This document shows, piece by piece, positions 1 through 64,000 of a stretch of DNA of 64,000 bases. The stretch's first letter is position 1. Every line of letters starts with the position of its first letter. The DNA is from Carallia brachiata (Eukaryota > Streptophyta > Magnoliopsida > Malpighiales > Rhizophoraceae): positions 8,792,639 through 8,856,638 of the forward strand of contig JADCRB010000016.1 of assembly GCA_021464245.1 (NCBI GenBank), given 5' to 3'. Position numbers and translations under genes: made by a program. The notes under the pieces were generated by a model. The model saw only the letters and a list, made by a program, of their open reading frames with translations, had not been told where the DNA came from and made no database searches.

Positions 1-3000
1 GCCGTCAAGCCTATTATACTCATGTGGGGAAGCAGCAAGCTTTGTTGTTACCTTCAAGCCTTTTATACTCGTACGGGCAAGGAGTTTGCTTTGTTGTTGT
101 CGTCTCTGCTTTTATACTCTTGCAGGCATGGAGTCTACTTTGCTATTGTTGTCGTCTTGCTTTTTATACTCGTGCAGGGTAGGCGTATACTTTCGTTGTC
201 ATACGTTTTGCATTTTATACTACTATGGGCAAAGAGTCTACTTTTGCTATTGTTGTCATTTTGCATTTTACACTAGTGTGGGTAAGGAGTTTACTTTCGC
301 TGTTGTTGCAGTCTCACCCTTTATACCCTGGCGGGCAAGGGGTATACTTATGTTATTGTACTTGTTGCCTTCTATACTCTTGTGGGTAAGCAGTCTGCTT
401 TTGTTGTTGTTGTCGTCTCGCCATTTCTACTTGTATGGGCTAGAAAGCTGCTTTGTTATTGTTGTCGTCTCACCTTTTATACTCGTATGGGCAGAGAGCA
501 TGATTTGTTGACGTCATCTCGCCTTTCTGCTCTTGCGGCTAGGAGTCTGCTATTGTTATTATTGTCGTCTCAGCTTTTAAACATGTACGGGTAAGGAATA
601 GATCTGTTGTTGTTCCTGTCTCACCTTTTATACTCGCGCGGGCAAGCAACATGCTTTGTTGTTGCCATCTCGCCTCTTATACTCTAGCGGGCAAGGAGTA
701 TGCGTTGTTGTTGCTGTATCGCCTTTTACACTCGAACGGGCAAGGAGTATGTCGTTGTTGTTGTTGCCATCTCACCTTTTATACTGGTACTGGCAAGGAA
801 TCTGATTTTGCTGGTGTTGCTGTCCACCTTTTGTACTCGTGCAGGTGAGGAGAATGCTCGATTGCTACGTCTTGCCTTTTGTACTCATGAGGGGCAAAGT
901 GTATGCTTTTTTGTTGTCGTCTCAACTTTTATACCATTGCACGGAAGGAGTATGCTTTGTTGTTGTCATCTCGCCTTTTTACTCATACGAGGAAGCAGTT
1001 TATTTTTGTTGTTGTTGTTGTCTCGCCATTTATACTCGAGTAGGGAAGGCCTACGCTTTGATGTCGCCATCTGACCTTTTATGCTCATGTGGGTAAGGAG
1101 TATTCTCTGCTGTTGTCGTCTCACCTTTCATACTGAAGCGGGCAAGGAGTATACTTTTTTTGTTGCACTTTTTGCCTTTTATACTCGTGCAGGCAAGGAA
1201 TATTTTTTGTAGTACTTTTCACCTTTTATACTCGTGCGGGAAAGGAGTCTGGTTTTGTTGTTGTTGTCATATCACTTTTTATACTCATGCAGGCAAGGAG
1301 TATACTTTTTTATTGTACTTTTTACCTTTTATGCTCTTGTGGGCAAGGAGTATGCCTTTATTGTTGTTACGGTCTCACCATTTGCGCTTGTACAAGCAAG
1401 GAGTCTGATTTTGTTGTTGTTGTCGTCTCGCATTTATAGTTATGCAGGCAAGGAGTATGCTTTGTGGCTGTCGTCTCGCCTTTTATACACGGGCGGGCAG
1501 GGACTATGCTCTTGTTGTTGATGTCATCTAGCCTTTTATACTCGTACGAGAAGGAGTCTAGTTTTGATGTTATTGACTTGCATTCTATACTCATCAGGCC
1601 AAATGCTTTGTTGTTGTCGTCTCGCCTGTTATACTCGTGCGGCAAGGACTGTGCTTTGTTCTAGATGTCTCGACTTTTGTACTCTATCCAGAAAGGAGTC
1701 TACTTTTGTTGTTATTGCTGCCTCGCCATTTATACTCGTGTAGGATAATCTGCTTGCTGCTTTTACCATCTCCCCTTTTATACTCGTGCGAGCATGGAGT
1801 ATACTTTTGTTTTTACACTTTTTGCCTTTTATATTCTTGCAGGCAAGGAGTATACTTTTGTTGTTATCGTCTTGCTTTTCATACTCGTGCAGGCTAGGAG
1901 TCTGCTTTGCTGTTGTTGTCATCTCGCTTATATACTTGCGCGGGCACAGAGCATACTTTGGTTGCTGCACATTTTACCTTTTATCCTCTTGTGGGCAAGG
2001 AGTCTACTTTGGTTGTTTTTGTCATCTCGCCTTTTATACTCATGCGGGCTAAGAGTCTGTTTGTTGTTGTTGCCATCTAGCCTTTTATACTCGTGTAGGC
2101 CAGGTATACACATTTGTTGTCATACTTTTTGCCCTTTATACTCTTGCGGGCAAAGAGTCTAGTTTTGTTATTGTTGCTGTCTCACCTTTTATACTCGTGC
2201 GGGTTAGGAGTCTATTTTGCTATTAATACCATCTCGTCCTTTATATTCGCGTAGACAAGCAGTATGGTTTGTTGCTGCCATCCCACCTTTTATACTCTGG
2301 CAGGCGAGGAGTCTGCCTTTATTGTTGTTACCGTTTTGCCTTTTAAACTCGTGCGGGCTAAGAGCTTGCTTTGCTGTTATTATCGTCTCGCCTTTTGTAC
2401 TCGTGCGGGCAAAGAGTCTGGCTTGGTTATTGTTGCTGTGTCACCTTTTATACTCTTGTGGGTTAGGAGTTTGCTTTGCTCTTGCTGTAGTCTTGCCATT
2501 TATACTCGTGCGGGCAAGGAGTATACTTTTTTGGTTGTGCTTTTTGCCTTTTATACTCTTGCGGGCAAGGTGTCTACTTTTGTTCTTGGTGCTGTCTCGC
2601 CTATGACACTTGTGCGAGCAAGGAGTCTGGTTTTGTTGTAGTTGGTATCTTGCCTTTCATGCTCGTGCGTGTAAGCAGCATGCTTTGCTGTTACCGTTTT
2701 GTTTTTTATACTAGTGTGGGCTGGGATTACATTTTTCTTGTTGTTCTCATCTTGCCTTTTGTACTCGTAAGGGCAGGGAGTCAAGTTTTGTTGTTGTTGC
2801 CGACTCGCTTTTATTGTTGTGTCTCGCCTTTTATACTTGTACTGGCAAAAAGTATGTAATGTTGTTGCCGACTCGCCTTTTATACTCGTGCTAGCAATTA
2901 GCATGCTTTATTGTGTGTCTCGCCTTTTATACTCGTGCGGGCAAAAATTATGCAATGTTGTTGCCATCTCACCTTTTATACTCTTGCGGGCAAGGAGTCG

Positions 3001-4282
3001 GCTTTGGTTGTTGTTACCGCATCGCCATTTATACTCGTACAGGCACGGAGACTGGTTTTGTTGTTACTGTCATCTCGCCTTTTATACTCATGCGGCAAGG
3101 AGCAGGCTTTGTTGTTGCCGTCTTGCCTTTTATACTTGTGCCAACGAGGAATATGCTTTGCTATTGTCATCTCGACTTTTTTACTCCTGCGAGAAATGAC
3201 AATGCTTTTGTTGTTATTTCTGTCTCACGTTTTATACTCGTACGGGCAAGGAGTCTGGTTTTGTTGTTGTTATTGTCTCGCCTTTTATACTCGCGAGGGC
3301 AAGGAGCATGCATTGGTTTTGTTGCTGCTGTTGTCTTGCCTTTTATACTCGTGCAGGCAAGGTGTATGCTTTGTTTTTGCCCTCTTGCCTTTTTTAATCA
3401 TGCGTGCTAGGAGTCTACTTTGTTGTTACTACCGACTCACCATTTATACTCGTGCGGGGAAAGAGTATAAATGTTTTTTAATTTTTTGCCTTTTATATTC
3501 TTACGGGGAAGGACACTACATTTGCTGTCGTTGCTGTCTCGCCTTTTATACTCTTGCAGGTAAGGAGTCTAGCTTTATTATTGTAGTTGTGTCACCTTTT
3601 ATACTTGGTGGGTAAGTAGTACACTCTTGTTCTTGTACTTGAGGCCTTCTATACTCTCGGGGCAACGAGTCTGGTATTGTTGTTGTTGCCATCTCACTTT
3701 TTATAATCATCCAGGCAAACAACATGCTTTATTGTTCCCGAATCGCCTTTTATACTCGCACAAGCAAGGAGCATGCTACGCTATTCCCGACGAGCCTTTA
3801 ACACTTGTGCGGGTAGGGAGTATGCTTTAGTTGTTGTTGTCGCTTCGCCTTTTATACTCGTACGGACAAATAGTCTAGCTTTGTTGATGTTGCAGTCTCG
3901 CTTTTACACTCATGTGAGCAAGTCATGCGCTTTGTTGCTACCGCCTCACCATCACCATTTTACTCGTGCGGGCAAGGAGTGTGCTTTGTTGTTGCTGTCT
4001 CACCTTTTAAAGTCTTACGGGCAAAGAATCTACTTTTGTTGTTGTTGCCTTCTTGCCTTTTATAGAAAGGAGTATGCTTTTGTTGTTGTTGCCATCTTGC
4101 CTTTTATTCTCATACAGGCCAGGAGTCTGCTTTGCTATTGTTGCTGTCTCGACTTTTATACTCTTGTGGGCAAGGAGCATACTTTTGTTATTGTACTTTT
4201 CACCATTTATACACATGCAGGCAAGGAGTCTACTTTTGTTGTTGTTGCTGTTCGCTGTTATACTCATGCAGGCAAGGAGTCT
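1..4282 (+). repeat. Satellite array 1, ~53 bp monomer
   Basis: Tandem array of roughly 80 diverged monomers, typically 51-54 bp. Each has a conserved core (TTTTATACTCGTGCGGGCAA followed by GGAG) and a variable T/G-rich tail of TTG/TGT triplets ending near GTCTCGCC. Spacing was measured at neighbouring cores, for example about 2501 to 2552. A variant ending in ACTTTTTGCC recurs and is followed by a core with ACTCTTGC, so monomer subtypes are ordered rather than random. I do not recognise the family. The array starts outside the window and ends exactly at the LTR terminus at 4283. Long apparent reading frames here come from the T-rich, stop-poor monomer and are not genes. Confidence 0.93.
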
Positions 4283-5095
4283 TGATGCGAACCCCGCAGA
4301 TAGCACCGAAACCCAACGCCTATAAAGAGACGCGAACCCCACGGATACACCGAAAGACCCACGAACGAGATTGAAATCACAACCCAAGGAAAGCCAAGTC
4401 AGGTTTGAAGGAACCTTGACCCAACGTCTATATGGAGAGCGAACCAAAGGTATAAAAGAAGGATATAGTCGCCACACCTAGAAAAGGAAGAAGGAGGGTG
4501 ATAAGACTTGGGTTGAACGCCACAAGGAGCTTTCCTTGATAAGTTCGGTAAAAGAGTTCTGAAACTCCAAAGAACGATTGTTCTCAAATCATAATTCATC
4601 AAAATTATTCAATTCCTAAAATAAAAGAGTCTTACAAGCCTTTTATAGGCAAACCCAAATAGTTAGGGTTTTAAACCTACTAAGACTAGAAAACCTACTA
4701 AGACTAAAAAACCAAGTTCCTACACAAAAAGGAAAACCTAATTCAACTAGAAACTTGAAAATTAAAACTAATTCCTACTTGCAAACGGATTGGGCTTAAA
4801 TAAAACATTGTTTGGCCCAAAACAACAATTAAAACTCTAAGCTAAACAATCCAAATCAGTCCACACATAGTCTTGTATGCATTAGGCCCAAATAATTCTT
4901 GTTGGCCCAATATTCCTCAATTTGGTTAACACTCCTCTTCTTGCACTTGGATCACATTGATGTAGACTTGTAGGACCTCCAATCTTCATTGCTTGCTCTA
5001 CAAGTAAAGCACGTTTCTTGCTCTCCAAGGAAAGTCCACCGAGCCATAAAATCACACCAAATCATGTAGTGAGGGTGCTAGCCAGACTCACATCA
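4283..5095 (-). repeat. 3' LTR of the gag-only element
   Basis: About 813 bp. On the minus strand it begins TGATGTGAG right after the polypurine tract and ends TTCGCATCA at the satellite boundary, giving matching TGATG/CATCA termini. A TATA box (TATAAAA, minus strand) lies at 4641-4647. Several GGCCCA motifs occur at about 4810-4910 in the presumed U3. The TG...CA ends support 4283 as the true element boundary. The exact 5' base could be 5092 if the second TG is used. Confidence 0.75.
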
Positions 5096-6376
5096 TTCCC
5101 CCTTTCTTCAAAAAGATTTGTCCTCAAATCTTGCTGTTGTTCTACTTCAAAGCCTGGAGGAATGTCTTGAGCTACAAGGAATTGATGTCTCCCATGCCAA
5201 AGAAATAGATACTTAGAGTATTTTGATGCCTTCACCGCAAACCAAAATCTCCTCTTTTGAATTACCACCAAGCGATCAAACAAAGAATATGAGCTAAGGT
5301 GGTTCAGCACTTGATCTGCAATGACAAAATCAACATGAGTAGACACATTAAGCGTAGAATCAACAAAATCTATTGGTTGTGGTGTAGTTGAACTGAATGG
5401 TAGCTCTATAGTAGGGCATTTTGCTAACTCTCCACCATCTACCAATTCAACTTCATGCACGGATTCCACATCCAATTCACAATCTTCCACAAGTTGAAGC
5501 TTATGGCCTTTAAATTCACATTCTACAACATCAACCAAAGTCTCCACTTCACCATCACGAACAACTTTCTCATGTGATACACAACCAAGCTCAACAATTT
5601 CAGTTTCAACCTCTAAATCAACTCTCATGCTTGATACCACACACCTATAGTCAGATGTATGATCAACAACCTTATCTTCAACCTTATGTTCTGGTGCAAC
5701 TTCTTTGACCACGTCAACGCAAGATTCAAAACTCACATGCTTTGATTTAGAACTCTCCACTTGCTTGATATATTGACTAAACATTTTGAGAAAATCATCA
5801 TAAAAAATCCTTTCCTTCATTGACACATTCATCTTACCCTTCTCTTGGCTACTCCCAACTTCCTTGCTTTTGTTTGGATCGGTCTTGAATTTGTTCATTG
5901 CTTTATCCTCCCTTTTGTTCCAATTTGGCTTCCATGTTGAAAAGGAACCCGAATTCTGCCCTACACGAGTAGTAGTGCTCTTTCTCTTGAGTTGCTTCTC
6001 AACCTTCATGGCCATGTGTACCATGTCATCAATCTCCACATAGTGTTGCAACTCCACTATATTGGCAATGTCTCGGTTCAATCCTTGCAGAAATCTAGCC
6101 ATTGTAGCTTCTCGATCTTCCTCAACATTGGCACGGATCATAGCTATCTCCATCTCCTTATGGTACTCCTCCACACTCTTGGTACCTTGAGTAAGCCCTT
6201 GCAACCTACGATAATGCTCACGATAATAATGGTTAGGAACAAATCGTTTTCTCATAATTGCCTTCATCTCATCCCAAGTGTCAATGGGACTCTCACGGTT
6301 TCTTCCACGATTGAGCACCAACTGGTCCCACCGAATTATAGCATAATCGGTGAACACCACGGCTGCTAGCTTCACC
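5062..6376 (-). CDS. Retrotransposon gag-type polyprotein, N-terminus missing
   Basis: An uninterrupted frame of about 438 codons, entering from the N at 6377 and stopping 11 codons inside the LTR. The first ~170 residues match the plant retrotransposon gag domain: TWDEMKAIMRKRFVPNHYY, then GTKSVEEYHKEMEIAMIRA, then RFLQGLN. A Lys/Ser-rich linker follows (near KSTTTR and KREDKAMNKF). The rest is acidic and rich in Val and Glu, with no CCHC zinc knuckle and no Asp protease motif. The C-terminus (DLRTNLFEERGNDVS) resembles the end of Ty3/gypsy polyproteins, as if pol had been lost and the two ends retained. The lack of stops suggests fairly recent activity. The start codon is not in the window. 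Confidence 0.72.
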
Positions 6377-6377
6377 N
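6377..6377. other. Single N at an element/rDNA breakpoint
   Basis: One undetermined base separates the gag reading frame from rDNA spacer sequence. It lies exactly at the junction, so it is probably an assembly join. Confidence 0.7.
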
Positions 6378-7655
6378 GTGGAGTGGAACGACAATTCCAT
6401 TGCCCGTGTAATGTTCTGAATCTGATAGCACGGCCGTCGAACCATGCACCAAAGCAACCGCAATCGGCATGCCAGGGACACGGTGACGACATGAGGTCTG
6501 CCCTGCACCCCCGAGGAGGTGAAGGACGAGAAGGCACAAAAGCATGACAACGATTTTTGAATTGGAAGGAACACAGCACAGAAACCCTGGCGTTTCACCT
6601 CGAGGCAGATTGGAAGCACTCGGGTACAAGTTTGCAGAGGATCGAAGGCTGACAGTTCGACGCGCTAGTGTGGAGCCTGCAAGCCCTTTCAATCCCTCAC
6701 CACTCATGTGCAATCGCGTACACTAGGCCACAACCCCCTCAAGCATAACACACGTCCATGTGGCTTGATGAGCTTCGGGGAATGTGTAAGCGCCAGAGAG
6801 AATCGCTGCCCGCACCGCTGAGCGTGGGAGATCGTACATGAACTTTCAAATTTTTCGTGAGGAACAACCGTTGCATTGGTATAGGGGGCCTAGAGCCATG
6901 ACTGGGGGCACCTCGGGCTACCCCGCGTTGAATGAGGCAAGGGTGCAGGGCACAACACTCAACCATCGTTGGGAGTTCCTTTGGCACGACCAATTGGGTC
7001 ATGGTTACCAATCAACTGCAGTGCGGCAACGTGCGAGACGCTGCGTTGCTTCGGAACCTTGGCTCCCACAACATCAATTGAAATGGTGGAACCGCGAGTA
7101 ATCCCCCAATTTTGATCAAGAACGGTGTCGTTGCACCCAGCTCCGCCCCTTACGGAAGGGCATTTGGGCTTACCAAGTCACTGGGGTCAACCTCAATGGC
7201 CAATGCTTATGGTTTGTTCCGGCCGAAAAATGGAATCCTTGGCAACTAAATTCATCATTCGGCACCAATTTTTCGATTTTGGACATCGTTTCCAACATCG
7301 GGGCAAAATTTCTTTTTTTGGGGCAAAAATCAGCAAACCGAGCCGAAAATGAAATTACCGGCAAAAAATTTCATCTCGGGGATGCTTTTTTTGGATTCGC
7401 AGCAGTTTTTCCTGCGTCGGGGCAAATTTGCATTTTTTGGGACCAAAATCAGCGAACTGGCCCCGCGTGACTGACCGACCAGAGAGGGGCCTGGCGCGGT
7501 TGGGGTATCGGGGAATTTGTCCGCCAATCATTGGCATCAATCCTTTTCCATCCGTGCATCACATCACCAACTTAGGTGCAAGCAACATCCCCCACAAGCC
7601 CACTCGCTTGAAGCTAGCAACGCTAGTTGGGGGTGAGACATGCACCTCCCCCCTA
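6378..7655 (-). other. rDNA 5' external transcribed spacer, unit I
   Basis: Bases 6378-7068 are about 99% identical to 27036-27728, which there runs directly into the 5' end of 18S. This identifies the block as 5' ETS transcribed leftward. The remainder (7069-7655) continues the same spacer and includes two ~120 bp subrepeats. The ETS stops at the N at 6377, about 100 bp short of where 18S should start. The upstream limit depends on the tentative Pol I start near 7655. Confidence 0.75.
7222..7460 (-). repeat. Two tandem ~120 bp ETS subrepeats
   Basis: Copies at about 7222-7340 and 7341-7460 share, in order, GCCGAAAA, a CATC/TTTTTCG-like middle, TCGGGGCAAATTT and CAAAATCAGC. They are diverged and found by eye. 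Short tandem repeats of this kind are common in plant 5' ETS. Confidence 0.6.
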
Positions 7656-7670
7656 AAGAGCATTAGGGTT
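7640..7670 (-). promoter_or_regulatory. Candidate RNA polymerase I start region
   Basis: The minus strand reads CTTTAGGGGGGAGGTGC here, a loose match to the plant Pol I initiator (TATA followed by a run of G). It lies just downstream of a strongly AT-rich spacer (7735-7930), as in many plant IGSs, and about 1.6 kb upstream of the expected 18S start. The match is imperfect and this is the only candidate I saw. Confidence 0.28.
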
Positions 7671-7930
7671 TTTGGCCCTTTGGTAGGAGGACACATTGGA
7701 ATGTATGAGTGGTCACACCCTCTTTAAAAAATTGAATACTTGGAGTTTTGAGCTGAAATTTTGAGGGAAGAACGAAAAAAATGTTGTAGACCTTGCGAAA
7801 AAATTTGAAAACTTTTCGGAAGCCTGAAATATTTTTTTATTTTTCGAAGCCAAAAAGTACAGAAAATCGTAAAAAAGGGCTAAATTGCGCAAAATTTGTG
7901 TGGACCTCTAGAAAAATATAGGAAAATTAT
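7656..7930 (-). other. AT-rich IGS segment upstream of the putative Pol I start
   Basis: Rich in A and T runs (for example near 7830-7880), between the GC-rich IGS repeats and the ETS. No gene is visible. Its position fits the promoter-proximal spacer of a plant rDNA unit read leftward. Confidence 0.6.
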
Positions 7931-8640
7931 GGTGCATGTGGTTGTTCATTTAGCCCAAAAACGGAGACCGATCGGGGGACAAGAATGAGAGCGAGGCACC
8001 AAAGCAGCCCGATAAGCTTGCCCATGCGCTCGCTGGCCGGGCTGTGCACGCCCGCAGCAGGCCTGACGCGCAGCTCGCTGCACGCGAGGGCTGGTAGGAC
8101 TGCGCTCGCAACAGGCCCGACACACAACACACGATCCGCGCGCGCTGGCGCCCACAGCGCGCTGTTCCCCCAAGCCCACAGAGCACGCTGCAGGCCAGAC
8201 AAGCGCGCGCGTACAGGCGGGACGAACAGCCCGCGGGACGCACGCGCTACTCCCCCCAGCCTACCGAGCGTGCTACTGACCAGACGAGCATCACGCCCGC
8301 TGCTCCCCCCAGCCCGCTGCGCGTGCTGCTGGGCGAAGGAGCTGTTGCCCCTAGCCTGCTGTTGGCCCAACGAGAAGCTCACAATGAGTGCTGCCGGCCG
8401 TACGAGTAGCATGCCGCATGCGTGCTGCTTCCCCTAGCCTATTCCACGCGCACTACTTGCCCCAGTTGCTCCCCCTAGCACGTTGCAGCTGGGCGGACGA
8501 GCGACACGTTGCACGCGCGATCTGCTCCCTCCTACTGGCGGTGCGCGGCGCATGCTGTTGGCCCAACGAGCGGCATACTGTATGCGGTCTGACGCGCTGC
8601 TAGCCTCCCTCCCTTGCTCGGGTGCCTTCCTAGCTTTTTG
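7931..8640 (-). repeat. GC-rich IGS subrepeat region
   Basis: Degenerate GC-rich units containing GCCCGCTGCGCG, CTGCTGGCC and CGAGC motifs. Related sequence recurs on the opposite strand at 57960-58250, 58585-58896 and 61514-62440, each time beside rDNA, so it belongs to the ribosomal intergenic spacer. Open frames here are GC-rich artefacts. Confidence 0.75.
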
Positions 8641-8969
8641 TTAACTTCCCTCGCGAGCAGCAACGTGTGCGAAGCGTGCTTGCGGGTAGCAACCTGTGCA
8701 GGGCTAAGCATGCTCAGTGTCTATTCCTTGGCTATTTTTTAAGTTCGCTCAGGTGGCCAACGCCTTGGTCGATCTTCCCAGCCTCACTTGCTGATTTAAC
8801 GGGTCGGTGCAAGGGAGTTGGTGCAAGGTGCCATCAACTTTATCGTGCTCTTTGGACGAGGGACTAGGGCCTAACCTCCTCGCTGCTACCCCATGCAACT
8901 GTCGAGTGTGTTGTACGGTGCAATGGTTAGGGTGCCTACCCGGCTAACATCCTTTGCTAGCTTGCCTCA
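8641..8969 (-). other. Unique-looking IGS segment
   Basis: Recognisably repeated, on the opposite strand and diverged, at about 58260-58585 (shared landmarks: GTTGGTGCAAGGTGCCATCA and GACGAGGGACTAGG). This confirms it as a constant part of the intergenic spacer. No coding potential seen. Confidence 0.65.
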
Positions 8970-9760
8970 CTAGCCTCCCCAGCTAACCTCCCATGCTAGT
9001 AGCATCATGTGTGGAGCCAAGCGAGCTCCGAGTCCATTCCTTTCTCGTTTCGAATCCCCTTTTGGTGGCCAGTGCCTTGGCCGAAGTGAGCAACACCTTG
9101 CTTGCTGACATGCCAAGCCCATGTCCATGCCCATTCGGCGAGTTGGTGCAGGGTGCCAACAATCCATTCCTTGGCCGTTTTTGTGCGTTGACCGATTTTC
9201 CATCACCTTTCTTTCTGACAAGCCCAACACATGCCCATTTAGCGAGTTGGCTCAAGTTGCCAACAATCCATTCCTTGGCCATTTTCAAGCCTTCTTCGGT
9301 GGCCAATGCCTTAGCCGATTTTCCCATCACCTTGCTCATGGACATGCCCAGCCCATGTCCACGCCCATTCAACGAGAGCCGGTCCGAGGTGGCAACAATC
9401 CATTCCTTGGTCGGTTTCATGCCCCCGCCGATTTTCCCATCGCCTAGCTTGCGAAAATGGCCAGCACATGCCTATTCAACGTGTTGGTGCAAGCTGGCAA
9501 CAATCCATTCATTGGCCTTTTTCAAGCCTTCTTCGGTGGCCAATGCCTTAGCCAATTTTCCCATCACCTTGCTTATGCCGAGCCCATGTCCATGCCCATG
9601 CCCATTCTGCGTGTCCGTGAAATGTGCCAACAACTCTATCGGGCTCTTGGCTCGAGTGTCAATACCTCATCTCCTCGTGCTCTATGCAAGTGTGCTGCTA
9701 GGGGTTCCTCATTGCGGGCCTCCCCAAACACACTATACAACTATCTAGCTTCTTGTGCGG
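8970..9760 (-). repeat. Dimeric IGS subrepeats (~102 + ~131 bp)
   Basis: The landmark CAACAATCCATTCCTTGG, or a variant, recurs near 9030, 9159, 9261, 9393, 9498 and 9629, giving spacings of about 129, 102, 132, 105 and 131 bp. Long units contain a TTCGGTGGCCAATGCCTTAGCC block that short units lack, so the true period is a ~235 bp dimer. It lies between the 26S 3' end and the constant IGS segment, the usual place for plant IGS subrepeats. Confidence 0.8.
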
Positions 9761-9850
9761 GGCTCAACTTATGGATTTCCAAGCCCGCACGCTAGCCTCC
9801 CCAGCAAGCTCGAGAAAAGTTGAAAAATTGATTTGAGGGAAGAGGGTGGG
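9761..9850 (-). other. rDNA 3' external transcribed spacer
   Basis: Short spacer between the last IGS subrepeat and the 26S 3' terminus. No conserved terminator was identified. Confidence 0.45.
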
Positions 9851-10330
9851 ACGAATCAAACCGACAAAGGGTTGAATCTCAGTGGATCGTGGCAGCAAGG
9901 CCACTCTGCCAGTTACAATACCCCATCGCATATTTAAGTCGTATGCAAAGGATTCTACTGGTCGATCGACAGAAATTGTAATTCAAGGCGGCAGCTGTAA
10001 CTTGTTCGCTGCGAGTGCTTGGCCCACGACACGTACCTTTGGGGACCAGAGGGCCCCTACTGCGGGTCAGCAATCGAACGATCGGCGCACGCGTTGCTTC
10101 TAGCCCGAATTATGACTTAGAGGCGTTCAGTCATAATCTAGCGCATGGTAGCTTTGCACCATTGGCTTTTCAACCTAACGTGATGACCAATTGTGCGAAT
10201 CAACGGTTCCTCTCGTACTGGGTTGGATTACTATTGCGACGCCGTCATCAGTAGGGTAAAACTATCCTGTCTCACAACGGCCTAAACCCAGCTCACGTTC
10301 CCTATTGGTGGATGAACAATCCAACACTTG

Positions 10331-10367
<37 letters not shown>

Positions 10368-10416
10368 TGAAGGATCAAAAAGCAACGTCGCTATGAACGC
10401 TTGGCTGCCACAAGCT

Positions 10417-10449
<33 letters not shown>

Positions 10450-10938
10450 AGCTTCAAATTTTGAAGGTCTAAAGAATCGATAAGCCACGCTTTCATGGTT
10501 CGTATTAGTACTGGAAATCATAATCAAATTAGCTTTTACCCTTTTGTTCCGCACGAAATTCCTGTTCTCATTGAGGTCATCTTAGGACACCTGCATTATC
10601 TTTTAATAGATGTGCTGCTCTAGCCAAACTCCCCTCCAGACAATGTCTCCTGCCTGGATCGGCCTACCAAATGGCTTTCGTTACAAAAGGAGGGACGATG
10701 CCTCGCCTCTGATTCACGGAATAAGTAAACTAACGTTAAAAGTAGTGGTATTTCACTTTCACTGGGAGACCAGCTCCCACTTATCCGACACCTCTCAAGT
10801 CATTTCACAAAGTCGGACTAGAGCGAAGCTCAATAGGGTCTTCTTCCTTGCTGATTCCACCAAGCCCGTTCCCTTAGCTGTGGTTTCGCTGGATAGTAGA
10901 CAGGGACAGCGGGATCCTCGTTAATCCATTCATGCACC

Positions 10939-10987
<49 letters not shown>

Positions 10988-12207
10988 CCTCCTGCCGTTT
11001 TCCCGCGCTTGGTTGAATTTCTTCACTTTGACATTCAGAGCACTAGGCAGAAATCACATTGTGTTAGCATCCGTAGGGACCATTGCAATGCTTTGTTTTA
11101 ATTAAACAGTCGGATTCCCCTTGTCCGTACCAGTTCTGAGTCGACTGTTTGACGCCCCGGGAAGGGCCCCGGAGGGTCCGTTCCCGTCCATCCCCCGGCC
11201 GACACGCCGCAACTCGCTTTCGCCGCGGCGGCGACTCGCCAGTTTTACTNNNNNNNNNNNNNNNNNNNNNNNNNNNNNNNNNNNNNNNNNNNNNNNNNNN
11301 NNNNNNNNNNNNNNNNNNNNNNNNNNNNNNNNNNNNNNNNNNNNNNNNNNNNNNNNNNNNNNNNNNNNNNNNNNNNNNNNNNNNNNNNNNNNNNNNNNNN
11401 NNNNNNNNNNNNNNNNNNNNNNNNNNNNNNNNNNNNNNNNNNNNNNNNNNNNNNNNNNNNNNNNNNNNNNNNNNNNNNNNNNNNNNNNNNNNNNNNNNNN
11501 NNNNNNNNNNNNNNNNNNNNNNNNNNNNTACGAAAATGGCCCACTTGGGGCTCTCGATTCCGTGGCACGGCTCAACGGGGCAGCTGTACCGTCCTACCTA
11601 TTTACACTTTGAGAATAGGTCGAGGGCGTTGCGGCCCCAATGCCTCTAATCATTGGCTGTACCCGATAAAACTCGCATCGAGCTGCAGCTATCCTAAGGG
11701 AAACTGCAGAGGGAACCAGCTACTAGATGGTTCGATTAGTCTTTCGCCCCTATACCCAAGTCAGACGAACGATTTGCACGTCAGTATCACTGTAGCCTCC
11801 ACCAGAGTTTCCTCTGGCTTTGCCCCGCTCAGGCATAGTTCGCCATCTTTCGAGTTCCGACAAGCATTCTCTCTTTCAAACCCTTCTTAGAAGATCAAGG
11901 TCAGTCGGTGGTGCAACCCTCGAGGGGATCCGCCAAGTCAGCTTCCTTGCGCCTTACAAGTTTACTCGCCCATTGACTCACACACATGTCAGACTCCTTG
12001 GTCCGTGTTTGAAGATGGGGCAAATGGGGATCTCGTAGGTCGACGCCCGTGATGGAGCATATTGTGTCCACGATCACGAGGGCGACGTCTCCTCCGACGT
12101 TTCAAGGGCCCGGGCTTGGGATGCCCCCGCAATCTGCGTCGGTGCATGCCCAGAGCCGATCGACGGACCGGTCAGGAGTATTGCCGTCCCCCATCCGCTT
12201 CCCTCCG

Positions 12208-12274
<67 letters not shown>

Positions 12275-12615
12275 CTCTATCGGTCTCTCGCCCGTGTTTA
12301 GCCTTACATGGAATTTAATGCCTGATTGGGGCTACATTCCCAAACAACCCGACTAGCAGACAGCGCCTCGTTGTGGGACAGGGTCTGGGCAAGACGGGTC
12401 TCTCAGCCTCTCTGGAACCCCCTTCTAGGGGACTTGGCCCCATCCACCGCTGTGGACGCTTCTCCAGACTACAATTCGACGCGGGGGGGGGGCCTAATTC
12501 TCAAGGTGGCCTGGTTTCTGGTTTGCTCGCTGTACTAAGGAAATCCTCGTAAGTTTTCTTTTCCTCCGCTTATGATATGAAACTCCGCAGGTGATCCTGC
12601 CTGACCTGGGCTCGC
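9851..12615 (-). rRNA. 26S (25S) rRNA gene, internally deleted
   Basis: Large-subunit rRNA transcribed leftward. The 5' end lies at the CCTGACCTGGG element (about 12615) and the 3' end at the ACGAATC...GACAAAGGG region (about 9851). Long conserved blocks match plant 26S, for example around 10380-10460 and 11700-11800. Excluding the 279 N run the sequence totals about 2.48 kb, some 0.9 kb short of a usual plant 26S (~3.4 kb). The sense strand jumps from the AACTGGCGA region near nt 1100 to a region about 1 kb further downstream, at about 11230-11245. Scattered substitutions in conserved positions and the deletion make this a pseudogene or a collapsed copy. Confidence 0.9.
11250..11528. other. 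Assembly gap (279 N) inside 26S
   Basis: Run of undetermined bases. The sequences on its two sides (AGTTTTACT and TACGAAAATGG) are nearly adjacent in a normal 26S, so the gap does not itself represent the missing ~0.9 kb. Confidence 0.95.
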
Positions 12616-12815
12616 AATGCGAGAAAGGGTCGGGCTCGTAAGAGTTCGGCAACGACATGGCCTCAGGACACTGTGCCAGGGTCTCTCAACCACCGTTGTC
12701 GAGGTGAACATCGTCGGGACATGGTTTTTGGGCCAACGTAATGTCAGCACACGGGAGGCCATCTTCTGCCACCAAACACAACCCCATCAATTCGGGGGTG
12801 GGGTGGCAATGTACT
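12616..12815 (-). other. Internal transcribed spacer 2, unit I
   Basis: About 200 bp between the 26S 5' end and the 5.8S 3' end, a normal angiosperm length. A related but diverged copy lies at 56734-56937. Confidence 0.85.
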
Positions 12816-12875
12816 GTGACACCCAGGCAAACGTGCCATTGGTCAGAAGGCTTCGGGCGCAACTTGCATTCAAAG

Positions 12876-12922
<47 letters not shown>

Positions 12923-12975
12923 TGCTACGTTCTTCATCAACGCGAGAGCCGAGATATCCGTTTCTGTGAGTCGTT
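12816..12975 (-). rRNA. 5.8S rRNA gene, unit I
   Basis: About 160 bp on the minus strand, bounded by GTGACACCCAGGCA at the 3' end and the GAGTCGTTT element at the 5' end. The conserved core (GATGGTTCACGGGATTCTGC on the plus strand, and the GCGATACTTGGTGTG region) is retained. A few changes in normally invariant positions (AACGCGAG for ATGCGAG; GCATTTTG for GCATTTCG) suggest it is not functional or is a minor variant. Confidence 0.92.
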
Positions 12976-13221
12976 TAGATTCTCACTGTGGAGGTCCAAT
13001 GCACCGACCGCGCTCTATTCCTGGGGAGACGGGGAATTGCCTTTCAATTTTTTATTTCCTTGGCACGACCTGCGCCAGGGTTTTGTTGTTCATACCGTGG
13101 GGGGACCGACGAGCGGTCGGCCTCACATAGCTACAGCTTCAGGTGCCCATGGGCCAATGCACGCCCCGCGTCGTGTAATGTTAACTTGTTCACGGGTCGT
13201 TCTGCTAGGCAGAGGTTATGA
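12976..13221 (-). other. Internal transcribed spacer 1, unit I
   Basis: About 246 bp. It contains, on the minus strand near 13058-13082, the angiosperm ITS1 core motif GGCGC-n5-GTGCCAAGGAA. The short length and motif argue for a flowering plant rather than a gymnosperm. Confidence 0.88.
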
Positions 13222-13265
13222 CAATGATCCTTCTGCAGGTTCACCTACGAAAACCTTGTTACGAG

Positions 13266-13311
<46 letters not shown>

Positions 13312-13403
13312 TGCTAACGGCGAACTGCCCAGGTCGCCGCGATCCGAACACTTCATCGGACCATTCAATCGATAGGAGCGACGAGCGGTGTGTACAAAGG
13401 GCA
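13222..13403 (-). rRNA. 18S rRNA, 3'-terminal fragment
   Basis: The last ~182 bp of 18S, ending in CAATGATCC (3' end) and including the CTTGTTACGA region. It is cut at the conserved GTGTGTACAAAGGG site, where satellite array 2 begins. The remaining ~1.6 kb of 18S is absent. Confidence 0.93.
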
Positions 13404-16400
13404 AGGAGTATACTTTAGTTGTTTTACTTTTTGCTGTTTAAACTCTTGCAGGCAAAGAGTCTACTTTTACTGCAGTTGCTGTCTCGGCTTTTATGCTTGG
13501 GTGGGCAAACAAGTCTGGTTTTGTTGTTGTACTTGTTGCCTTTTTTACTCTTGCGGACAAGGAGTTTGTTTTTGTTGTTCCTACCATCGCGCCTGTTATA
13601 CTCGTGCGGGTTAGGAGTCTGCTTTGCTGTTGTTATCGCCTCGCCTTTATACTCTTGTGGGCATTGAGTATGCTTTTTTGTTGGAATTTTGCCTTTTATA
13701 CTCTTGCGGGCAAATAGTCTACTTTTGTTGTTGTTGCTATCTTGCCTTTATACTCGTCCAGCCAACGATATTAGTTTTGTTGTTGTTACTGACTCGCCTT
13801 TTATCTCATGCGAGCAAGGAGTATGCTTTGTCGTTGTCGTTTGGCCTTTTATTCTTATGCGTGTAAGGAGTTGCTTTTGTTGTTGTTGTCGCCTCTCCTT
13901 CTATACTTGCACGGCCAAGGAGTCTTCTTTTGTTGTAGTTGTCCTCTTACCTTTATACTCGTACGGCTAAAGTGTATGCTTTTCTGTTGTCGTTTCACCT
14001 TTTATACTCGTGCGAGCAAGGAGTATGCTATTCTTGTTGCCGTCACACTTTTATACTTGTGTGGGTAAGGGGTCAGGTTTTGTTGTTGTTGCTGTCTTGC
14101 CTTTCATATTTGTGAGGGCTAGATGCATGCTTTGTTGCTGCTGTCTTGCATTTTGCTCTCGTGTGAGTAAGGAGTTTGCTTTGTTGTTGCCCGTCTTGCC
14201 GTTTATACTGATGAGTGCAAGGAGTATGCTTTGTTGTTGTCGTCCTGCCTTGCATACTCTTGTGAGTAAGGAGTCTGCTTCTGTTGTTGTTGCCGCTTTG
14301 CCTTTTATACTGGTGAGGGTTAGGCGTTTCCTTTGCTGTTGCTACCGTCTACCATTTTATACTCGTATAGGCAAGGAGTCTACATTTACTTTTTTGCTTT
14401 GCACCTTTTATATTCCTACGCACAAGGAGTATACTTGTGCTATTGTTACTGTCTCACATTTTGTACTGATGCAGGCTAGCAGCCTTCTTTGTTATTGTCA
14501 CCGTCTCGCCTTTTATACTCGTGCAAGAAAGGATTATACTTTTATTTTTGCATTTTTTGCCTTTTATAATCTTGCGAGCAAGGTGTGTACTTTGACTGTT
14601 ATTGCCATCTCGTTTTTATACTCGTACGGGCAAGCAGCAACCTTTGTTCTTGTTGTCTCGGCATTTATACTCCAGAAAGTAAGTTGTACGCTTTGTTGTC
14701 AAGGCCTTGCCTTTTATACTCTTGTGGGTAAGGAGTCTGCTTTTGTTGTTGCTGTCGTCTCGCCTTCCATACTCGTGAGGGCTAGGCGCCTGCTTTGCTA
14801 TTATTATCGTCTTGCCATTTATACTCATGTGGGCAAGGAGTATGCTTTTATTTTTGTGCTTTTTGCCTTTTATATTATTGCAGGAAAAGAGTCTACTTTT
14901 GTTGTTGTTGTCGCCTCTCCTTTTACACTCATACGGGCAAGGAGTCTAGTCTTGTTGTTGTTGCTATCTTGCCTTTTACACTCGTACAGCAAGCAGCATA
15001 CTTTGTTGTTGCCGTCTCACATTTTATACTCGTGCGAGTAAGGAGGATGCATGGTTGTTGTCATCTCATCTTTTATACTCATGCGAGCAAGCAATATGCT
15101 TTGTTGCCACCTCCCCTTTTATGCTCGTGTGGGCAAGGTGTTTGGTTTTGTTGTTGCTGCCTTCTCATCTTTTATACTCACGTGGGCAAGGGGTATGCTT
15201 TTCTATTGCTATCTCTCATTTCATACTCGTGCTGGCAGGGAGTATCCATTTGTTGATGTTGCCTTCTCGCCTTTTATGCTGATACAGGCAAGGAGTCTGG
15301 TTTTGTTTTTTGTTGCAATGTCACCTTTTATTCTCATGAGGGCAAGCAGTATGCCTTGTTGTTGATGTGTCGCCTTTTATACTCATGTAGTGAAGGAGTC
15401 TACTTTTGTTGTCGCTGGCATTTAGCCTTTTAAGTCATGCAGGCAAGGAGTCTGCTTTTCTGTTGTTATTATGTTGCCTTTTCTACTCGTGCGGGCAAGG
15501 AGTACACTTTTGTTAATGCGCTTTTCGCCTTTTATACTTTTGCTGGCAAAAAATACACTTTTGTTGTTGTTGCTGTCTCACCTTTTATGCTCACGTGGGC
15601 AAGGGGTCTAGTTTTGTTGTTGTACTTGTCGCTTTTTTGCTCTTGCGGGCAAAGATTATGCTTTTACTGTTGTTGTCGTCTCGCCTTTTATACTCGTGCG
15701 GCTTAGGAGTCTGTTTGCTATTATTCTCGTCATGCCTTTTATACTAGTGCTAGCAAGGAGCATAATTTTGTTGTTTTACGTTTTGCCATTTATGCTCTTG
15801 TGGGCACGGAGTTTGTTTTTGTTGATGTTGATGTCTCGCCTTGTATGCTCGTGCAAGCAAGGATTCTATTTTTCCTATTGTTACCGACTCGCCTTTTATA
15901 CTCGTTCGAGCAAGGAGTATGCTTTGCTGTTGCTGACAAGCCTTTTATACTCGTGCAAGCAAGGAGTATGCTTTTGTTGTTGTTGACGTCTCGTCTTTTA
16001 TACTCGGCGAGCAAGGAGTCTGGTTTTGTTGTTGTTGCTAGCTCGCCTTTTCTAGTTGTGCGGGCAATGAGCATGCTTTGTTGTTGTTGTCCTTCCTTTT
16101 ATGCTCATACAAGCAAACAATATGGTTTGTTGTCGATGTCTTGCCTTTTATACTCGTGCGGGCAAAGGTATGCTTTTGTTGTTGCTGTCGTTCAGGTAAG
16201 GAGTCTGGTTTTGTTGTAGTGTCGTCTTGCCTTTTATACTCGTGATGCTAAGGAGTATGCTTTTGTTGTTTTTGTCGTCTCACCTTTTATACTCGTGCGT
16301 GCAAAGAGTCTGGTTTTGTTGTTGTTGCTGTCTTGGCTTCAATACTCACGTGGGCAAGGGGTTAGTATTTGTTGTTGCTGCCGTCTTGCCTTTTATGCTC

Positions 16401-16979
16401 GTGTAGGCAAGGGGTATGCTTTGCTATTGCCATCTTGCCTTTCCTACTCGTGCAAGCAAGGAGAATGCTTTTGTAGTTGTTGTCGTCTCGCCTTTTGTAC
16501 TCATTTGGGAAATGAGTCTGGTTTTGTTGTTGTTTCCGTCTCCCATGTTGTACCCATGTAGGAAAAGAGAATGCTCGTTTGTTGCCTTCTCGCCTTTTAC
16601 ACTCATACGAGTGAGGAGTATGCTTTGTTGTTCTCATCTCGCCCTTTATACTCGGGCAGGTGGGGAATATACTTTTGTTGTTGTATTTTTTGCCTTTAAT
16701 ACTTTTGCGGATAAGGAGTCAGATTTTGTTGTTCCTACTGTCTCGCCTTATAAGCTCGCGCGGGCAAGGAATTTGTTTTTGTCGTTGTTGTCGTCTTGCT
16801 TTTTATACTCATATGGGTAAGGAGTATGCTTTGCTTTTGCCATCTCGCCTTTTTACTTGCGAAGGCAAAGAGTATGCTTTTGTTGCTATTGCTGTCTCAC
16901 CTTCTATATTCGTGTGGACATGGAGTCTGTTTTTGTTGTTGTTGTCATCTCCCCTTTTATACTCATGCGGGCAAGGAGT
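13404..16979 (+). repeat. Satellite array 2, ~53 bp monomer
   Basis: About 67 monomers of the same family and orientation as array 1, including the ACTTTTTGCC subtype followed by ACTCTTGC cores (13420-13445, 14385, 14860). Spacing is about 53 bp (for example 16291 to 16344). The left edge is fused to 18S at a shared GGGCA. The right edge runs into chromovirus pol at a shared ATGATTTTG. No separate gene is present. Confidence 0.93.
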
Positions 16980-18499
16980 ATGATTTTGATATCATACTGG
17001 GGGTTGATTGCTTTGTGAGCACAAAAGTTGCTCTGTTGCCTCACTTGGGTAGTCTCATGCTCATGCATGAGGATCATCCATGTTTCGTTGCTGGACCGTT
17101 CACTCCCCTCCCCAGTATTGGTGGGAAGTCGGGTGGTATGCCATCAGCTATGCAGGTGAAGCATGGGCTAAAGAAGGGAGAAGTCACCAACCTTGCAGCT
17201 TTGATGGAGATCAAAGAAGGCATTGTTGCGGAGGTGCCGGACAGTGTGGTGGATTTGTTAGGAAAGTTCACTGACGTGATGCCTCCTGAACTCCCCAAGT
17301 GTCTCCCCCAGGCGTGTCACCGACCACAAGATCGATTTGGTGCCCGTTCCAAACCACCAGCACAAGCCCCATATCGCATGAGTCCGCTAGAGTTGGCAGA
17401 ACTGAGGAAGCAGTTGATGGAGTTGCTGGATGCAGGCCTAATTCAGCCCTCCAAAGCGCCATATGGTGCCCCAGTGTTGTTTCAGAGGAAACACGATGGC
17501 TCCCTGCGGATGTGTGTTGATTACAGGGCTCTGAACAAGGTGAGGTAAAGAACAAGTACCCTATTCAACTGATAGCGGACTTGTTAGACAGGCTAGCGAG
17601 AGCCTTATATTTCACCAAACTGGATCAACGGTCTGGATATTGGCAAGTCAGGATTGCAGAAGGAGATGAAGGGAAAACCACGTGCATCACTCGCTATGGC
17701 TCCTACGAATTATTAGTGATGCCATTCGGTTTGACTAACGCCCCTGCTACATTCTGTAATTTCATGAATGATGTGTTTCATGACTTCATTGATCATTTTG
17801 TGGTTTTATATCTGGATGATATTGTTGTGTATAGTGAGTCTTTGGAGGATTACTTGTCCCACCAGAGGTTGGTGTTGTCTAAGTTGCTAGAGCACCAATT
17901 ATATGTGAAAAAGGAAAAATACGAGTTTGCCCGGTGAGAGGTTATGTTCCTTGGGCATAGGGTGAGTCGAGGGCAAGTTAAAATGGACGAGAGAAAAGTC
18001 CAGGCGGCAGTATCCACGGAGTCGGTCCTGAGGCTAGAGGTGGACCACAGATTGCCTAGAAGCCTTTGACAAGTTGAAGTCAGCAGTGTCCACGGAGTCG
18101 GTACTGAGGCTGCTTGATTTCGAGTTGCCTTTCAGTGTGCTAACTGACACCTCAGATAAAGCCATTGGAGGTGTGTTGATGCAGGATGGCCACCCCATTG
18201 CCTATGAGATCCAGAAACTCAATGATGCAGAGTAGTGGTACTCAGCCCATGAGAAGGAGATGCTGGCAATGGTGCATTACCTTCGCACCTCGAGGGTGTA
18301 TTTGCTGGGTACCCGATTCGTGGTTCGGACCGATAATGTGGCTAACACATTCTTTTAGACTCAGAAGAAGCTTTCTGCATGGCAGGCGCGGTGGCAGGAG
18401 TTCTTGGCTATGTATGATTTTACTTGGGAACACAAGCTAGGAAGGCAATATCAGGTGGCGGATGCCCTAAGTCGCCAATAAGTGCAAGAGACGGTTGCT
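16980..18499 (+). pseudogene. Chromovirus pol fragment: protease end, RT, RNase H
   Basis: Begins in the protease tail (FDIILGVDCFVSTK at about 16985), then the RT N-terminal region (YRMSPLELAELRKQLMELLD, then [20 protein letters not shown]). A frameshift near 17545 follows, then RT core with [28 protein letters not shown] and the catalytic YLDDIVVYS at about 17810. Past a stop at 17935 there is an internal deletion (18000-18090). RNase H follows with SDKAIGGV, SAHEKEMLAMVHYL and VADALSR near 18460. Both ends are truncated: satellite on the left, an opposite-strand element on the right. Dead through stops, frameshifts and the deletion. Confidence 0.88.
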
Positions 18500-20443
18500 T
18501 GTTATTCACCGTCACCTTGTTCAGAACCCTGTAATCAACACACATCCGCAAGGAGCCATCGTGTTCCCTCTGAAACAACAACGGGGCTCCATATGGCACT
18601 TTGGAGGGCTGAATTAGGACTGTATCCAGCAACTCCGTCAACTGCTTACTCAGTTCTGCCAATTCTAGCAAACTCATGCAATATGGGGCTTGTGTTGGTG
18701 GTTTGGAACCGGGCACCAAATCGATCTTGTGGTCAGTGCCATGCCTCAGGGGAGGACACTTGGGGAGTTCAGGAGGCATCACGTCAGTGAACTTTCCCAA
18801 CAGATTCGCTACAGTGTCAGGCACCTCCGCAACAATACCTTCTTTGATCTCCATCAAAGCAGCAAGGTAGGTGACTTCTCCCTTCTTCAACCCATGCTTC
18901 ACCTGCATAGCTGATAGCAAACCACCTGACTTCCCACCAATACTGGAAGAGGGAGTGAACGTTCTAGCAACAAAACATGGATGATCCTCGTGCATGATCA
19001 TGCGACCACCCAAGTGAGGCAACAAAGCAACTTTTGTGCTCACAAAGAAATCAACTCCTAGTATGATATCAAAATCATCTTATGGAACCATAGTGAAGTT
19101 AAGATTACCAGACCAATTGCCCATAGTTACTTGCACTCCCAATGCCGTGCCAAGTACCTCTCGGGCTGCCGTGTTGACTGCCTTCATTTGACTGCCGGTC
19201 TTGGTGACTTTCAAACCTAGTGACCCCACCATCCTCTCAGCAACAAAGTTGTGGGTAGCACCAGTGTCGGCCATCGCCATCAAATTTTTATTACTGAGCC
19301 CGATCTTCACATACATCAAGCTGGATTGTGGGGCACGTCCAGCTTGCACAGCACTCACCAACTGCAGAGGATCGACACGAGAGGGGCCAACATCATCTGA
19401 GAGGCCACTCTCCTCGGCAATTATGACACTTAACTTCTCCTGCTTGGGGCACTCCTTAGCCCTGTGTGGTCCATTACATATGAAACAACCCGAGTTAGTT
19501 TTGCCTTTACCTTGTTCATGGTAAACGGCTTTTCCTTTATCTTTGCTGCCACAATTGTGCTTATCTTTCTTGCCCTCCTTCTTCTTCTTGCCCTTATCCT
19601 TGGGCTGCTTCCGAACATCAGAGAATCAAGACTTGTTGATCCAAAAATCAACTAAACCATCAGCCGCAGCCATTGCTAAAGGACGATCCTTCACACCTTG
19701 CCTTCTAAGCTCGATTTGAGCCCAAGGTTGAAGACCGGATAGGAAGTTGAAAAGCTTGTCCTCATCCGACATGTTGCGGATGTCAAGCATTAAGGAACTG
19801 AATTCCTTCACGTAGTCACGCACCGTACCACTCTGCTTCAACTTCTTCAAGGATTCCCTCGCAACCCATGACGTGTTGTAGGGTAAGAACTGGTCCTTCA
19901 ACTCCTTCTTTAGGCTCTCCCACATCTCGATCTTAGGCCTGCTCGCACTTGCATCATCATCCAATCGAGTCTGCCACCATAGCTTGGCATCCTTGGCTAG
20001 ATACATGCTGGTCAGATTGACCTTCTCGTCGTCTGGCACTCAGGTAGGGCAGCTTTGAAGTACTACTCCTTATCGCACAGAAAATTCTCGATCTCTTTGG
20101 CATCCCCCGCTCCCTCGAAGGATTTAGGCTCCAACACCTTCATCTTAGTCAAGCCCTTCATGAAACCTCCGCTTGGTTGAGAGGCCACAGCCTTCTTGAG
20201 GATGGCTATTTCTGCTGCCATATCCTCAAGTCGAAAAGCTGTGTTTTGAAGAGGCCACCACCTCTTGTTGCCACTGCAGATCGATTATGTACTGGTCATA
20301 GAGCACCAATGACTGGAACACGGTAAAATTTGTATCCTCCAGAAGTTCACCGAGTAACTCAACAAGTTTGGCTACGCGCTCACGTACAACATCAAGACCC
20401 GAACCACCTGCCATTGGTCGAACCTTTATGCTCTGATACCGGC
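18499..20443 (-). pseudogene. Chromovirus gag-protease-RT fragment (5' half)
   Basis: Read leftward from the shared LTR: primer binding site (about 20430-20441), gag ATG at 20414 (MAGGSGLDVVRERV), the gag core at 20039-19626 (LWWQTRLDDD, RDYVKEFSSLMLDIRNM, FLSGLQPWAQIELRRQG), a zinc knuckle (CFICNGPHRAKECPK, about 19440-19490), protease with the active-site DTGATHNF near 19255, then the linker and RT start. It stops at NKVTVNN (about 18500), where it meets the (+) pol fragment tail to tail. Frames shift near 20040 and 19620. The remaining pol is missing. Confidence 0.87.
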
Positions 20444-21308
20444 TGTCACAAGGCTAATTTTCTCACCCAAAATTTTTCCTTCTGATGGCACTAAGTCGCG
20501 TTTAGTCTCAGCCAACAGTACACACAACGATTTGCGCACAACTTTATAAGTAAGGTACACAACTCACACACTCAAAAGAGACACAAGAGCATATATGGGA
20601 ACCTTCCCAACCTTTTATTACTTAACTCAAGTAATACAAAGGAACAATCACTTGAAATCTCAACAGTGTTTCACTCTTTCTCTCTGAGTGATTTCTCTTT
20701 CGCTAAGTACAAATGACAACACATAGGGTCTATACATAGCTGACCACCCTAGCTATCTAGGGCTTGGAGATAAACATTATCTCCCCACGAGCTCTATCAT
20801 GGCTGATAATCCTCATCTTCCCACGATCTCATCCATGACTTGATCCTGATAAGCCTTATCTCCCACGATCATCCATCACTTGATCTCGATAAGCCTTATC
20901 TACCCACGATCCTTTGCCATGCATGATCTGATGAGCATTATCCTGATGCTTAGCCAACCGGATAGATCCACACCTACACGTCCCCACATTCCACACGTCG
21001 TAGGAGAATCGATGCCATGCAGTGCAATGCAGTGCCATGCAGACTTGGCCAAGACCCAGTCTCGTGCTTTGGGCCTCTTGGCCCAAGCCCATGACCCATC
21101 TGATGGAGCCCATGAACATGTAGCCCAGCATCCTTTGTCCAACCCAAGTCTTGGTCCACGCTGGGACTCGCATGTAGGCCCGTGCCTGCACTGACCCTCT
21201 CAGTTTTCACCTTGCCTTAGGGAGTGCCTAGCCATTCCAAAGTCCCATGCTAGAAATTGGTGCAAGGTGCCGCCAACTCTTGCGTGCTAAGAGTTTAAGG
21301 GGCTTACA
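20444..21308 (-). repeat. Shared chromovirus LTR
   Basis: About 865 bp, TG...CA family termini (start decayed to TGTAAG). It is the 3' LTR of the full-length element on its right and the 5' LTR of the partial element on its left. U3 carries palindromic GATAAGCCTTATC boxes at 20848 and 20888 and a related box at 20769. Confidence 0.87.
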
Positions 21309-22830
21309 AACCAGCCCCACCTATTGAAGCCAACGTCTTCGTTGATAGGGTTGATAGGTAGTCTTCCACCTTCTTCTTGAACTGTCATAGAGTCACATCT
21401 CTTTCCCAGCTCGCCTCACTGTCTGGGGCATTCTTCCACTTGACCAAGTACCCAACCCGCCTATTCTTCTTACTTCGTCCCTGCGTTCAGTGGTCTAGAA
21501 TTCTCTCCACTTCACGCTGGAACTCAGTTCTGATTGTAGGGGGAGCACGTTGTGTTTGCTTCCTTTCAGGCTAATCGCCTGCTTCCTCGTGGAAGGGCTT
21601 CAAGAAACTCACATGGAAGGTTGGATGCACCTTCAACCTTTCTGGGAGCTGCAATCTGTATGCAACATTGCCAACTTTCTTCACCACTGTGAAGGGAACG
21701 TCATACTTTTGAACCAGCCCACGATGCATTGTCTTGTTGTTGATCTTCTTTCAAATTTGGGGAGTAAGTTTCAGCAACACCTTATCCCCAACTTGGAACT
21801 GCATGTCCCTCCTTCCTCAGTCCGCATACTTTTTCATCTGCCTGGCTACCTTATCCAAGCTATCCTGGGCCTCCTCTAGCCTCTTGCTTAGAACGGGCAA
21901 ACCAGTGCGCTGCCGAACATCTCCCTCCTGAGCTAGTCCTGGCCACATCGTTAGGAGTAAGGGGGCTGTTGCCCCATAGCTAGCTCAAAGGGACTCATAC
22001 CCGTGGAAGATGACTTATGAAGATTGTAGCAAAATTGAGCCGAATCCAACAACCCAAGCCAATTCCTCTGGCTTGCCGTCACATAATGCCGAAGATATTC
22101 ATCAAGTAGGCCATTGATCCGCTCTATCTAGCCATCAGTCTGAGGATGGTTGGCAGTAGAGAATTTCAATTCTGAACCCATCATGTTGAACAATGACGTC
22201 CAGAACCTGCCAGTGAAATGAGGATCCCGATCGCTGACAATATCTTCAGGCAACCCAAAGTACTTTACTACCTGCTTGTAGAAAAGCTAAGCCGATGTCT
22301 CCGCTTGACATGAAGAGGGGGCAGGAATAAACACTGCATACTTGGAAAACTGATCTACCACCAGCATGACAAATCCCATGCAATCAATCTTTGGGAATCT
22401 ACTAATGAAATCCATCGAAACCGACACCTGTGGCTTCGAAGGAATGGGTAGCGGCTACAACAAACCCGCCTCCTTCTGCCGTTCCGTCTTGTCCTGCTGA
22501 CAAGTGATGCACGTTTTGACATATGCATCGACGTCATCATCCATCTTTTGCCAGTAGTAGTTGCGGGACAGTAAGGACATCATCCTTTCGACGCCAGGAT
22601 GACCAGCCCACTGTGAATGATGGGACTCCCGCAGTATCTCCTTCCTAAGGCATGCACCACTAGGAACATATACACGATTACCCTTGGCATGCAATAAATC
22701 ATTATCGAGCCAGTATCGCCTCAACACACCCTCCCTGACTTGCTTTACCATTTGCTGATATGTGGCATCATGTGGGGCCTGCTCCCTGATTTTGTCTAGC
22801 AAGTCACTCAAACTTGAGTGAGGGCAGCAA
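21309..22830 (-). pseudogene. Chromovirus integrase and chromodomain
   Basis: Integrase inserts the element DNA copy. The HHCC zinc-binding N-terminus is visible at about 22630-22500 (HHSQWAGHPG, then YYWQKMDDDVDAYVKTCITC). The catalytic core follows with recognisable MDFIS, VSDRDPHFTG and IERINGLLDEYLRHYV blocks (D,D,E residues present) but several stops. The C-terminal region (about 21800-21640) leads into a chromodomain at about 21540-21340 (EFQREVERILDH, then YLVKWKNAPDSEASWE). A G-rich tract (about 21309-21325) precedes the LTR. Chromodomains of this class usually bind modified histones, so the 18S targeting seen here would be an additional or different property. Confidence 0.82.
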
Positions 22831-24440
22831 CCGTCTCTTGCACTTGTCGGCGACTTAGGGCATCTGCCACCTGATTTTGCTTTCCTGGATTGTTTCCCAA
22901 GTAAAATTGTACTCAATCAAAAACTCTGCCACTATGCCCGCCGTTCAGAAAGCTTCTTCTGAGTCTGAAAGAATCTGTTAGCCACATTGTCGGCCCGAAC
23001 CACGAACCTAGTACCCAGCAAATACACCCTCCACGTGCGAAGGCAATGCACCACTGCCAGCATCTCCTTCTCATGGGCTGAGTACCGCTGCTCTACATCA
23101 TTGAGTTTCTGACTCTCATAGGCAATGGGTGGCTTTCCTGCACCAACACACCTCCAATGGCTTTGTCTGAGGCGTTAGTTAGCACACTGAAAGGCAACTG
23201 GAAATCAAGCAGCCTTAGGACCGGCTCTGTGGACACCGCTGCCTTCAACTTGTCAAAGGCTTCTTGGCAATCAGTGGTCCACCTCAAGGGTCTATCCTTC
23301 TTGAGTAAGTCTGTCAATGGGGACACCTTTTTGGAGTAACCCTACACAAACTTCCTGTAGTAGTTAGACAAACAAAGAAAGGATCTCAACTGAGACACTT
23401 TGGTAGGGGCCTTCCACTCCACTATTTCCTAGACTTTTCTCTCGTCCATTTTAACCTGCCCTCGACTCACCCTATGCCTAATGAACATAATCTCTTGCCA
23501 GGCAAACTTGCATTTTTCCTTTTTAACATATAATTGGTGCTCTCTCAACCTAGACAGCACCAACCTCAGGAGGGACAAGTGATCCTCCAAGGACTCGCTA
23601 TACACAACAATATCATCCAGATATACAACCATAAAATGATCAATAAAGTCATGAAACACATCATTCATTAAATTACAGAAAGTATCAGCGGCGTTAGTCA
23701 AACCAAATGGCATCACCAAGAATTCGTAGGAGCCATAGCGAGTGATGCACGTGGTTTTCTCCTCATCTCCTTCTGCAATCCTGACTTGCCAATATCTAGA
23801 CCGCAGATCCAGCTTAGTGTGAAATATGAGGCTCTCGCTAGCCTATCAAACAAGTCTGCTATTAATGGAATAGGGTACTTGTTCTTCACCGTCACCTTGT
23901 TCAGAGCCCTGTAATCAACACACATCCACAGGAAGCCATCGTGTTTCCTCTGAAACAACACCGGGGCACCATGTGGCGCTTTGGAGGGCTGAATTAGGTC
24001 TGCATCCAGCAACTCCGTCAACTACTTCCTCAGTTCTGCCAACTCTAACGGACTCATGTGATATGGGGCTTGTGCTGGTGGTTTGGAACCAGGCACCAAA
24101 TCGATCTTGTGGTCAATGGCACGTATTGAGGGAAGGCACTTAGGGAGTTCAGGAGGCATCACATCAGTGAACTCTCCCAACAGATCTGCCACACTGTCAG
24201 GCTCCTCCGCAACAATTCTTCTTTGATATCCTTCAAAGCCACAAGGTAGGTGACTTCTTTTTTCTTCAGCCCATGCTTTACCTGCATAGCTGACAGCATA
24301 CCACCCGACTTCCCACCAATACTAGAAGAGGGAGTGAACGTTCCAAAAACAAAACATGGATGATCCTCATGCATGATCATGAGACCACCCAAGTGAGGCA
24401 ACCGAGCAACTTTTTGTGCTCACAAAGAAATCAACGCCCA
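22831..24440 (-). pseudogene. Chromovirus reverse transcriptase and RNase H
   Basis: RT starts near 24050 ([20 protein letters not shown], then FQRKHDG and [19 protein letters not shown]). A frameshift near 23810 precedes the core with [19 protein letters not shown] and catalytic YLDDIVVYS at about 23620. The connection domain follows with KKVSPLTDLLKKDRPLRW (about 23320). RNase H starts at LPFSVLTNASDKAIGGV (about 23180) and continues, frameshifted, to about 22850. The protease-RT linker (24401-24159) has a frameshift. The active-site YLDD is intact but the gene cannot be translated in one piece. Confidence 0.86.
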
Positions 24441-24740
24441 GTATGATATCAAAATCATCTAACAGAACCACAGTGAAGTTAAACTTACCAGACCAGTTGC
24501 CCATAGTTACCTCTACTCCCAGTGTCGTGCAAAGCACCTCCTGAGCTGCCGAGTTGACTGTCTTCATATACTCTCGGTCTTGGTGACTTTCAGACCCAGT
24601 GACTCTAGCATCCTCTCAGCAACAAAGTTGTGGGTAGCACCTGTGTCAGCCATTGCGATCAACTCTTTATTACTGAGCCCGATCTTCACATACATCAAGC
24701 AGAATTGTGGGGCACGTCCAGCTTGCACAGCACTCACCAA
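24441..24740 (-). pseudogene. Chromovirus aspartic protease
   Basis: Contains the retropepsin active site DTGATHNF (about 24625-24648) within KIGLSNKELIAMADTGATHN, then the LGLKVTKT stretch. A frameshift near 24567 separates it from the downstream FDIILGVDFFVSTK part. It would process the gag-pol polyprotein. Confidence 0.82.
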
Positions 24741-25709
24741 CTGTAGAGGATTGACACGAGAAGGGCCAACATCATCTGAGAGGCCACTCTCCTCAGCAAC
24801 TATGGCACTTAAATTATCCCGCTTCTGGTACTCCTTGGCCCTGTGTGGTCCATTACAAATGAAACATTCCAAGATAGTTTTTCCTTTGCCTTATTCTTGG
24901 TAGACGAGTTTGCCTTTAACCTTGCCGACACCGTTGTGCTTATCCTTCTTGCCTTCCTTCTTCTTCTTGCCTTTTTCGCTGAAGGAAGGTCCTTCACACC
25001 TTGCCTTCAAAGCTCGAGTTGAGTCTAGGGTTGAAGACTGGATAGGAAGTTGAAAAGCTTGTCCTCATCCGACATGTTTCAGATGTCAAGCATCAAGGAA
25101 TTGAATTCCTTCACGTAGTCACGCACTGTGCCACTCTGCTTCAACTTCTTTAGGGACTCCCTCCAACCCATGACGTGTTGCAGGCAAAAACTAGTCCTTC
25201 AATTCCTTCTTTAGGCTCTCCCACGTCTCGATCTTAGGCTTGCCCGCACTTGCATCGTCATCCAACCGAGTCTGCCACCACAGCTTGGCATCCTTGGCCA
25301 GATACATGCTGGTCAGATTGGCATTCTCGTCGTCTGGCACTCGGGCAACTTTGAAGTACTACTCCATATCTCACAGAAAGTTCTCGATCCCTTTGGCATC
25401 CCTCGCTCCCTCGAAGGCTTTAGGCTTTAGCACCTTCATCTTGGTCGAGCCCTCCACAACACCTCTGCTTGGTTGAGAGGCTACAACCTTCTTGAGGATG
25501 GCTATCTCTACTTCCATCTCATCAAGCTGAAAAGCTGTATTTTTAGAGGCCACCACCTCATGTTGTCACTGCAGATCGATTATGTACTGGTCATGGAGCG
25601 CCAACGTCGGGAACACGGTGAAATTTGCATCCTCTGGAAGTTCACCGAGTACCTCAAAGAGTTTGGCTACGCGCTCACGTACAGCATCAAGACCCGAACC
25701 ACCTGCCAT
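24741..25709 (-). pseudogene. Chromovirus gag
   Basis: ATG at 25709 (MAGGSGLDAVRERVAKLFEV), chosen because it follows the primer binding site by about 15 bp and is shared by the other copies. The capsid-like core has LTSMYLAKDAKLWWQTRLDDD (about 25310-25250). The zinc knuckle CFICNGPHRAKE lies near 24840-24866. Relative to the copy at 19430-20414, a stretch just before the Lys-rich linker (the ADGLVDFWINKS part) is deleted. Several stops and frameshifts. Confidence 0.82.
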
Positions 25710-25724
25710 TGGTCAAACCTTTTT

Positions 25725-25736
25725 GCTCTGATACTA
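25725..25736 (-). other. Primer binding site (initiator tRNA-Met)
   Basis: The minus strand reads TAGTATCAGAGC, one change from the usual plant TGGTATCAGAGC, next to the 5' LTR end. Confidence 0.75.
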
Positions 25737-25738
25737 GC

Positions 25739-26589
25739 TGTCACTGGGCTAATTTTCTCACAAAAAATTTTGCCTTGTGATGGCACTAAATCACACTTAG
25801 TCTCAACCAACCGCACACACAACGATTTGTGCAATAGAACTTTGTAAGTAGGCACACAACTCACACACTCAAAAGAGGCACAAGAGCAAATACGGGAACC
25901 TTTCCCAACCTTTTGTTACTTAACTCAAATAATACAAAGGAACAATCACTTGAACTCTCAACAACGTTTCAATCTTTCTCTTTGAGTGATTTCTCTTTCA
26001 CTGAGTACAAATGACAACCCATAGGGTCTATATATACCTAACACCCCCAGTTATCTAGGTCTTGGAGATAAACATTATCTCCCCTTGATCTCTATCATGG
26101 CTGATAACCCTCATCTTCCCACGTTCTCATCCATGGCTCGATCCTGATAAGCCTTATCTCCCACGATCATCCACTTGATCTCGATAAGCCTTATCTACCC
26201 ACGATCCTTTGCCATGCACGATCTGATGAGCATTATCCCGATGCTCGGCCACAGGATAGAGCAACACCTGCACATCCCCACATTCCATACGTCGTAGGAG
26301 ACTCAGTGCCACGCAGTGCCATGCAGACTTTGTCAAGACCTAGTCTTGTGTTTTGGGCCTCTTGCCCAAGCCCATGACCCATTTGATGGAGCCCACGAAC
26401 AGGTAGCCCAGCATCCTTTGTCCAATCCAAGTCTTGGTTCACACTGGGACCCGCATGTGGGCCCGTGCCTAAGCTAACCCTCTCAACTTTCACCTTGCCT
26501 TAGGGAGTGCCCATCCACTCTAAAGTCCCATGCTGTGAATTGGTGCAAGGTGTCGCCATCTCCTTTGCCAAGTGTTCAAGGGGCTAATA
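25739..26589 (-). repeat. 5' LTR of the full-length chromovirus
   Basis: About 851 bp. Its outer end (TATTAGCCCC, from TGTTAG) meets GTAGG of 18S at 26590. A TATA box lies near 26027-26035 (minus strand). It is clearly diverged from its partner at 20444-21308, implying an old insertion. Confidence 0.86.
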
Positions 26590-26934
26590 GTAGGCCTCAT
26601 CCTACCATTGAAAGTTGATAGGGTAGAAATTTGAATGATGCGTCGCCAGCATGTTGGCCGTGCGATCTGTCAAGTTATTATGAATCATCAGAGCAATGGG
26701 TAGGAGCCCACGTCGACCTTTTATCTAATAAATGCATCCCTTCTAGAAGTCGGGGTTTGCTGGATGATTAGCTCTAGAATTACTACGATTATCCGAGTAG
26801 CAGGTACCATCAAACAAACTATAACTAATTTAATGAGCCATTCGCAGTTTCACAGTCTGAATTAGTTCATAGTCGCACATGCATGGCTTAATCTTTGAGA
26901 CAAGCATACGACTAATGGTAGGATCAACCAGGTA
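26590..26934 (-). rRNA. 18S rRNA, 5'-terminal fragment (unit II)
   Basis: The first ~345 nt of 18S on the minus strand, from the TACCTGGTTGATCC start (26934) to GAGGCCTAC, where the chromovirus LTR begins. Substitutions occur at conserved positions (for example CATACGACTAATGG). The last five bases, CCTAC, are the presumed target duplication. Confidence 0.93.
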
Positions 26935-27728
26935 GCATTCCTTCACGAACCCAACCAAATGGTAAGGGGGCCGCCGATAATGAAACGGGCATGGCAGTCG
27001 TGCTATAGAGGGACAAAGGCTCTGTTCGAGCAAAGGTGGAGTGGAACGACAATTCCATTGCCCGTGTAATGTTCTGAATCTGATAGCACGGCCGTCGAAC
27101 CATGCACCAAAGCAACCGCAATCGGCATGCCAGGGACACGGGTGACGACATGAGGTCTGCCCTGCACCCCCGAGGAGGTGAAGGACGAGAAGGCACAAAA
27201 GCATGACAACGATTTTTGAATTGGAAGGAACACAGCACAGAAACCCTGGCGTTTCACCTCGAGGCAGATTGGAAGCACTCGGGTACAAGTTTGCAGAGGA
27301 TCGAAGGCTGACAGTTCGATGCGCTAGTGTGGAGCCTGCAAGCCCTTTCAATCCCGTCACCACTCATGTGCAATCGCGTACACTAGGCCATAACCCCCTC
27401 AAGCATAACACACGTCCATGTGGCTTGATGAGCTTCGGGGAATGTGTAAGCGCCAGAGAGAATCGCTGCCCGCACCGCTGAGCGTGGGAGATCGTACATG
27501 AACTTTCAAATTTTTCGTGAGGAACAACCGTTGCATTGGTATAGGGGGCCTAGAGCCATGACTGGGGGCACCTCGGGCTACCCCGCGTTGAATGAGGCAA
27601 GGGTGCAGGGCACAACACTCAACCATCGTTGGGAGTTCCTTTGGCATGACCAATTGGGTCATGGTTACCAATCAACTGTAGTGCGGCAACGTGCGAGACG
27701 CTGCGTTGCTTCGGAACCTTGGCTCCCA
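26935..27728 (-). other. rDNA 5' ETS, unit II (truncated)
   Basis: Directly upstream of 18S, transcribed leftward. The distal 693 bp are almost identical to 6378-7068. It ends within CTTGGCTCCCA, where satellite array 3 begins. Confidence 0.85.
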
Positions 27729-30700
27729 TTGCCTGCACGAGTATCAAAGGCAAGACGACAACAACAACAAAAGTAGAATCCTTGCCCGCAAAATTATAAA
27801 AGGCGACAAGCACAATGACAAAATTATACTCCTCGCTCACCCCAGTGTAGAGGCGAGACAGCCACAATAACAAAAACAAACTCCTTGCCCTCAGGAGTAT
27901 AAAAGGCGAGACGACAACAACCAAGCATGTTGTTTACTCGTACGAGTGTAAAATGCGAGTTATCAACAACAACAAAATTGGACACCTTGCCCGTACGAGT
28001 ATAAAGAGTGAGACGGCAACAACAATAAAAGCATACTCCTTGCCTGCACGAGTATAAAAGGCGAGACAACGACAACAAAGCACACTCCTTACTCACACAA
28101 GTATAAAAGGCTGGATGGCAAAAACAAAGCATGTTGCTTGCCCATACGAGTATAAAAGCCGAGATGACAACAGCACCAAAGTCACACCCTTTGCCCGTAC
28201 GAGTGTAAAAGGGGACACGACAACAACAACAAAAGTAAACTCTTTGCCAGCAAGAGTATAAAAGGTAACAAGTACAACAATAAAAGTATACTCCTCGCTT
28301 ACCCAGTATAAAAGGTTAGACAACAACAACAAAACCAGATGCCTTGTCGTACGAGTGTAAAAGGTCAGAAGGCAACAGCAACAAAAATCGACTCCTTGCC
28401 CGCAAGAGTATGAAAGGCAAGACAGTAACAACAAAGAATACTTTTTTCCTGCATGAGTATAAAAGGTGAGGCGGCAACAACAAAGCATGTTGCTTGTCCG
28501 CACGAATGTAAAAGGCGAGAGACAACAAAAAAAACTAGACTCATTACCCGTATGAGTATAAAAGGTTAGACGGGAACAACAACAAAAGCATACTCCTAAC
28601 CCGCACTAGTATAAAGGTCGAGACAACAGTAAAGCATACTCCTTACCCGCACAAATAAAAGGTGAGACGACATCAACAACAAACCAAACTCATTACCCAC
28701 ATGAATATAAAAGGCGAGACAGCACTAACAACAAAAGTAGATGTCTTACCTACAAGAGTACAAAAGGCGAAAAGTACAATAGCAAAAGTACACCCCTTGC
28801 TCGTGCGAGTAGGCAACACGGGGACAATAACAAATCAAACTCCTTGCCAACACAAGAATAAAAGGGAGCACAAAAAAGAAAAGAATGCTCTTTACTCATT
28901 GCCCACATGATTGTAAAGGGCGAGACGAACAATAACAAAACCAAACTCCTTGCCCACAGTAGAAAAAGTGAGACAGTAACATGAACAAAAGTAGACTCCT
29001 TACCCACAAGAGCATAAAAGGCGAAAAGCACAACAGCAAAAGTCTACTCATTGCTCGCGCGAGTATAAGAGGCAAGACAGCAACAACCTCAAAGTAGACT
29101 CCTAGACCACATAGGAAGAAAAGGCAACATGGCAACAACAAAGTAGACTCCTAGACCGCTTGAGTCTAAAAGGCAAGATGATGACTGCACCAAAACCAGA
29201 CTCCTTCCCTGCACGAGTACAAAAGGTGAGACGACAACAACAACAAAGCAGACTCTAGCCCGCAAGAGCATAAAACGGGAGGCAACAACAACAACAAAGC
29301 CAAACTTCTTGCCCACACAAGTAAAAAAGCTGAGACAGTAACAACAGCAAAAGTAGACTTTTTGCCTGCAAGAATACGAAAGGGAAAAAATACAAAAATA
29401 AAAGGCAAGACGATGACTACACCAAAACCAAATGCCTTGCTCGTACAAGCATAAAAGGCAAGACGACAACAACAACAAAGGCATACTCCTTGCCCACACG
29501 AGTACAAAAGGTGAGGTGGCAACAACAGCAAAATAGACTCCTAGCCCACATGACTATAAAAGGGGAGACAACAACAATAACAAAACCAAACTCCATACCC
29601 ACATGAATATAAAAGGCGAGACAGCACCAACAACAAAAGTAGATGCCTTACCTACAAGAATACAAAAGGCAAAAAGTACAACATCAAAAGTACACTCCTT
29701 GCTCGTGCGAGTAGGCGACACGAGGACAATAACAAATCAAATTCCTTGCCCACACAAGTATAAAAGGCGAGACAAAAACAGAAAAGAACGATTATAAAGG
29801 GCGAGATAGCAACAATAACAAAACCAGACTCCTTGCCCACAGTAGAAAAAAAACGAGACAGCAACATGAACAAAAGCAGACTCTTTGTCCACAAGAGCAT
29901 AAAAGGCGAAAAGTGTAACAGCAAAAGTCTACTCCTTGCCTGCGCGAGTATAAGAGGCAAGACAGCAACAACCGCAAAGTAGACTCCTAGACCACACTGG
30001 AATAAAAGGCAACATGGCAACAGCAAAGTAGACTCCTAGCCCGCTTGAGTATAAAAGGCGAGACAGCAACAATAACAGAGGTAGGCTACTTGCCTGCAAG
30101 AGCATAAAAGCCGAAAAGTAAAACAATAAAAGTATATTCCTTGCCCGTATGAGTGCAAAAGACGAGACACTAACAACAGCAATGTAGACTTCAGCCTACA
30201 CGGGTGCAAATCGCGAGACGACAACAACAACAAAAGTCGTCTCCTTCCTTGCAAGAGTATAAAAAGCGAAATGGTAGCAACAAAGCACACTCCTTCCCCG
30301 TACGAGTACAAAAGGCAAGACAGCAGCAACAAAGCATGCTGCTTGCCCACAGGATTATAAAAGGCGAGACGGCAACAATAACAAAACTAGAGTCCTTGCT
30401 CGTACGAAAATAAAAAGTGGGATGACAATAACAACAAAAGCATACTCCTTGCCCACGCTAATATAAAAGGCAGAACGACAATAGTAAAGTATACTCCTTG
30501 CCCGCGACGACTATAAATGGCAAGACGACAATAATATCAAAACCAGACTCCTTGCCCACACGAGTATAAAAGGCTTGACAGTAACAACAATAAAAGCAGA
30601 CTCCTTGCTCGCAAGGGCATAAAAGGCAAACAGTACAACAACAAAAGCATATTCCTTGCTCGCGCGAGCATAAAAGGCTAGACAGTAATAACAACAAACC

Positions 30701-33700
30701 AGACTCTTAGCCCCCACGAGTATAAAATGTGATATAGCAACAACGACAAAAGTAGACTCTTTGCCTGCAAGAGTATAAAAGGCGGCAAGTACAACATCAA
30801 AATTATACTCCTGGCACCCAAGTATGAAAGGTGAAATGGCAACAACAACAAAATCGGACTTCTTATTCGAACGAGTAGAAAAGGCAAAACAGCAACAACA
30901 ACAAATGTAGACTCTTTGCCCAGAAGAATATAAAAGGCAAAAAGCACTAAAACAAAAGTAAACTCCTTGCCCGAATGAGTATAAACGGCAAGATGGTAAC
31001 AATAGCAAAGCAGACGCCTAGTCCTCACGAGTATATAAGGCAAGATGACAACAACAACAAAATCAAACTCCTTGCCTGCAAGAGTATAAAAGGCGACAAG
31101 TACTACAACGAAAGTTTGCTTCTCGCCCGCCCAAGTGTAAAAGCAAAGACAACAACAAAAATGCATACTTCTTGCCCGCATGACTATAAAAGGCGCGATG
31201 GCAACAAGAAAGCCTGCAGCTTGCCAGCACGAGTATAAAAAGCGAGACGGTAATAACAAGAAACCTAGACTCCTTACCCGAAAAAGTATAAAAGATGAGA
31301 CGGCAACAATAGCAAAAGCATAGTCCCTATCTGCACGAGTATAAAAGGTGAGCAGGGGACGACAAAGCTTACTCCTTACCCACACGAGTATAACAAGCGA
31401 GAGGACAACAACAAAGTATACTCCTTGTCCGCACAAGTATAAAAGGTGAGACGGTAACAACAAAGCATGGTCCTTACCTGCACGAGTATAAAAGACGAGA
31501 CAACAATTACACCCAAAGGAGGTTCCTTGCTCATACGAGTATAAAGGATAAGACAACAACGACGACAAAAGCATACCCCTTGCACGTACGAGTGTAAAAG
31601 CTGAAAGGGCAACAACAGCAAAGTAGACCCCTAGCCCACACGAGTATAAAAGGCGAGACAGCAATAACAACAAAAGCAGGCTCCTTGCCTCCAAGAGTAT
31701 AAAAGCTGACAAGTACAAAACAAAAGTATACTCCTTGCCTACCCGGGTATAAAAGAGGAGACGACAAGAACAACAAAACTAGACTCTTTCCCACACGAGT
31801 ATAGAAGCCAAGATGGTAACAACTGCAAAAGTAGACTCTTTGCCCGCAACGATATAAAAGGCAAAAAGCACAAAAACAAAATTATAATCCTTACCTGCAT
31901 GAGTATAAAAGGTGAGACGGGAACAATAGCAAAGCAGACATCTAGCCCGCACGAGTATAAAAGGCGAGACGACAATAACAATAAAACCAGACTCCTTGCC
32001 TGCTAGAGTCTAAAAGGTGATAAGTGCAACAACAAAAGTATACTCCTCGCATGCCCGAGTACAAAAGGCGAGATGGAAACAACGAACTATACTCCTTGCC
32101 TGCATGACTATAAAAGGTGAGATGACAACAACAAAGCATGCTACTTGCTCGCACGAGTATAATTGGCGAGACGACAGCAACAACAATCCTGGACTCCTTA
32201 CCCGTGCGAGTATAAAAGACGAGACAACAACAAAAACAAAAGTATACTCCTTGCCCACACGAGTATAAAAGGCAAGACAAGAATGACAAAGCACACTCCT
32301 TGCCCGCATGAGTATAAAAGGCGAGATGCCAATAGCCAAGCATTCTCCTTGCCCAAAAGAGTGTAAAAGGCGAGATGACAACAACAAAGCATACTAATTG
32401 TTTGTACGAGTGTAAAAAGCAAGTCGGTAATAACAATGCATACTCCTCACCTGCACAAGTATAAAAGGGGAGGCAGCAATCACAACAAAAGCAGACTCCT
32501 TGCTTGTACGAGTATAAAAGACGGGACGACAACAACAATAAAAGCATACTCCTTGCTCACACAAGTATAAAAGTTGAGACAACAACAACAGCAAAGCAGG
32601 CTTATTGCCTGCAAAAGTATAAAAGGAGAGACAACAACAACAATAAAGGCAGGGTCTTTTCCTACAAGAGTATAGAAGGCAACAAGTACAACAACAAAAG
32701 TATACTCCTTACCCACATGAGTAAAAAAGGCGAGACAGCAATAGCAACAAAACCAAACTCCTTCCTACATGAGTATAAAAGCAAAGACGATAACAACAGC
32801 AAAAGTAGACTCCTTGCCTGCAAGGATATGAAAGGCAAAAAGTACAAAAATAAAAGTATACTCGTTGCCTGCGCGAGCATAAAAGGCAAGACAGTAACAA
32901 TAGCAAAATAGACACTAGCCCGTACGAGTACGAAAGACAAGACGACAACAACAACAAAAGCAGACTCCTTGCCTGCAAGAATATAAAAGGGGAGATGGCA
33001 ACAACAAAGCATATTCCTTGTCGGACGAGTATAAAAGGCGAGACAACAACAACAAAGCATGTTCATTGCCAGCACGGGTGCAAAAGGCGACATGGCAACA
33101 ACAACAAAAGTATGACCCACAAGGGTATAAAAGTTGTAAAGTACAACAACACAAGTATACTCCTTCCTTGCATGGGTATAAAAGTGAGTCGGTTACAATA
33201 GCAAAACTAACTCCTGGCCCGCACATCCATAAAAGGTGAGACTGCAACAACAACAAAAGTAGACTCCTTGCCCACAAGAATAGGAAAGACGAAAAGTACA
33301 ACAACAAAATAAACTCCTTGTCTACACAGGCATAAAAAGCAAGGCAGCAACAACAACAAAGCAGACTCCTAGCCCGTATGTATAAAAAAGGAGGGACGAT
33401 AACCACAATAAAAGTAGACTCCTTGCCTACAAGTTCATAAAAAGCAAGACGATAATAATAGCAAGGCTGACTCCTAGCCTAAATAGCATAAAAGGCGAGA
33501 TGGCAACAACAACAAAAGAATACTCCCTACTTGCGCGAATATTAAGGGCGAGACAGTAATGGCGAAGAATCCTTGCTTGCACGAGTGTAAAAGGCGGGAC
33601 GACGACTACAACGAACGTATGACCCTTGCCCGCACAAATATAAAAGGGAAAACAACAATATTAAGGCATACACTTTGCCGACGTGAGTATAAAAGGCGAG

Positions 33701-36700
33701 AAAGCAACAACAACTAAACGAGACTCCTTTCCGACACAAGTATAAAAGGCAAGACAACAACAACAACGAAAGCAGCCTTCTTGCCTGCAAGAGTATAAAA
33801 GGTGCATGCTTCTTGCCCGCACATGTATAAAAGGCTGGATGGCAACAACAACAAAACAAGACTCCTTGCCCGCAAGAGTATAAAAAGCGAAAAATAGAAC
33901 AAGAAAAGTATACTCCCTGCTAGAACAAGTATACAAGTTGAGACAACAATAACAACAAATGCAATCTCCTTCCCTGCAAAAGTATAAAGAGTGAGACAGC
34001 AGCAGAAAAGGTGAGATGGCAACAATGACAAAACCAGAGTTCCCGCTCGTGTGACTACAAAGGGTGAGACGACAATAACAACAAAAGCATGCTCCCTACC
34101 CGCACGAGTATAAAAGGCGAGACAGCAATATCAAAGTACACTCCTTGCCCGCAGGAGTATAAAAGGCGAGGCGACAACAATAAAATATGCTCCTTTCTCA
34201 CATGAGTATAAAAGGATACAACAATAACAGAACCAGACTCCTTGCCTGCACAAGTACAAAAGGGAAGATGGCATTGATAGCAACGATAGCAAAAGCAGAC
34301 TCTTTACACGCAACAGTAAAAAGGGCAAGACGGCAACAACAAAGCATGTTGCTTGCCCGCACAATTGTAAAAGCCTAGACGACAATAACAATAAAACAAG
34401 ACTCCTTGCCTACAAGAGTATAAAAGGTGAAAAGTGCAATAGCAAAAGGATGCTACTTGCCCGCACAAGTATAAAAGGTGGGATGGCAACAACAACAAAA
34501 CCAGACTCCTTACCCATACGAGTATAAAAGGCGAGACAGCAACAAAGTAAAACCAAACTCCTTACCCGCAAGAGTATAAAATGCGACAAATGCAACCACA
34601 ATAGTATACCCCTTGCCCGCATGAGTATACAAGGTGGGAAAACAACAACAACAAAGCAGACTTCTAGCTTGCAAGAGTACAAAAGGTGAGACAGTAACAA
34701 GAACAAAGGTGGACTCCTTGCCCACAAGAGCATAAAAGGCAAAAACTACAATAACAAAAGTATGCTTCGTGCTCGCGCGAGTACAAATGGCAAGACAGTA
34801 ACGACAGCAAAGTAAGCTTATAGCCTGCACAAGTGTAAAAGGCTAGACGATAACAACAACAAAATTAGTCTCCTTCCTTTCAAGAGTACAAAAAGCGAGA
34901 GACAATAGGAAATCATACTCTTTGCCCACGCAAATATAAAAGGCCAAACGACAACAACAAAACCTGCCACTCACCCATACGAATATAAAAGGCAAGACGA
35001 CAACAACAAAAAAACCAGAGTGCTTGCCTATACGTGTATAAATGGCGAGACAACAATAAAAACAAGAGCATACTACTTGGCTGCATGAGTATAAAACGAG
35101 ATGGCAACAGCAACACTAAGGTATACTCCTTACCTGCACGATTATAAAAGGCGAGACAACAACAACAACAAAACTAGACTCCTTGTCGGCGCGAGTGTAA
35201 AAGGCAAAGTAGCAACAGCAACTAAAGTAGACTCCCTCCCCGTAAGAGCATAAAAGGCAAATAGTACAACAACAAAAGAATACTCCTTGCTTGCACGAGC
35301 ATAAAAGGCGAGACGATAACGTCAACGAAGCAGACTCCTACCCCGCAGGAGTATAGAAGACGAGACGGCAACAACAACAAAAGCAGACCCCCTACCTGCA
35401 AGAGTACAAAATGCGACAAGTACGACAGCAAAAGTATACTCATTACCTGCCCTAGTATAAAAGGTAAAACGACAAGAACAATAAAACCAGACTCCTTGCT
35501 CACATGAGTATAAAAGGTGAGACGATAACAGCATTGAACGTAGTCTCCTTGCCAGAGTAATGTAAAGGGCGAAAAGTGCAAAAACAAAAGTATACGCTTT
35601 GCCCACAAAAGTGTAGAAGGCAAGACGACATCAACATCAAAAGCAGACTCCTTGCCCGTAAGAGTATAAACGCGACAAGTACAACAACAATAGTACAGTC
35701 CTCACCCGCCAAACTATAAAAGTCGAGACGGTATAACGAATCATACTCCTTGCTTGCACCACTATAAAAGGCAAGATGACAACAAGAACAAAGCATGATG
35801 CCCACATGAGTATAAAAGGTAAGATGGTAACAACAAGGCCTACTCCTTACCCCGTATGACTATAAAAGGGATGACAGCAACAACAAAGCATGATGCTCGC
35901 CCACACGAGTATAAAAAGTGAGGTAACAACAAACAACAAACCCAGACTCCTTGCCCATACGAGTGCAAAAGGCGAGAAGGCAATAACAACAAAAGCATAC
36001 TCCTTGCCTATGGGAGTATACAAGGAGAGACGGCTTCTTGCTTGCACGAGGATAAAGGCGAGACGTCAACAACAAAGCATACTCTTTACTCGCACGAGTA
36101 TAAAACGCGAGATGGCAACAACAATAAAACTAGACTCCTTACCCGCATGAGTATAAAAGGAAAAATGACGACAACAACAATAAAAGCATACTTCTTGCTT
36201 GCACGAGTATAGAAGGCAAGATGATGACTACACCAAAACCAGACTTCTTGCCCGTATGAGCATAAAAGGCAAGATAGCAACAACAACAAAAGCATACTCC
36301 TTCCCTGCACGAGTACAAAAGGCGAGACGACAACAACAACAAAGCATACTCCTAGCTCGCAAGAGCATAAAACGGGAGACAGTTGAGACGGTAACAACAG
36401 CAAAAGTAGACTCTTTGCCTGCAAGAATACAAAAGGGAAAAAGTACAAAAATAAAATGCAAGACGATGACCACACCAAAACCAAACTCTTTGCTCGTATG
36501 AGCATAAAAGGCAAGACAGCAACAACAACAAAAGCATACTCCTTCCCCGCACGAGTACAAAAAGTGAGGTGGCAACAACAACAAAGTAGACTCCTAGCCT
36601 ACATGACTATAAAAGGGGAGACAGCAACAATAACAAAACCAGACTGTTTTCCCACACACGATCATAAAGGCGAGACAGTAACAACAGCAAAGTAGACGTC

Positions 36701-39700
36701 TTGGCTGGACGACTATAAAAGGTGAGACGGTAATAACAACAAGAGCAGGCTCCTTACCCGCAAAACTATAAAAGGCGAGACGACAACAACAAATCATGTT
36801 GCTTGCCTGCACGAGCATAAAAGGCAAGATGACAACAACAACAAAACCCGACTCCTTGCCTGTAAGAGCACAAAAGGCAAAAGGTACAACAACAAAATTA
36901 TACTCCTTTGCCTGCACGAGTATGAACTGTGAGACGGCAACAACTACAAAAATCAACTCCTTACTTGAACGAGGATAAAAAGCAAGACAGTAACAACAAC
37001 AAAGGCAGACTCCTTGCCTGCAAGAATATGAAAGGCAAAAAGTACAACAACAAAAGTGTATTCTTTGCCCAAACAAGTATAAAAGGCAAGAGGGCAACAA
37101 CAGCAACGCTGACTCCTAGCCCGCACGAAAATAAAAGGTGGGATGACAACAACAACAAAATCAGACTTCTTGCTCGAAAAGTGCAACGATAAAAGCATAT
37201 GCCTAACCGACACGAGTATAAAAGGCAAGATGGTAAGAACAGTAAAGTAGATTCCTTGCACACGAGTATAAAAGGCGAGATGACAACAACGTCAAAGTAG
37301 ACTCCTAGTCCACATGAGTATAAAAGGCAAGACGACAACAACAACGAAACCAGAATCCTTGCTCGCACAAGTATAAAAGCCAAGACAGTAACAATAGCAA
37401 ACGTAGACTCCTTGCCTGCAAGAATACAAAAGGCAAAAAGTACAAACGCACGAGTATAAAAGGCAAGATGGTAATAACAGCAGAGCATACTCCTAGCACG
37501 CACGAGTATAAAACAAGAGACGGTAACAACAACAAAATCAGACTCCTTACTCGCAAGAGTGTAAAAGGCGAGACAGTAACATTAATAAAAGCATAGTAGT
37601 TGCCCACAAGAGTATAAAAGCCGACGAGTACAACAGCAAAAGTATACCCCTCACCTGCACGAGTATAAAAGGCGAGAAGGCAACAACAAAGAATATTCCT
37701 TGCTGGTACGTGTGTAAAAGGCAAGAAGATAAAAAAAAAAAGCATGCTCTTTGCCTGTACAAGTATAACAGAGGAGATGGCAGCAACAACAAAACCAGAC
37801 CCCTTGCTCGAACGGGTATAAAAGGTGAGACGGCTGCAACAACAAAGGCATACTTCTTGCTCGTATGAGTATAAGAGGCAAGATGGCAACAGCAAAGCAT
37901 ACCCCTTGCCCACACCAGTATAAAATGAGAGATGACAACTATAACAAAAACAGACTCCTTGCCCAAACGAGTATAAAAGGCAAATTGCTAACAACAACAA
38001 AAGCATTCTCCTTGCCCGCACGAGCATGAAAGTCGAGAAAATGACAACGACAAAGCTAGACTACTTGCTCGCACGAAGGTAAAAGGCGAGACAACACGAA
38101 CAGTAAAAGCATACGTCTTGCCTGCACGAGTATAAGAGGTGGGACGATAACTACAACAAAACCAGACTCCTTGCCAACACGAGTATAAAAGGCGAGGCGG
38201 CAACAACAACAAAAGCATACTCTTTACCTGCACAAGTATAAAGAGCGAGGCGGAGACAACAAAGCGTATTCCTTGCTCGTGCGAGCATAAAAGGCACCAC
38301 GGCAACAATAAAGCATGTTCCTTGCCTGCACGAGTATAAAAGCGAGCCAGCAACAACAACAAAAGCAGACTCCTTGCCTACACGAGTATAAAAGGTGAGA
38401 TGACAACAACAACAAAAGCGTACTCCTTGTTCATACGAGCATAAAAGGCAAGACGACAACAACAAAGTATGCTCCTTGCCCGCATGAGTATAAATGGTGA
38501 GTTGGTAACAACAACAAAACTAGAATTATTGCCGACACGAGTATAAAAGGAGAGACAACATCAACAACAAAAGCAGACTCCTTGCCAGCAAGAGTATAAA
38601 TTGCGAAAAGTAGAACAACAGAAGTATGCTCCTTGCCAGCATGAATATAAAAGGCGAGATGGCAACAACAGTAAAGCAGACTCCTAACCTGCACGAATAT
38701 AAAAGGCGAGACAGTAACAACAACAAAAGTAGACTGTTTGCCTATAAGAGCAAAAAACGCGACAAGTACAACAACAAAACCAGTCTATTTCCCCGCACCA
38801 GCGTAAAAGGTCAGACGACAACAATAGTAAAAGTAGACTCTTTGCCCGCAAGAGTATAAGAGGCGAAAAGCACTTTAACAAAAGAATACTCATTACCAGC
38901 ATGAGTAGAAAAGGCGACACGACAACAATAAAAAAGCAGACTTCTTTGCCGGCACTAGTTAGAAGGATAGACGCTAGTAAAACAACGTCAAAGCAGACTT
39001 CTTCCCCACACGAGTATAAAAGGCGACACGACAACAACAAGGTGTGCTGCTCGCCTGCACGAGAATAAAAAGTGACAGGGCAATAACAACAAAGCCTGAA
39101 TCCTTGGCTTTACGATTATAAAAGGCGAGATGGCAGCAACAACAAAAGCATACTTCCGGCTAGCACGAGTATGAAAGGAGAGACAACAACAACAAAGCAT
39201 GCCCGTTGCTCGCATGACTATGAAAGATGAGACGGTAGCAACAACAAAACCCGACACCTTGCCCGCGATAGCATAAGAGGTGAGACGAAACGACAGCAAA
39301 AGTAGACTCCTTGCCCTCAAGAGTTTAAATGGCAAAAAGTATAACAGTAAAAGTATACACCTTGCCTGCACGGGAATAAAAGGTGAGACGGTAACAACAG
39401 CAAAGCAGGCTCCTAGCGTGCATGAGTTCAAAGGCTAGATGACAACAACTGCAAAAGCAGATTCCTTGCCAGCAAGACTATAAAAGCCGAGATAGCAACA
39501 ACAAAGCATACCGCTTGCCCGCACGAGTGTAAAGGACTACATGGCAACACCAACAAATCCAGACTCCTTGCCCGTACAAGTATAAAAGGTGAGACGACAA
39601 TAAGAACAAAAGCATACTCCCTTCCCACGAGTATAAAAGGCGAGATGGCAGCAACAAAGCATACTCCTTACTCTCATGAGTGTAAAACGGAAAACAACAA

Positions 39701-42700
39701 CAACAACAAAACCAGACTCATTGTCGACACGAGTATAAAAGGCTAGACAACAACAACAAAACTAGATTGCTTGTTTGCAAAAGTTTAAAAGCAAAAAGTA
39801 CAGTAACAAAAGTATACTCCTTACTTACATGAGTATAAAGGGCGAGACAACAACAACAAAGCATACTCTTTGCTCACACGGGTATAAAAGGTGAGACGGC
39901 AATGGCAAAGCATGCTCCTTGTCTGCACGAGTATAAAAGGCGACATGGCAACAACAACAAAACCAGACTCTTTACCCACATAGGTATAAAAGGCAAGATG
40001 GCAACAACAACAAAAGTGTACTCCCTACCCGCATGAGTATAAAAGGCATGACGCTAATAGCGAAGCATACTCCTTGCCTGTATGAGTATAAAAGGCGAGG
40101 CGACAACAACAACAACAAAAGCAGACTCTTTGCTCGCATAAGTGTAAAAGGCAAGATAGCAACAAAGTACAACGACAAAAGTATACTCCTTGCCTACACA
40201 ACCATAAAAGGTGAAACGGCAACAACAAAACATACTCATCGCTCCCACGAGCATAAAAAGCGTGGCGGCAACAAGAAAGCATTCTCTTGCCTACACGACT
40301 ATGAAAGGCGAGCTGGCACAACAACAAAAGTAGCTCCTTGCCCTCATGAGTACAGAAGGAGACATAACAACAACAACAAAAGCATACTCCTTGCCCGCAA
40401 GAGTATAGAAGGCGAGACGACAACAATAAATCATATTCCTTACCTGTATAAGTATAAAAGTTGAGTCGGTAACAACGGCAAAACTTGAATCCTTGCCTGC
40501 ATGAGCATAAAAGGCGAGATGGCAACAACAACAAATGTAGACTCCTTGCCTACAAGAGTATAAATGGCAAAAAATAAAACAACAAAATTGTACTTCTGTC
40601 CAGCACAAGTATAAATGGCAAGACGACAACAGCAGCAAAGCAGACTCTTAACCTGGACGAGTATGAAATGCGAGACGACAGTAACAGAAAAAGTAGACTC
40701 TTTGCCTGCAAGAGTAAAAAAGGTGACAAGTACAATAGCAAAACCAACCCACTTGCCTAAACGAACATAAAGGTGAGATGGCAACAACAGTACAAATAGA
40801 CTTTTTGGCTGCAAGAGTATAAAAGGCAAAAAGTACAACAACAAAAGTATACTCCTTCCCCGTATAAATAAAAGAGGTGAGACGAGAATAACAGCAAAGC
40901 AGACTCCTAGCTCGCATGAGTTAAAAGATAGACGCCAGCAACAACAAAAGTGGACTCTTTGCCCACACAAGTATAAAAGGCGAGATGGCATCAACAAAGC
41001 ATGCTGATTGCCCGCTCGAGAATAGAAGGCAACACGGCAGCAATAGCAAAACCAAACTCCTAGGCTGTGCGAGTATAAAAGGCAACACGGTAGCAACAAT
41101 AAGAGCATACTCTCTGCTAGCACAAGTATAAAAGGAGAGACAACAACAACAAAGCATAATCCTTGTTGGCACCAGTATAAAAGACGAGACAGCAACAGCA
41201 AAGCATAATCCTAGCCCGTATGAGTATAAAAGACGAGACTACAAAAATAAGAAAACTAGACACCTTGCCTATGAAATCATAAAAGGTGAGACGGAAACCA
41301 CAGTAAAAGTAGACTCTTTGCCCGCAAGAGTACAAACGGTAGAAAGTACAATAACAAAAGTATACACCTTGCCTGCACAAGAAAAAAAACCTACGTAACA
41401 ACAACAAGCAAACTCCCCGCCACACGTTAAAAGTCAGACGCAACCAACAAAAGCAGATTCTTTTCCTGTAAGATATAAAAGGCGTGATGGCAACAACAAG
41501 GCACATTGCTTGCGCTCACGAGTGTAAAAGGCGACAAGGCAACAAGAACAAAACCAGACTCCTTGCCCGTACGAGTATGAAAGTTGACACAATAATAACA
41601 ACAAAAGCATACTCCCTGCCTGCACGAGTATAAAAGGCAGAACGGCAATGTAAAGCATACTCCTTGCCCACATGAGTTAAAGACCCCAGACAGCTAGAAA
41701 AAGAAAACTCAGACACACCTTGCCCACACGAGCATAAAAGGTGACGACAACAACAGCAAAAGTGACCCCTTGCTGGCAAGAGTACAAATGACAAAAAGTA
41801 AATAATAAAAGTATACACCTGCCCACGCGACTAAAAGGCCATACAGTAACAATAGCGAGGTAGACTCCTAGCCCGCACGAGTGAAAAAGCTAGATGACAA
41901 CAACAACAAAAGTAGATTCCTTGCCTATAAAGTATAAAGGGAAAACAGCAACAACAAAGCATGCAAGCCTGCACGAGTGTAAAGGTGACACGACACAACA
42001 ACAAAACCAGATTCCTTGCTCGCACGAGTATGAAAGGCGAGACGACAACAACAGCAAAACTAAACTCTTTGCCTGCACAAGTATAAAAGGCGAGATAGCA
42101 ACAACAACAAATGCAGACTGCTTTTCTGTAAGAGTTTAAAGGCGAAAAGTGCGACAACAGAAGCATACTCCTTACCTACACGAGTATGAAAGGTGAGACG
42201 GCAACAACAAAGCATACTGCTCGCTCACATGAGCATAAAAAGTGAGACGGTAACAACAGAGTATGCTCCTTGCCCGTACAAGCATAAAAGGTGACCCACC
42301 AACAGCGAGAAAACCAGACTCCTTGCCCACACAGCTATAAAAGGTGAGACGACAACAACAACAAAACCAAAACTCCTTACCCCCGCGAGTGTCAAAGGCG
42401 AGACGACAACAACAACAAAAGTAGACTCCTTGCCCCAAAAAGTGTAAAAGGTTAAAAGTACAACAAACATATACTCCTTGCCCACACGAGTATAAAAGGA
42501 AAGATGGTAACAACAGCAAAGTAGACTCCTAGCCCGCACGAGTTAAAAGGCTAGATTGCAACAACAATAAAAGCTGACTCCTTTCCTGTAAGAGTATAAA
42601 AATGACGAATGCAACAATAAAAGTATACTTCTTGCCCGACCAAGGATAAAAGGTTAGACGGCAACACCAACAAAAGCAAACTCCTTTTCTGCAAGAGTAT

Positions 42701-45700
42701 AAAAGACAATGCGACAACAATAAAGCACACTCCTTACTCGTACAAGTATAAAAGACAAGACAACAACAACAAAGCATGCACAACAACAACATGAAAGGTA
42801 GACTCCTTGTACGCAAGAGTGTAAAAATCAGAAGGACAACAACAAAATTATATCCTAGCTAACAAGTTATAAAAGGGAACGGCAACAACAAACAAACCTG
42901 TCTCCTTGCCTGCATGAGTATAGGCAAGACAACAACATCTACAAGTGCAGATCCTTGTCCGTAAGAGTACAAAAGGTGAAAAGTATGGCAATAAAAATAT
43001 ACTCCTTCCCCACACGAGTAGAAGAGGCAAGACGATAACAACAACAAAACCAAAATCCCTATCCACACAAGGATAAAAGGCGAGATAACAACAATAGCAA
43101 AAGCAAACTTTGCCAGCAAATGCAAAAAAGGAATCAAGTACAACAACAAAACCAGCCCACTTGCCTGCATGAGCATTAAAGTGAACGACAAACAACAGCA
43201 AAAGTAGATCTTGCCCTCCGAGTATAAAAGGTGAAAGTACAAACAACACAAAGCATACTCCTTGCCCGAACGATTATAAAGGCAAGACAATAACAACAGC
43301 AAAGCAGACTCCTAGCCTATAGAGCACAAAAGGCTAGAAGACAACAACAATAAAGGCAAACCCATACAAGTATAAAAGGTGAGATGGCATCAACAAAGCA
43401 TGCTACTTGCCCGAACGAGAATAAAAGGTAACACGGCAATAAGAACGAAACCAAACTCGACCGTACAAGTATAAAGAGGAGACGATAACAACATAAAGTA
43501 CACTCCCTACTAGCACGAGTATAAAAGAGAGACAGCAACAGCAAATCATAATACTTCCCCACACAAGTACAAGAGGCAAGACGACAACAGCAACAAAACC
43601 AAACTCTCTATCCACACGAGGATAAAAAGGCGAGATGACAACAACAACAAAATTAGAGTCTTTTCCCGCAAGAGTAAAAAAAGTGACAAGAACAACAGCA
43701 AAACCAGCACACTTGCCTGCCCGAGCATTAAAGCCGAGGCGACAACAACAGCTTTGCCCTCAGGAGTATAAAAGGCAAAAAGTACAACAACAAAAGCATA
43801 CTCCTTGCCAACATGAATATAAAAGGCGAGACGATAACAACAGCAAAGCAGACTCCTAGCCTGCACGAGTTAAAAGGCTAGATGCCATCAACAACAAAGG
43901 CAGACTCCTTGCCCACATGAGTATAATAGGCGAGATGGCATCAACAAAGCATGTTGCTTGCCCGCACAAGAATAAAAGGTGACACGATAACTAGAACAAA
44001 ACCAGACTCTCGACTGTACGTATCAAAGGCGAGATGATGCAGCAATAAATACATACTCCCGCCAGCATGAGTATAAAAGAGAGACAGCAGCAACAAAGCA
44101 TAATCCTTGCCCGCATGAGCACAAAAGATGAGACAGCAACAACAAGAAACCAGACACCTTGCCCGCACGATGATAAAGGTGATACGACAAGAACAACAAA
44201 AGTGACTCTTACCTGCAAGAGTACAAACGCAGAAGTACAATACAAAAGTATACGCATTGCATGTGCAAGAATAAAAGGCCAGACAGTGACAACAACCAAG
44301 CAGGCTCCTAGCATGCGCGAGTTAAAAGGCTAAACAACAACAACAAGAAAGACAGATTCCTTGCTTGCAGAGTATAAAAGGTAAGGCGACACAAAACAAA
44401 GCATACTGCTTGGCCGCACGAGTGTAAAAGGCGACAAGGCAACAGCAACAAAACCAGACTCCTTGCCCATACGAGTGTTAAAGGCAAGACGACAATAACA
44501 AAAAAAGCATACTCCCTACCTAAACGAGTATAAAAGGCGAGACAACAACAACAAAGCATACTCCTTGCCCGCATGAGTATAAAAGGCGACACAGCAATTG
44601 CAGCAAAACCAGACTCCTTGCCCGCACAAGTATAAAAAGCAAGACACCAACAACAACAAAAGCAGACTACTTGTTCGCAAGAGTCTAAAGTGAAAAGTAC
44701 AACATCAAATGTATACTCTTTGCCTGCATGAGTATAAAATGCGAAACAACAACAACAACGAATACTCCTTTCTCGCACGAGCATAAAAGCGGGATAGTAA
44801 TAATAGAGCATGCTCCTTGCCCGCAGGGGCATAAAATGCGAGCCAGCAGCAACAACAAAACCATACTCCCTGCCCACACAAGTTTAAAAGGCGAGACAAC
44901 AACAACAACAAAACTAGACTCCCTGCCCGCATGAGTATAAAAGGCGAGACGACGACAACAACAACAAAAGCAAACTCCTTGGTCACAAGAGTATAAAAGG
45001 TAAAAAGTGCAGCAACAAAAGTATACTCCATGCCCGCACAGTATAAAAAGCAGGCGGGTAACAACAGCAAAGCAAACTCCGAGCCCGCACAAGTTAAAAG
45101 GCTAGACAGCAACAATAACAAAACCAGACTCCTTGCCCATACGAGTATAAAAGATGAGACGACAACAACAGTAAAAGTATACTCTTTGCTTGCAAGGATA
45201 TAAAAGGCAAAAAGTGCCAAAAAAAAAGTATAATCCTTGCCTGGAGGAGTATAAAAGCAAGATGGTGACAACAGCAAAGCAGGCTACAAGCCCGCACGAG
45301 TATAAAATGTTATACTGTAACAACAAAAAAAGTAGACTCCTTGCCTGTAAGAATATAAAAAGTGAAAAGCACAAAAATAAATGTATACTCCTTGCCTGCA
45401 TGAGTATAGAATGGGAGATGATAACAATAGCTACGCAGAAGCCTATCCCTCACGAGCATAAAAGCCAAAACGACAACAACAACAAAGGTGGACTCCTGGC
45501 TCGCAAGAGTATAGAAGGCGAGACCAACAACAAAGCATACTCCTTACTCACTTGAGTATTAACGGCAAAACGACAATAACAAAGCAAACTCCTTGGTCGT
45601 ACGAGTGTAAAATGCAAGACGGCAACAACAAAGCATGCACTTAGCCAGCACAAATATAAAAGGCGAGTCAGCAACAACAACAAAACCAGTCCCCTTGCCC

Positions 45701-48700
45701 GCATAAGTATAAAAAAGTGAGACGCCAACAACAACTGCATACTCCTTGCTCACACAAGTATAAAAGGTGAGACAACAACAATAAAGCATGCTCTTTACCC
45801 GTACGACTATAAAAGGCGAGATGACAACTGTAACAAAAGTAGACTCCTTAGCAGTGCAAGTGTAAAAGGTGAGACGACAACAACAACAAATGCATACTCC
45901 TTGCATGCACAAGTATAAAAGGCGAGACGACAACAGCAAAGCATACTCCTTGCCCGCAAGAGCATAAAAGGTGAGGCAGCAACAACAAAGCATGCTCCTT
46001 ACTTGCACGAGTATAAAAGGTGAGTCGGCATTAGCAAAGCTTAGTATTTGCCCGCATGAGTATAAAAGGCGAGTCGGTAACAACAACAAAACTAGTATCC
46101 TTGCCAGCACGAGTATAAAAAGCGATACAACAACAACAACTAAAGCAAAACTCATTGACCGCAATAGTATAAAAGGTAAAAGTCCAACAACAAAAGCATA
46201 CTTAATGCCCATGTAAGTATAAAAGGTTAGACGGGAACAATAGCATAAACTGCACGAGTGTAAAAGGCGGGACAACCACAACAGCAAAATCAGACTCTTT
46301 GCCCGCAAGAGTAAAAAAGGCGACCAGTACAACAACAAAACCAGACTCTTTGTCTGTACGAGCATAAAATTCGAGATGGCAACAGCAGCAAAAGTAGACT
46401 CCTTCCCTACAAGAGCATACAAGGCAAAAAGTTAAACAACTAAAGTATCCTTTTTGCCTGCATGATTAGAAAAGGAGAGACAGTAACCACAGCAAAACAG
46501 ACTCTTAGCCTGCACAAGTGAAAAGGCTAAACGGCACCAACAACAAAAGCAAACTCTTTGCCCATATGAGTATAAAAGATGAGATAGCAACAACAAAGCA
46601 TACTCTTTGCCCGCAGCAGTATAAACGGCATAACGGCAACAACAAAGCATGCTGCTTGCCCACACAAGAATAAAAAGTAGCACATTAACAACAACAAAAC
46701 CAAGCTTCCTGCTCGTACGATTATAAAAGGCGAGACACAACAACAATAAAAGCATACTTGCTACCAACATGAGTATAAAAGGCGACACGATAACAGTTAA
46801 GCATACTCCTTACCCGCAGGAGTATAAAAGGCAAAACTACAACAACAATAAAAGCATACTTGTTGCGAACATGAGTATAAGGCGAGACAGCAACAACAAT
46901 GAAAGCAGACTCCCTGCCTGCAAGAGTATAAAAAGCAGGAAGTATAACAACAAAAGTACACTCTTTGCCTGCACAACTATAAAAGGCAAGATGATAACAA
47001 CAACAAATCTAAACTTCTTGCCTGCACGGGTATAAAAGGCAAGATAGCAATAACAACAAAAGTAGACTTTTTGCTAGTAAGAGTATAAAAGGCGAAAAGT
47101 ACAACAATAAAAGTATGCTATTTGCCCATACGAGTATAAAAGGTGAGACGGCAACAACGGCAAAGCAAACACCAAGCCTGCAAGAGTATAAAAGGCAAGA
47201 TGGCAACAATAACAAAAGCTGACTCCTTACCTGCAAAAGTATAAAAGATGATAAGTACAACAACAAAAGTATACTCCTCACCCAACTGAGTATAAAAGGC
47301 GATAGGACAACTACAACAGAAGCATATTCCTTGCCCATGCGAGTATAAAAGGCGAGACGACAACAACAACAAAATCATACTCCTTGCACACATGAGTATA
47401 AAAGGGGAGACAACAACAGTGAAGCATACTCCTTGCCCGCAAGAGAATAAAAGGCGAGACAGCAACAACAAAGGACGCACCTTACCCGCACAAGTATAAA
47501 AGGTGAGACAGTAACAACAACAAAACCAGACTCCTTGCCCGCGCGAGTATAAAAGACGAGACGGTACAAGAATAAAATGCAAGACGGTACCAACAACAAA
47601 AGCATACTCCTTACGAGCACGAGTGTAAAAAGCAAGTCGATAACAACGACAAAACTAGTATCCATGCTTGCACGAGTATAAAAGGCGAGACAGCAGCAAC
47701 AACAAAAGCAAACTCCTTACCCACAAGATTATAAAAGATAATAAGTCCAACAACAAAAGCATACTTAATGCCTACATGAGTACAAAAGGTGAGATGTGAC
47801 AACAAAAGCAAAGCAGACTCTTAACCCACACAAGAATAAAAGGCGAGATGGCAACAACAGTAAAAACAGACTCTTTGCCCGCAAGAGTAAAGAAGGCGAT
47901 AAGTACATCAAAAAAATCAGACTCCTTACCCACACGAACATGAAAGTCGAGGCAGCAACACCAGCAAAAGTAGACTCCTTGCCAGCAAGAGTATAAAAGG
48001 CAAAAAGTACAACAACAAAGGTATACTGCTTGCTTGCACAAGTATAAAAGGAAAGATAGTGACTACAATAAAATAGACTCCTAGCCCGCACAAGTTAAAA
48101 GCCTAAACAGCAACAACAACAAACGTAGACTCCTTACTGACAATAGTATTAAAGGCGAGACGGCAGCAACAAAGCATGCTGCTTGCTTGCACGAGAATAA
48201 ATGGCAACATGGCAACAACAACAAAACTAGACTTCTCGCCCGTAGGGAGTATAAAAGATGAGATAGCAACAACAAGAAAAGCATACTCGCTGCCAGCTTG
48301 AGTAGAAAAGGCGACATGTCAATAGCAAAGCATACACCTTGCCTGCATGAGTATAAAAGGCGAGATGGTAACAACAACAAAACCAGACCCTTGCCCACAC
48401 GAGCATAAAAGGCGAGACTGTAAGAACAACAAAAGTAGACTCCTTGCCTGTAAGAGTATAAAAAGCAAATTGTACAACAACAAAAGTACACTCCTTACCT
48501 GCGCAAGTATAAATGGCAAGACGATAGCAGCAACAAAACCAGACTCCTTGCCTGCACAAGTATAAAAGGCGAGATGGCAACAACAACAAAATCAAACTCC
48601 TTGCCCGTAAGAGTATAAAAGGTGAAAAGTACAACAACAAAAGTATGCTCTTTGCTTGCATGAGTATAAAAAGCGAGACGGCAACAACATTAAAGTAGAC

Positions 48701-48930
48701 ACCTAGCCTGCACGAGCATAAAAGGCAAGACAGCAACAACAACAAAAGCAGACTCCTTGCCCGCAAGGGTATAAAAGACGACAAGTACAACAACAGAAGT
48801 GTACTCCTTGCCAGACCGAGTATAAAAGGTGAGACGTCAACAACAACAAAAGTAGACTTCTTGCTTGCAAGAGGATAAAAGGCAAAAAGTTGAACAACAA
48901 AAGTATACTCCTTGCTCGATCGAATATAAA
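27729..48930 (-). repeat. Satellite array 3, ~53 bp monomer (largest)
   Basis: About 400 monomers in the opposite orientation to arrays 1 and 2. The plus strand reads CTCCTTGCCCGCACGAGTAT then AAAAGGCGAGAC and CAACAACAAAA. Spacing at 48544 to 48597 is 53 bp. Each monomer carries TATAAAAGG or a close variant. Ordered subtypes (AAAAAGTACAACAACAAAAGTATACTCC after a CAAGAG core) recur throughout. Longer blocks are duplicated, for example 28681-29160 with 29583-30050, and 29165-29590 with about 36200-36650. Open frames of up to ~346 codons on the minus strand reflect base composition only. No insertions or genes were seen inside it. Confidence 0.94.
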
Positions 48931-49390
48931 CTTACTCCCCAAATTTGGAAGGAGGTCAACAACAAGTCAGTGCATTGTGGGCTGGTTCTAAAGTATGACG
49001 ATCCCTTCACAGTGGAGAAGAAAGTAGGCAATGTTGCATACAAGTTGCAATTTCCAAAAAGATTGAAGGTATATCCAACCTTCCATATGAGCTTCTTGAA
49101 GCCTTTCTACGAGGAAGCGAGCAATGAGCCTTCAAGGAAACAAGCCCGGCGTGCATCGACCACAAACAGAACTGAGTTCCAACATGAAGTGGAGAGAATC
49201 CTGGACCACCAAACGCATGGACAAAGTAAGAAGAATATGTAGTTTGAGTGCTTGGTAAAGTGGAAGAATTCCCCATACAGCGAGGTAAGCTAGGAAAAAA
49301 GTGTGACTCTATGGCAGTTTGAGAAGCAGGTGGAAGACTACCTTTCAACCCTACCAATGAGGATGTTGGCTTCAACAAGTGGGGGTGGTT
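48931..49390 (+). pseudogene. Chromovirus integrase C-terminus and chromodomain
   Basis: Starts abruptly after the satellite. The integrase C-terminal region shows DDPFTVEKKVGNVAYKLQFP and YPTFHMSFLKPFYEEA (about 49000-49115). A chromodomain follows (EFQHEVERILDHQTHG, then CLVKWKNSPYSEVS, about 49170-49290) with two stops, then VTLWQFEKQVEDYLSTL. A GTGGGGGTGG polypurine tract (49379-49388) lies immediately before the LTR. Everything upstream in pol is missing. Confidence 0.86.
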
Positions 49391-50258
49391 TGTTAGTCCC
49401 TTGAACACTTAGCATGCTGGAGTTAGTGGCACCTTGCACCAATTCTTAGCATTGGATTTTGGAGTGGCTAGGCACTCCTTGAGGCAAGATGAAAGCTGAG
49501 AGGGTTAGCGTAGGCAAGAGCCTACATGTGGGTCTCAGTGTGGACCAAGGTTGGGGCTGGACAAAATATGCTAAGCTACATGTTCGTGGCCTCCATCAGA
49601 TGGGCTATAGGCTTGGGCTAAGAAGCCCAAAACATGAGACTGGGTCTTGGCCAAGTCTGCATGGCATTGCATCGCACTGCATGGCACCAACTCTCCTACG
49701 ACGTGTAGAACATGGGGACATGTGAGTGTGGCTTAATCTAGTAGGCCAAGCACTTGGATAATGCTCATCGGATCGGTCATCGCTACAAATCGTGGGGAGA
49801 TAAGGCTTATCGAGATCAAGTGATGGATGATCGTGGGAGATAAGGCTTATCAAGATCAAGTCATGGATAAGATCATGGGAAGATGAGGATGATCAATCAT
49901 GATAGAGATCGTGGGGGGATAATGTTTATCTCCAAGCCCTTGATAACTAGGGCTGTTAGCTATATATAGACCCTATGGGTTTGTCATTTGTACTCAGTAA
50001 GAGAGAAATCATTGAGCGAGAAAGAGTGAAACACTGTTGAGAGTTCAGTGGCTGTTCCTTTGTATTACTTTAAGTTAAAGTAATAAAGGTTAGGAAAGGT
50101 TCCCGTATATGCTCTTATGTCTCTTTTGAGTGCGTGAGTTGTGTGCCTACTTACAAAGTTCCATTGTGAAATCCTTGTGTGTGTAGTTGGCTGAGACTAA
50201 GTGTGACTTAGTGCTATCATAAGGCAAAATTTTGAGTGAGAAAATTAGCCTTGTGACA
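49391..50258 (+). repeat. 3' LTR of a chromovirus, abutting 18S
   Basis: About 868 bp, TGTTAGTCCC...TTGTGACA. Palindromic GATAAGGCTTATC boxes lie at 49799 and 49839 and a TATA box (TATATATA) at 49961. The right end is followed directly by CCTACCATAGTGG of 18S in the same orientation. Confidence 0.9.
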
Positions 50259-50818
50259 CCTACCATAGTGGCAACAAGTAACGGGAATTAGGGTTCAATT
50301 TCAGAGAGGGAGCCTGAGAAATGGCTACCACATCCAAGGAAGGCAGTAGGCATGCAAATTATCCAATCCTGACACAGGGAGGTAGTGACAATAAATAACA
50401 ATACCGAGCTCTTACGAGTCTAGTAATTGGAAGGAGTACAATATAAATCCCTTAACGAGGATCCATTGGAGGGCAAGTCTAGTGCCAGCAGACGCGGTAA
50501 CTCCAACTCCAATAGCATATATTTACGTTGTTGCAGTTAAAAAACTCGTAGCTGGACTTTAGGATGGGTCGATCAGTATGTCTTTGGTGTGTACCTTTTA
50601 CCTCGTCCCTTCTATCGGTGATGCGCTTCTGGGCTTAATTGGCTTAGTTGTGCCTCCGGTACTGTTACTTTGAAGAAATTAGAGTGCTCAAAGCAAGCTT
50701 ATGCTATGGATACATTAGCATGGGATAACATCATAGGATTTTGATCCTATTGTTTTGGCCTTCAGGATCAGAGTAATGATTCACAGGGACAGTCCGAGGC
50801 ATTCGTTTTCATAGTCAG

Positions 50819-50853
<35 letters not shown>

Positions 50854-51118
50854 AGCAAAAGCATTTGCCAAAGATGTTTTCATTAATCAAGAATGAAAGT
50901 TGGGGGGTCAAAGATGATCAAATACCATAATAGTCTCAACCATAAACAATGCCAACTAGGGATTGGTAGAAGTTGCTTTTAGGACTCCATCGATGCCTTA
51001 TGAGAAATCAAAGTCTTTGGGTTCCGAGGGGAGCATGGTCGCAAGGCTATAACTTAGAGGAATTGATGGAAGGGCACCACCAAGAGTGGAGCCTGCAGCT
51101 TAATTGGACTCGACATGG

Positions 51119-51157
<39 letters not shown>

Positions 51158-51555
51158 TTGAGAGCTCTTTCTTGATTCTATGGGTGGTGGGGTGTGGAGC
51201 GATTTGTCTCGTTAATTCTGTTAACAAACAAGACCTCAACTTGCTAACTATCTATGCAGAGGTGATCCTTTGTGGCCAGCTTCTTAAAGGGACTATGGCT
51301 TTCTAGGCCAAGGAAGTTTGAGGCAATAACAGGTCTATGATGCCCTTAGATTTTTTAAGCCGCTTGAGTGCTACACTGATGTATTCAATTGGTCCATAGC
51401 CTTGGCCGATAGGCCTGGGTAATCTTTGAAATTTTGTCATGATGGGGATAGATCATGACAATTGTTGCTCTTCATTGAGGAATTGCTAGTAAGTGTGAGA
51501 TATAAGCTCGTGTTGACTACAATTCTACCTTTTGTGCACAGTACCCATCGCCCAT
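50259..51555 (+). rRNA. 18S rRNA fragment, ~nt 341-1640 (decayed)
   Basis: Starts at CCTAC and follows 18S through the GTGCCAGCAG region (50490), GAGGTGAAATTCTTGGAT (50819-50836) and CTTACCAGGTCCAGACATAG (51122-51141). A block around 51190-51200 (the CATGGCCGTTCTTAGTTGG part) is lost. Many changes are C-to-T or G-to-A, indicating a pseudogene. It fades into chromovirus sequence at about 51540-51560, just past the conserved CCTTTTGTGCACA site. Confidence 0.92.
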
Positions 51556-54055
51556 CCTTACCCACGTGAAATCATACTCAAACAAGTACTCTTGCCATTG
51601 AGGTTATCGTGCAGAAAGCTTTTTCTGAGTGTGAAAGAATGTGTTTGCCACATTGTTGGTCTGAACCACGAACCTGGTACCCAACAAGTACACCCTCCAA
51701 GTGCAAAGACAATGCACCACTGCAAGCATTTCCTTGTTATGAGCCAAGTACTACTACTGTACTTTATTGAGTTTCTGGCTCTCATAGGCAATATGGTGGT
51801 CTTCTTGCTCCAACACCTCTCTAATGGCTTTTTCTTGGACATCAATCAGTACAAAAAAAGGCAACTCGAAGTATGGCAGCCTCAGGACCAACTCCGTGGA
51901 CACTGCTACCTTCGTCAAAGGCTTCCTAACAATCTGTGGTCTACCTCTATGGTCTACCCTTTTTAGCAAGTGTATTGATAGGGCCACCTTTTTTGAGTAA
52001 CCTTGCACGAACGTCCTGTAGTAGTTAGACAAGCCAAGAAAAGACCTCAACTCCGACACTTTTGTAGGGGGTTACCACTCCACTATTGCTTGGACTTTTC
52101 TCTGATCCATTTTTACGTGCCCTTGACTTGCCCTATACCCCAAGAACATAATCTGTCACTGAGCAAACTCACACTTTTTTTTCTTTACATATAATTGGTG
52201 CTCTCTCAACCTAGACAACACCAACCTCAGGTGGGACAAGTGATCCTCTAGGGACTCACTATATACAATAATATTGTCAAGACAAATGACCACAAAATGA
52301 TCGATAAAGTCATGAAATACATGATTCATCAAATTACAGAAAGTAGCAGGGGCATTAGCCAACCGAATGACAGCACTAGGAATTTGTAAGAGCTATAGCA
52401 AGTGATGCATGTCATATTCCCTTCATCTCCTTCAGTAATTCTGACCTGCTAATATCCAGACCGCATATCCAGCTTGGTGAAATATGACGCTCTAGCCAGT
52501 CTATCCAACAAGTTAGCAATCAATGGAATAGAATACTTGTTCTTCAGACCACGCTCCACCTTCTTAGCTAATAGCATACTACTCGACTTCCCACCAATAT
52601 TGGAACATAAAATGGATGATCCTCGTGCATGCTCATGAGACCACCCGAGTGAGCCAACAGAGCAACTTTTTGCACTCACAAAGAAATCAACTATAGTATT
52701 TTATCAAAATCATCTAAAGGCACCACAGTGAAGTTAAGTTTACCAAACTAAGTACCAATAGTTACCTCCACACCTAATGCCATGCCAAGCACCTCTTGAG
52801 CTGCTAAGTCGACTGCCTTCATTCGACTTCTAGTTTTGGTGACTTTTAGACCCAATGACTCAACCATCCTCTTAGCAACGAAGTTGTGGGTAGCACCCGT
52901 GTCATCCATCGCCATCAACTCCTTATTACTGAGCCCAATCTTCACATACATCAGGCCAAATTATGGGGCATGTCCAGCTTGCACAGCACTCACCAACTAA
53001 AGAGGATTGACCTGAGAGGCGCCAACATCATCCGAGATGCTGCTTCTGCCACTCTCCTCAGCAACTATGGCACTTAACTTCTCCCTCTTTGGACACTCTT
53101 TCGCCTTGCGTGGTCCATTATAAATGAAACAACCAAAGTTAGACTTGCCTTTATCCTTGCCGCCACCATTATACTTACCCCTCTTGCCCTCCTTCTTCTT
53201 TTTGGCCTTATCCTTGGGCTGCTTCCCAGCATCTAAATCATAGGACTTGTTGATCCAAAAATCAACTAAACCATTAGCCGCAACCATTGCAGAATGTAGG
53301 TCCTTCACACCTTGCCTTCTAAGCTCGAGTTGAGCCTAGGGTTGTAGACTGGAAAGGAAGTTGAAAAGCTTGTCCTCATCCGACATATTCTGGATGTCAA
53401 GCATCAAAAGTTGAATTCCTTCACATAGTTATGTACTGTGCCATTTTGCTTCAACTTCTTTAGGGACTCCCTCAACCGATGACGTATTACAAGGCAAAAA
53501 CTGGTCCTTCAACTCCTTTTTTAGGCTCTCCCACATCTCGATCTTAGACTTGCCTGCACTTCCATTGTCATCCAACTGAGTCTGCCACCACAGCTTGGTG
53601 TCCTTGGCTAGATACACGCTGGTCAGATTGACCTTCTTGTCATCTAGCACTCGACAACCTTGAAATACTATTCCACATCTCATAGGAAATTCTTAATCTC
53701 TGTGGCAATCTTTGTGGCATCCCTTACTTCCTTGAAGTCTTTAAGCTCCAGCACCTTCATCTTGGTCGAGCCAACCATAACATCTCTGCCTGGTTGAGAG
53801 GCTACACGCTTCTTGAGGATGGCTATGTCTACTACCATCTCATCAAGCCAAAAAGTTGTGTTTGAAGAGGCCACCACCTCATGTTGTCGCTTCAGATCGA
53901 TTATATGCTTCTCATGGATCGCCAAAGTTTAGAACATGGTGAAATTTGGATCCTTTGAAAGATCGCCAAGTATCTCAAAAAGCTTGGCTATGCAGACACA
54001 AACTGCATCAAGACCCAAACCACCTGCCATTAGTCAAACCTTTATCCTCTGATAC
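51556..54055 (-). pseudogene. Chromovirus gag-pol, 3'-truncated and deleted
   Basis: Read leftward from the LTR at 54056: gag (about 54030-53100, with LWWQTQLDDN and ADGLVDFWINKS), zinc knuckle CFIYNGPRKAKECPK (one Cys replaced by Tyr), protease (DDTGATHNFVAKR, about 52910-52880), then a deletion of ~0.35 kb that fuses the protease-RT linker to [16 protein letters not shown] (about 52550). RT keeps [13 protein letters not shown] but the catalytic motif reads CLDN instead of YLDD (about 52275). The RT connection domain and most of RNase H follow to about 51560, where 18S begins. Integrase and the 3' LTR are absent. Not functional. Confidence 0.86.
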
Positions 54056-54873
54056 TATCACAGTGCTAAATTTCTCACTCGAATTTTTGCCTTGTGATGG
54101 CATTAAGTCGCAATTAGTCTCAACCAATCGCACACACAAGGATTGTATAATGGAACTTTATAACAAGCACACAACTCGCACACTCAAAATAAACACAAGA
54201 GCATACAAGAACCTTTCCCAACCTTTATTACTTTAACTAAAAGTAATACAAAGGAACAAATCATTGAACTCTCAATAGTATTTCACTCTTTCTCTCTAAG
54301 TACAATTGAGACCCATAAGGTTTGACATCCCGGACTATATAGGGCTTGGAGATAAACGTTATCTCCCCACGATCTCTGTCATGGCTGATAATCTTCCCAC
54401 GATCTTATCCACGACTCCATGTTGATTAGCCTTATCTCCCATGATCATCCATCACTTGATCTCAATAAAACCTTATCTACCCACGATCCTTAGCCATGCA
54501 TAATCTAATGAGCATTATCGCGATGCTCTGCCAACAAGATAGAGCCATACTCGCACGTCCCCACATTCCACACGTCACAAGAGACTTGGTGCCATGTAGT
54601 GCCATGCAATGCCATGCAGACTTGGCCAAGACTCATTCTTGTGTTTTTGGGCCTCTTGGCCCATGCCCATGACCCATTGGATGGAGCCCACGAATCTGTA
54701 GCCCAATCCATGCCTTGGTCCACCTTGGGACCCACACGTAGGCTCGTGCCTACGCTGAACCCTCTCAGGTTTCACCTTGCCTCAAGAAGTGCCCAGCCAC
54801 CCTAAAGTCCAATGCTGGGAATTGGCAGAAGGTGCCACCAACTCTAGCATGCTAAGTGTTCAAGGGACTAGCA
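54056..54873 (-). repeat. 5' LTR of a chromovirus in reverse orientation in 18S
   Basis: About 818 bp. On the minus strand it starts TGCTAGTCCCTTGAAC and ends GTGATA, beside a damaged primer binding site. The outer terminus at 54873 is followed immediately by CCTACCGTGGTGG of plus-strand 18S, so the element runs opposite to 18S. Confidence 0.88.
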
Positions 54874-56022
54874 CCTACCGTGGTGGTAACGGGTAACGGA
54901 GAATTAGTGTTCGATTCTAGAGAGGGAGCCTAAAAAATGACTACGACATCCAAGGAAGGTAGCAGGTGCACAAATTACCCCATCCTGACACGAGGAGGTG
55001 GTGACAATAAATAACAATACCGAGCTCTTGTGAGTCTGGTAATTGGAATGAATACAATCTAAATCCTTTAACGAAGATCGATTGGAGGTCAGGCCTTGTG
55101 CCAGCTGTCATGGTAATTCCAGTTCCAATAGCATCTATTTAAGTTGTTAATTAAAAAGCTCGTAGTTGGACCTTGGGATGAGTTGATCAGTCTGCCTTTG
55201 GTGTGCACCTTTCGCCTCATCCCTTCTACCGGCGGTGCGCTCTTGGCCTTAATTGGTCGGGTCATGCCTCCAGTGCTGTTACTTTGAAGAAAATAGAGTG
55301 CTCAAAGCAAGCCTATGCTTTGGATACATTAGTATGGGATAACATCATAGGATTTTGATCCTATTATGTTGGCCTTTGGGATCGGAGTAATGATCAACAG
55401 GGACAGTTGTGGGCATTCGTGTTTCAAAGTTAGAGGTGAAATTCATAGATTTATGAAAGACAATCAACTGCAAAAGCATTTGGCAAGGATGTTTTTATTA
55501 ATCAAGAATGAAATTTGGGGCCTAAAAAACGATCAATACCATCTTAGTCTCAACCATAAGCGATGCTAATAAAGGATCGGTAGTAGTTGCTTTTAGGACT
55601 CTGCCGGCACCTTATGAGAAGTCAAAGTCTTTGGATTTCGGGGGGAATATGGTTGCAAGGATAAAACTTAAAGGAATTGATGGAAGGGCACTACTACGAG
55701 TGGAGTCTATGACTTATCTGGTCCAGACATAGTAAGGATTGACAGACTAGGTGCTTTTTTTTTTATTCTATGGGTGGTGGTGAATGGCCGTTCTTAGTTG
55801 GTGAGAGATTTGTCTGGCTAATTTAATTAACGAATGAGACCTCAGCCTGCTAACTAGCTAGGTAGAGGTGATCCTCCATGGCTAGCTTCATAGAGGGACT
55901 ATGGCCTTCTAGGCCAAAGAAGTTTGAGGTAATAGCAGGTCTGCAATGCCCTTAGATGTTTTGGACCACAATCATGATACACCTATATATTCAACGAGTC
56001 TATAGCCTTGGCTGATAGGCCT

Positions 56023-56055
<33 letters not shown>

Positions 56056-56321
56056 GGATAATTGCAATTGTTGGTCTTTAACGAGGAATTCCTAGTAAGT
56101 GCAAGTCATCAGCTCGTGTTGACTATGTCACTACCCTTTGTACAAACCGCCTATCGCTCTTACCGATTCAATGGTCTAGTTAAGTGTTCGGATCGAGGCG
56201 ACGTGGGCGGTTTGCCGTTTTCGCCTGTAACGACGTCGCAAGAAGTCCACTGAACGTTATTATTTAGAGGAAGGAGAAGTGATACAAGGTTTCTACAGGT
56301 GAACCTACAGAAGGATCATTG
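54874..56321 (+). rRNA. 18S rRNA fragment, nt ~341 to 3' end (decayed)
   Basis: About 1448 bp, starting CCTACCGTGGTGG and ending AAGGATCATTG. Together with a 5' fragment of about 346 bp this equals a normal ~1.8 kb plant 18S. Conserved blocks are recognisable (TTACTTTGAAGAA, GGTCCAGACATAG, CACTGAACGTTATTATTTAG), but CpG sites are largely lost (GTCATGGTAATTCC for GCCGCGGTAATTCC) and small deletions are present. Pseudogene. Confidence 0.93.
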
Positions 56322-56572
56322 TCGAAACCTCTACCTAGCAGAACGACCCACGAACAAGTTAACATCACATAACGCAGGGCGTGCGTTGGTCCATGGGTAG
56401 CCGCACGCTGCAGTGTCTGTCGTGATGCCAATAGCTCATCGGTCACCATCGTGGCATGAACAACAAAACCTCAGCGTAGGTCGTGACATGGAAATCAAAA
56501 ATTGAAAGGCAATGCCTTGTCACCCCTGGAACGGAGTGTAGGCGGGGCATTGCACCTCTATAATGAGACACA
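56322..56572 (+). other. Internal transcribed spacer 1, unit IV
   Basis: About 251 bp, homologous to 12976-13221. The angiosperm core motif is decayed (GTGACATGGAA for GTGCCAAGGAA). Confidence 0.83.
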
Positions 56573-56733
56573 AAATGACTCTCGGTAATGGATGTCTCAG
56601 CTCCCGCATCGATGAAGAACGTAACGAAATGTGATACTTGGTGTGAATTGTAGAATCTCGTGAATCATCAAGTCTTTGAATGCAAGTTGTACTCGAAGCA
56701 TTCTGGCCAGGTGCACGTCTGCCCAGGTGTCAC
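56573..56733 (+). rRNA. 5.8S rRNA pseudogene
   Basis: About 161 bp. It retains GATGAAGAACGTAACGAAAT and the ATACTTGGTGTGAATTG region. It carries many C-to-T/G-to-A changes in invariant positions (GTAGAATCTCGTGAATCATC), so it would not form a normal 5.8S. Confidence 0.9.
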
Positions 56734-56937
56734 ACAACATTGCCCGCCCTACCCCCAAATAGATGGGGTTGCGCTTGGTAGCGAAATGACCTCCTGTGTG
56801 CTCGGCATCTTGGCTGGCCCAAAAACCATGTCCCTGACAACGTTCACCTCGAAAACAGTGGTTGAGAAACCTTCGCACAGTGTCATGCGGCTGTGTCATC
56901 GCTTAAAACTTTGATGAACTTGACCATTTCTCGCATC
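56734..56937 (+). other. Internal transcribed spacer 2, unit IV
   Basis: About 204 bp, recognisably homologous to 12616-12815 (shared CCAAAAACCATGTCCC and the GAACGTT..CACCTCG area). Confidence 0.83.
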
Positions 56938-57890
56938 GTGACCCCAAGTTAGGTGGGATCACCCGCTAAGTTTAAGCATATCAACAAGCAGAGGAAAAGA
57001 AACTTATGAGGATTCCCTTAGTAATGATGAGCAAACCCAGAATAGCCTAGCTTGAGAATTAGACATCCCTGACATTTAAATTGCAGTCTGGAGAAGCGTC
57101 CTTAGCAAAGGATTGGGCCCAAATCCCCTGGAAGGGGTGCTAGAGAGGGTGAGAGCCCCGTTGTGCCCAGACCCTGTTGTACCGCGAGGCGCTGTCTATG
57201 AGTATGGTTGTTTGGGAATGTAGCCCCAATCGGGCAGTAAACTTCGTCCAAGACCAAATATGGGCGAGAGACTAATAGCAAACAAGTATCGCGAGGGAAA
57301 GATGAAAAGGGCTTTGAAAAGAGAGTCAAAGAGTGCTCAAAATTGTCGGGATGGAAACAGATGGGGGCCAGCTATGCGCCTTATTCGGATATAGAACAAG
57401 AAGAGCCAGTTAGCCAATGGGCTCGAGGCATGGACCAACTCGAATTGATGGGGTGTCCTAACCCCAAGCCCTTGAAAGACCCAAGGAGACGTCGCCCTCG
57501 CGATCGTGGACACATCGCTCACACTCACATGGGTTAGTCGATCCTAAAAGACCAGGAAAGCTCGTCCGACAGCAATTTCGAGTGCGAGCTTTGAAAGGGA
57601 ATCAAGCTAAAATTCTTGCACTGGGATGTGGCAGCTTATGACAACATTAGGGAGTCCAAAGACATTGGCGAGGGCCTCAGGAAGAGATTTATTTTCTGTT
57701 TAACAGCCTGCCCACCCTAGAAACGACTTAGTCAGAGGTAGGGTCCAGCGGCTAGAAAAGCATTGCACGTCTCGCGGTGTCCAGTGATCCCCAATGGCCC
57801 TTGAAAATCTAGAGGACCGAGTGCCTACCGCGCCTGGTCATACTCATAACTGTATTAGGTCTCAAAGGTGAATAGCCTTTGGTCAATGGA
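56938..57890 (+). rRNA. 26S rRNA pseudogene, deleted and truncated
   Basis: Starts GTGACCCCAAGTTAGGTGGG and follows the 26S 5' domain through CAATCGGGCAGTAAAC and GAAAAGAGAGTCAAAGAGTG to CGCGATCGTGGACACA (about 57514). It then jumps roughly 1 kb to CACATGGGTTAGTCGATCC and continues through CTGTTTAACAGCCTGCCCAC to GGTCAATGGA at 57890, where IGS-like sequence begins. The 3' ~40% of the gene is missing. The deletion differs from that of the 26S copy at 9851-12615. Confidence 0.9.
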
Positions 57891-58896
57891 GGCTATTAAG
57901 CCAAGCTTTGGAGGGAGGCAAACCAAGGGAGGCAAGCAAGGTAAGCTTGGGAGGGAGGCTAGAAAGGTAGCGGGGCTTGCAGTGTGTTGAACGTTGGGCT
58001 AGCAGTGTGTAGCGTGCAGCTCATCTTGGCAACAACGCGCATGTAGTGAGCTGGAGGGAGCAGTGAGTGCGCGCAGCGTGCTGCGCCTTCCCCTAGTAGC
58101 CTGCTGGAGCACACGACGCGGGCCCAAAGCAGATGTGCTGGAGGGAGTGACACGCTGGAGGGAGCAAGCGAGCTGCTCGACTGCCCAACAGTGCGCTGAA
58201 GCATGTGACAGGTTGCTCATAGAGCACCCAACAAGGGAGGTTAGCATAGGAGGCCGGTAAGTTAGGGTAGCCAAGAATGGTAGCTAGGTAAGCACTCTAA
58301 TCGTTGCGCTGCACAACATGCTCGACAGTTCCATGGAGTGGCAGTAAAAAGGTTAGGTCCTAGTCCCTCGACCAAACAGCATGATGGAGCTATTGGTACC
58401 TTGCACCAACTCCCTTGCCCTGACCTATTGAGTCAGCAAGCGAGATTATGAGAAGATCGACCAAGGCATTGGCCAGCAAAGAGCGCTTAAAAATGGCTAA
58501 GGAATAAACTTGGAACATGCTTGGTTTTGCACAACTTACTGCCCACAAGCATGCTCCGTACATGTTGCTACCCGCAAGGGATGTTAAAAAGGAAAGCTAG
58601 GAAGGGATGTGAGCAAGGGAAGGAGGCTAGTAGCACACTTGGACACGTGCAGCATGTTGCTCGTCGGGCCAGTAGTGCGCATAGCTGGCTGCTGATCGTG
58701 CTGCACATGTTGGTGCCTCTAAGGGAAGTTAGCAAGGCAAGCTAAGAAGGGAGGCCAGCAAAAGAGGGGGGACAACCAAGAGAGTTAGTAAAGGAGGGAG
58801 GCCAACCACGGGAGGCTAGCAAGGCAAGTTTTGGAGGGAGGTTGGCAAGGGAGGGCCAGCAGAATGCAGCGTGCTACTCATCTGGCCAGCAACATA
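57891..58896 (+). other. rDNA intergenic spacer, unit IV
   Basis: GGAGGGAGGCTAGCAAGG-type units and GC-rich blocks, with a middle part (about 58260-58585) matching 8641-8969 in reverse complement. It ends abruptly at the chromovirus fragment. No gene seen. Confidence 0.75.
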
Positions 58897-61512
58897 AATC
58901 CAATGGCTTTGTCTGAGGTGTCAGTTAGTATATTGAAAGGCAACTCGAAATCTGGCAGCCTCAGGACCGGCTCTGTGGACACCGCTACCTTCAACTCGTC
59001 AAAGGCATCTTGGCAATCTATGGTCCACCTCTATGGTCTGTCCTTCTTGAGCAAGTCTGTCAATGGGGCCACTTTTTTAGAGTAACCCTACATGAACTTC
59101 CTATAGCAGTTAGACAAGCCAATAAAAGACCTCAATGTCAAAACTATTGTAGTGGGTGACCACTCTACTGTTACTTGGACTTTTCTCTCATCCATCTTTT
59201 CTTGCCCTTGACTCACTGTGTACCCAAGGAACATAATTGCTCGCCAGGCAAACTCACATTTTTCTTTCTTTACATATAATTGGTGCTGTCTCAACCTAGA
59301 CAACACCAACCTCAGGTGGGACAAGTGTCCTCCAAGGACTCACTATATACAACAATATCATCAAGATAAACTACCACAAAGTGATTGATAAAGTCATGAA
59401 ATACATCATTCATTAAATTACAGAAAGTAGTAGGGGCATTAGAAAAACCGAATGGCATCACCAAGAATTCATAGGAGTCATAGCGAGTGATGCACGTGGT
59501 TTTGCTTCCTCTCCTTCTGCAATTCTAACCTCCCAATATGCAGCCTGTAGATCCAGTTTGGCAAAATACGAGGCTTTTACCAGTTTGTCAAACAAGTCCA
59601 CTATCAATGGGATAGGGTATTTGTTCTTCACTGTCGCATTGTTCAGAGCATTGTAATCCACACACGTCCGTAGGTAGCCATCGTGTTTCCTCTGAAACAA
59701 CACTGGGGCACCATATGGCACTTTAAAGGGAAGAATTAGGATTGTATCCAGCAACTTTATCAACTGCTTCCTTAGTTCTGCCAACTCTAGCTCACTCATG
59801 CGATATGGGGCTTGTGCTGGTGGTTTGGAATCGGGCACCAAATTGATTTTGTGGTCAATGGCAAGCCTTGAGGGAAGACACCTGGGGAGTTCAGGAGGCA
59901 TCACATTAGTGAACTCACCCAACAGATCCGCAACACTATCAAGCACCTCTGCAACAACAACTTTGATCTCTATCAAAGCCGCAAGGTAGGTGATTTCTCC
60001 TTTCTTCAGCCCATGCTCCACCTGCATAGCTAACAACATGCCACCCGATTTCCCTCCAATACTGGAAGAGGGAGTGAACATACCAGACACAAAACAAGGA
60101 TGATCCTCATACAGATCATGAGACTACCCAAGTGAGGCAATAGAGCTACCTTTGCACTCACAAAGAAATCAACTTCTAATATAATGTCAATATCATCTAA
60201 AGGCACCATAGTGAAGTTAAGCTCACCAAACCAACTACCTATAGTTACCTCCACATTGAGGGTTGTGTCGATCACCTCCTGGGTCACCGAGTTAACTGCC
60301 TTCATTCGACTCCCGGTCTTGGTAACTTTCAGACCCAGTGACTCTACCATCCTCTCAGCAACAAAGTTGTGGGTAGCACCCGCGTCAACCATTGGTATCA
60401 ACTCCTTATTACTAAGCCCGATTTCATATACATCAAGCCGGATTGTGGGGCACGTCCAACTTGAATAATGCTCACCAACTGCAGAGGATTAACATGAGAG
60501 GGGCCAACATCATTTGAGGTGCCACTCTCCTTAGCAACTATGGCACTTAACTTTTCCCTCTTAGGACACTCCTTGGCCTTGTGTGGTTCATTATAGATGA
60601 AACAACCAGAGTTACACTTGCCTTTACCTCGTTCCTGGTAGATGGCTTTACCTTTATCCTTGTTGCCACTGTTATGCTTATCCTTCTTGCCCTCCTTCCG
60701 CTTCTTGCCATTGTCTTTGTGCTACTTCCCATCATCTAAATCAGAGGACTTGTCCAAAAATCAACTAAATTGCCAACCGCAACCATTGTAGAAGGTAGGT
60801 TCTTCATACCTTGCCTTCTAAGCTCAAGTTGAGCCCAGGGTTGAAGATCAAATTGGAAATTGAAAAGCTTGCCGTCATCTGATATGTTCTGGATGTCAAG
60901 CATCATGGAACTGAATTCCTTCATGTAGTCACGCATTGTGCCACTTTGGTTCAACTTCTTTAGAAACTCCTTCACAAACCATGACATGTTGCACGACAAA
61001 AGTTGGTCTTTCAATTCCTTCTTCAGTCTCTCCCACATCTCAATCTTGGGCCTGCTCGCACTTACATCGTCATCCAATTAAGTCTGCTACCATAGCTTGG
61101 CATCCTTCGCTTGATACATGATGGTCAGATTGACCTTCTCATGACATAACACTCGGGCAACTTTGAAGTACTGCTCCATAACCCACGGAAAGTTCTCAAT
61201 GTCTTTGGCATCCTTCATTCCCTTGAAGGCTTAGGTTACCTTTATGTTGGTCAAGCTCTCCATAACACCTCCGCTTTGTTGGGAGGCTACAGCCTTTTTG
61301 AGGATGGCTATTTCTATGCCATCTCATTGATTTGGAAAGGTGCATTTTTAGAGGCCGCCACCTCTTGTTGTCGCTTTAGATTGATGATGTACTACTCATG
61401 AAGAGCCAATGTTGGAACACAGTGAACTATGGATCATCAAGAAGTTCACCAAGTACCTCAAAGAGCTTGGCTACACTCTCACATAATACATCAAGACCTG
61501 AACCACCTACCA
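58897..61512 (-). pseudogene. Chromovirus gag-PR-RT fragment, both ends cut
   Basis: Read leftward from 61512: gag begins at its second base (the TGGTAGGTGG of the initial MAGG is present, the AT of ATG is not). The gag core follows (WAQLELRRQG, about 60830), then a zinc-knuckle region near 60600 and protease with active site DAGATHNF in place of DTGA (about 60395-60370). The linker and RT follow ([30 protein letters not shown], then SYFAKLD), with a frameshift near 59460; the YLDD region (about 59360) is frame-damaged. It ends within the RNase H start (DKAIGF-like region, 58900). No LTR is present on either side. Confidence 0.86.
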
Positions 61513-61513
61513 N
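61513..61513. other. Single N at an element/rDNA breakpoint
   Basis: One undetermined base separates the gag start from IGS. The IGS to the right restarts at a position already present near 58585, so the two sides are not a simple continuation. Confidence 0.7.
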
Positions 61514-62440
61514 AAAAAGCTAGAAGGCACCCGAGCAAGGGAGGGAGGCTAGCAGCGCAAAGGGCCGCGCGTAGCGTGCCTCTCGTCAGTCCAGCAGCGA
61601 GAGCAGTATGCGAGTGGGAGCAGATCGCGCGCTCACTCTGCCGCTCGTCCGCCCAGCAGCGTCACAATGAGGGGAGCAGCAGGGGCGAGCAGTGCGCGGG
61701 GAGAGGTTGGGGGTAGCAGCGCGAACGCACGGCGTGCTGCTCGTATGCCCAGTAGTGCTCGCAGTGAGCTTCTCATCATGCCAGCAACGGACTGGGGGCA
61801 GTAACGCACGCGCAACGAGTAGCTCGACTGGCCAGCAGTGCAATGGGGGGAGCAACGTGCGCGGAGCGAGCTGGGGGGCAGATGCGCTCGCGTAGCGGGC
61901 TTGGGGGATCAGCGTGCAAGGGTAGTGGGCCATACATCTGGCCAGGAGAGGGCACAGCGGCTTGGGGGGAGCAGCCCATTGCTCGTCCGGCCAACAGCGA
62001 GTGCGACGGGCTGGGGGAGGAGCACGCACGCTCATCAGGCCAGCAGCGCACGCTGTTGGGCTGAGGGAGCAGTGGACGTGCACGCAGCAGGCTACACGTC
62101 GAGCAAGCATCACGTGCGGCGGGCTTGCGGGAGCAGCGAGTTGCGGGGGGCCAACGTGTGCACACTGCGTGCTGCGCGTCGGGCTCGCCTCACACGTGAG
62201 CAGTCCACCAAGCGGACTGCACGTAGGGCCAGCTGCGCAGGCGCAGTCCTTCCAGCGCGCGTACCCAGCGAACTGCGGGTAGGGCCGGCTGTGCTCGCGC
62301 AGTACTCCCAGCATGCGGGCACAGCGCACTTCGTGTCGTGCCTGTAATGGGCGCGCGCAGCCCTCCAAGCGTGCGCGCCCAGTGCGCTGCGAGTGAGGCC
62401 TGCCACGCGCGTGCAAAGTCCTCCCAGCGCGCTCTACTCT
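61514..62440 (+). repeat. GC-rich IGS subrepeats
   Basis: Reverse-complement homologue of 7931-8635: it begins AAAAAGCTAGAAGGCACCCG, then AGCAAGGGAGGGAGGCTAGC, and continues with CAGCAGC, GGCTGGGGGAGC and GTCGGGC-type GC-rich units. It passes directly into ETS without the AT-rich promoter segment and most of the ETS found in unit I. Confidence 0.75.
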
Positions 62441-62637
62441 CCCAAATGGTTCGACAGTAGTGCTCTCGGATTCGGAACATTACTCAGGCAATGGAACTAT
62501 GGTTCGACTCCACCTTTGCTCGAACAGAGCCTTTGTCCCTCTATAGCACAACTGCCATGCCTGTTTCGCCATCGGCCCCCCTACCATTTGGTTGGGTTCG
62601 TTCCGTACGTGCGGTCACGGGCATCGTGAAGGAATGC
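62441..62637 (+). other. rDNA 5' ETS (promoter-distal end)
   Basis: Homologous to the reverse complement of 26935-27110 (shared CCTTTGCTCGAACAGAGCC and TACCATTTGGTTGGGTTCG). It contains an extra ~22 bp (TTCCGTACGTGCGGTCACGG area, 62601-62624) just before the last GTGAAGGAATGC. Confidence 0.83.
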
Positions 62638-62983
62638 TACCTGGTTGATCCTGCCAGTAGTCATATGGTTGTCTCAAAGATTAAGCCATGCATGTCTAAG
62701 TATGAACTAATTCAGACTGTGAAACTGCGAATGGCTTATTAAATCAGTTATAGTTTGTTTGATGGTACCTGCTACTCAGATAATCGTAGTAATTGTAGAG
62801 CTAATACGTGCGACAAACCCAAACTTCTAGAAGGGATGCATTTATTAGATAAAAGGTCGACGCGGGCTCTGCCCGTTGCTCTAATGATTCATGATAACTC
62901 GACGGATCGCATGGCCAACATGCCGCCGACGCATCATTCAAATTTCTGCCCTATCAACTTTCGATGGTAGGATAGAGGCCTAC
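62638..62983 (+). rRNA. 18S rRNA, 5'-terminal fragment
   Basis: Begins TACCTGGTTGATCCTGCC and is the best preserved 18S piece in the window, close to the plant consensus to GATAGAGGCCTAC at 62983. It is interrupted there by a chromovirus LTR; 62979-62983 (CCTAC) is the left copy of the target duplication. Confidence 0.95.
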
Positions 62984-63844
62984 TGTTAGCCCACTAAACA
63001 CTTGGCATGAAGGAGTTGGTGGCACCTTGTGCCAATTCCTATGATGGGACTTTGGAGTCGCTGGGCATTCTTTGAAGCAAGGTGAAAGCTGACAGGATCA
63101 ACGTAGGCACGGGCCTACAAGCCGGTCCCAATGTGGACCAAGACTTAGGTTAGACAAAGGATGCTGGGTTGCATGTTCATGGGCTCAATCAGATGGGCCA
63201 TGGGCTTGGGCTAAGAGGCCCAAAACACAGGACTGGGTCTTGGCCAAGTTTGCATGGTACTGCGTGGTACCGAGTCTCCTACGATGTGTAGAAGGTGGAG
63301 ACGTGCAGGAGTGGCTCTATCCGGGTGGTCGAGCATCGGGATAATGCTCATCAGATTGTGTATGGCAAAGGATCGTGGGTAGATAAGACTTATCGGGACC
63401 AAGTGATGGATGATTGTGGGAGATAAGGCTTATTAGGATCGAGTCATGGATGAGAACGTGGGAAGATGAGGGTTGTCAGCTACGATAGAGATCGTGGGTA
63501 GATAATGTTTATCTCCAAGCCCTAGATAGCTAGGGGTGTCAGCTATATATAGACCCTATGGGTTGTCATTTGTACTTAGTGAAAGAGAGAAATCACTCAG
63601 GGAGAAAGAGTGAAATACTGTTGAGAGTTCAAGTGATTGTTCCTTTGTATTACATGAGTTAAGTAATAAAAGGTTGGGAAAGGTTCCCGTATATGCTCTT
63701 GTGCCTCTTTTGAGTGTGTGAGTTGTGTGCCTACTTACAAAGTTGTATTGTGCAAATCGTTGCCTGTGGGGTTGGCTGAGACTAAGTGTGACTTAGTGCC
63801 ATCAAAAGGCGAAATTTTTGGGTGAGAAAATTAGCCCTGTCACA
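62984..63844 (+). repeat. 5' LTR of a chromovirus inserted in 18S
   Basis: About 861 bp, TGTTAGCCCAC...CCTGTCACA. U3 has palindrome-like GATAAGACTTATC (63382), GATAAGGCTTATT (63422) and GATAATGTTTATC (63501), then a TATA box TATATATA (63544-63551). AATAAA at 63665-63670 may be a polyadenylation signal. The element continues past the window end. Confidence 0.9.
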
Positions 63845-63846
63845 GC

Positions 63847-63858
63847 TGGTATCAGAGC
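63847..63858 (+). other. Primer binding site (initiator tRNA-Met)
   Basis: TGGTATCAGAGC, two bases after the LTR end, a perfect match to the usual plant initiator tRNA-Met primer site. The intact copies support identifying the degenerate sites elsewhere in the window. Confidence 0.88.
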
Positions 63859-63873
63859 AAAAAGGTTCGACCA

Positions 63874-64000
63874 ATGGCAGGTGGTTTGGGTCTTGATACT
63901 GTACGTGAGTGCACAGCCAAGTTCTTTAAGGTACTCGGTGAACTTCCGGAGGGTGCAAATTTCACCATGTTCCCAATGTTGGCGCTCCATGAGCAGTACA
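63874..64000 (+). CDS. Chromovirus gag, N-terminal end (runs off window)
   Basis: ATG at 63874, 15 bp after the primer binding site. The frame is open to the window end (42 codons), starting MAGGLGLDTVRECTAKFFKV and continuing LGELPEGANFTMF. It matches the gag starts at 20414 and 25709 and lacks their early stops, so this copy may be the least damaged of the family here. Only the N-terminus is visible. Confidence 0.82.
   Translation, partial: MAGGLGLDTVRECTAKFFKVLGELPEGANFTMFPMLALHEQY

Follow-up and report, generated by a model that had tools for sequence, protein, structure and literature searches.

The window, by which we mean the whole stretch of 64,000 nucleotides from Carallia brachiata analyzed in the present study, is composed of decayed pieces of 45S rDNA that match 18S, 5.8S, and 25S rRNA, together with satellite arrays and copies of Ty3/gypsy elements. 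The satellite arrays have a period near 53 bp (e.g., 58–4280, 13481–16987, and 29788–47555), and the satellite stretches 1–4282, 13481–16987, and 27729–48930 also show longer, higher-order periods of about 104 and 156 bp. In the rDNA unit carrying the LTR copy designated c2 below, the array starting at 27729 lies about 0.8 kb upstream of the 18S start (26934, minus strand), which is the place of the intergenic spacer. Single Ns at 6377 and 61513, where homology breaks off abruptly on both sides, and a run of 279 Ns inside 25S (11250–11528) are joins in the draft assembly. Pol fragments of the element meet in opposite orientation at about 18498 (16980–18499 and 18498–20445) to form a head-to-head inversion joint, and the block contains other fusions, of 18S to pol and of 18S to satellite.

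The element under study is a Ty3/gypsy LTR retrotransposon, as seen from the TG...CA ends of its LTRs, a primer-site-like sequence, gag, protease, reverse transcriptase, and an integrase located after the reverse transcriptase, although the domain matches were gathered from separate open pieces in several copies, not from one intact element. The most complete copy spans 20444–26589, about 6.1 kb. Its internal region, between the LTR copies c2 and c1 (21307–25738, minus strand), gave matches to the RVT_1, Integrase_H2C2, and SH3_Tf2-1 domains in separate decayed frames, and a weak match to the integrase core (E = 0.015) that was below the cut-off. A reverse transcriptase piece matched the Ty3 polyprotein in PDB with an E-value of 5.6e-27. 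Gag and protease were matched in other copies, at 19080–20039 and 60030–60488; the former range belongs to the remains of a second, head-to-tail element (16980–20443, minus strand) with gag/protease frames at 19626–20039 and 19080–19625 and an inverted part at 16980–18499. A chromodomain-like stretch was seen by eye only, and the tested pieces of two copies, whose frames are broken there, gave no match to the Chromo domain. No clade label was found among the best 120 of 2345 reverse transcriptase protein matches, few of which bear names, or among the three hits of eight candidates obtained when the integrase zinc-finger piece was used as a protein query. The size of about 6.1 kb fits that of Beon1 (6,038 bp) and that of the CRM-clade Beetle3 (5,917 bp) alike (sizes from PMC3605345); the element is probably a Galadriel-clade chromovirus like TRRT and Beon1. 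A further minus-strand copy of the internal region lies at 58887–61512, where the LTR side stops at the N at 61513 and leaves the LTR and its junction unseen. A 510-amino acid minus-strand frame at 5062–6594, which spans the N at 6377 and matches Retrotrans_gag (E = 3.5e-18), apparently belongs to a different Ty3/gypsy element.

Five LTR copies and their 18S borders

A blastn search with the LTR of the reversed copy, c4, found five LTR copies in the window, which are 818–868 bp long and show 80.7–89.0% identity in the ten possible pairs. Four of the five touch 18S, and all four do so at the identical CCTAC, three in the forward direction (junctions at 26589/26590, 50258/50259, and 62983/62984) and one in reverse. 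The LTR ends on the 18S side can be placed to the base. Both the 18S numbering and the identities to 18S given here use as a working reference an angiosperm 18S sequence of 1807 nt, called the reference 18S below, and in its numbering we take the insertion site to be nt 342.

The LTR c2 (25739–26589, minus strand), delimited by reading its border and by pairwise identity, is a 5′ LTR that is forward relative to its own 18S. The 18S upstream half preceding it (26590–26934, minus strand), located by the rRNA match and by alignment to the reference 18S, ends in GGCCTAC and is followed by the LTR 5′ end TATTAG, a decayed form of TGTTAG. The LTR c5 (62984–63842, plus strand), delimited in the same way, is the 5′ LTR of a forward element and is followed by primer-site-like sequence; the upstream half before it (62638–62983, plus strand), which corresponds to nt 1–346 in the alignment to the reference 18S, ends in GGCCTAC, after which TGTTAG begins. 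The opposite end of a forward element is preserved at c3 (49391–50258, plus strand), a 3′ LTR preceded by the region encoding the integrase SH3 (Tf2-1-like) domain and a purine-rich tract (48928–49390, plus strand; domain match and similarity). Its 3′ end GTGACA stands against the CCTACC of 18S at 50259, where CCTACCATAG of 18S is read, and 18S from nt 342 to about nt 1653 lies behind it (50259–51556, plus strand; blastn and alignment to the reference 18S). The remaining copy, c1 (20444–21306, minus strand), with a purine-rich tract on its 5′ side and a primer site on its 3′ side, has no contact with 18S and is common to two head-to-tail elements, which is a product expected of LTR-LTR recombination. 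The sequence-only reading that preceded this study held that, in the copies other than c4, it is the LTR 3′ terminus that faces the 18S downstream half. That arrangement is seen directly only at c3, whereas c2 and c5 show the complementary junction of the 18S upstream half with the LTR 5′ end, and c1 is without 18S.

As CCTAC is found upstream of c2 and c5 and, at c3 and c4, downstream, we read it as a target duplication of 5 bp. None of the insertions in the window has CCTAC preserved on both of its sides, and one ambiguous base at the LTR 3′ end makes a 4-bp duplication, CTAC, possible, which is the length counted for the tomato element TRRT (PMC2679016). Apart from these copies, 32 bp at 58378–58409 resemble the LTR 5′ part (87.5%) and are possibly the remnant of an insertion outside 18S.

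The reversed junction

The reversed copy is represented by its 5′ LTR c4 (54056–54873, minus strand), which was located by direct reading of the DNA, by blastn with the LTR, and by pairwise identity. The earlier observation that the 5′ end of this minus-strand LTR, TGCTAG, lies directly on plus-strand 18S was confirmed by the direct read: the end abuts CCTACCGTGG of 18S with 0 bases between them. The plus strand reads AAGGGACTAGCA up to the junction and CCTACCGTGGTGGTAACGG from it onward, and on the minus strand the LTR starts with TGCTAGTCCC at 54873. The CCTAC at the junction (54874–54878, plus strand; direct read) is the one copy of the presumed 5-bp target duplication that is left here, and it opens the decayed 18S downstream half of this unit, from nt 342 to the end (54874–56314, plus strand; rRNA match and alignment to the reference 18S). 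At its left end, the LTR continues into TAGTATCAGAGG, a decayed match to TGGTATCAGAGC, which we take to be the tRNA (Met-tRNA-type) primer-site motif. Given that primer-site-like sequence on its left, c4 is a 5′ LTR, and the internal region of its element extends leftward from it. Its 3′ border is imprecise by a few bases because bases between the LTR and the primer site are apparently missing.

The internal region of the reversed element (51558–54055, minus strand), whose primer-site end is at 54055, was assigned from its similarity, at the DNA level, to other copies of the element, since the one piece tested, 52997–53335, gave no Pfam match. Its pol is cut off on the left, at about 51557, by fusion to 18S. 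Thus the reversed insertion can be judged at only one of its ends; the upstream side is absent from the window, and the element is fused to the 18S of the neighboring c3 unit. This left end is a rearrangement, in which the 18S of the c3 unit can be followed as far as about nt 1653 of the reference 18S and gives way to the truncated pol near 51557, with the breakpoint at 51551–51560 (no strand assigned). The 18S break is at or beside the third CCTAC of 18S, at nt 1653, and its partner is the middle of pol, not an LTR end; its position beside a CCTAC is probably a coincidence.

The divergence of the LTRs and their flanks is uninformative about the number of insertions. Among the five LTRs, that of c4 has on average diverged most (80.7–82.9% identity to the others). 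Between c3 and c4, identity is 82.3% in 18S and 81.9% in the LTR (p = 0.86), and between c2 and c5, the LTR differs by 12.2% and the flank by 9.4% (p = 0.11); such distances are compatible with separate insertions as well as with a single one, and do not demand the former. Identity to the reference 18S is 92.4% (c2) and 94.8% (c5) for the upstream halves, and 86.7% (c3) and 86.5% (c4) for the downstream halves. In the latter pair, decay relative to the reference 18S is strongest at CpG, with transitions at 55 of 148 (c3) and 59 of 182 (c4) CpG positions, compared with 56 of 506 (c3) and 61 of 550 (c4) for C/G positions elsewhere. Over 1263 alignment columns, 104 changes are private to c3 and 107 to c4, 52 are shared identically, and 12 columns differ differently; the mostly private changes indicate that the two units probably decayed apart most of the time. 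Shared changes at CpG sites (26, versus private 31 in c3 and 28 in c4) compare with 21.1 expected by chance, and those at non-CpG sites (26, versus private 73 and 79) with 5.6 expected. The excess of non-CpG sharing may reflect species differences from the reference 18S, or some common pseudogene ancestry of c3 and c4.

The 18S target and related elements in other plants

In the reference 18S, three places carry CCTAC (nt 342, 781, and 1653) and two carry GTAGG (nt 330 and 1781), together 5 of the 1803 pentamer places, while the hexamer GCCTAC is found at nt 341 and 780 only and GTAGGC is absent. The place at nt 781 is uninterrupted in both window units that reach it, those of c3 and c4. An inverted repeat at the target, ATGGTAGG-ATAGTGG-CCTACCAT in the reference 18S, folds as a hairpin, and the Rfam model pairs the same stretch. 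The idea that a hairpin is a feature common to nt 342 and nt 781 was, however, unsupported because local folds position CCTAC differently: nt 342 opens the 3′ arm, whereas at 781 just the last base of CCTAC is paired. A pattern of the 18S-LTR junction also gave 72 matches in viral contigs, but these were matches to 15 fixed letters and were taken as chance.

A close parallel is TRRT of tomato, of which seven copies occupy one 18S site in one BAC, six forward and one reversed; all seven are flanked by CTAC, and the reversed one, TRRT1, has the most alike LTR pair (PMC2679016). Like the element in the window, TRRT is a Ty3/gypsy retrotransposon residing in decayed 18S units, it is similar in length (5,645–6,028 bp, compared with about 6.1 kb), it shares the flank CTAC, and it adjoins spacer-derived satellite, the amplified intergenic-spacer subrepeats of tomato being 52–53 bp and the period in the window 53 bp (PMC2679016). 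The two differ in position, the published place of TRRT being “781 bp” of 18S and that of the window element nt 342 of the reference 18S, and in that the reversed TRRT has two LTRs while that of the window is truncated; the TRRT-bearing 18S copies are 92–94% identical to normal 18S, a range to be compared with the values given above for the upstream and downstream halves in the window (PMC2679016). Jo et al. (2009) read the reversed TRRT as an inversion from its identical flanks (PMC2679016). Reverse integration into the same cut also yields identical flanks, and the inference of an inversion therefore does not follow. The TRRT copies outside rDNA bear other flanks (PMC2679016), which speaks against strict specificity.

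Beon1 of beet occupies a conserved position in 18S, where two wild beets carry it in either orientation, and its 5-bp duplication is GTAGG, the complement of CCTAC; Weber et al. (2013) placed TRRT and Beon1 in the Galadriel clade and suggested a single ancestral insertion of Beon1 (PMC3605345). If the published table follows the element direction, its antisense GTAGG equals CCTAC on the 18S sense strand, as in the window. On the other hand, the position of Beon1 is 736 in its own numbering, compared with nt 342, and its LTRs are identical and 631 bp long with intact coding sequence, while those of the window are 818–868 bp and heavily decayed (PMC3605345). Among other Galadriel-clade Ty3/gypsy chromoviruses, monkey of banana maps at the nucleolar organiser (PMC2956553, PMC8879896). 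Plant LTR elements weakly prefer palindromes as targets according to Jedlicka et al. (2019), but for Galadriel the preference lacked significance (p = 0.40 over 49 sites), and 4-bp duplications were the commonest in that clade (PMC6911290). The available part of PMC12222929 contained nothing on 18S insertions. In the literature consulted, which was mostly open-access, an LTR element at nt 342 of 18S is not described, and a search for CCTAC associated with gypsy elements in 18S rDNA gave no paper. Non-LTR elements of the R1/R2 type lack LTRs and insert in one orientation, which is set by target-primed synthesis. They, too, are rDNA-targeted, but their target is 28S (PMC10257491).

The “781 bp” of TRRT together with its flank CTAC fits the second GCCTAC, at nt 780–785. 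We suppose that the 736 of Beon1 differs from 781 through a different start of numbering, and Beon1 would then probably be at nt 780–785 as well. That 18S has two GCCTAC places, at nt 341 and 780, and that both would be used points to a sequence-preferring integrase, a reading that depends on the published numbering and on the letters of the reference 18S. If the numbering is read correctly, related elements sit at the same pentamer in two places of 18S and in both directions, which a single insertion followed by duplication does not explain; here, the window element would be related to TRRT closely enough for the two-site argument, as judged from architecture and not from a tree. It is conceivable, though we hold the idea only tentatively, that the integrase of these elements recognizes (G)CCTAC in 18S and uses nt 341–346 and 780–785 in either direction.

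Origin of the reversed copy and its meaning

The best explanation for the reversed junction, and one we consider likely, is a separate integration in the opposite direction into the same 5-bp staggered cut. The integrase would join new cDNA to a staggered cut at GG^CCTAC^CATGG of 18S, and because the cut would be identical whichever way the cDNA lies, insertions in either direction would end up with CCTAC at each side. There would have been two or more separate integration events, at least one in the forward and one in the reverse direction, after which duplication, deletion, and inversion of rDNA units would have copied and broken the units, one deletion taking the 3′ part of the reversed element along with its 18S upstream half. 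A preference for (G)CCTAC within 18S would account for the repeated use of the site; were a second insertion to fall anywhere in 18S, simple arithmetic gives a chance of about 1 in 1,800 for the same nucleotide.

Two homologous routes to the reversed arrangement were rejected. The argument of the sequence-only reading that LTR-LTR recombination cannot switch one arrangement into the other is upheld by reasoning, as each terminus keeps its own flank; a crossover between LTRs, whether direct or inverted, cannot bring the 5′ end of an LTR up against the downstream half of 18S. Inversion through the hairpin arms would leave 12 bases of 18S, GTAGGCCACTAT, between the reversed LTR and CCTACC according to a prediction made by hand on the reference 18S, and none is there.

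A single ancestral insertion, with the reversed copy arising from a later inversion during rDNA rearrangement, is the view published for TRRT1 (PMC2679016), and a single ancestral insertion was suggested for Beon1 (PMC3605345). It is in keeping with a block rich in rearrangements, such as the head-to-head pol joint at about 18498, an example of non-homologous inversion, and the 18S-pol and 18S-satellite fusions, with the similar divergence of LTRs and flanks, and with the above-chance non-CpG sharing between the 18S of c3 and c4. Nevertheless, we consider it unlikely, because one break would have to fall precisely at the 5′ terminus of the LTR and another precisely between the 3′ terminus and CCTAC, an outcome that, we reason, homologous exchange between LTRs or 18S copies cannot give; the 12 bases expected from hairpin exchange are absent, the joint shares only TG as judged by eye, and two-way use of one 18S site is found also in tomato and beet (PMC2679016, PMC3605345). 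A replication or end-joining accident might instead have fused the 5′ terminus of the LTR with 18S where both happen to have TG, without any integration, and on its left side the reversed element does end in such a fusion with short shared sequence. A chance joint is, however, very unlikely to coincide to the base with the LTR end and with the target at once, and we regard this origin as quite improbable. An error of assembly is highly improbable: the window is a joined draft with Ns at 6377, 61513, and 11250–11528, and its units are alike (the 18S pieces are 82% identical and, with the leader, 91%), yet there is no N at the junction, a misjoin driven by repeats should connect matching positions, whereas here an LTR terminus meets a target site, and a reversed element at one 18S site has also been sequenced in the tomato BAC (PMC2679016).

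Separate reverse integration had been equated in the sequence-only reading with true site specificity. The integration itself stands as the best explanation, backed by a junction exact to the base though by only one of the two ends, but specificity is a stronger claim than the data carry, in view of the TRRT copies with other flanks outside rDNA (PMC2679016). All four 18S junctions observed in the window are at one site in two orientations.

Two-way use of one 18S site is of a kind known from tomato and beet (PMC2679016, PMC3605345), while the position at 18S nt 342 and the GCCTAC it shares with nt 781, the place of TRRT, seem to be new. Two published accounts derive same-site 18S retrotransposons from a single insertion followed by duplication or inversion (PMC3605345, PMC2679016). 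The findings of the present study, namely an exact reversed junction at another 18S position with the same 5-bp duplication, argue for target choice by the LTR integrase. Real target choice by an LTR integrase is, to our knowledge, rare. (G)CCTAC provides a simple motif to seek in assembled plant rDNA, and if the tentative reading of (G)CCTAC recognition is true, this would be an LTR retrotransposon with a sequence preference that directs it to a conserved gene, not a lucky insertion copied by rDNA duplication.
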